From Ignavibacterium sp. (GTDB lineage Bacteria; Zixibacteria; MSB-5A5; GN15; PGXB01), in contig DYGG01000035.1 in NCBI GenBank assembly GCA_020724775.1, positions 1 to 34,592 of the forward strand: a stretch of 34,592 nucleotides of DNA, in the 5' to 3' direction. Of this stretch, positions 1 to 34,592 are shown in pieces (within the stretch, counting starts at the first letter, position 1; every line of letters begins with the position of its first letter). A program made the translations under genes and the position numbers. The notes under the pieces are model-generated. The model did not search any database and was not told the origin of the DNA. It saw only the letters and a list, made by a program, of their open reading frames with translations.

Positions 1-219
1 ATCAAAATCAGGATATGCTTATTAGTCAATTTACACAACCTTCTTGACAGAATCTAAATTTCCCGAGTGAGATAAATCGCTTGCTAATTTGGCAGGCAGG
101 TTTTATTTTTCGTTTGGTGCATATGAATGACATGTTTAAGGCGACATCAATTGAAATACCGCGAACATTTCCTTAGGTATCCCATTCATATTTTCAATTA
201 ATTCCGATGGAGGTTTTTG

Positions 220-978
220 ATGAAGTGTAAGCAGATTTTGACAGCATTCATGTTCGGGACAATTCTCTGCTTATTCCCGATTATGCTTTTGGCCGAGGAG
301 CAGGTTAAAGGGGAAGAATCCGGCTGCGCTCCTGTTACCAGCATGGAGCGTCCGCGCGTTATTGGCATAAGAGAGTTTCATGATGTCATGGCGCCGGTCT
401 GGCATTCCTTGCTTCCTGACGGCGACTATAAGGGGGTACGGGAAAAGGTTCCGGAATTTAAGAAGAGCATGGAACTCTTACTGACAAGCGAAGTGCCGGA
501 ATATTATATGCATGTAAAAGATGAGTTCACGGCACGGCGTTTGGCGTTGGCCAAGGCGGTGGCACATCTTGACACAATTGCCATGGCTGACGACAATGAC
601 CATCTGGCAGTGGCGGTTGAAGAGATGCATACGGCATTTGAGCAGATGGCGCGCGTCCTGGCGCCGCGCATGCGGGAAATCGATAAATTCCATCTGGTCC
701 TTTACCCTCTCTGGCATCAGGCGCTTCCCAAATCTGATTTCGCCGCCATCAAGGCTTCACTGCCGCTTCTGCAGGCTAAAATGGATACTTTGATAAATGC
801 TCCGATTCCGGAGCAGTTCAAGGAAAGGGAAACGGTTATTGTCGAGAAGCGGGCGGAACTGAAGAAGTCGGTTGACGCGCTCGATCTGGTCTGCAAAGAG
901 GGAAAAGATGAACAGATTGCCGATAAGTTGACCGTAATGCACGAATCATTCCGCGCCCTTGACGGCGCCTTCGAATAA
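220..978 (+). CDS. Secreted duplicated His-motif helical protein, unknown function
   Basis: I do not recognise this family. The 252-residue product begins with a Lys-containing n-region and a hydrophobic stretch (about residues 5-25) ending at LLAEE, which looks like a signal peptide. The mature part is a tandem duplication. The first half has FHDVMAPVWHSLLP, a mid-repeat VPEYY and a late EEMHTAF; the second half has FHLVLYPLWHQALP, IPEQF and TVMHESF. Each half therefore carries FH, WH and MH pairs in the same order, which suggests two helical bundles that may bind metal or haem non-covalently (inference; there is no CXXCH). The ATG at 220 is preferred over the TTG at 217 because GGAGG lies at 209-213 with 6-nt spacing. 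It stands alone in front of a strong terminator, upstream of haem/oxidase genes, so a periplasmic role near respiration is possible but unproven. Confidence 0.8.
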   Translation: MKCKQILTAFMFGTILCLFPIMLLAEEQVKGEESGCAPVTSMERPRVIGIREFHDVMAPVWHSLLPDGDYKGVREKVPEFKKSMELLLTSEVPEYYMHVKDEFTARRLALAKAVAHLDTIAMADDNDHLAVAVEEMHTAFEQMARVLAPRMREIDKFHLVLYPLWHQALPKSDFAAIKASLPLLQAKMDTLINAPIPEQFKERETVIVEKRAELKKSVDALDLVCKEGKDEQIADKLTVMHESFRALDGAFE

Positions 979-1028
979 TTTAGACGCAGTCGCGTTGATA
1001 TTATCATCGCGAAAATGGGAAACAATTA

Positions 1029-1058
1029 ATTCAGGGCGGAATGATTTCCGCCCTGAAT
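1029..1058 (+). terminator. Perfect 13-bp hairpin after the first gene
   Basis: A perfect inverted repeat (1029-1041 pairing with 1046-1058, loop TGAT) sits 50 bp after the stop of the preceding gene. It is followed by a pyrimidine-rich, U-interrupted stretch instead of a clean T-run. It is best read as a Rho-independent terminator that separates this gene from ctaB. Because the stem is symmetrical, mRNA 3' end protection is another possibility. Confidence 0.7.
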
Positions 1059-1248
1059 CATTTCTCTCCATATTTTCATTCCTTTAATCTCCAAATCATC
1101 CTATATTCTTTTCTCTGCGATGTTTTCATTGGAACAAGCGGACGACATTTAATGGAACAAGAGATTTGGCAGGCTGTTTTTCACTAAAACGGCAAATAAA
1201 GGAAGACCATCTGCGTAATTTTGCAGAGTAAATGACAGAAATATTGAA

Positions 1249-2202
1249 ATGAGTTATTTGAAAACTTCTTCGACCGGGCCTCTCGAATTGACCACCGCTG
1301 GCCGTATCTCAGGCGCCAGTGACGTCGTTTCCCGCCGCAGTGCGCTGGCTGTAGTCAAAAATCTGCTCCAGTTAACCAAACCGTCCATCATGCTCCTGGT
1401 TCTTATAACCGGAGCCGGGGCGTTGGTGCTCGAAGGAAGTATGATGAGCAAGCCGTTTCAGTTTCTGGTCTTTATGATAGGGCTGTATCTGACCGGTGGC
1501 GCAGCCAATGCCCTTAATCAGTATTTCGAGCGGGAGATTGACGGTAAAATGAAACGTACCCGTCAAAGGCGTCCCCTTCCGACCGGGAAAATTTCGGCCC
1601 GTGAGGCGCTCTTCTTTACGCTTGCCATTGGCGCCAGCGGTGTTCTTATACTGGGGCTCTTCTTCAACTGGCTTACGGCGGTCCTTTCGCTGGCGACCAT
1701 TCTTTTTTACTCGCTTTTTTATACTCTCTGGCTTAAACCGCACACGGCGCAGAATATCGTGATTGGCGGAATAGCCGGAGCGATGGCTCCGGTCGGCGCC
1801 TGGACTGCCGCCACCGGCTCCCTGGCGGTCTCCCCCTGGATTCTCTTTTTGATAATATTTCTCTGGACGCCTCCCCATTTCTGGGCGCTGGCGCTCTGCT
1901 TTAAGGACGACTATCGCGCCGCAGGACTGCCCATGCTTCCGTTGAAAGCGGGCGACCGGGAAACGGTGCGACAGATTCTGATATACTCCCTGCTTCTGGC
2001 GGCGGCAAGTTTTCTACCCCTCTTCTATGGCGCCGGGCCGCTCTATCTGGGTACCGCTGCCGTGGTGAATTTCATCTTTATCTATCGCGGTTTACAGGCG
2101 TGGCGAACCCTGCACCATAAGGAATACTGGACTGTTTTCAAATTTTCATTGATACATCTATTCGCGCTCTTTGTGGCGCTGATTGCGGACAAATATATCT
2201 GA
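1249..2202 (+). CDS. ctaB: Protohaem IX farnesyltransferase (haem O synthase)
   Basis: This UbiA-superfamily membrane prenyltransferase adds the farnesyl tail to haem b, making haem O, the precursor of haem A for the oxidase encoded downstream. The 317-residue length fits the family once a roughly 35-residue N-terminal extension is allowed for. The first Asp-rich motif region is visible as NALNQYFEREIDGKMKRT followed by RRPLPTGK, and the conserved WTPPHFWALAL is present. About eight to nine hydrophobic segments are spread from residue 45 to the end. No convincing Shine-Dalgarno precedes the ATG, so a shorter start nearer the conserved core (around residue 35) cannot be excluded. The act operon begins after its own promoter, so ctaB is probably a separate transcript. 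Confidence 0.93.
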   Translation: MSYLKTSSTGPLELTTAGRISGASDVVSRRSALAVVKNLLQLTKPSIMLLVLITGAGALVLEGSMMSKPFQFLVFMIGLYLTGGAANALNQYFEREIDGKMKRTRQRRPLPTGKISAREALFFTLAIGASGVLILGLFFNWLTAVLSLATILFYSLFYTLWLKPHTAQNIVIGGIAGAMAPVGAWTAATGSLAVSPWILFLIIFLWTPPHFWALALCFKDDYRAAGLPMLPLKAGDRETVRQILIYSLLLAAASFLPLFYGAGPLYLGTAAVVNFIFIYRGLQAWRTLHHKEYWTVFKFSLIHLFALFVALIADKYI

Positions 2203-2273
2203 ATAATATGTTAATGTGTATTAAAAACATCTATTTTAATGGGATATTACAGCGGGGAACATTGCGATAATTG

Positions 2274-2302
2274 TTGACAGGGACAATTTTTTGTTTTATT
2301 TT
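2274..2302 (+). promoter_or_regulatory. Sigma70-type promoter before the act/cta operon
   Basis: TTGACA at 2274-2279 is followed after exactly 17 bp by TATTTT at 2297-2302. The expected transcription start is near 2309, some 85 nt before the actA start codon. The spacer contains GGACAATTTTTTGTT (2281-2295), which resembles a sequence in the promoter at 30348. This is the only good promoter seen before the run of closely packed genes that ends at 17161. Confidence 0.65.
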
Positions 2303-2394
2303 CGCCGCCGTAAATCTCAGGATTGCTGAATGACCGGGCAAGTTGGCAATCATCATCAGCCAGCGCCCCCAGGAAAAGAAACAGGATTGCTTAG

Positions 2395-3042
2395 TTGGCT
2401 CAGATTTTTCCAAAATGGACCAATCGACTTCCGGTTTATTTTCTATCCGGAACGGTCGCGATTCTGGCGGCGGTGACAGGCTTTTTCTGGTATTATGGCT
2501 CTCCTAAGTATTCCGATGTCGGCTATCGACCCAAACAGCCGGTGCCGTACAGCCACAAGTTACATGCCGGCGACCTCGGGCTCGACTGCCGCTACTGCCA
2601 TTCGCAGGTGGAGACTTCGGCGGCGGCCGGCGTTCCCCCAACCCAGACCTGTATGAACTGCCACAAATTGATATTGCCGGAAAGTGAGAAGTTGCTTCTG
2701 GTGCGGGAAAGTTGGAGCAAGCGGCTCCCCATTCAGTGGGTGCGGGTGCACGACCTTCCCGACTTTGTCTATTTTGACCACAGCGTTCATCTCAATGCCG
2801 GAGTCGGCTGCGCCAGTTGCCATGGCAATGTGGCGCAGATGGAAGTGGTCACGCAGAAAGAACCGCTCAGCATGTCATGGTGTCTCGATTGTCATCGCAA
2901 TCCCGACCGGCATCTCCGCCCCCGCGAGGAACTGACCAATATGAACTGGACCCCGCCCGCGGAGCAGCCCCAACTGGCGCGACGGATACGTGCGGAAAGA
3001 GGGATTAATCCGACCGTCGATTGCTCGGGATGTCATAGATAA
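2395..3042 (+). CDS. actA: Alternative complex III subunit ActA, pentahaem cytochrome c
   Basis: This is the pentahaem c-type subunit of alternative complex III, which passes quinol electrons to a periplasmic or oxidase-bound cytochrome c. Five CXXCH motifs are visible: CRYCH (65-69), CMNCH (86-90), CASCH (139-143), CLDCH (163-167) and CSGCH (210-214). One N-terminal membrane segment (about 14-34) anchors it. The start is a TTG: an in-frame TAG immediately precedes it, AGGA lies at 2383-2386, and the resulting N-terminus MAQIFPKWTN resembles that of ActA proteins. A short ORF in another frame (2330-2473) with its own Shine-Dalgarno overlaps this start. ActB follows after 5 bp. Confidence 0.93.
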   Translation: MAQIFPKWTNRLPVYFLSGTVAILAAVTGFFWYYGSPKYSDVGYRPKQPVPYSHKLHAGDLGLDCRYCHSQVETSAAAGVPPTQTCMNCHKLILPESEKLLLVRESWSKRLPIQWVRVHDLPDFVYFDHSVHLNAGVGCASCHGNVAQMEVVTQKEPLSMSWCLDCHRNPDRHLRPREELTNMNWTPPAEQPQLARRIRAERGINPTVDCSGCHR

Positions 3043-3047
3043 AAGGC

Positions 3048-6029
3048 ATGAAAAAGAAACAGGGAAAAGATTACTGGCGGAGCCTGGAGCAAATTGCGGA
3101 TACTCCGCAGTTTCGAGAATTTCTGCACAGGGAGTTTCCCGAGCATGCCTGGGAGTTGGATAATTCCATATCGCGGCGCAATTTCATATCGATAATGAGC
3201 GCCTCGCTGGCGCTCGCCGGGCTTACCGGATGCCGGCGACCGGTCGATAAGATTGTTCCGTATGTTGCACCGCCGGAAGAACTGGTGCCCGGTCAACCCT
3301 TCCATTATGCCACCTCTATGCCCTTTGGTGTTGGTGGGTATGGTCTGGTAGTGGAGACACATGAGGGAAGACCGACTAAGATAGAGGGGAACCGGCTTCA
3401 TCCCAGTACTAGGGGAGCATCCAGCGCTATTACGCAAGCATCCCTGCTTGGACTTTATGACCCCGACCGTTCCCACAAGCCGCTCTATCGGGGAGTGGAG
3501 AAGGAATGGGCTGAATTTGTCGCCTTCTGGCACGACCTGTATCCCCGGTATCTTCAGAAAAAAGGAGAAGGATTGGCGATTATTGCGGAGTCAACCTCAT
3601 CTCCCACATTCTTTAGACTGTACGAAGAATTCCGAAAGAATTTCCCCGAAGCAGATTTTGTTGTTTACGAAGCGGTAAGCGACGAGAAGATATATAAAGG
3701 AATCAAATTGGCGACCGGTCAAACATTGCAGCCGCTTTATCATTTTGACCGGGCGAAAGTAATCCTGTCGCTTGATGCTGATTTTCTGCTGACGGAGAGC
3801 GGAAATATTGCGGCTACCAGAAAATTCGCGCAGAGCCGGCGGATTCAATCAGAAAATGACTCGATGAACCGCCTTTATGTCGTCGAGGGGGTCTTTTCGC
3901 TGACCGGCGCCATGGCCGACCATCGGCTTCGTCTCCCCAGCAGTCAGGTGGTACACTTTGCTATCGCTCTGGCTGGTGAGTTGCAAACACTTGGACTGTC
4001 ACTAAACATTTCCGACCTGCCGGATTCTATTGCGGCTGATATAGACAAAAAGTGGCTAAATGTTCTGGCGCGTGACCTTCTGGCTTCCGCGCCGAATTCT
4101 CTCCTTATTGCCGGACGGCGACAACCGCCGGAAGTTCATGCCCTGGTCGCGGCGATTAATCATGCTATTGGCGCGACCGGCATAACGGTCGATTACGCCC
4201 GTCCGGACGGTCTGATTTATCCCGATTCTGACGCTTTTGCCTCCCTATCCAGGAAAATCGAATCTGGTTCTGTCACTTCTGTCATAATTCTCGGCGGCAA
4301 TCCTGTTTACAATTCCTGCGCTGACATTGATGTAAAAACCGTTCTTGGCAAAGTTGAGCACTCTGTTCATCTCAGCCCATATATTGATGAGACCTCGCAA
4401 CTGACCGAATGGCACTTGCCCCAGAGTCATTTCCTCGAATCCTGGGGGGATGTGCGCTCGCTTGACGGCACATTAGGAATAATTCAGCCGATGATTGAGC
4501 CGTTGTATGACAGCCATTCATCGCTGGAGATGATGAGTCTTCTCGTTACCGGGCGGGACCGTCGGGGGTACGATATCGTGCGGTACTACTGGCAGGATAT
4601 TTTGAAAGGAACCGATTACGAAAAGGAATGGCGGAAAATATTGCATGACGGTCTCAAGGAAAGTTCGGCATACCCCCTGATGATTCCTCAAATTGATCAT
4701 TACGCGTTGACAGAATCTTTGAAAAATCTCCCGCAGCAGGAAGGGGCGATTACCGCCGAAAATTTGGAAATCGTTTTTACCGTCTCGCCCTCTTTGTTTG
4801 ACGGACGCTTTGCCAATAACGGGTGGCTTCAGGAACTGCCGGATTCCATGACCAAGTTATGCTGGGATAATGCCGCACTTCTGAGTTTTAATACAGCCGA
4901 TGCCCTGCGCGTCAGGAATGGCGACATGGTACAGATAAATTTCCGGGGACATCGGTTAGAGTTGCCGGTCTGGGTAATGCCGGGACAGGCGGATAACACT
5001 GTTTCCGTGTCGCTTGGCTATGGGCGTGAAAAAGCCGGTCACGTTGGCACTGGAGTCGGGTTTAATTCTTACCGGATTCGTCATTCGTCCTCGCCTGATT
5101 TCGGAATCGGCGCGATTATCCAGAAAACAGGGGGGACATACCTTCTTGCGACCACACAGGACCATCAGAGCATGGAGGGGCGTCCGGTCGTACGGGAAGC
5201 CTCATTAGAAGAGTACCGCCGTGAGCCCGATTTTGCGGAGAAGATGGTCGAACATCCGCCTCTGGTGTCTATTTATACCGAGCATAAGTATGATGAGGGG
5301 TATCAGTGGGGAATGACTATCGATTTGAATATTTGCACCGGATGCAACGCCTGCACCATCGCCTGTCAGAGTGAGAACAATATCCCGATAGTCGGGAAGG
5401 AGCAGGTGCACCGCGGCCGGGAGATGCACTGGATACGAAATGACCGTTACTTTATCGGCGACACCGATAATCCCGAAGTAGTGCATCAGCCGGTAGCCTG
5501 TCAGCACTGCGAAAATGCGCCGTGCGAACAGGTCTGTCCGGTGGCGGCAACATCGCACGATCGCGAAGGTCTGAATGTTATGACCTACAACCGCTGTATC
5601 GGCACCCGTTACTGCTCCAACAACTGCCCTTATAAGGTGCGGCGGTTTAACTTTTTCAATTATACCGGCAAAATGGCGGAGACTCTGAAAATGGCGCAGA
5701 ATCCCGATGTCACGGTTCGTTCCCGGGGGGTTATGGAGAAGTGCACTTTCTGCGTTCAGAGAATCAGCCGGGCCCGGATTACCGCCAAGAAAGAGAATCG
5801 GACGATTCGCGACGGCGAAGTCATCACCGCTTGCCAGCAGGGATGCCCGGCCGACGCAATCGTCTTCGGAAATATTAATGATCCGGAAAGCCGGGTATCG
5901 CAGATAAAGAAACAGAACCGCAATTATGCGTTGCTGGCGGAATTGAACACCCAGCCACGCAATACCTATTTGGCAAAGGTGCGCAACCCGCATCCGGAAC
6001 TGGAAAATTATAAACCGCTTGGATCTTGA
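3048..6029 (+). CDS. actB: Alternative complex III subunit ActB, molybdopterin-like/ferredoxin fusion
   Basis: This 993-residue protein fuses a domain of the molybdopterin oxidoreductase family (about residues 70-730) with an NrfC-like ferredoxin domain (about 750-960), as is usual for ActB. In characterised alternative complex III the large domain carries no molybdenum cofactor; that is family knowledge. A Tat-like segment, SRRNF (42-46) followed by a short hydrophobic run ending in GC (61-62), suggests export and possible lipidation. Cys motifs for iron-sulfur clusters are [11 protein letters not shown] from residue 763, [14 protein letters not shown] from 818, [12 protein letters not shown] near 849, and a last group CTFC...CQQGCP. 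The Thr in CIGT replaces one Cys, compatible with one 3Fe-4S among 4Fe-4S clusters. Confidence 0.95.
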
Positions 6030-6040
6030 CCGGTGGAGCG

Positions 6041-7441
6041 ATGAACACGACTGCCAAAGATACAAAGTCATTGGATAATCCCGGGACGCCATTGATTACC
6101 GGCAACCAGAGTTTTCATTCCGTCACGGAGAAGATCAGCGGTATAGTTGAAGCCAAAGTTTCACCATACTGGTATCTGGCTATCACGATCTCATCGCTTC
6201 TCGCGCTGGTCTTTTTCGGCTCTATCGGTTATCTGGTCTGGGAAGGTATCGGAATCTGGGGCGTTAATGTTCCGGTCGGCTGGGGATTTGCCATCATCAA
6301 TTTTGTCTTCTGGGTCGGTATTGGACATGCCGGCACCCTGATTTCGGCGATACTTTTCCTGATGCGTCAACGCTGGAGAACATCCATCAATCGCTTTGCT
6401 GAGGCCATGACCCTTTTCGCCATTACCTGCGCCCTGATTTTCCCGGGAATACATGTCGGTCGCATCTGGGCGGCGTACTGGATGTTTCCCGTGCCCAACC
6501 AGATGGGAATGTGGCCCAACTTCCGCAGTCCGCTCTTGTGGGACGTTTTTGCCGTAAGCACCTATTTCACCGCGTCGCTACTTTTCTGGTACACCGGGCT
6601 GATTCCCGACTTTGCTACACTGCGTGACCGAGCCAAAACCAAATGGAAAAGATTAATCATGGGAATTCTGGCGCTGGGATGGCGCGGCGGCAATCGTCAA
6701 TGGAAACATTACGAACTGGCTTACTTGATCCTTGCCGGAATCTCCACCCCGCTGGTGCTATCGGTTCACAGCGTAGTGAGTACGGATTTTGCCGTCAGTC
6801 TCGTACCCGGGTGGCACACCACCATCTTCCCCCCGTATTTTGTCGCCGGCGCTATCTTCTCCGGGTTTGCCATGGTAATGACGCTGGGCATTCTGGCGCG
6901 GAAGATTTTTGGGCTGGAGGATTTTATCACCGTCAATCATCTCGATAAAATGAGCAAAATTATGCTGGTCACCGGTATGATGGTCGGTTACGCTTACATG
7001 ATGGAGTTTTTTATCGCCTGGTACAGTGGCAATGAATATGAATTATTTACATTTCTGAATAGAGCCTTCGGTCCTTATGCCTGGGCGTACTGGACAATGA
7101 TAACCTGCAATGTTCTGGTGCCGCAACTTTTCTGGTTCAAGAAGGTCCGAAACAGTATCGGCGCTCTCTTTGTCATCTCAATTCTTATTAACATAGGAAT
7201 GTGGTTTGAGCGGTTCGTGATTGTGGTAACCTCGCTCTCACGCGATTTCCTTCCGGCCAACTGGGATTATTATAGCCCGACTTTCTGGGATATCGCCACT
7301 TTCGTTGGCTCCTTCGGATTGTTTCTCACGCTCTTTTTGTTGTTTGTCCGATTTGTCCCAATAATCTCCATGGCGGAAGTCAAAGGAGTCCTGCCGCAAG
7401 CCGACCCGCATCATACCGCCAAAGAGCAGGCAAAAGGTTGA
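6041..7441 (+). CDS. actC: Alternative complex III subunit ActC, NrfD-like membrane protein
   Basis: This is an NrfD/PsrC-type integral membrane subunit of about ten hydrophobic segments, expected to contribute to quinol binding and possibly proton movement in alternative complex III. Recognisable stretches include [20 protein letters not shown], the segment around [17 protein letters not shown], and [11 protein letters not shown]. The frame is open from a TTG at 6026 that would overlap actB, but the ATG at 6041 is a better start because GGAG lies just before it at 6035-6038; the spacing is short, so the choice is tentative. The next gene, actD, starts within a few bases of the stop. Confidence 0.93.
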
Positions 7442-7446
7442 GCATT

Positions 7447-7986
7447 ATGGCAGATAGCAATACCAAAGAATTATATATTCTCGCGGAGTTCGAAAGCGCC
7501 GCTGCGTTATATCATGCCGCGGAGAAGATGCGTGATGCCGGCTGTCGTCATTTCGATTGTCACTCTCCCTTTCCGATTCATGGAATGGATGCCGCTATGG
7601 GACTGGAACGGTCGCCGCTTGGCTGGATTGCCGGTCTTTGTGCCACGTTCGGGGCACTCGGTGGGGTGGCGCTTCAGTGGTACGCCAGCACCATCGCGTA
7701 CCCGCTGGTCATATCAGGGAAGCCCTTTTTCAGTTTTCAGGCATATCTGCCGGTTACCTTTGCGCTGGGAGTCCTTATGGCGGCCGGGGCTTCGCTGTTC
7801 GGCATGCTGGGACTGAACCGCCTGCCGCAGTTTCATCACCCCCTGTTCAACTCGGAGCGCTTCAAAAGAGTCACCGACGACGGTTTTTTCATAAGCGCCA
7901 TCGCCGTAAATAACGCCGAAGGTGATAAACTGCAAAAATTTCTGGAATCGATTGGCGGCAGCAATATCGAAGTACTGAAGGACTGA
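7447..7986 (+). CDS. actD: Alternative complex III subunit ActD (DUF3341)
   Basis: This small membrane subunit of alternative complex III has a soluble N-terminal part with the family pattern FESAAALYHAAEKMRDAGCRHFD and SPFPIHGMDAAMG, then two hydrophobic helices (about residues 60-85 and 98-120), then a soluble tail with FFISA near the end. Length (179 residues) is typical. The ATG at 7447 is chosen over the TTG at 7438 because AAGG at 7434-7437 is spaced 9 nt from it. It sits tightly between actC and actE. Confidence 0.9.
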   Translation: MADSNTKELYILAEFESAAALYHAAEKMRDAGCRHFDCHSPFPIHGMDAAMGLERSPLGWIAGLCATFGALGGVALQWYASTIAYPLVISGKPFFSFQAYLPVTFALGVLMAAGASLFGMLGLNRLPQFHHPLFNSERFKRVTDDGFFISAIAVNNAEGDKLQKFLESIGGSNIEVLKD

Positions 7987-7988
7987 GC

Positions 7989-8603
7989 ATGGATTTTCGA
8001 GTCAAGAATATACTGCTGTTAGTGGCGCTACTGGCTGTCCTTATTGCCGGTTGCGGGCAGGGAAGACCATCGGAAAACTCCCCTCTTTCCATTGATCGGG
8101 GGATGGCGACTCAGCCCAAGAACAAACCGTATGGGGAAAGTCGTTTTTATTCCGACGGCAGCGCCATGCGCCTTCCGGTTCCCGGAACGGTAGCACAAGG
8201 ATATCTCAATGATGACGTCACTTATTTTACCGGCAAAGATGAAAAGGGTAATTTTGTGAAGAGTATGCCGGTCTCCATTACACGCACCCTCTTGAAACGG
8301 GGACAAGAGCGGTTTGATATTTATTGCAGCCCCTGCCACAGCCGATTGGGCGACGGCAAAGGGATTATGATAACGCGCGGTTACCTTCCGCCTCCTACCT
8401 TTCATGACCATCGTATGCGGCAGTTACCCGATGGCCATATTTTTGACGTGATTTCGCACGGAATCCGCAACATGCCTTCCTATGGGCATCAGATTTCGGT
8501 CTCCGACCGGTGGGCGATAGTGGCATATATGCGCGCTTTGCAGAAAAGTCAGAACGCCAGAATTGAAGATATACCGGCCGAGTTGCGGCAGGGGATAAGG
8601 TGA
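7989..8603 (+). CDS. actE: Alternative complex III subunit ActE, monohaem cytochrome c lipoprotein
   Basis: This is the monohaem cytochrome c subunit of alternative complex III. It begins with a short charged segment and a hydrophobic run ending in the lipobox LIAGC, so Cys22 is probably lipid-modified and the protein faces the periplasm. One haem site, CSPCH (113-117), is followed by RLGDGKG as in class I cytochromes c, and NMPSYG near residue 160 offers a Met axial ligand. It starts two bases after actD and its TGA overlaps the GTG start of actF. Confidence 0.92.
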   Translation: MDFRVKNILLLVALLAVLIAGCGQGRPSENSPLSIDRGMATQPKNKPYGESRFYSDGSAMRLPVPGTVAQGYLNDDVTYFTGKDEKGNFVKSMPVSITRTLLKRGQERFDIYCSPCHSRLGDGKGIMITRGYLPPPTFHDHRMRQLPDGHIFDVISHGIRNMPSYGHQISVSDRWAIVAYMRALQKSQNARIEDIPAELRQGIR

Positions 8604-9799
8604 GCGGGAGAATGATGAGATACGATGAGGGGACATATCGGATAACCGAACCGGGGAGTTTCGGCACGCGTTCCCTGATTGTCGGCATCGCCGGGCTCGC
8701 TGTCAGCGCTATCGGTTATTTCCTGAATCCGGCGCAGTTTTTCCATTCTTATCTCAACGCTTTTATCTTCTGGTTCAACATCGCCATGGGCTCTCTGTTT
8801 TTTGTCATGCTTCATCACCTGGTGGCGGCGCGATGGAGTGTCACTCTGAGGCGCCTCGCCGAAAATGTCATGATGCAGACCCCGCTCATGTTGCTGTTCT
8901 TTTTGCCGCTCCTTCTTGGGCTGCATGACCTCTTTCACTGGACGCATCATGAGGCCGTTGAAGCCGACCTGATTCTGCAGAAAAAAGCCCCCTATTTGAA
9001 TATTACTTTTTTTGTTGTCCGCGCGGCAGTTTTCTTTGGAGTCTGGAATGCCGTTTCCGTTCTTCTTTTCAAGGCATCTTTGAAGCAGGACTTAAATCCG
9101 GAGGAAGCGATTACCAAAAGAATGAGGGTAATTAGCGCCTTCGGAATAATCGCTTACGCTTTCACTTTCAGTTTCGCCTCCTTTGACTGGCTTATGTCAC
9201 TGGATGCCCACTGGTATTCGACCATCTTTGGAGTCTATATATTTTCGGGAAGCCTCGTGGCGATTATTTCATTTCTTGTAATTGTGCTTTTCTTTATGCG
9301 GCGACAGGGAATACTCCGCAATATGACTACCACCGAGCATTTTCATGACCTGGGGAAGTTGCTCTTTGCCTTCACAGTTTTCTGGGCATATATCGCCTTT
9401 TCGCAGTACTTCCTCATCTGGTACGCCAACATCCCGGAAGAGACAATCTGGTTTCGCAACCGATGGGTCGGTTCCTGGAAAGGAGTAAGCCTTCTTTTGG
9501 TCATGGGACATTTTGTCCTTCCTTTCTTCATACTGATTACCCGCTCGGCAAAGAGGAAGGCCGTTTTTTTAACCGTGATGGCTTTCTGGATGCTTTTTAT
9601 GCGCTGGGTTGACCTGTACTGGGTGATTATGCCGGGTCTGCAAGAGCAGGGATTTAATCTCTCCTGGTTTGATCTCACCGCCTTCATAGGGATTGGCGGA
9701 ATTTTCGTCTGGTCTCTTCTCAAAAGAATCGCCGCCCATCCGCTGATACCGGTCAAAGACCCGCAGTTAAAAGCCTCTGTGGAGTTTATCAGTGAATGA
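8600..9799 (+). CDS. actF: Alternative complex III subunit ActF, second NrfD-like membrane protein
   Basis: This is the second polytopic membrane subunit of alternative complex III, with about ten hydrophobic helices over 399 residues. It shows family features such as FHSYLNAFIFWFNIAMGSLF, the His-rich LHDLFHWTHHEAV, a segment around FASFDWLMSLDAHWYSTIFG, and AFSQYFLIWYANIPEE. The GTG at 8600 gives a GTGA overlap with actE and has GGGG at 8591-8594 upstream; ATG codons at 8612 and 8615 with GGGAG before them are reasonable alternatives that would shorten it by 4-5 residues. Confidence 0.92.
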   Translation: MSGRMMRYDEGTYRITEPGSFGTRSLIVGIAGLAVSAIGYFLNPAQFFHSYLNAFIFWFNIAMGSLFFVMLHHLVAARWSVTLRRLAENVMMQTPLMLLFFLPLLLGLHDLFHWTHHEAVEADLILQKKAPYLNITFFVVRAAVFFGVWNAVSVLLFKASLKQDLNPEEAITKRMRVISAFGIIAYAFTFSFASFDWLMSLDAHWYSTIFGVYIFSGSLVAIISFLVIVLFFMRRQGILRNMTTTEHFHDLGKLLFAFTVFWAYIAFSQYFLIWYANIPEETIWFRNRWVGSWKGVSLLLVMGHFVLPFFILITRSAKRKAVFLTVMAFWMLFMRWVDLYWVIMPGLQEQGFNLSWFDLTAFIGIGGIFVWSLLKRIAAHPLIPVKDPQLKASVEFISE

Positions 9800-9806
9800 G
9801 GGGACC

Positions 9807-10178
9807 ATGACGGAGCCAAGGGAAAATAATCAAATGAGCGAGCCGAACGAGGGATATGAAAAAAGAGACGTAAGCGCGAACAAAGTCATCTTTGTCGGCG
9901 TTATGGGGATATTGCTTTTGGTCGTTATGGTGGTAGCCATGATAGATTATTTCACCGTCTTCACGGAAGAACAGATTTATGAAACCGTACTCAAACCGGA
10001 ATCATCGACGCTCCGAGAACTACGCGCCCGAGAAGCGGAGGCTCTTCATTCCTATAAGTTGCTCGATGCCACCGGTGGAGTCTATCAGATTCCGGTGGAG
10101 CGGGCCATTGATTTGATGGCTGACGCGGCGTTTCAGGAGAGAATCAGTCAGTCCAGCGAAAAGACAGGTTCAAAATGA
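9807..10178 (+). CDS. Small single-span membrane protein of act/cta loci
   Basis: This 123-residue protein has a charged N-terminus, one hydrophobic helix (about residues 27-48) and a soluble C-terminal part containing GGVYQIPVERAIDLMA. Small proteins with a similar 'IP.(E/D)RA...M' phrase accompany alternative complex III and caa3 oxidase genes in other bacteria (recollection, not searched). It is likely a minor subunit or assembly factor. The ATG at 9807 is preferred over the GTG at 9792 because GAGGGG lies just upstream at 9798-9803. Its stop overlaps the start of the SCO gene that follows. Confidence 0.75.
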   Translation: MTEPRENNQMSEPNEGYEKRDVSANKVIFVGVMGILLLVVMVVAMIDYFTVFTEEQIYETVLKPESSTLRELRAREAEALHSYKLLDATGGVYQIPVERAIDLMADAAFQERISQSSEKTGSK

Positions 10179-11056
10179 CGATGATTTCGACTAAAAGATA
10201 TCTTTACCGCCTGTGCGCGCCCTTGGTGCTGGCGGTTCTCTTTATGGTGGCGGTTCCGGCAGCGGCTCAGGTTCTCCATGACTCCCTGCCCGAACTGCGG
10301 AATATTGACGTAGTCGAACATCTTGGCGAACAGATTCCACTGGATACACGGCTGGTCAATGACCGTGGCGACACTGTCACGCTCGCCAAATATTTTGGAC
10401 AGGGAAAGCCGGTAGTCATGGTGATGGGGTACTATAATTGCCCGATGCTTTGCCAGATGGTTCTAAACGGCTTAAGCGATGGACTTCGGACTGTTCCCTG
10501 GGAACCGGGTGGAGACTATCTACTTCTGAATGTCAGCATTAATCCGCGAGAGACATACGAACTTGCCGCCGCCAAGAAGAGAAATTACCTGGAATATTTC
10601 CGCCGGGACAATGCCGCGGACGGGTGGCATTTCTTTGTCGGTCCGGAAGAACAGACACGCTCTCTGGCGGAGGCTCTCGGTTTCAGATACTATTATGATG
10701 AAGCGCGTCAGGAATATGCTCATGCCGCCGTGGCATTTATTCTATCTCCCGATGGTGTCATAAGCCGATACCTTTACGGGCTCACCTTCAAGGCTAACGA
10801 TTTGAAACTGGCAATTCTGGAAGCATCTGAGGGAAAAATCGGGAATACCATCGACCGCATTATACTTTACTGCTATCATTATGACCCGGATGCCAAGGGG
10901 TATGTGGTCTTTGCTTCCAATATAATGAAACTGGGCGGACTGCTCAGCCTGATTCTTCTATTCATATTTCTGGCGATTCTCTGGTTGAAGGACCGGAAGC
11001 GGAGTTTTGCAAAAAAACAGGATGAAATGCAAGGAGCAAAGGCAGGCGGGAGATAA
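10175..11056 (+). CDS. sco1: SCO1/SenC-type copper chaperone with C-terminal membrane anchor
   Basis: This is a thioredoxin-fold SCO family protein, expected to deliver copper to the CuA centre of oxidase subunit II. An N-terminal signal-like helix (about 10-31, ending AAA) precedes the domain. The copper ligands are visible as Cys89 and Cys93 in NCPMLC and His183 in YAHAAVAF. A C-terminal transmembrane helix (about 250-275) followed by a basic tail anchors it. It overlaps the preceding gene by 4 bp and is followed two bases later by ctaC, the gene for its likely client. A second SCO gene occurs at 15714. Confidence 0.92.
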   Translation: MTMISTKRYLYRLCAPLVLAVLFMVAVPAAAQVLHDSLPELRNIDVVEHLGEQIPLDTRLVNDRGDTVTLAKYFGQGKPVVMVMGYYNCPMLCQMVLNGLSDGLRTVPWEPGGDYLLLNVSINPRETYELAAAKKRNYLEYFRRDNAADGWHFFVGPEEQTRSLAEALGFRYYYDEARQEYAHAAVAFILSPDGVISRYLYGLTFKANDLKLAILEASEGKIGNTIDRIILYCYHYDPDAKGYVVFASNIMKLGGLLSLILLFIFLAILWLKDRKRSFAKKQDEMQGAKAGGR

Positions 11057-11058
11057 TT

Positions 11059-12000
11059 ATGGACAGTACCGGGACACTCTTCATGCCGCCGGGACGCTCT
11101 ACTATCGCCGGTGAAGTCGATACTCTCTTTTATTTCATTTTTTACACATCGGTGGTATTCTTTGCCATCGTCGTGTTCGGAATCACCTTTTTCAGTATTC
11201 GTTACCGTCGCCAGCGAAAAGCGGGACTGACCTCGGGACTGGCGCACAACACCAAACTGGAAATTCTCTGGTCGGTGATTCCTACAATTCTGGTAGTGAT
11301 AGTCTTCTTCTGGGGTTTTAAAGTCTTCATTAAAATGCATGTCCCTCCCAAAGATGCCATAGAAATCAAAGTGACGGGACAGAAATGGTTCTGGACTTTT
11401 GTTTATCCCAACGGCTCAAATTCCCTGAATGAACTGGTGGTGCCGGTGGGTAAACCGGTAAAGTTGCTTATGTCATCCCGCGATGTAATTCATAGTTTTT
11501 TTGTGCCTGATTTTCGTATCAAAATGGATGTGCTTCCGAACCGTTACACTGTTACCTGGTTTGAAGCCACTGACCCGGGCATATACAATCTTTTCTGCAC
11601 CGAATATTGCGGAAAGGGTCATTCCGAAATGCTCGGCAAGGTGAAAGTTCTACCGGAGCGGGAATACCAGGCATGGCTGGAATCCGGCTCGGGCGGTGGC
11701 GAAGGGAAAACTCCCGAAGAGTTCGGAGCCGAACTTTACGTGTCCAAAGCCTGCGTGACATGCCACTCCGTTGATGGCACTCTTCTGGTGGGTCCCAGTT
11801 TCAAAGGGATTTTTGGCCATGTTACCCAGTTGGAAGACGGGGAAGCGATGGTCGATGAAAATTATTTGCGGGAATCAATTTTGAATCCGCAGGCAAAAAT
11901 AGTCGCCGGGTTTGAGCCGGTAATGCCGACCTATCAGGGAGTGCTCAATGACCGTCAATTGGACGCCCTGATCGCCTATATAAAATCCTTAAAAGAGTAA
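11059..12000 (+). CDS. ctaC: Cytochrome c oxidase subunit II with fused haem c (caa3 type)
   Basis: This subunit receives electrons at the CuA site and feeds the haem-copper subunit I. Two transmembrane helices (about 25-50 and 72-95) precede a cupredoxin domain with CuA ligands His145 (VIHSFFVP), Cys180, Cys184, His188 and Met191 ([12 protein letters not shown]). A C-terminal cytochrome c domain begins with CVTCH (232-236) and has MPTYQG as a likely Met ligand, which makes the enzyme a caa3 type. The fused haem c is probably the docking point for alternative complex III electrons (inference). It is followed 5 bp later by ctaD. Confidence 0.96.
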
Positions 12001-12005
12001 TTGCC

Positions 12006-13631
12006 ATGTCTGAAAATATAGCGCTTGCAAGAAATTATCTGAATACCCCCCGTGGGCTTAAATCCTGGCTTTTGACCCTCGACCACAAAAGGATTGGAGT
12101 CCTGTATTTGATAGCCATCATGGCATCTTTCTTCCTGGGGGGCGTTTTTGCCCTGTTGATTCGATGGGAACTTCTCAATCCCGGGCGGGACATCATGGGA
12201 CCGGACACCTACAACCAGGTCTTCACTCTTCATGGCGCCATTATGATATTTCTCTTTATCATTCCTTCGATTCCGGCCGCCCTCGGAAATTTTGTTCTGC
12301 CCCAGATGCTGGGGGCGAAAGATGTCGCGTTTCCCCGCCTTAACCTCGCCTCCTGGTATATCTATCTGTTTGGGGCGCTCTTTGCGGTGTACTCCATGTT
12401 CTCCAGTGCTGTCGATACCGGATGGACTTTTTACACACCGTATAGCACCGAAACAACCACCTCGGTTATATCGATGACTATGGGGGCATTCATACTCGGA
12501 TTTTCGTCGATTTTCACCGGACTCAATTTCATAGTTACCATTCATAAATTGCGGGCGCCGGGGATGACCTGGAGACAGTTGCCATTGTTTGTCTGGGCGC
12601 TTTATGCCACCGCTATCATTCAGGTGCTGGCGACACCGGTGCTCGGCATTACCCTGCTGCTATTGGTGCTGGAGCGGGTTTTCGGAATCGGAATTTTCGA
12701 CCCGGCTATGGGCGGTGACCCGGTCCTCTACCAGCATTTCTTCTGGTTCTACTCGCACCCGGCTGTGTATATTATGATTCTTCCCGGTATGGGGATAATC
12801 AGCGAACTGATAGCAGTCTTTGCTCACCGAAAAATTTTCGGATACAATGCCATCGCCTTCTCCAGTCTGGCTATCGCCTTTATCAGTTTTTTGGTCTGGG
12901 GGCATCATATGTTTGTCAGCGGCCAATCGCCTCTTGCCGCCATGATCTTTTCCTTCCTCACTTTCCTGGTCGGCATCCCCAGCGGGATAAAAGTCTTTAA
13001 CTGGCTGGCGACCTTATACAAAGGCTCAATCAGTTTCGCCACGCCGATGCTCTATGCTCTTTCCTTTCTTTTTCTTTTCACCATCGGAGGTTTGACCGGA
13101 ATCTTTCTCGGGGCGCTGGCGACCGATGTCCATCTCCACGACACATACTTTGTGGTCGCTCACTTTCATTATGTGATGATGGGCGGCACGGTGATGGCAT
13201 TTCTGGGGGGTATTCACTACTGGTGGCCCAAAATCTGGGGAAGAATGTACAGTGAGTTCTGGGCTAAAATCGCAGCCGTCCTGGTATTTATCGGATTCAA
13301 CGTAACCTTCTTTACACAGTTTATACTCGGTACGAAAGGGATGCCGCGCCGTTATTACAATTATCTGGACCAGTATCAGCCGCTCCATGCCTTCTCCTCG
13401 ATTGGTTCCTGGATTCTTGGGCTGGGATTTGTCGTCATGCTGGTCTACCTATTGCATTCAATTTATCGCGGCCGACCGGCCGGAAGTAACCCCTGGGGCG
13501 CGCTGACTCTGGAGTGGACCAATAGTTCACCGCCACCCCCGGAGAATTTCGATGAAGCACCGGTGCTGACTCACGGACCATATGACTACGACAAAGTCTT
13601 GGTAGAGGAGGGGAGCCCGGCAAGAGCATGA
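12006..13631 (+). CDS. ctaD: Cytochrome c oxidase subunit I, A2-type haem-copper oxidase
   Basis: This is the catalytic subunit that reduces O2 and pumps protons, with twelve expected transmembrane helices. Haem a ligands are His76 (FTLHGAIM) and His388; CuB ligands are His251, His300 and His301; the a3 ligand is His386 ([12 protein letters not shown]). Helix VI reads YSHPAVY (249-255) instead of GHPEVY: the channel glutamate is absent and a YS pair is present, which defines the A2 type described for Rhodothermus-like caa3 enzymes. Tyr255 is the expected His-Tyr cross-link partner of His251. It overlaps ctaE by 4 bp. Confidence 0.97.
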
Positions 13632-14275
13632 CCCACGGCAAAGAACATCCGGCTTACCTGGCGCACCACTTCAGTGAAGTCGAGCAGCAGCAGGAATCCG
13701 CCAAACTGGGAATGTGGATATTCCTGTTGACCGAGGTGCTTCTCTTCGGCGGACTTTTCTGCTTTTACACCATCTATCGCGCCTGGAATCCCGACATGTT
13801 CTACAACGCTCATAAGTTTCTGAATGTCGAACTGGGAGCGCTTAATACGGTCGTGCTTATATCAAGTTCCGTCACCATGGCGCTGGCGATAAGAAGCATG
13901 CAGTTAAACGACCGGAAGAAAACTATCTGGTTTCTTGTGATTACTCTGGCATGCGCCGCCATCTTTCTGGTAGTAAAGTATTTTGAATACAGCCACAAGT
14001 TTCATCTGGGTCAACTGCCCGGAAAATTTTACACTTTCACCGGAGTTCAGGGGAATAATCCGCATATCTTTTTCAGTGTCTATTTTACCATGACCGGCCT
14101 TCATGGAATCCATGTGCTTGCCGGAATGGTCGCCATCAGTTGGGTGCTGTATCGCACCGTGAAAAACAATTTCTCGGCTCAGTATTACACCCCGATTGAA
14201 ATGACCGGCCTCTACTGGCATCTGGTTGACCTCATCTGGATCTTCCTTTTCCCTCTTCTATACTTAATTGGGTAG
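13628..14275 (+). CDS. ctaE: Cytochrome c oxidase subunit III
   Basis: This 215-residue subunit III has about five hydrophobic helices, as in short bacterial forms that lack the first two helices of the mitochondrial-type protein. Family features include [19 protein letters not shown], a conserved Glu region in FEYSHKFH, and [19 protein letters not shown] followed by [20 protein letters not shown]. It supports the stability of the catalytic subunit. The ATG overlaps the ctaD stop (ATGA), which indicates translational coupling. Confidence 0.95.
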
Positions 14276-14279
14276 AATA

Positions 14280-14705
14280 ATGAGCGAGCATAGTAAATCC
14301 CATATTCATATCCTGCCGTTGAAAACCTATCTCTCGGTTGGAGCGGCGCTTCTGGTGCTGACAGCCGTTACGGTGGGGGTCTCCTTTATTCCGCTGGGCG
14401 GATTTAATGTCGTCGTCGCTCTGTCGATTGCCTCCGTCAAAGCCCTGCTGGTGGCGCTCTTTTTTATGCACCTCCTGTACGATAAGAAAATCTTTATGAT
14501 TATCTTTGCCGTGGCGATTCTCTTCCTGGCGTTGTTCATAACTTTTACCATGTTCGATACCATGCGGCGCGGGGATATTGACGTCATGCAGGCGGCGCCG
14601 ATTGAAAAGGATGCGGTCATCTATAAAGAACGCGGGAGTGATAGTACCGCGGTGCCGTCAGGGATAATTCCTGACTCGGTGACGACGGCGCCTGAGGGAC
14701 ATTAG
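14280..14705 (+). CDS. ctaF: Cytochrome c oxidase subunit IV (small membrane subunit)
   Basis: This 141-residue product has three hydrophobic helices: one near residues 15-37, one containing VVVALSIASVKALLVALFFMHL, and one near 67-88. The pattern, including KALLVALFFMHL, is typical of the prokaryotic subunit IV family. A charged, low-complexity tail of about 50 residues follows the third helix. The start is the ATG at 14280; the frame continues back to a TTG overlapping ctaE. An 80-bp gap separates it from ctaA. Confidence 0.88.
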   Translation: MSEHSKSHIHILPLKTYLSVGAALLVLTAVTVGVSFIPLGGFNVVVALSIASVKALLVALFFMHLLYDKKIFMIIFAVAILFLALFITFTMFDTMRRGDIDVMQAAPIEKDAVIYKERGSDSTAVPSGIIPDSVTTAPEGH

Positions 14706-14784
14706 TTATTCAAAAAACAATCTTTGTGAGTCAGAAACCAGACCATGAATCCATATCGGTCTAAAGCAGGGGGGAGCAAATCGT

Positions 14785-15717
14785 ATGAATAAGTTTCTGA
14801 AATTCGCCTACATTTCCACTCTGGCAACTTACCTTGTGATATTTCTCGGCGGTCTGGTTCGCGTTTCCGGCGCCGGGTTGGGATGTCCAGATTGGCCCCG
14901 ATGTTTTGGCCGCTGGTTTCCGCCGACCAGTGTCAATCAACTCCCGCCCGATATCGACCCCAGCCTTTTTAACTTTACACTCGCCTGGATTGAATATGTC
15001 AACCGCCTGGGCGGTGTCGCTCTCGGAATCCTGATTCTTGTTCTGGCATTTCTGGCATTGACTAAAGCCCGTCAGTACCCCCGCCTTCTCTACCCGACCC
15101 TGGCGACTCTGGTTCTGGTTGCTTTTCAGGGATGGCAGGGGGGGCAGGTGGTGGCGTCGGAGTTGGAACCGCTCTTTGTTTCGGTTCATATGGGTTTGGC
15201 ATTCATAATTGTCAGTATCTTAATATATGTCACTCAGCAAGCATATTATATCGTCAAGCCGGAGGAAGAAAAAGATGCGGTCTATCCCGGAAAGACCGAT
15301 CGCTGGATTGTCCTGCTCTGGATACTGACCTTTATTCAGATTGTGATGGGGACAGAAATTCGCTCCACCGTCGAGATTCTACAGAAGGAATTTCCGCTTT
15401 TGTCTGAGTCCGAGTATCTCGGAAAGGTCGGCATTGTGAGTCATCTGCATACTTTCCTGGGTATAGTGATAGCCATCGGCGCCTGGCAGACCGCCGGTAA
15501 GATTTTGCGCACCGCTAAGAATCCCTCCTCTCTGGTGAAGCAGGCCAGTTGGGGATTAATGGCGATTGTGGCGCTGCAGGTTCTCGTGGGGGCGCTCCTG
15601 ATGATTGTCGGGCTTCCCGAGATGATGCAGGTATTTCACCTCTGGCTCGCCAGTTTATTGGTCGGCACTTTGCTTATTCTGTTCTCGGCTTTGAAGCAGT
15701 ACGGGAGGAAACTATGA
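14785..15717 (+). CDS. ctaA: Haem A synthase (CtaA/COX15 family)
   Basis: This membrane enzyme oxidises the C8 methyl of haem O to the formyl group of haem A, acting after CtaB. Eight hydrophobic helices are expected in 310 residues. Diagnostic features are GGLVRVSGAGLGCPDWPRC with the extracytoplasmic Cys34/Cys40 pair, EYVNRLGG with the conserved Glu, and histidines in VHMGLAF, HLHTFLGI and FHLWLAS for haem ligation. A strong GGGGGG-AG stretch lies just upstream of the ATG. Its stop overlaps the ATG of the next SCO gene. Confidence 0.95.
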   Translation: MNKFLKFAYISTLATYLVIFLGGLVRVSGAGLGCPDWPRCFGRWFPPTSVNQLPPDIDPSLFNFTLAWIEYVNRLGGVALGILILVLAFLALTKARQYPRLLYPTLATLVLVAFQGWQGGQVVASELEPLFVSVHMGLAFIIVSILIYVTQQAYYIVKPEEEKDAVYPGKTDRWIVLLWILTFIQIVMGTEIRSTVEILQKEFPLLSESEYLGKVGIVSHLHTFLGIVIAIGAWQTAGKILRTAKNPSSLVKQASWGLMAIVALQVLVGALLMIVGLPEMMQVFHLWLASLLVGTLLILFSALKQYGRKL

Positions 15718-16319
15718 CTCAATCGAATAAAACTTTGCGCAATCTGATTCTGTCCGTTGCCGCTTTCTTTGTTCTGGCGGCGGTGGCGATATTCGTTATC
15801 GACCAGGCGCGAAAGTCGCGCGAACAAATTCCGGTGCTGGGACAACTTCCGGAATTCCAGTTCACCGAAAGAAGCGGCGCGCCTTTTGGCTTGCAGGATA
15901 TGAAGGGGAGACTGAATGTGGTTGATTTTATCTTCACCCATTGCAAAGGTCCCTGTCCCATTTTGGCGAGCAAGATGTTCTCTCTCTACAAAGCCTTTGA
16001 GGGCAGCAGCAAGGTGCAACTGATATCGATTTCGGTTGACCCGGAGCGCGACAGCCTCTCTGTCCTGCGAGAATATGCCGAACGGCAGGGAGTAACCGAC
16101 AATCGCTGGGTCTTTCTAAGGGCGCCGATTGAAGAGGTGGTTGCCCTGTCCGAGAATGGCTTTATGCTTGCTGCCGAAGACCTTCCTGGAAATCATACCA
16201 CAAAATTTGTCCTGGTCGATGAGCGGGGACAGATTCGCGGTTACTTTGACGGCCTGAGCGACGCCAGTATCAATATCCTTAAAGGACAAATCAGTCAACT
16301 GGCTCGGGAACTTCCGTGA
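15714..16319 (+). CDS. sco1: Second SCO1/SenC copper chaperone, N-terminally anchored
   Basis: This 201-residue thioredoxin-fold SCO protein has an N-terminal transmembrane helix (about 10-30) and no C-terminal anchor, unlike the SCO at 10175. Copper ligands are Cys77 and Cys81 in HCKGPCP and His161 in GNHTTKF. SISVDPERD is the usual SCO strand-turn. The frame is open back to 15549, inside ctaA, but the real start is the ATG at 15714: GGGAGG lies about 6 nt upstream and an ATGA overlap links it to ctaA. Two SCO proteins in one operon may divide CuA and CuB loading or reductase and metallochaperone roles (inference). Confidence 0.92.
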   Translation: MTQSNKTLRNLILSVAAFFVLAAVAIFVIDQARKSREQIPVLGQLPEFQFTERSGAPFGLQDMKGRLNVVDFIFTHCKGPCPILASKMFSLYKAFEGSSKVQLISISVDPERDSLSVLREYAERQGVTDNRWVFLRAPIEEVVALSENGFMLAAEDLPGNHTTKFVLVDERGQIRGYFDGLSDASINILKGQISQLARELP

Positions 16320-16729
16320 GCACCGCCGACCTGCCTCACCTGAATGCTCTTCTGAACGGCGTGAGCGCCCTCTTGCTCATTTCCGGATATATTTGTATCA
16401 AGAACCGCCGCGCCGATTGGCATAAACGATTTATGCTCGCGGCTCTGGCGGCTTCCGCGCTTTTTCTTATTTCCTATCTTATTTATCATAATGCGGTCGG
16501 CTCGGTGCCGTATCGGCACCAAGATTGGACCCGTCCGCTCTATTTTGCCATTCTGATACCGCATATCATTCTGGCGGCGCTGATGGTTCCTTTTATTATT
16601 GCCGCCGTCTATTACGCCTTCCGGGAAAGATTCGACCGGCATCGGCGGCTGGTAAAATGGGTCTGGCCAGTCTGGATCTTTGTCTCTTTGTCAGGAATTG
16701 CCGTATATCTAATGCTGTATCAACTATGA
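16316..16729 (+). CDS. DUF420 family membrane protein (CtaM/YozB-like)
   Basis: This 137-residue protein has four hydrophobic helices and the DUF420 pattern: LPHLNALLNGVSALLL at the N-terminus, RADWHKRFMLAALAAS, and a late RHRRLVKWVWPVWIFVSLSG. DUF420 members such as YozB and CtaM sit with haem A and oxidase assembly genes, and CtaM of Staphylococcus is needed for a haem A-type oxidase; that is family knowledge. The GTG start overlaps the SCO stop (GTGA). An assembly role for the caa3 enzyme is likely. Confidence 0.88.
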   Translation: MSTADLPHLNALLNGVSALLLISGYICIKNRRADWHKRFMLAALAASALFLISYLIYHNAVGSVPYRHQDWTRPLYFAILIPHIILAALMVPFIIAAVYYAFRERFDRHRRLVKWVWPVWIFVSLSGIAVYLMLYQL

Positions 16730-16741
16730 GGAATGCCTGCT

Positions 16742-17161
16742 ATGCCCTGTTCTGATTATACGGAACTTCTCAAGGTTGTCCTTGATGCCGATGACCGTCT
16801 GGTTCGATTTGGCCTCAAAAAACAGAGTTGCGGTCAAACTATCGGCGGAGCGCTGTTGCTTCCATTTGTGCAGAACCTGCCGGCGAGCCGTCTTATGGCA
16901 AGCCGCGTACGAGACCTTGTGGCAGATTTTGACGAACACGATATCCAGGAGCAATTTCTTCTTCTCAAGCAGTTCTACTCCGTCCGCTCCGCTATCTCCG
17001 TCTTTCGAGGCGACAACTCCGGCGGCAAGGATGAAGCCTTTGTGCTGGAAAAGGTCGAATATGATGCCGACAGCGCCTCTATTTACGGCATCGTCCGAGT
17101 CGAGATGGTGGCTAAAGATATGGAAGCCTGCGAAGGCTGCGGCTGCGCTATAAAGCCCTGA
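16742..17161 (+). CDS. Hypothetical protein with NifU/IscU-like flavour and CEGCGC tail
   Basis: I do not recognise this family with confidence. The 139-residue soluble protein opens with MPCSDYTELLKVVLDADDRL and has KKQSCGQTIGGALLL near residue 30, which recalls the Cys placement of NifU/IscU-type scaffold proteins. The C-terminus is MEACEGCGCAIKP, a compact Cys cluster that could bind metal or an iron-sulfur cluster. There is no signal peptide. The ATG at 16742 has GAGGA at a 9-nt spacing; an ATG at 16733 is too close to it. It is the last gene of the respiratory run, 12 bp after the DUF420 gene, so a cytosolic role in cofactor supply or regulation is plausible (inference). Confidence 0.7.
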   Translation: MPCSDYTELLKVVLDADDRLVRFGLKKQSCGQTIGGALLLPFVQNLPASRLMASRVRDLVADFDEHDIQEQFLLLKQFYSVRSAISVFRGDNSGGKDEAFVLEKVEYDADSASIYGIVRVEMVAKDMEACEGCGCAIKP

Positions 17162-17378
17162 ACTGCGAAACTGCCCCGAGATCGGGCGATTCCTTTCCAC
17201 TTCATTTTCAGTGTTTAATTATTGCACACTTGATTCTCTGGTTGTCCGCTTAATTTATCCGTATTCACGGCATCATCTTTGCGCAATACCTGACTGGAAT
17301 TCAGTTAACCTGTTAGGTATATTGAGAAAAGAACTGAGACTAACGACGAAAGCGAGTGTTTTGGAAAGGATAAAAGAT

Positions 17379-18230
17379 ATGAGAAAACTGTCAACGGTTT
17401 TCACAGTTATGATACTGGTTTGCACCTTCAGTATCAGCATGGCGGCTACACCCCCTGCCTTTACCGGCATTGTTTCCGTGGAGAGTAAGACGGTCAAGCC
17501 GGGTGATTCTTTTACATTGAAAGTCTGGCTGACCAACAACAACTATCCGACCACCGCCCTGAGAGTCCCCCTCCGCTTTTCCAGCAGTTACGTCACCTGC
17601 AACTATATCGATTTTGGCGGTTCCCTCAAACAGAGTAATATGGAGGGGTACTATATCATTAATGGAACGTCACTGGAGTTTTCCTACATACCTGATGTGG
17701 TCTATCCGCTTCCCTTTTTTGCCAATGACTCGGGGCTGCTTGCCACATTATATCTGACCGCTTCGGCTTCCGCTCCCGATATTTCGGTGGCGGTCGATTC
17801 CGTCAACCGCGATTCCACCATTGACGTCGGTGGACAAATTTACCATATCTGGAGACGAATCGAGTTTTCGGACACCGACGGCACTACTCTTCTGCCCGAT
17901 TTTATTGCCGGCACCGTCGAAATCCGTCATTCCACCGATATCGCTCTGGAGGAGGGGATGTTGCCGACTACTCTATCCCTGGCGCAGAACTACCCCAATC
18001 CATTCAACCCGGTGACCTCCATATCGTTTTCTTTGCCGACTCGCTCTCATGTCCGGATTGAGGTCTTCAATCTCCTGGGTCAAAAAGTAACGATGCTTGC
18101 TGATGGCGAGTTTCCTTCAGGGGAGCATAAAGTGGAATGGAATGCTGAAAATGCACCCAGCGGAATCTATTTTTACCGGATGACTGCTGACGGGAAATCT
18201 TTGACCCGCAAGATGCTTCTCATGAAATAA
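17379..18230 (+). CDS. Secreted protein with cohesin-like domain and type IX-style sorting domain
   Basis: The 283-residue product starts with a clear signal peptide (MRKLSTVFTVMILVCTFS, cleavage after SMAA). Residues about 30-185 look like a beta-sandwich of cohesin type (VSVESKTVKPGDSFTLKVWL, LRVPLRFSS). The C-terminal 80 residues are a FlgD/Por-type sorting domain: NYPNPFNPVTSISFSLP, then IEVFNLLGQKV, SGEHKVEWN, PSGIYFYRM and a final TRKMLLMK. That arrangement marks cargo of type IX secretion or its relatives in FCB-group bacteria. The frame is open back to 17211, but the ATG at 17379 has AAAGGA 8 nt upstream and begins the signal peptide. It ends just before a strong terminator. Substrate or function cannot be named. 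Confidence 0.85.
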   Translation: MRKLSTVFTVMILVCTFSISMAATPPAFTGIVSVESKTVKPGDSFTLKVWLTNNNYPTTALRVPLRFSSSYVTCNYIDFGGSLKQSNMEGYYIINGTSLEFSYIPDVVYPLPFFANDSGLLATLYLTASASAPDISVAVDSVNRDSTIDVGGQIYHIWRRIEFSDTDGTTLLPDFIAGTVEIRHSTDIALEEGMLPTTLSLAQNYPNPFNPVTSISFSLPTRSHVRIEVFNLLGQKVTMLADGEFPSGEHKVEWNAENAPSGIYFYRMTADGKSLTRKMLLMK

Positions 18231-18253
18231 ATTTCCTTACCTATCTGCCGATT

Positions 18254-18293
18254 ATATATGAGGATAGCCCATTTAGGGGCCATCCTTATATAT
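18254..18293 (+). terminator. Long hairpin terminator between the secreted protein and the kinase gene
   Basis: The core stem AGGATAGCCC (18261-18270) pairs with GGGCCATCCT (18277-18286) with one mismatch around loop ATTTAG. The flanking ATATATG and TATATAT extend it to about 17 pairs with one G-U. It is followed by TTTATG. It lies 23 bp after the stop of the secreted-protein gene and ends 3 bp before the likely kinase ATG. An in-frame ATG at 18258 precedes the hairpin core, which argues that this ATG is not the true kinase start. Confidence 0.75.
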
Positions 18294-18296
18294 TTT

Positions 18297-19988
18297 ATGA
18301 TACAGCAAGAAGTTAAGACCGATTCCCCGCCAGACCTGAAAGATTATGAGATTCTGGAGAAAATCGGGCAAGGGGGAATCGCCGAAATATATAAAGCGCG
18401 CCAGAAGTCGCTGGGCCGACTGGTAGCCATTAAAGTCCTTTTTCCCCACTATATCGCCGACCCCGATATCGTCCGCCGTTTCGAACGGGAGTCGGTCACG
18501 ATCGCCGCCTTGAATCACTCCAACATCGTTCATATTATTGATAAAGGGATGGCTGACGGGCGATATTATTTCGTGATGGAGTTTGTTGACGGCCGCTCTT
18601 TCAAAGAAATCATCCACTCCAGCGAGTTCACTCTCCGGGACAAACTCGAGATCATCATAATGATTCTCAAAGGGCTCGATTATGCTCATAAGAATGGCGT
18701 GATTCACCGCGATATCAAGCCGGCCAATATTCTTATTGACCGAACCGGAAATGCCCTCCTGGCTGATTTCGGTATTGCTCTAATATCCAATAAAGAAGAG
18801 CATGAAAATACGAACTCCGACATTGTTATGGGGACTCTGGCATATATGTCGCCGGAGCAGCGGGAATCCTCTGCCAACGTCGACCTGACCACCGATATCT
18901 TTTCCATCGGGATTATTATATATGAAATTCTGACCGGTCGCAGGCCGATGGGGCGATTTCGGATGCCGTCCGAAGTTGATTCCAACATTTCAAAGCGATA
19001 TGATGATATTGTTTCCCGCTGCCTTGCCGAGGACCCGCGCGACCGGTTTCAGACAGCGGTGGAGTTGAAGGATGAACTTCTGAATCTGATATCGGGCCGC
19101 GCTCGCAACGCCCCCTTCCCGAAAGCGGAATTCGCCGGCCTTGATTCTTTCATCGGCAAATGTCAGTTCCTCGACACCATCCGCGAAACCAAATACGCAT
19201 CGACCCTTTTGGTGGAGAACTGCGAAAGCCAGGAACTGGTTGTTATCAAGAAGAATGAAAAGTCTAACGCCGGTCTCAAGGAGGCGAAACTCTTAAGCCA
19301 TCTCAAACACAAAAATATAATCAACATTTACGGAGCCGGCGGTGACAGCCGCAAACTGGTCGTGGTAATGGAATACGCTCCGGGAGGCTCGCTTGCCGAC
19401 CGGATGATTAAGCCGTATCCGTACGAAAAAGCGATGACAATTGCAGCCGAGGTCGCCGAAGGACTCGACTTTGCCCACAAAAACAACATTATTCACGGCG
19501 ATTTGCGTCCCTCCAATATACTTTTCACGCGGGACGAGAAAATCAAGTTGACCGATTTCGGGATGCCACCACACTACAACATGATGGAGAAGAACTGGTA
19601 TGCTTCGCCGGAGCGCCGGTTAAGTAAGCAGGCAGATATTTACGCTCTCGGCGTCATACTGCATCAACTGATGTTCGGCAAGAATCCGATTCATGACCGG
19701 GCGGGACGTCTCTTTCTGGGGGCGCTTCAAAAAAGCATCCCGAGCAAAATCTACGATATCCTCTCCAAAATGCTGGCTATCCGCACAACTCTGCGGTATC
19801 GCGGGATGGAGGAATTCCTTTATGATTGGGAGGAATTTCGCCACAGCCTCACCCAACAGGAGAAACCGCTTGCCAGAGAGGTTTCGAAAAAGAGCATCAC
19901 CGGCAAATGGCGACTGCCCAAATATACCTACCCGGTAGCAGGCGGTATCATTGTCCTTGGAGCCCTTCTTTATATCCTCTTGAAATAA
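18297..19988 (+). CDS. Tail-anchored Ser/Thr protein kinase with second, degenerate kinase domain
   Basis: This 563-residue protein has two Hanks-type kinase domains in tandem. The first (about 15-260) is complete: glycine loop IGQGGIAEIY, VAIK lysine 46, HRDIKPAN with catalytic Asp139, ADFG, and the APE-like MSPEQRE. The second (about 275-520) lacks a glycine-rich loop, has VIKK, HGDLRPSN with Arg in place of the usual Lys, TDFG and ASPERR, so it may be a pseudokinase or a weakly active domain. A single hydrophobic helix ends the protein (YPVAGGIIVLGALLYILLK), giving a tail anchor with both domains in the cytosol and no extracellular sensor. The ATG at 18297 is chosen because the upstream ATG at 18258 precedes a terminator hairpin; no Shine-Dalgarno is visible for either. 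Confidence 0.88.
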   Translation: MIQQEVKTDSPPDLKDYEILEKIGQGGIAEIYKARQKSLGRLVAIKVLFPHYIADPDIVRRFERESVTIAALNHSNIVHIIDKGMADGRYYFVMEFVDGRSFKEIIHSSEFTLRDKLEIIIMILKGLDYAHKNGVIHRDIKPANILIDRTGNALLADFGIALISNKEEHENTNSDIVMGTLAYMSPEQRESSANVDLTTDIFSIGIIIYEILTGRRPMGRFRMPSEVDSNISKRYDDIVSRCLAEDPRDRFQTAVELKDELLNLISGRARNAPFPKAEFAGLDSFIGKCQFLDTIRETKYASTLLVENCESQELVVIKKNEKSNAGLKEAKLLSHLKHKNIINIYGAGGDSRKLVVVMEYAPGGSLADRMIKPYPYEKAMTIAAEVAEGLDFAHKNNIIHGDLRPSNILFTRDEKIKLTDFGMPPHYNMMEKNWYASPERRLSKQADIYALGVILHQLMFGKNPIHDRAGRLFLGALQKSIPSKIYDILSKMLAIRTTLRYRGMEEFLYDWEEFRHSLTQQEKPLAREVSKKSITGKWRLPKYTYPVAGGIIVLGALLYILLK

Positions 19989-19996
19989 TCTGTCGT

Positions 19997-20632
19997 CTAT
20001 ATTCCCCAACCGGGGAAAATCTCAAGTAGTCCCGAGGTGATAAACTCAATCGAGATGGCGGTTAGAATAAGCCCCATCACCCGGCTCACTATGTTGATGC
20101 CGGTCTGCCCGAAGACACGACTCAACCGGATGGAGAACAGAAGGGTAAAGTATATTAGCAAAGCGGCGAAAATACTGCTTCCGATGAGAATCCCGCGGTG
20201 TCCCCAGCCGGGGGCATCTTGAGCGTAGATAATCATCAGGCTAATCGCGCCCGGTCCCGCCAGCAGGGGAAGCGCTAATGGCACCACGGCAATGCTCTCT
20301 TTGTTTTCCGCTTCCCGGTCCTCTTCGGGAGTATGTTTGCTCGAACTCTGACGGGCATGCATCATGGCGATGCCGAGAAAAAGCAGAAGAATTCCGCCGG
20401 CAACCCGGAACGACGCCATACTGATGCCGAAAAAGTGAAGAATACGGTCGCCGAGCAGACAGGAAATTATCAGAATAATTGCCATCGCCAGTGATGCCAC
20501 CCAGGCGATACGACGGCGGTCACTGTCGCTGTGATTCGAGGTCAACCCCAGAAAGAGCGGGATAGCACCGAGAGGGTCAACTATGACCATCACGGCAACG
20601 AAGATTTTAATGTACTCATTCCATTGAAGCAC
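19997..20632 (-). CDS. marC: MarC family integral membrane protein
   Basis: This 211-residue protein has six hydrophobic helices and the MarC family signatures VDPLGAIPLFLGLT near the N-terminus and VPLALPLLAGPGAIS after a charged linker (about 95-120, rich in Glu, Lys and Arg). The family was linked to multiple antibiotic resistance by its gene position in E. coli, but its transport function is not established. The start is a GTG; no good Shine-Dalgarno is seen. The gene converges on the kinase gene with only 8 bp between the two stops. Confidence 0.92.
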   Translation of the reverse strand: MLQWNEYIKIFVAVMVIVDPLGAIPLFLGLTSNHSDSDRRRIAWVASLAMAIILIISCLLGDRILHFFGISMASFRVAGGILLLFLGIAMMHARQSSSKHTPEEDREAENKESIAVVPLALPLLAGPGAISLMIIYAQDAPGWGHRGILIGSSIFAALLIYFTLLFSIRLSRVFGQTGINIVSRVMGLILTAISIEFITSGLLEIFPGWGI

Positions 20633-20826
20633 AGGGGAAATATCCGAATTTTATATAACCCGTCAAGTGCCAAACTTCTCCGCATCGGGAGACAATATAA
20701 AGATGTTTTGTGCATTATCCAATTAACCACTGCCAGAATTGAGCAACAATGTAATTAGGTTTCTGAGTCCGAATTGCGAGGGTAGCGCGCTTCATGAGGA
20801 CGATAAGTCCGACACCCCGGCCTTAT

Positions 20827-21195
20827 CTACATCATCCGGCTCTGGCCGAAGCCGAGGACTTTGTGACAGTTGGGACAAAAATAGACCGAATCTCGGGTGT
20901 TGATAAAACCCCATCCCTTGGAACGAATGTAAAACTCCGTCAGTTGAATCTCGCAGTACGGGCAGACCGGCGCGATATCCTCTTTCTCGGTTATCTTCAA
21001 CTCCCATTTCTTGCCGAAGGATGATTTGATGTTAGGAACTTTATTCTTGATAGTCGCCGCTTTGCTGGTCTCCACGGCAGTCTCCGGTATGACCACCAGC
21101 GCCCCGCAGAAAGGACAAGCCATCGTTTCGCCCCGATTCAGAAATCCGCTTACAATTTCACTCTTGCACTTGTGGCATTTGAAAGATAACGACAT
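20827..21195 (-). CDS. Double zinc-ribbon protein, unknown function
   Basis: The 122-residue product carries four CxxC pairs: CHKC, CPFC, CPYC and CPNC. They form two presumed zinc ribbons: an N-terminal one (CHKCKSEI ... CPFCGALVVIP), of the kind seen in FmdB-like and MJ0042-type modules, and a C-terminal one (CPYCEIQL ... CPNCHKVLGFG). A Lys-rich linker joins them. No signal or membrane segment is present, so it is probably cytosolic and may bind nucleic acid or protein. AGGAG lies 7 nt before the ATG. A hairpin (20802-20827) with no T-run overlaps its stop. Confidence 0.8.
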   Translation of the reverse strand: MSLSFKCHKCKSEIVSGFLNRGETMACPFCGALVVIPETAVETSKAATIKNKVPNIKSSFGKKWELKITEKEDIAPVCPYCEIQLTEFYIRSKGWGFINTRDSVYFCPNCHKVLGFGQSRMM

Positions 21196-21298
21196 AGTCC
21201 ACTCCTGTAGAATTGGCTAACTTGATTTTCAGATTAAGAATAACAGGTTTGTCAAGACTCCCCGGCCGATGTTCGTTTTTCTTCCTGCAGAAAACTCT

Positions 21299-22123
21299 TC
21301 ATTCCTTCTTAAAGAAAGACTCGTCATCGCCGGGATATCTTCCCGAGCGGACATCGCTTATAAAATCAGATGCCGCCTTTTCAATGACCGGCGGGAGGTC
21401 GGCGTACTTGCGGACAAACTTCGGGGTGTAGATATCATACAGACCGAGAATATCGTTAATCACCAGCACCTGTCCGTCGCATTCTTTGCCGGAACCGATA
21501 CCGATGGTGGGAATATCGACGGCGGTGGTAACCTCGGCGGCGACATCAGCCTGAATCAATTCCAGTACTATAGAAAAAGCGCCGGCTTCCTCGAGCGCTT
21601 CGGCCGAATCAATCAGATACTGCCGCGATAATTCCTTTCGTCCCTGCACCCGGGCGCCCCCGAATCGATGAATCGACTGGGGAGTCATCCCGATATGCCC
21701 CATCACCGGAATACCGCATTCGACAATCCGCTTCACTGTCGCAGCCATCTCGATTCCCCCCTCCAGTTTCACCGCTTCGGCGAATGATTCGCGGATGAAT
21801 CTCCCCGCGTTGGTGATGGCGGATTCGAAGGACGGCTGGTACGACATAAACGGCATGTCCGCAATAACCAGGGCGAATTCGGCGGCACGCGCCACCGCGC
21901 GCGTATGCGCCAGCATCATTTCCATAGTCACCGGATGAGTATTCTTTTCGCCGTAAAGAACCATGCCGACCGAGTCGCCGACCAGAAGGGAATCGACTCC
22001 GGCGCGGTCAAGCGTCTTTGCCGTGAAAAAATCATAGGCAGTCAGAATCGCCAGTTTTTCGCCTCTCGCCTTCTTTTCACGGAAGCGGGTGACAGTCATC
22101 TTTTTGCGTTCAGTGTTACCCAT
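21299..22123 (-). CDS. panB: 3-methyl-2-oxobutanoate hydroxymethyltransferase
   Basis: PanB transfers a hydroxymethyl group from 5,10-methylene-tetrahydrofolate to alpha-ketoisovalerate, making ketopantoate for pantothenate and CoA. The 274-residue length and motifs fit: LTAYDFFTAKTLDRAGVD, VGDSVGMVLYG (Mg-binding Asp), VIADMPFMSY, KLEGG, and VMGHIGMTPQSIHRFGG with IPTIGIGSGKECDGQVLV. It is the last gene of the minus-strand operon that also makes folate precursors, and its reaction uses a folate cofactor, so the grouping makes metabolic sense. GGATG precedes the ATG. Confidence 0.97.
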   Translation of the reverse strand: MGNTERKKMTVTRFREKKARGEKLAILTAYDFFTAKTLDRAGVDSLLVGDSVGMVLYGEKNTHPVTMEMMLAHTRAVARAAEFALVIADMPFMSYQPSFESAITNAGRFIRESFAEAVKLEGGIEMAATVKRIVECGIPVMGHIGMTPQSIHRFGGARVQGRKELSRQYLIDSAEALEEAGAFSIVLELIQADVAAEVTTAVDIPTIGIGSGKECDGQVLVINDILGLYDIYTPKFVRKYADLPPVIEKAASDFISDVRSGRYPGDDESFFKKE

Positions 22124-22144
22124 ATTTTCATCCGATTCAATTGT

Positions 22145-22789
22145 TCAGGAGTTGCTTCCGGCCGGGACATAATATCTTTTCCCTCTGGCCGGCTTCATTA
22201 TTATCTGCACCAGATTCTCAAAATCGCCGGGGTTGCTGACAAAGTCGATATCATCCGTTTTAACCACCAGCAGGGGGGAATCTTCATAATGGAAGAAGAA
22301 ATAATTGAAGGATTCATTCAATTGCTTGAGATACTCTTCGCTGATTCCTTTTTCAAACGAGATAGCCCGTTTCTTGATTCGCTGCAGCAGCACCGGCGTG
22401 GACGTCTGCAGGTAAATGGTCAGGTCCGGTTTCGGAATATTGGCAGTCAGAAGCGGCAGGATTTTTTCATAGAGGGTCAGTTCTTTCCCGTCGAGATTAA
22501 CGGTGGCAAAAATCGGGTCGCGGGCAAAAGAGTAATCGGCGACAATCCGCTCGGCAAAAAGGTCCCGCACCAGTAAAGTTTGCTGCTGCTGGTAGCGAGT
22601 GAGAAGGAAGTATAGTTGTGCCGAAAAGGCGTGCCTCTTTGGATTCTTGTAGAAGTCAACCAGGAACGGGTTGTTCATGGCGTCATCAAGAAGCAGTTGC
22701 GCCTTGAGCCTTTCAGCGAGCATCCGGGCAAGAGTGGTTTTGCCGGCGCCGATAACTCCTTCAATGGCGATATATTGCGGCTCAGGCAT
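22145..22789 (-). CDS. Deoxynucleoside kinase family protein
   Basis: This 214-residue P-loop kinase belongs to the deoxynucleoside kinase (dNK/Dck/Dgk) family. Visible motifs are Walker A GVIGAGKTT (about 11-19), RIVADYSFARDPIFA in the place of the DRS-type substrate motif, LTIYLQTSTPVLLQRIKKR with the arginine-rich lid, and ISEEYLKQLNESFNYFF. It would phosphorylate a deoxynucleoside with ATP or another NTP; the preferred base cannot be told. It overlaps the 3' end of folK by 8 bp, so the two are probably translationally coupled. Confidence 0.9.
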   Translation of the reverse strand: MPEPQYIAIEGVIGAGKTTLARMLAERLKAQLLLDDAMNNPFLVDFYKNPKRHAFSAQLYFLLTRYQQQQTLLVRDLFAERIVADYSFARDPIFATVNLDGKELTLYEKILPLLTANIPKPDLTIYLQTSTPVLLQRIKKRAISFEKGISEEYLKQLNESFNYFFFHYEDSPLLVVKTDDIDFVSNPGDFENLVQIIMKPARGKRYYVPAGSNS

Positions 22790-23291
22790 GGCGGCTTGGG
22801 GTTTCCCTGTACATCAGGATTCTTTTCTTATCTTTCTCTTTCAGATAGGTCGCCAATGGCTCGCAACTTACCGGATGAATCAAGGTCGGCTCCAATTGAA
22901 GCAGCGGTATCAAAATAAACGGGCGGTCCGTCAAATGACGATGGGGGATCGAGAGACGATCGGTTTCGACAATCTCATCGCCAAATAATAGAATGTCGAT
23001 GTCAATCGAGCGCGGCAGCATTTTCCTTTTGCTGGTCCGTCCCAGTTTTTTCTCAATAAGTTCCAGCGCATTCAACAACTCCAGTGGTCGATATTGGTAT
23101 TCCCCTTTGACCACCATGTTCAGAAACTCCGGAGCCGATTTATCCATGCCCGCCGCTTCGCTTATATAAATGGATGAGCCGGAAACAAAATCAAAACCTT
23201 CGATTTTTTCCACCGCAGCGATGGCATGATTGAGATTGGCTTCACGGTCGCCCAGGTTGGAACCGAATGATAAATACACAAAGCAAGACAT
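22782..23291 (-). CDS. folK: 2-amino-4-hydroxy-6-hydroxymethyldihydropteridine pyrophosphokinase
   Basis: FolK (HPPK) transfers pyrophosphate from ATP to hydroxymethyl-dihydropterin, the step after FolB in folate synthesis. The 169-residue product shows FGSNLGDREANL at the start, NMVVKGEY, the hallmark KKLGRTSKRKMLPRSIDIDI split across the ATP and metal sites (Asp-x-Asp), and IPHRHLTDRPFILIPLLQL. The ATG at 23291 follows AGAGG by a normal spacing; the frame begins one codon earlier with a TTG. It follows folB by 10 bp. Confidence 0.95.
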   Translation of the reverse strand: MSCFVYLSFGSNLGDREANLNHAIAAVEKIEGFDFVSGSSIYISEAAGMDKSAPEFLNMVVKGEYQYRPLELLNALELIEKKLGRTSKRKMLPRSIDIDILLFGDEIVETDRLSIPHRHLTDRPFILIPLLQLEPTLIHPVSCEPLATYLKEKDKKRILMYRETPSRHA

Positions 23292-23301
23292 CAATAACCT
23301 C

Positions 23302-23709
23302 TCATTCTCTGCTGTCGCCGATTATTTTGGATGTGTCCGACTGCTGGCGGGTGACTTCAATTTCAATATGGCTGATGGTCCCTGGAATCGGAGGGATAAT
23401 TTTGCGCACCCGTACCGAGACTTTGAAAACTGGAAACTCTTTCAGGATTTCGTTAGCCAGGCTTACCGCCAGCGACTCCACCAGCGAGAACGCTTTCCCT
23501 TCGACAATCTCGCGCACCTTCTGATAAACGGCGGCATAATCGACCGTGTCAGTCAGGGAATCGGTTTGTCCCGGCGATGCCAGGTCGGCTTCGAGTTCAC
23601 AGTCAACTTCGAATCGTCGGCCGGTTTCCTTCTCAGCCGCGGTAACGCCATGGTATCCGTAGAAGACCATATTGTTGAGTCTGATAACGTCCATAGAGAT
23701 ATCCCTCAT
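23302..23709 (-). CDS. folB: Dihydroneopterin aldolase
   Basis: FolB cleaves dihydroneopterin to hydroxymethyl-dihydropterin and glycolaldehyde. The 135-residue product carries VFYGYHGVTAAEKETGRRF at the N-terminus, TDTVDYAAVYQKVREIV, and the LVESLA motif with the conserved Glu; a catalytic Lys follows in the VRVRKIIPPIPG stretch. The ATG overlaps the stop of the aminotransferase-like gene by 4 bp (ATGA). An extra 18-residue hydrophilic tail follows the core. Confidence 0.94.
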   Translation of the reverse strand: MRDISMDVIRLNNMVFYGYHGVTAAEKETGRRFEVDCELEADLASPGQTDSLTDTVDYAAVYQKVREIVEGKAFSLVESLAVSLANEILKEFPVFKVSVRVRKIIPPIPGTISHIEIEVTRQQSDTSKIIGDSRE

Positions 23710-24863
23710 TCTTTCTGCAGGAAACGGCGGCCCAGTTGTTCCTCAGCGCTGCGGTATTCCTCGGCTGACGCGGTCAAAGAAAGCCGCAGGTAGCCATCAG
23801 CGGCATCGCCGAAAGCGGTGCCGGGGAGAGTCAGAATCCCGCGACGGCGTAGAAGTGCGGTCGCGAAAGCGGCCGATGCTTTTCGCCCGGGGATTTTAGT
23901 CCAGAGGAAGGGAGCCGAATCATGCCCCAGCGGTTTCCAGTCGTATTTCTCGACCATCTGCTTCGCTGCCTGCCGCGATTGCTCAATCCGCTTGCGGACG
24001 TTTTTCAATTCCGCCGACGGATACTGCTCAATCGCTTTCAGGGCGGCGGAGATCCATCCTATCGGCATAAACTGCCCCATCAACCGGCCCGCTGATTCCA
24101 GTGTGCCGATAGTTTCGGCCGGGCCAACGGCAAAACCAAGCGGTATATGCGGAAGTCCGAAAGTCAGCGGCACGGAGAAAATTTCCAGCGATACCCGGTC
24201 CCCGCCCGGGAGCGAGAAAAGCGGCAGGAACTTTTCTTCGGCCAAGGAGCAGTAGGCGGCATCATTGACCAGCAAGATATTATCGCGGGAGGCGTAACGA
24301 ATCAACTCACCGAGGTCGGATTCATCAAGGACCGAGCCGAGCGGATTGTGGGGAGAGTTGAGCATCAAAACTTTGGCGGTCTTACCGACATTGACGGAGA
24401 ATTTTTTGAGCGACGGTTTGTGATTGGTTTTTTCCGAGATTTGATAACTTAGCGGCATGCCGCCGGCAATTATTATATCACGACGGTAAGCGGGAAGACC
24501 CGGCTCGGGACAGAGCACCAGGTCGCCATACTCGATAAAGGCGAGGGAGAAGTCAAGCAGGATTCGCCGAATGCCATGGCCTATGAAGATCTGCTTGCGA
24601 GGGTTGATTCGAAGAGAAAATTCTTCCTGTAGCCAGGATGCTAAGGCTTCTTTCAAAGTCAGCAGTTCTTTAGCGCCGGCGATTTCTGACGAACCCGGAC
24701 CATCACCCTGCCATTTTTCGACCGGCCAGCGAAAATGCCCCAGGTCGATCTGCGGGAATCGCCGCGCCGCCGACTGCAATGTCTGACGCGGAAAGTACTC
24801 ATCCAGGTCGAAAGGGAGATGATAAAGGCGATCGGCTTTGTCGAGGATGACCTTTTTAATCAT
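23706..24863 (-). CDS. Aminotransferase class I/II-fold protein lacking the PLP lysine
   Basis: The 385-residue protein has the fold type I aminotransferase layout: NSPHNPLG at 169-176, VNDAAY with Asp201 and Tyr204, LGFAVG at 242-247, and a late GYLRLSLTAS with the carboxylate-binding Arg position. The segment that should read S-x-S-K-x-F-G-x-x-G-x-R is SVPLTFGLPHIP (230-241), so Leu233 replaces the Schiff-base lysine and Pro241 replaces the following Arg. I checked this by translating the reverse complement of the bases near 24130-24170. It is probably not a normal PLP-dependent aminotransferase and may be a pseudoenzyme or use another chemistry. It overlaps its neighbours on both sides by 4 bp. 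Confidence 0.85.
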   Translation of the reverse strand: MIKKVILDKADRLYHLPFDLDEYFPRQTLQSAARRFPQIDLGHFRWPVEKWQGDGPGSSEIAGAKELLTLKEALASWLQEEFSLRINPRKQIFIGHGIRRILLDFSLAFIEYGDLVLCPEPGLPAYRRDIIIAGGMPLSYQISEKTNHKPSLKKFSVNVGKTAKVLMLNSPHNPLGSVLDESDLGELIRYASRDNILLVNDAAYCSLAEEKFLPLFSLPGGDRVSLEIFSVPLTFGLPHIPLGFAVGPAETIGTLESAGRLMGQFMPIGWISAALKAIEQYPSAELKNVRKRIEQSRQAAKQMVEKYDWKPLGHDSAPFLWTKIPGRKASAAFATALLRRRGILTLPGTAFGDAADGYLRLSLTASAEEYRSAEEQLGRRFLQKE

Positions 24864-25507
24864 TTGGTTTGTGTCCCGAGAGTTTCTCTCAGTTTCTCCA
24901 GACGGCGCACTTCATCCAGGTCGAGAAAATTGAGTTTGCCGCTCTGCTCGGCAATATAGATGATTTTAGCGTAATGTTCAACCGTTTCCATCCGGTAGAA
25001 AGCCTCAAAGAGATTCCGCCCCAGCGTAAGGACGCCATGATTGGTCAGAATGAAACCGTCATGCTCTTTCAGAAACCTTTCCAAAGCGCGCGGGACAGCG
25101 GCGGTTCCGGGCGGAGCATACTCAACCAGCGGAATCTGTCCCAGGGTAAGGATAACCTCAGGAAGGATATTGGGTGGCAGAATTTTCTCCACTACGGAGA
25201 AGGCGGTAGCATAAGGGGGATGGGCATGGCAACAGGCATGAATATTATCGCGACCGTTATAGACAGCCAGATGCATTTTCATCTCCGAGGAGGGTTTGCG
25301 GTCCCCGCTTACTGTCTTACCGGCGTAATCCACGACAACAAGGTCTTCGGGCTCAAGAAATCCCTTGGAAACGCCGGTAGCGGTGATAAGGATTTCACGG
25401 GAGTTGGGACGAATCGAAAGATTGCCGTCAACGCCGGCAATAAATCCTTTGGCGTAGAGACGTCGCCCTATCTCAATAACCTGCTCTATCTCTTTAGAAT
25501 ATGGCAT
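24860..25507 (-). CDS. Class II aldolase/adducin family protein
   Basis: This 215-residue protein belongs to the zinc-dependent class II aldolase family (L-fuculose-phosphate aldolase, ribulose-phosphate epimerase and MtnB relatives). Features are the GVDGNLSIRP phosphate-site loop, SSEMKMHLAVY with the catalytic Glu position, CHAHPPYA with two zinc histidines, and TNHGVLTLG with a third. The substrate cannot be told. It is the first gene of a six-gene operon with folB, folK and panB, so a role in pterin or C2/C3 phosphate chemistry is possible. No Shine-Dalgarno precedes the ATG, and the promoter lies so close that the leader is only about six bases. Confidence 0.9.
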   Translation of the reverse strand: MPYSKEIEQVIEIGRRLYAKGFIAGVDGNLSIRPNSREILITATGVSKGFLEPEDLVVVDYAGKTVSGDRKPSSEMKMHLAVYNGRDNIHACCHAHPPYATAFSVVEKILPPNILPEVILTLGQIPLVEYAPPGTAAVPRALERFLKEHDGFILTNHGVLTLGRNLFEAFYRMETVEHYAKIIYIAEQSGKLNFLDLDEVRRLEKLRETLGTQTK

Positions 25508-25519
25508 AAGAAAAACAAT

Positions 25520-25548
25520 AATCTATGCTTAATCAGAATCAATGTCAA
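25520..25548 (-). promoter_or_regulatory. Promoter of the aldolase-folBK-panB operon
   Basis: On the minus strand TTGACA (25548-25543) is followed after 17 bp by TAGATT (25525-25520). The expected start of transcription is near 25513, only about 6 nt before the aldolase ATG, so the mRNA would be nearly leaderless. Confidence 0.6.
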
Positions 25549-25709
25549 TCAGATACCGAACACCGCGTCGCCGGCAGGGGGTGATTTTACAGAATCTGTT
25601 GCAATTCAGGGAGTTGCCTCTCTTAAGAGGAAGAAATGAAAAAGAAACTTACTTCATTTATTTAAGTATAATGAACTATAGGATATGTCGGGGAGAGTAA
25701 ATATATCTA

Positions 25710-25738
25710 TTGACAAAATCTGTTATGGTTCGTATAAT
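25710..25738 (+). promoter_or_regulatory. Perfect consensus sigma70 promoter of htrA
   Basis: TTGACA at 25710-25715 and TATAAT at 25733-25738 are separated by exactly 17 bp, a full consensus match. Transcription should start near 25745, leaving a leader of about 23 nt with GGAGG at 25756-25760 before the TTG start codon of htrA. The strength suggests high constitutive expression, perhaps offset by the weak start codon. Confidence 0.85.
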
Positions 25739-25767
25739 TATTGGCTAAATTGTTTGGAGGATGAAAA

Positions 25768-27261
25768 TTGAAAGGGAGGTCGTTTTTCCCTATTGGGGCA
25801 GGTGGGCGATATTTTTCAGTGGGGCTGGTTGCTCTCGGCTTCACTGTCCTGGGTTTTATTTTGGCGTCTAATCTTGACTTCACCCAGAAATCAGTAGCGA
25901 CCATTCCGCAGGGGGAATATCCGACCGTCAGAAACTCGAGCGGAGAGAATGTTTCTCCTTTCGTGGCGGTGGTCGAGCAGAAAAGCAACGCTGTGGTAAA
26001 TATCTCCGTGGAGCAGGAGGCGCAACCGCGACACTATGACGATTTCTTCTGGCGCTTTTTTCAGGTGCCCAATGAGCCGTCCGTCTCCTTTGGTTCCGGA
26101 TTTTTCTTCAGGCCCGACGGTTATATCCTGACCAACAATCATGTGGTGCGCAATGCCAAGCGGGTGGCAGTCAGAACGGCAACGGGGTATCAGTATGACG
26201 CTCAGGTGGTCGGGGCCGACCAGGAAACAGACCTGGCGGTGCTGAAGGTAGAACCAGAGGAAAACATTATTTACATTCCGTTCGGCAACTCCGATGAAAT
26301 CAAAGTCGGCGATTGGTCGATCGCCATCGGTAACCCATTCCCGCAGCAGGGACTGGACCGAACGGTAACTGTTGGAGTGATTTCGGCTAAAGGTCGCAGT
26401 AATCTGAGATTTGGCAGCGAATCGCCACGGTACCAAGATTATATTCAGACCGATGCCTCCATCAATCCCGGAAACTCCGGAGGTCCTCTTTTGAACCTCA
26501 AAGGGGAAGCGATTGGGGTCAACGCCGCCATTTCCAGCCCGTCAGGCGGTTCGGTTGGAATCGGTTTTGCGATTCCGATTAATATCGCTCGGGCGATAGT
26601 ACCGGACCTGATTGCCAGCGGAAAGGTCTCGCGCGGGTGGCTTGGCATCTGGCTTTCGGCAGTAACACAAGCGCAAGCCAAGAGATATGGAATGGATGCC
26701 GTCCGGGGCGTACATGTCGACTCTGTCTTCCGCGATTCCCCCGCCGACCACGCCGGTATCAGACGGAACGATATTCTCATTAAGTTTAACGACCATGATG
26801 TCAATGACCCGGGGCAATTATCGGTCTTAATCGCCACTGCCCCGCGCAATCAGGATGCCCAGATAGCGTTACTAAGAGGGGGAAAGAAGATCACAGTTAC
26901 TGCCCGGATAGTTGACCGGGAGCAGTACCAACTGGCAAACGCCCGGCAGTTTACGCCGAGCGGCGAAAGATTATCTTGGTTGGGGATGGAACTTCTGGAT
27001 TTTACGGAACAGATTGCCGCGGAAAAAGGTTTTGGGGATTATTTCCCGGGCGTTTATATCGACCGGGTGGCTCGCGGCTCACAGGCTGACAGGGCTGGTA
27101 TCCAGCCCGGCTCCATTATCACACAGGTGGACCGGAACGATATCGGTAACCTGCGGGAGTTGCGAACCATTGCGGAGCGGCTGCGGGGAAGCCGCACCGC
27201 CGTTCCTATTCTTCTGGTTGACCCCAGAGGTACGATTGAATATAAGGCCATCAGGCCATGA
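25768..27261 (+). CDS. htrA: HtrA/DegP-type periplasmic serine protease with two PDZ domains
   Basis: This 497-residue Do-type protease handles misfolded envelope proteins. A basic start and a hydrophobic helix (about 15-34) give a membrane anchor or signal. The trypsin-like domain has the triad His125 (TNNHVV), Asp155 (QETDLAVL) and Ser237 (PGNSGGPL). PDZ1 spans about 280-370 (RGWLGIWL ... GVHVDSVFRDSPADHAGI) and PDZ2 about 395-495 (WLGMELLD ... GVYIDRVARGSQADRAGI). The TTG start is set by GGAGG with 7-nt spacing and an in-frame TGA two codons upstream; the nearby ATG at 25761 is in another frame and abuts the GGAGG. Confidence 0.95.
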   Translation: MKGRSFFPIGAGGRYFSVGLVALGFTVLGFILASNLDFTQKSVATIPQGEYPTVRNSSGENVSPFVAVVEQKSNAVVNISVEQEAQPRHYDDFFWRFFQVPNEPSVSFGSGFFFRPDGYILTNNHVVRNAKRVAVRTATGYQYDAQVVGADQETDLAVLKVEPEENIIYIPFGNSDEIKVGDWSIAIGNPFPQQGLDRTVTVGVISAKGRSNLRFGSESPRYQDYIQTDASINPGNSGGPLLNLKGEAIGVNAAISSPSGGSVGIGFAIPINIARAIVPDLIASGKVSRGWLGIWLSAVTQAQAKRYGMDAVRGVHVDSVFRDSPADHAGIRRNDILIKFNDHDVNDPGQLSVLIATAPRNQDAQIALLRGGKKITVTARIVDREQYQLANARQFTPSGERLSWLGMELLDFTEQIAAEKGFGDYFPGVYIDRVARGSQADRAGIQPGSIITQVDRNDIGNLRELRTIAERLRGSRTAVPILLVDPRGTIEYKAIRP

Positions 27262-27341
27262 AAACCGGGTGCGACTCCTGTCTCTCAATAGGGAATAGGA
27301 AAGCCCGTATTACCGTATAGGAAAAGGAGTTAAAATTCATC

Positions 27342-28196
27342 GTGGCTAAACAGTCGTTAAAGTACCGCGACGAAGACAGGTCGCTTGACCTGTATCTCCG
27401 AGAAATTGGGGAGACTCCCCTTATCCCGCCGGAAGAAGAAGTGCGATTGGCAAAGAAAATAAGGCAGGGCGACAAAAATGCCCTGGAATCATTAACCAAA
27501 GCCAATCTGCGATTTGTTGTTTCGGTGGCAAAGCAGTATCAGAATCAGGGTCTTTCGCTGGCCGACCTAATAAACGAGGGGAATATAGGTCTTATAAAGG
27601 CGGCGAAACGGTTTGATGAGACCCGCGGATTCAAGTTTATTAGTTACGCCGTCTGGTGGATTCGTCAGGCTATCCTGCAGGCACTGGCTGAGCAGAGCCG
27701 TATTGTGCGGCTTCCGTTAAACCGCGTCGGAACGTTGCATAAGATCGGCAAGGTCTCCAGTTCGCTGGAACAGGATCTGGGGCGGGAACCGTCGCCCGAT
27801 GAAATCGCCCGCGAATTGGACCTCTCCGAAATGGAGGTCTCCGACACCCTCAAGATTTCCAACTCGCATCTTTCGCTGGATGCTCCCTTTTCGGTAAGTG
27901 AAGACAATTCACTGATTGATATCCTTGAGGATGAATTTCAGCCGGCGCCGGATGAGGAACTTTTGAGTCAGTCTTTGAAACTTGAGATTGAAAAGGCCCT
28001 GGATACGCTGACGCCTCGTGAGGCGGAAGTAATCAGCCTCTATTTTGGTCTCAATCATGAGAAGGCTCTAACTCTGGAGGAAATCGGGGCGCGCTTTTCG
28101 CTCACTCGGGAGCGGGTGCGTCAAATTAAGGAGAAGGCGATTCGCCGCCTCCGTCACGCCTCCCGCAGCCGCTCACTGCGAGCGTATCTGAATTAA
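27342..28196 (+). CDS. rpoD: Primary-type RNA polymerase sigma factor (sigma70, no region 1.1)
   Basis: This 284-residue sigma factor holds regions 1.2 ([20 protein letters not shown]), 2 ([42 protein letters not shown]), 3 ([16 protein letters not shown]) and 4 ([44 protein letters not shown]). Region 1.1 is absent, as in the short housekeeping sigma factors of Bacteroidetes-like bacteria. It is close enough to RpoD to be the housekeeping factor, but an RpoS-like alternative factor cannot be excluded. The GTG start has AAAGGAG upstream with a longish 12-nt gap. It lies 80 bp after htrA and may be co-transcribed with it. Confidence 0.93.
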
Positions 28197-28214
28197 CACC
28201 TGAAATCGATGAGT

Positions 28215-28240
28215 AAGCCCCGCCCTTGCGGGGTTTTTTT
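28215..28240 (+). terminator. Rho-independent terminator of the htrA-rpoD unit
   Basis: CCCCGC (28218-28223) pairs with GCGGGG (28228-28233) around loop CCTT, the flanking AAG/TTT lengthens the stem, and seven T residues follow (28234-28240). This is a textbook intrinsic terminator 19 bp after the sigma factor stop. Confidence 0.92.
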
Positions 28241-28346
28241 ATTTATCTACCAGTCTCTGTAACCGACTAAATCAATACCAGAGATAGGCAATTTGCCCAA
28301 AAAACCAGTTGCCCTCCGGGGGACGTAATGATATCTTAAACCCCTT

Positions 28347-28432
28347 GCCGAAGTGGTGAAATTGGCAGACACGCTGTGTTCAGGGCGCAGTGCCCACAAG
28401 GCGTGGGGGTTCAAATCCCCCCTTCGGCACCA
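28347..28432 (+). tRNA. tRNA-Leu, anticodon CAG
   Basis: The 86-nt sequence folds as a class II tRNA. The acceptor stem GCCGAAG pairs with CTTCGGC, followed by discriminator A and an encoded CCA. The D-arm region reads GTGGTGAAATTGGCAGAC as in leucine tRNAs, the anticodon stem CTGTG/CGCAG (one T-G pair) carries anticodon CAG at 28381-28383, a long variable arm follows, and the T-arm is GGGGGTTCAAATCCCCC. It reads CUG leucine codons. Confidence 0.96.
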
Positions 28433-28439
28433 AATTTTT

Positions 28440-28472
28440 GACCCGCCGAATAGAATTCGGCGGGTCTTCTTT
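28440..28472 (+). terminator. Terminator after tRNA-Leu
   Basis: A 12-bp perfect stem (28440-28451 with 28455-28466, loop AGA) starts 7 nt after the tRNA CCA and is followed by TTCTTT. It most likely ends the tRNA transcript. Confidence 0.8.
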
Positions 28473-28581
28473 ACCTCGAAAACTCCACCTAAGACAGTGA
28501 TCTCTGCTGCCGGCTGGCAAGTCTGCTGACCTTGTGACGATATCGATGGGGCGGCTTTTATCGAAACAGTGACGTGATGCC

Positions 28582-29556
28582 TCAGCTCACCTGAGCCGTG
28601 TCCGCTTCATTGTCATCAGTTCCGACATAAGCATCGTGGTATTCCACCAGGTACTCCTGCGCCGCGGTGTCATCCGGATCAAGCCACAGTGCCTGCCATA
28701 GCATTCGCAGAGCCTCTTCATACTGCTCGTGCATTCCCAGCAGGACCCCCAGATTGCGGAAACCCTCGGAGCGGTTGGGGTGAACAATCGTGACCTTGCG
28801 GAAAACCCCTTGCGCTTCATCGAGCCGTTCAAGTTGCACCAGAGAATTCCCGTATATGAGGGCATTTCTGAAATCCGCCGGATTGTTTTTGAATCCCTGC
28901 CTGGCATATTCAGCCGCCGACTTATAATCCTCGAGGTCAAAAGCACAGTCTGCCATCACGGCATAGCAAGAGAGACGTGACTCCATATCCGGCGCCAACT
29001 TGAGCGCCTTTGCCACCGTAACCAGCGCTTCGAAACGGCATCTGGTGGTAACATAGGTGTCAGCCAGGGCAGCATAAAGCGCAAAATCAGCATAACCGCG
29101 GTCGATACCGAGACAGAAAATCCCAATTGCCGCTTCACAAAGTCCGTCAGCGGCCAGGGCTCCGCCCAGAATCTGATAAACATTGCGGCTATTTATGCTG
29201 TTAACCCGACTTTCGAGCATAATGTCCACGGCGATGTTGAACTCTCCTCGCTCGGCGGCGATGATTGCCATGACATAGCGCGCGGCGAGTAACTGGGGTC
29301 TCTCTGTCGACGCCCGACGGAGATAGTTTTCGGCTTCAGTCAGATACCCCCGGTCGTAATAGAGCCTGCCCAGAGTGGTCAGAGAGTATTCTTCGCCCGT
29401 AATCGGAAGCGGGCACTGGCTGTCAGTTACCGCCGACAATGCCTGAGGCGAACCCTTCTGTCTTAATACGGACAGCCGGCTTCGCAGATGCTGCCAGAGA
29501 TTCATAATAGCCGAACGCAGCGCCGGAAATACTCTTATCCCTCTTATGTAATTCAT
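28582..29556 (-). CDS. TPR-repeat protein, unknown function
   Basis: The protein (324 residues from the chosen ATG) consists largely of tetratricopeptide repeats, for example LTTLGRLYYDRGYLTEAENYLRRA, AEYARQGFKNNPADFRNALIYGN and FRNLGVLLGMHEQYEEALRMLWQALWLDPDD. It has no clear signal peptide, and the tail is acidic (GTDDNEADTAQ). TPRs mediate protein-protein contacts; the partner is unknown. The frame is open to a TTG at 29604, but the ATG at 29556 has GAGG 9 nt upstream; an ATG at 29565 is an alternative. It is the only gene in its transcript, with a long structured region upstream. Confidence 0.78.
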   Translation of the reverse strand: MNYIRGIRVFPALRSAIMNLWQHLRSRLSVLRQKGSPQALSAVTDSQCPLPITGEEYSLTTLGRLYYDRGYLTEAENYLRRASTERPQLLAARYVMAIIAAERGEFNIAVDIMLESRVNSINSRNVYQILGGALAADGLCEAAIGIFCLGIDRGYADFALYAALADTYVTTRCRFEALVTVAKALKLAPDMESRLSCYAVMADCAFDLEDYKSAAEYARQGFKNNPADFRNALIYGNSLVQLERLDEAQGVFRKVTIVHPNRSEGFRNLGVLLGMHEQYEEALRMLWQALWLDPDDTAAQEYLVEYHDAYVGTDDNEADTAQVS

Positions 29557-29623
29557 CCTGACCATCCTCGCCGAATCATACCGGGATGATTCCGCTTGCT
29601 TCAAAACATTTCTCTTTCATATC

Positions 29624-29655
29624 CGACAGGAGAGAGCCCCCCGACTCTCCAGTCG
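29624..29655 (-). other. Hairpin in the leader of the TPR gene
   Basis: CGAC-A-GGAGAG (29624-29634) pairs with CTCTCC-A-GTCG (29645-29655), ten pairs with one A-A mismatch. On the minus strand the 10-nt loop reads TCGGGGGGCT. It lies about 70 nt upstream of the TPR gene ATG and has no T-run on either side, so a regulatory or stabilising leader structure is more likely than a terminator. Confidence 0.5.
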
Positions 29656-30064
29656 AGATATTGCCATAGAATTGCGGCATCGCTCCATTCAGTTACGCAA
29701 CACCACTACTACGGTGATGCGATACTGCCACGGGCAGACCGAGAAACAGTTTATTAAATTTTCTGGATGATTGAGATTGAAGTGATGAAGAGAACTGAGA
29801 TAAATTGCGTATTCAGCTTCGCAAGCCGAATGAAATTCTTATTCCGGTCAATACTTCAATGTCAACCATCGGTTGTTTGATTCAAGTCTTGGAATAAAGA
29901 CTCAAACATACAACAGGCTCCATTGTTGGCGACGGAGCAACCACTTCAATGGTTTGGATCCGTTCATTAGTTCGGACACTTTTCGCTCACTTTCCAAAAA
30001 ATCGACAGTGCACAGAATTCCCGCGCCTGCCAGTGCAAAGTTTAAATGGATAAAACGGTGTATG

Positions 30065-30093
30065 ATATTATCGGCAGGCAGCCGCGTTGTCAA
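30065..30093 (-). promoter_or_regulatory. Minus-strand sigma70-type promoter
   Basis: TTGACA (30093-30088 on the minus strand) and TAATAT (30070-30065) are spaced by 17 bp. It would start a transcript near 30058 that runs towards the TPR gene about 500 nt away, giving either a very long leader or a separate small RNA. Confidence 0.45.
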
Positions 30094-30122
30094 GCAGAAA
30101 ATTTTCGACGAAACAGAAAAAT

Positions 30123-30149
30123 TATCATATTGGTTGGAGTAATATGATA
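30123..30149. repeat. 9-bp inverted repeat, possible operator
   Basis: TATCATATT (30123-30131) and AATATGATA (30141-30149) are exact inverted copies separated by 9 bp, GGTTGGAGT. The 18-bp centre-to-centre distance is near two helical turns, which suits a dimeric regulator. It sits between the divergent promoters. Confidence 0.45.
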
Positions 30150-30199
30150 TATCCCCGAAAAGAAGCCACGTCGAAACGAAAGAGAGAGTCCCTAGCAAA

Positions 30200-30274
30200 G
30201 ACTGCGAAATCTCTACCGGCGGGTAGAGATTACAGAGGCAGTCCCCGCTTGCAAGTTCTTATAGCGCAAAGGGG
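30200..30274 (+). other. Predicted structured element with two hairpins, unassigned
   Basis: An outer stem GACTGC/GCAGTC (30200-30205 with 30238-30243) encloses a perfect 10-bp stem AATCTCTACC/GGTAGAGATT (30208-30217 with 30222-30231) capped by GGCG, with an asymmetric internal loop GA/ACAGAG. A second hairpin follows: CCCC-GC-TTGC (30243-30252) with GCAA-A-GGGG (30266-30274). The layout resembles a small RNA or aptamer, but I cannot match it to a known riboswitch class. It lies upstream of the promoter at 30348, so it would not be in that leader. Confidence 0.4.
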
Positions 30275-30347
30275 TGAAATTATGTACTTTATTCCGATGC
30301 AATTGTAGAATAATGGAGAGAAAAATAGTTGTTTCAACGGATAATAC

Positions 30348-30376
30348 TTGACAATCAGGACAAATTTTGTTACTTT
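30348..30376 (+). promoter_or_regulatory. Promoter of the multihaem cytochrome cluster
   Basis: TTGACA (30348-30353) and TACTTT (30371-30376) are spaced by 17 bp, with transcription expected near 30383. The spacer holds GGACAAATTTTGTT (30358-30371), close to the sequence in the act promoter, and a CAAATTTG palindrome follows at 30382-30389. GAAGGA at 30391-30396 serves the next gene. Confidence 0.6.
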
Positions 30377-30407
30377 TTTCACAAATTTGAGAAGGATATA
30401 CTAGTCT

Positions 30408-30869
30408 ATGCAGAACTTTTTCGTCGCAATGGTTTACCGGGTAAGTTTGGCGTTCTTAATGATGACCGTTGTTGGTATCTCCCAGTCATCTGATTCCTCC
30501 CGTACCGTGGAATCCGAAGAGGAATTCGTTATCGAGACACGGCATCGTCTTTTCCCGAATTTTGGTCAGGTAGATACCGTTGCCATTGGTGAGATTTTTC
30601 TGGTGGGGGAAGAAGAACTGAAAGCGGAGGTTTTGAAATTTAATCCTCACCTGGGGATAACAGACAGCGGCAAATATCTCCAGATGACTGATACCTTATA
30701 TAATCCGGCGGTTTTGGTTCGTTTGACTATGGAGGACGGGCGAGTTCAGGAGAGTTGGGGCTTTTACGTGATAGATGCCCCGCACTACCGACGGGACAAT
30801 CTCTTTGGCTTCAAATTGGTTGATTTCAAAGTGGGCGAAAAGTATATCAGGCCGCCTGAAGGTATGTAA
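30408..30869 (+). CDS. Secreted protein with ResB-like periplasmic region
   Basis: This 153-residue protein has an N-terminal hydrophobic segment (about 5-25) that acts as a signal peptide or anchor. The rest recalls the periplasmic domain found in ResB-type cytochrome c biogenesis proteins: TRHRLFPNFGQVDTVAI, then TLYNPAVLVRLTMEDGRVQESWGFYV and an F-K-L ending (recollection of the family pattern, low certainty). It carries no CXXCH. It is followed 11 bp later by the 42-haem cytochrome gene, so a role in its maturation, export or holding is a fair inference. ATG 30432 is an alternative start. Confidence 0.75.
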   Translation: MQNFFVAMVYRVSLAFLMMTVVGISQSSDSSRTVESEEEFVIETRHRLFPNFGQVDTVAIGEIFLVGEEELKAEVLKFNPHLGITDSGKYLQMTDTLYNPAVLVRLTMEDGRVQESWGFYVIDAPHYRRDNLFGFKLVDFKVGEKYIRPPEGM

Positions 30870-30880
30870 AGGCTCCGGGC

Positions 30881-33800
30881 ATGGCAAGTCACAAGCGGTT
30901 GAAAATTATGGTGGGGGCAGGGGCGGCAGTAATTCTTCTGCTCATAATGGTGGGGGATATTCAGGCGGCAAAGAGTTGCTACGATTGTCATCAGGAAGCC
31001 AAAAAAGCCTACAGTTCCCGCAAAATAATACATCAGCCGGTCAAAGTGCAGGATTGCGAGTCGTGTCATAAACGGCACGGTTTTTCGCAACAGTTGATTC
31101 TCAAAGATAATACATCGGAACTCTGTTACGGTTGTCACACTGACCTGAAAGAGCCGTTTGCATCCGGACAGAAGCACTTTCCGGTGGACAAGGGGGTCTG
31201 TTGGGATTGTCATGACCCTCACGCCTCCGACAAGCGTCATCTTCTTCGCACCGGAAAAGAGGGAGCCGATGACCCTCTGTCCTGCCTTATCTGTCATCAG
31301 ACCGACCTTCAAGGATCGCTGACGGCGGAGCATACACATCCGCCATTTGCCGACCTTGATTGCGGCCGATGTCATGCCGCACACAGCAGCGCTCATGACG
31401 GACTTCTCTTGAAAGCGGCAAATGAACTATGCGGGGAGTGCCATAAAGGAAGCGACCGCGCTCTTCAAGCGGCGCATAAAGATAAAAATACCGAGTCGCT
31501 CCAATGTTCCGACTGCCACTCCGGTCACTCGTCAGCCAACGCTTCCCTTCTTTCCGAGAATACCCATGCCCCTTTTGCCTCCGGCGATTGCACCATCTGT
31601 CATTCGCTGCCCGGCACGGCGGGGAAGGTCACTTTTGAAGCCGGTGTTACACCGGGAGCAATCTGTGCTAATTGTCATGATGAGCAAGCGCGCGGCGCCG
31701 AAAAACCGTTCCCCCATGCTGCCGTTGGCCCAGACAATTGTGTCGAATGTCACGACCCTCACTCGTCGCGGCACGGACAACTTCTCAAAAAAGCGGAGAT
31801 TGAACTTTGCGCCGACTGCCATAGTGATATAGTCGGCGGCGAGGGAAAGGCGCCGCATCTTCCGGCGCTGGCGGGAGAGTGCAGCAAGTGCCACGAAGTG
31901 CATGGCTCCGAAAGTAAAGCGCTGGTCAGGAAGGTTGGCTCGGCGCTCTGTTTGGAATGTCATACCGGTTTTGCCGCGCGCAAGGATTCCGCCTCCGCCG
32001 TCCATGCTGCTCTCGATGAATGCCTTACCTGTCATGACCCCCACGAAGGGGAAGTCGCCCCGGTTCTAAAGAAAAAACCGGGCGACCTCTGTGTCGATTG
32101 TCATGGCGCCGACCAGACCGCTCTGATGGCTCGCTCCGGGCATCAGCCATACCTGACTTCAAACTGCGTTGAATGCCATCAGCCGCATTTCAGCAACAAG
32201 GCGCATCTGGTCCGCGAAGGAGAACAGACTCTCTGCCTCAAGTGTCATGCCGACATCGGAACGCGAACCAGTATGGAATTCCCTCATCCCCCGGCCACGG
32301 AGGATTGCCTGAACTGTCACCAACCCCATTATTCGGAGCAGTTGCACCTTCTTACTGCCCATGAAGAAGAACTTTGCGCCAATTGTCACAACTTCGACGA
32401 ACTTCAAATCAATCAGAATTTCGTTCATACCCCGGCGCAGGAAGGGGACTGCACCGGATGCCACAATCCACACGGCGCCACACGGGCAAATCTGCTAACC
32501 GGACGAATCAGGAAAGTCAATATCGAGGGCCGGATGGTGGGACGCGTACCGCATCTGACCGATAAATCTTCCGACCTCTGTTATACCTGTCATGAGGACC
32601 TCTCCGAGAAATTTCGTCGACAGGGAGTGCATAAGCCGGTGGAGGAGGGAAAATGCGATGCCTGTCATGCCCCGCATGGTTCCTCCCATTTTGCTTTTGT
32701 AAAAGATTCCTCCGCGGCGCTTTGCGGCAGTTGCCATACTTTGAATGATTCGCTTACGGCAGCGCACAACAACTATGACTTATCTTCCGCCGACTGCCTC
32801 GATTGCCACAATCCCCATATCTCGGAGAAGCCGAAACTGCAGCGGGCAAGCAATCACCCTCCTTATGAAACGAAAGACTGCGAGGGATGCCATACGCAGT
32901 CATCCGACGGCAAAATACAACTGGCGGGGGAACTGGGCGAACTTTGCCAGGTCTGCCATGACGCTGTAACTTCCGATATGGAGAAGAAACATCAGCATGC
33001 CGCCTTCGTCGGCGGTGATTGTCTCACCTGCCACGCGGCTCATGCTTCCGACCGGCAAAAACTCCTGCGTGCTGATGAGAACCAACTTTGCTTCAGTTGC
33101 CACGGCGACCTTAAGAATTTACGCCGATTATCATCACAGCACGAGCCGTTTCACGCAGGGAAATGCCTCGATTGCCACGAGCCGCATGCCTCCGATAACA
33201 CCGGGTTAATAAATAAGTCAAAAGAGACCTTCTGCCTTAGTTGCCATGACGATTTGAAGAAGGAACTGGATGGGGGACCGGCGCATAAACCGCTCCTGAC
33301 CGGAGAATGCGGCGCCTGCCATTTGCCTCATGCCGGAAAAAACGAGGCTCTTCTGGTCAGCAATAAACAGGAACTCTGCGGTAAGTGCCACGATCTGAAA
33401 TCGACGAAAATATCTCTGGCGCATAGCGGCTTTGATGTTTCTCAGTCCGATTGCCAGAGTTGTCATGCGCCCCACGCCGGAAAGAAAAACGTTCCGGGAC
33501 TACTGTTACCCCAGGCGCATCAGCCGTTCAGCGCCAAAGAGTGCGGTTCCTGCCATCAGGGGACAACGGCAACCCCGCTGATTGCGTCGCCCAAAGCGCT
33601 CTGCCTTGATTGCCATAAAGATTTCGCGCCTCAGATGGCTCGCGCCGTCGTGCACGAACCGGTGAAAAGCGATGACGGTTGCACCGGTTGTCATTCCCCG
33701 CATGTCGGTTTCGGAAAAAGTCTTCAGATAAAAGACGGTTACAAGACCTGTTTGACCTGCCATAACAGCGCGGAATTTACCGGAAAGGTGAGACATCAGA

Positions 33801-34081
33801 TCGCCTTTGAGGATTGCGGGAATTGCCATCAGCCGCACAGCGCCGATTACAAGGGGCTGCTTGATACCGAAGATATTATGGGTCTTTGTATGACCTGTCA
33901 TCCTGACGCCAGGAAAACACATTACCATCCGATGGGCGAAGGGATTACCGACCCGCGCACTAAGGACATGCTGGATTGTATCAGTTGTCATTCGCCGCAC
34001 TCCAGCGAATACACTTCGATACTGATTGCCGATAAAGACCGGAAACTCTGTATTGTCTGTCATGGTGTTTCGTTACACTGA
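30881..34081 (+). CDS. Giant multihaem cytochrome c with 42 CXXCH motifs
   Basis: The 1066-residue protein has a signal peptide (basic start, hydrophobic residues about 11-25, cleavage near IQAA) followed by 42 CXXCH motifs, from CYDCH at residue 33 to CIVCH six residues before the end. Every cysteine I see lies in a CXXCH. The motifs form about 21 doublets of the paired-CXXCH type: one member is followed by x-P-H (CWDCHDPH, CVECHQPH, CDACHAPH and others), and the other follows an EL/AL phrase (ELCYGCH, ALCLECH). The CHxPH and HxPF histidines are likely second axial ligands, so bis-His haems are expected. At about one haem per 25 residues it could carry electrons over a long distance. No membrane anchor follows the signal. 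AAAGG precedes the ATG by 8 nt. Confidence 0.95.
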   Translation: MASHKRLKIMVGAGAAVILLLIMVGDIQAAKSCYDCHQEAKKAYSSRKIIHQPVKVQDCESCHKRHGFSQQLILKDNTSELCYGCHTDLKEPFASGQKHFPVDKGVCWDCHDPHASDKRHLLRTGKEGADDPLSCLICHQTDLQGSLTAEHTHPPFADLDCGRCHAAHSSAHDGLLLKAANELCGECHKGSDRALQAAHKDKNTESLQCSDCHSGHSSANASLLSENTHAPFASGDCTICHSLPGTAGKVTFEAGVTPGAICANCHDEQARGAEKPFPHAAVGPDNCVECHDPHSSRHGQLLKKAEIELCADCHSDIVGGEGKAPHLPALAGECSKCHEVHGSESKALVRKVGSALCLECHTGFAARKDSASAVHAALDECLTCHDPHEGEVAPVLKKKPGDLCVDCHGADQTALMARSGHQPYLTSNCVECHQPHFSNKAHLVREGEQTLCLKCHADIGTRTSMEFPHPPATEDCLNCHQPHYSEQLHLLTAHEEELCANCHNFDELQINQNFVHTPAQEGDCTGCHNPHGATRANLLTGRIRKVNIEGRMVGRVPHLTDKSSDLCYTCHEDLSEKFRRQGVHKPVEEGKCDACHAPHGSSHFAFVKDSSAALCGSCHTLNDSLTAAHNNYDLSSADCLDCHNPHISEKPKLQRASNHPPYETKDCEGCHTQSSDGKIQLAGELGELCQVCHDAVTSDMEKKHQHAAFVGGDCLTCHAAHASDRQKLLRADENQLCFSCHGDLKNLRRLSSQHEPFHAGKCLDCHEPHASDNTGLINKSKETFCLSCHDDLKKELDGGPAHKPLLTGECGACHLPHAGKNEALLVSNKQELCGKCHDLKSTKISLAHSGFDVSQSDCQSCHAPHAGKKNVPGLLLPQAHQPFSAKECGSCHQGTTATPLIASPKALCLDCHKDFAPQMARAVVHEPVKSDDGCTGCHSPHVGFGKSLQIKDGYKTCLTCHNSAEFTGKVRHQIAFEDCGNCHQPHSADYKGLLDTEDIMGLCMTCHPDARKTHYHPMGEGITDPRTKDMLDCISCHSPHSSEYTSILIADKDRKLCIVCHGVSLH

Positions 34082-34592
34082 TGAGAATAACATTAGATTC
34101 TGAATTTACTGGCGTTTGCTTTCGGGTAGCCATGATACTCTGTCTCCTGGGTGTGGCGGCGCCGGCATATTCTCAGTTGCAACTGACTGAGTGGAAAAGC
34201 GCCCCCGCCCGTTACAGCGGCATGAGACCGGCCCAACTAGCTCTCTCTCCTGCCGGAGACAGGATTGCGCTGGCTGATAACGTGACCGGCAGAATCCTGG
34301 TCATTGATTATCGTGGCGAGGTGCTCTGGGGGACGGGAGAAAGTGTCAGGATAGAGCCGCCGCTGACAGTCGCTTTTGATACTGAAAACGAAATATTGTT
34401 CACTTCCGCCAATTCATCGCTGGTGTTCAGGTGCCGGGACAACGAGCCGCAGAAAATCGACACAGTGGCAGATCTGAAGGCGGTTTTTGAGCGCAAAGTC
34501 GCTGTGAAACAGATAGTGAAAAGACCGGGCGGGGATTATATTATTCTTGATGAAAAATCCGGTTCGATTCTTCAGGCGGACAGCGCCTGGGA
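34081..34592 (+). CDS. Secreted beta-propeller-like protein, partial (runs off the window)
   Basis: The ATG overlaps the stop of the cytochrome gene (ATGA), and the frame stays open for 170 codons to the window edge. A hydrophobic segment (AMILCLLGVAAPAYS, about 17-32) is a signal peptide. The visible part has repeated four-strand phrases such as MRPAQLALSPAGDRIALADNVTGRILVIDYRGEV and PLTVAFDTENEILFTSANSSLVF, typical of NHL or six-bladed beta-propeller proteins. Tight coupling to the cytochrome gene suggests the two act together outside the cytoplasm. Confidence 0.8.
   Translation, partial: MRITLDSEFTGVCFRVAMILCLLGVAAPAYSQLQLTEWKSAPARYSGMRPAQLALSPAGDRIALADNVTGRILVIDYRGEVLWGTGESVRIEPPLTVAFDTENEILFTSANSSLVFRCRDNEPQKIDTVADLKAVFERKVAVKQIVKRPGGDYIILDEKSGSILQADSAW

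Follow-up and report, generated by a model that had tools for sequence, protein, structure and literature searches.

A 42-haem cytochrome c of Zixibacteria is a fused counterpart of the OscI/OscJ pair and a candidate haem wire of the cell envelope

In Zixibacteria, a single open reading frame encodes a 42-haem cytochrome c that corresponds one-to-one to a pair of separate genes for 26-haem and 16-haem cytochromes, the OscI/OscJ pair of the osc (OmcS companion) system. The gene lies in a window of 34,592 nucleotides (the whole stretch of DNA analysed here), which is an entire contig, C71, of a 3.07-Mb genome. It is complete in 16 of the 132 genomes of the phylum, and some others carry adjacent 26-haem and 16-haem genes. 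What is new is the OscI-OscJ fusion, as a variant of the osc system; the 26- and 16-haem pair is known, as are larger cytochromes. We consider it probable that the fused OscI (26 haems) and OscJ (16 haems) work as one continuous MtrA-type haem wire. The parts of the gene are:

30881 to 34081, + strand: 42-haem cytochrome c gene (OscI-OscJ fusion), 1066 aa; its TGA stop overlaps the ATG of the next gene
30881 to 30970, + strand: Sec-type signal peptide, residues about 1–30, without a lipobox cysteine, read from the sequence; it precedes haem 1
30971 to 32893, + strand: OscI-like part, haems 1–26; spacing fingerprint and segment register match stand-alone 26-haem proteins
32894 to 32944, + strand: fusion junction, haem 26/haem 27; an ordinary 22-residue step replaces a C-terminal tail and a signal peptide
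32945 to 34078, + strand: OscJ-like part, haems 27–42, assigned by spacing and segment register against split relatives

The original prediction of 42 CXXCH motifs and no other cysteine in 1066 residues is borne out by the reading frame at 30881–34081 (+), in which all 84 cysteines fall within such motifs. When the residues of the protein were shuffled 1000 times, the mean number of motifs was 0.6 and the maximum 5. The motifs had also been described as about 21 regularly spaced doublets; the spacing is indeed mainly an alternation of about 23 and 25 residues, interrupted by longer gaps at a small number of constant positions (e.g., 43 residues after haem 21), but the doublet count is approximate and the pairing register shifts near haems 8–11, 25–28, and 34–37. 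Profile searches placed the protein in the expected paired-CXXCH family, with 606 bits over 20 stretches for Paired_CXXCH_1 (PF09699, cut-off 20.6) and 570 bits for TIGR01905 (cut-off 25.2). Across the 16 orthologues, which come from several Zixibacteria families, all 84 cysteines and the 42 CXXCH histidines are invariant. Outside the motifs, 40 histidines are likewise invariant and H199 and H375 occur in 75% of the sequences, which amounts to about one distal ligand per haem. The conservation of the cysteines, the proximal histidines and about 42 distal histidines argues for a real bis-His cytochrome. An assembly or frameshift artefact was rejected, the 42-haem gene being intact in 16 genomes, and an apparent split in one further assembly (G120) turned out to be a scaffold gap of N. 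Close full-length relatives are from an FCB group bacterium, candidate division GN15 and, in partial form, Candidatus Zixiibacteriota.

The division into 26 and 16 haems is visible in the fused protein itself. Rare long spacings at positions 8, 25, 34, and 40 coincide between the fused and the split forms. Segment similarity between the two forms peaks at zero shift (13.8), falls to about 4.4 when one is displaced by two haems, and is –2.9 when the order is swapped to 16 + 26, such that haems 1–26 and 27–42 are colinear and in register with the stand-alone paired-CXXCH cytochromes. The step from haem 26 to haem 27 is 20–23 residues in all 16 fused proteins, at a point where the split genomes have two reading frames; with a step of this ordinary length, no remnant of a tail or signal peptide is left at the joint. 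Since the 16 genomes have a single reading frame in place of two separate polypeptides, we class the protein as a fused variant and not as OscI or OscJ itself. Among the cases read, homologues have 42 haems or 26 plus 16 wherever the genes are complete. One shorter frame, of 21 haems (L130:228–1802 in genome G098), matches haems 1–21 only and stops near a contig end; it is a truncated gene or a sequence error.

In a tree of the sequences, the fused and split groups fall on opposite sides of a single branch (support 100/100), and the fused clade has a single origin. A second phylum, entered through a locus with a Nitrospirae title (L052), gave 27 matches among 296 genomes. Its full-length matches are open frames of about 650–720 aa, i.e., the 26-haem protein alone, and seven of the eight loci read in detail have 26 plus 16 haems in the same register. 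In the tree, these split genes join their split counterparts of Zixibacteria and stand apart from the fused clade. Fusion is likely the derived state, given a tree without a certain root and a split form that is the more widespread. The fused profile had no match in two phyla (395 and 296 genomes), a result of little weight, as just two candidates per genome were scored and there was no positive control; nor did the literature yield a relevant paper on a 42-haem cytochrome. In a genome of the same family (G007, L037:352–12357), a split 26 + 16 operon lies near aminotransferase, aldolase, htrA, and sigma-factor genes that are also found beside the fused operon of the window (23706–28196), in opposite orientation; this is possibly an in-place replacement or a shared insertion site.

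The mature peptide has a mass of 112.4 kDa, or 2.7 kDa per haem, and is “peptide-minimised” in the sense of PMC7096707. Such a very high haem density would suit an electron capacitor, in which the 42 haems would serve mainly as a periplasmic charge store for times of scarce acceptors, without a defined end-to-end route, and storage has been suggested for large periplasmic cytochromes (PMC10734462). Storage would, however, tolerate gain and loss of repeats, whereas a number of exactly 42 haems and a haem-by-haem spacing are kept strictly across families and in the split form, and we regard a capacitor as unlikely. The constant total of 42 haems, fused or split, suggests that the length of a wire is under selection.

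The genes on either side are in close contact with the 42-haem gene, one starting from the shared TGATG and the other lying 11 bases upstream, and the arrangement is operon-like:

30408 to 30869, + strand: 153-aa secreted companion, fold without a match; it opens the fused-type operon and is conserved directly before the 42-haem gene in the 10 genomes examined
34081 to 34592, + strand: NHL-type beta-propeller gene, N-terminal part, truncated where the contig stops; the C-terminal part is at the end of contig C37

The 153-aa protein has no Pfam or NCBIfam match and was not seen in the split operons that were read. Orthologues of the propeller have an NHL match, and tblastn with one of them (from G001) recovered residues 1–181 at the end of the window and 208–317 at the end of C37; the contig break thus falls inside the propeller gene and the operon of this genome continues on C37. 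Fused operons have the order 153-aa protein, 42-haem cytochrome, propeller, OmcS-like hexahaem cytochrome, six- or twelve-haem cytochrome, shorter barrel-like protein, two lipoproteins, propeller, and another hexahaem cytochrome. Split operons have the order hexahaem cytochrome, propeller, barrel-like protein, LpoB-like lipoprotein, LpoB/FlgO-like protein, PpiC/SurA-type PPIase, 26-haem cytochrome, and 16-haem cytochrome. Profile comparisons link the two sets through the barrel (E 4e-10), the first lipoprotein to an OscF-like protein (2e-35), the second to an OscG-like protein (5e-32), and the hexahaem to an OscC-like protein (2e-28), and the propellers of the fused operon are weakly related to the OscD-like propeller. 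The fused operon thereby has an OmcS-like hexahaem cytochrome, a barrel-like protein, and OscF/OscG-like lipoproteins. The hexahaem profile matches OmcS in the PDB (E 6.7e-11, three collinear stretches), as expected of an OmcS relative. The barrel-like proteins have no match to a known porin family and none to Pfam MtrB_PioB. No PPIase, and hence no counterpart of OscH as a dedicated PpiC/SurA-type PPIase, was found in the fused operons read; the sole relative in the genome is a distant one on contig C47.

An operon core of propeller, 16-haem, 26-haem, and PPIase genes is known (PMC5539420), and the osc genes have been described as an eight-gene block (PMC12977616), with OscC as the hexahaem cytochrome, OscD in morphology, OscE–G in secretion, OscH in folding, OscI as GSU2495, and OscJ as GSU2494 (PMC13194489). 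We matched the letters D to G to individual genes by order and size. Split counterparts in register and an osc gene order identify the gene of the window as OscI joined to OscJ, in a variant of the osc operon without the PPIase; given the absence of this enzyme and the weakly related propellers, the function of the fused system may have changed. Physiological roles are disputed or unassigned for OscI and OscJ and even for OmcS (PMC5539420, PMC13194489), and the neighbouring osc genes have been tied to how OmcS filaments fold, are secreted, and take shape (PMC13194489, PMC12977616). OscI/OscJ and their fusion might accordingly help the OmcS-like protein to fold, dock, or be secreted instead of mainly carrying electrons, but 42 invariant bis-His haem sites would be superfluous in a protein that acts in assembly alone, and in the reports read the assembly roles sit with OscH, OscE–G, and OscD, which makes this quite an improbable role.

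We return to the haem wire and its likely fold. The 42-haem profile matches MtrA (6r2q_A, E 1.8e-18; the molecule name in the profile result is wrong, and the chain was identified through the fold-search title “Structure of the Mtr complex”). A segment of six haems could be modelled from the internal repeats of the protein (alignment A10, taken because an alignment of overlapping repeats, A8, was unusable and a six-haem alignment, A9, had slipped in register):

32975 to 33427, + strand: haems 28–33, modelled segment (pLDDT 75) matching MtrA by model and fold search

Foldseek aligns this model with MtrA at E 5e-4 and TM 0.64, and VIA gives Z 8.2 over 144 residues, the next chain scoring 3.3, in a comparison of 10 chains that leaves room for other folds. 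An MtrA-like haem-wire fold is in this way assigned to the six-haem segment. AlphaFold modelling of the whole protein from three sequences reached a pLDDT of 29.5 and was not used, so that continuity of the chain is argued by analogy from six haems. The decahaem model TIGR03508 also scores on the protein through many repeated matches; a stand-alone MtrA/DmsE decahaem relative was rejected, with 42 haems against a ten-haem domain and no MtrB/PioB-family porin next door in the operon, and is kept as a fold analogy.

Haems in MtrA are 3.9–6.5 Å apart, edge to edge, and ten of them cover 80 Å (PMC7198977), and a published trend gives about 27 haems per 200 Å (PMC7096707). By simple arithmetic, 42 haems would span about 310 Å by the trend and about 365 Å by the MtrA pitch, i.e., about 310–370 Å, which exceeds the periplasm; the same arithmetic, which is not evidence of placement, gives 26 haems roughly the width of the periplasm and leaves 16, enough to cross the outer membrane. 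With such a length, part of the protein could protrude (PMC7096707), and the signal peptide foreseen in the original prediction is present. The protein might then be exported past the outer membrane as a surface or extracellular wire, as had been proposed; we find this improbable, as it has no lipobox, anchor, or surface domain and GSU2495 and GSU2494 are listed as periplasmic (PMC13194489). Nothing indicates that the protein itself is extracellular, a place better suited to the OmcS-like hexahaem cytochrome.

The fold, the length, and the neighbouring OmcS relative speak for a wire that links carriers in the periplasm with a surface cytochrome or filament of the OmcS type, and the 42-haem protein is most likely such a wire, periplasmic and possibly trans-envelope. 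The idea of an extended, repeat-built wire stands as far as an exported, MtrA-like haem chain is concerned, probably tied to extracellular electron transfer; we infer its function, continuity over the full chain, its location and haem geometry, its electron partners, and the link to a filament. Electrons would enter the chain from inner-membrane quinol oxidoreductases or small periplasmic cytochromes, hop along the 42 bis-His haems, and pass to the operon's OmcS-like hexahaem cytochrome, either at the outer membrane or through it; this cytochrome may in turn build an extracellular filament, and the direction of flow could also be reversed. One intriguing but tentative possibility is a single-molecule conductor: the fusion would start at the inner membrane and cross first the periplasm, with about 26 haems over about 190–200 Å, and then the outer membrane, with about 16 haems over about 120 Å, its length of 42 haems being set by the envelope, and split OscI and OscJ would dock head to tail into the same wire, the missing link that charges OmcS-type filaments. 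A fused 26 + 16 haem protein in Zixibacteria suggests that the separate Geobacter-like pair also joins end to end: from two parts fused in frame, with a step of ordinary length between their haems, one would expect OscI and OscJ to meet at their ends in one 42-haem chain. The main value of the fusion is this prediction that the two act as a single chain, which is testable in Geobacter.

We find no support for the earlier view of the protein as unusual in kind; it unites in one chain the pair OscI/GSU2495 and OscJ/GSU2494, known from the osc/OmcS-nanowire operon. It shares its haem total with OscI/OscJ of the Geobacter osc system and the SEEP-SRB1 26 + 16-haem operon, and is likewise exported without a membrane anchor; in the split relatives read, the spacing fingerprint and gene order are the same. 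The link to Geobacter is drawn from haem counts, gene order, and the published descriptions. It differs in being one polypeptide, in an operon without the PPIase but with the 153-aa protein, extra six- or twelve-haem cytochromes, and a shorter barrel-like protein. MtrA of Shewanella (6r2q chain A) is similar in paired-CXXCH repeats, bis-His pattern, and the fold of the six-haem segment, but has 10 haems and sits in the MtrB porin, which has no recognised relative in the fused operon. PCC3 of iron-oxidising Gallionellaceae, likened here by description, is also large, linear, and proposed to span the periplasm, with fewer haems (21–27) and in another operon (porin, extracellular cytochrome, inner-membrane protein). 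The relative of the hexahaem nanowire cytochrome OmcS (6ef8, 6nef) is the hexahaem neighbour and not the 42-haem protein; its filament formation is a prediction, and OmcS-like proteins include paralogues not known to make filaments (PMC12977616). Giant cytochromes such as those of the ANME S-layer also have very high haem numbers, with other domains and cell envelopes; at up to 86 haems (PMC7096707, PMC9012536), they make 42 no record, and the idea of a largest known cytochrome was rejected.

The genome holds several other electron-transfer loci. The lineage had been expected to be equipped for oxygen respiration, and the window contains an alternative complex III-type cluster (2395–14705; ActD by Pfam, NrfD-type, and QrcA/QrcC-like subunits) followed by subunits of an aa3-type oxidase, in support of aerobic respiration. 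A separate decahaem MtrA-like cytochrome with an MtrB/PioB-type porin (contig C24, L005:9011–11711) points to a second route across the outer membrane. On contig C72 (L006:8224–12595), a decahaem cytochrome, a 515-aa protein without a Pfam match, and 5- and 4-haem cytochromes stand in a row and may form another conduit. An apparent cytochrome b/Rieske-type cluster with 6-, 9-, and 8-haem cytochromes (contig C64, L161:7108–13038) is a possible donor on the quinol side. Elsewhere in the window (18258–19988), one gene encodes two tandem kinase-like domains and a C-terminal membrane segment.
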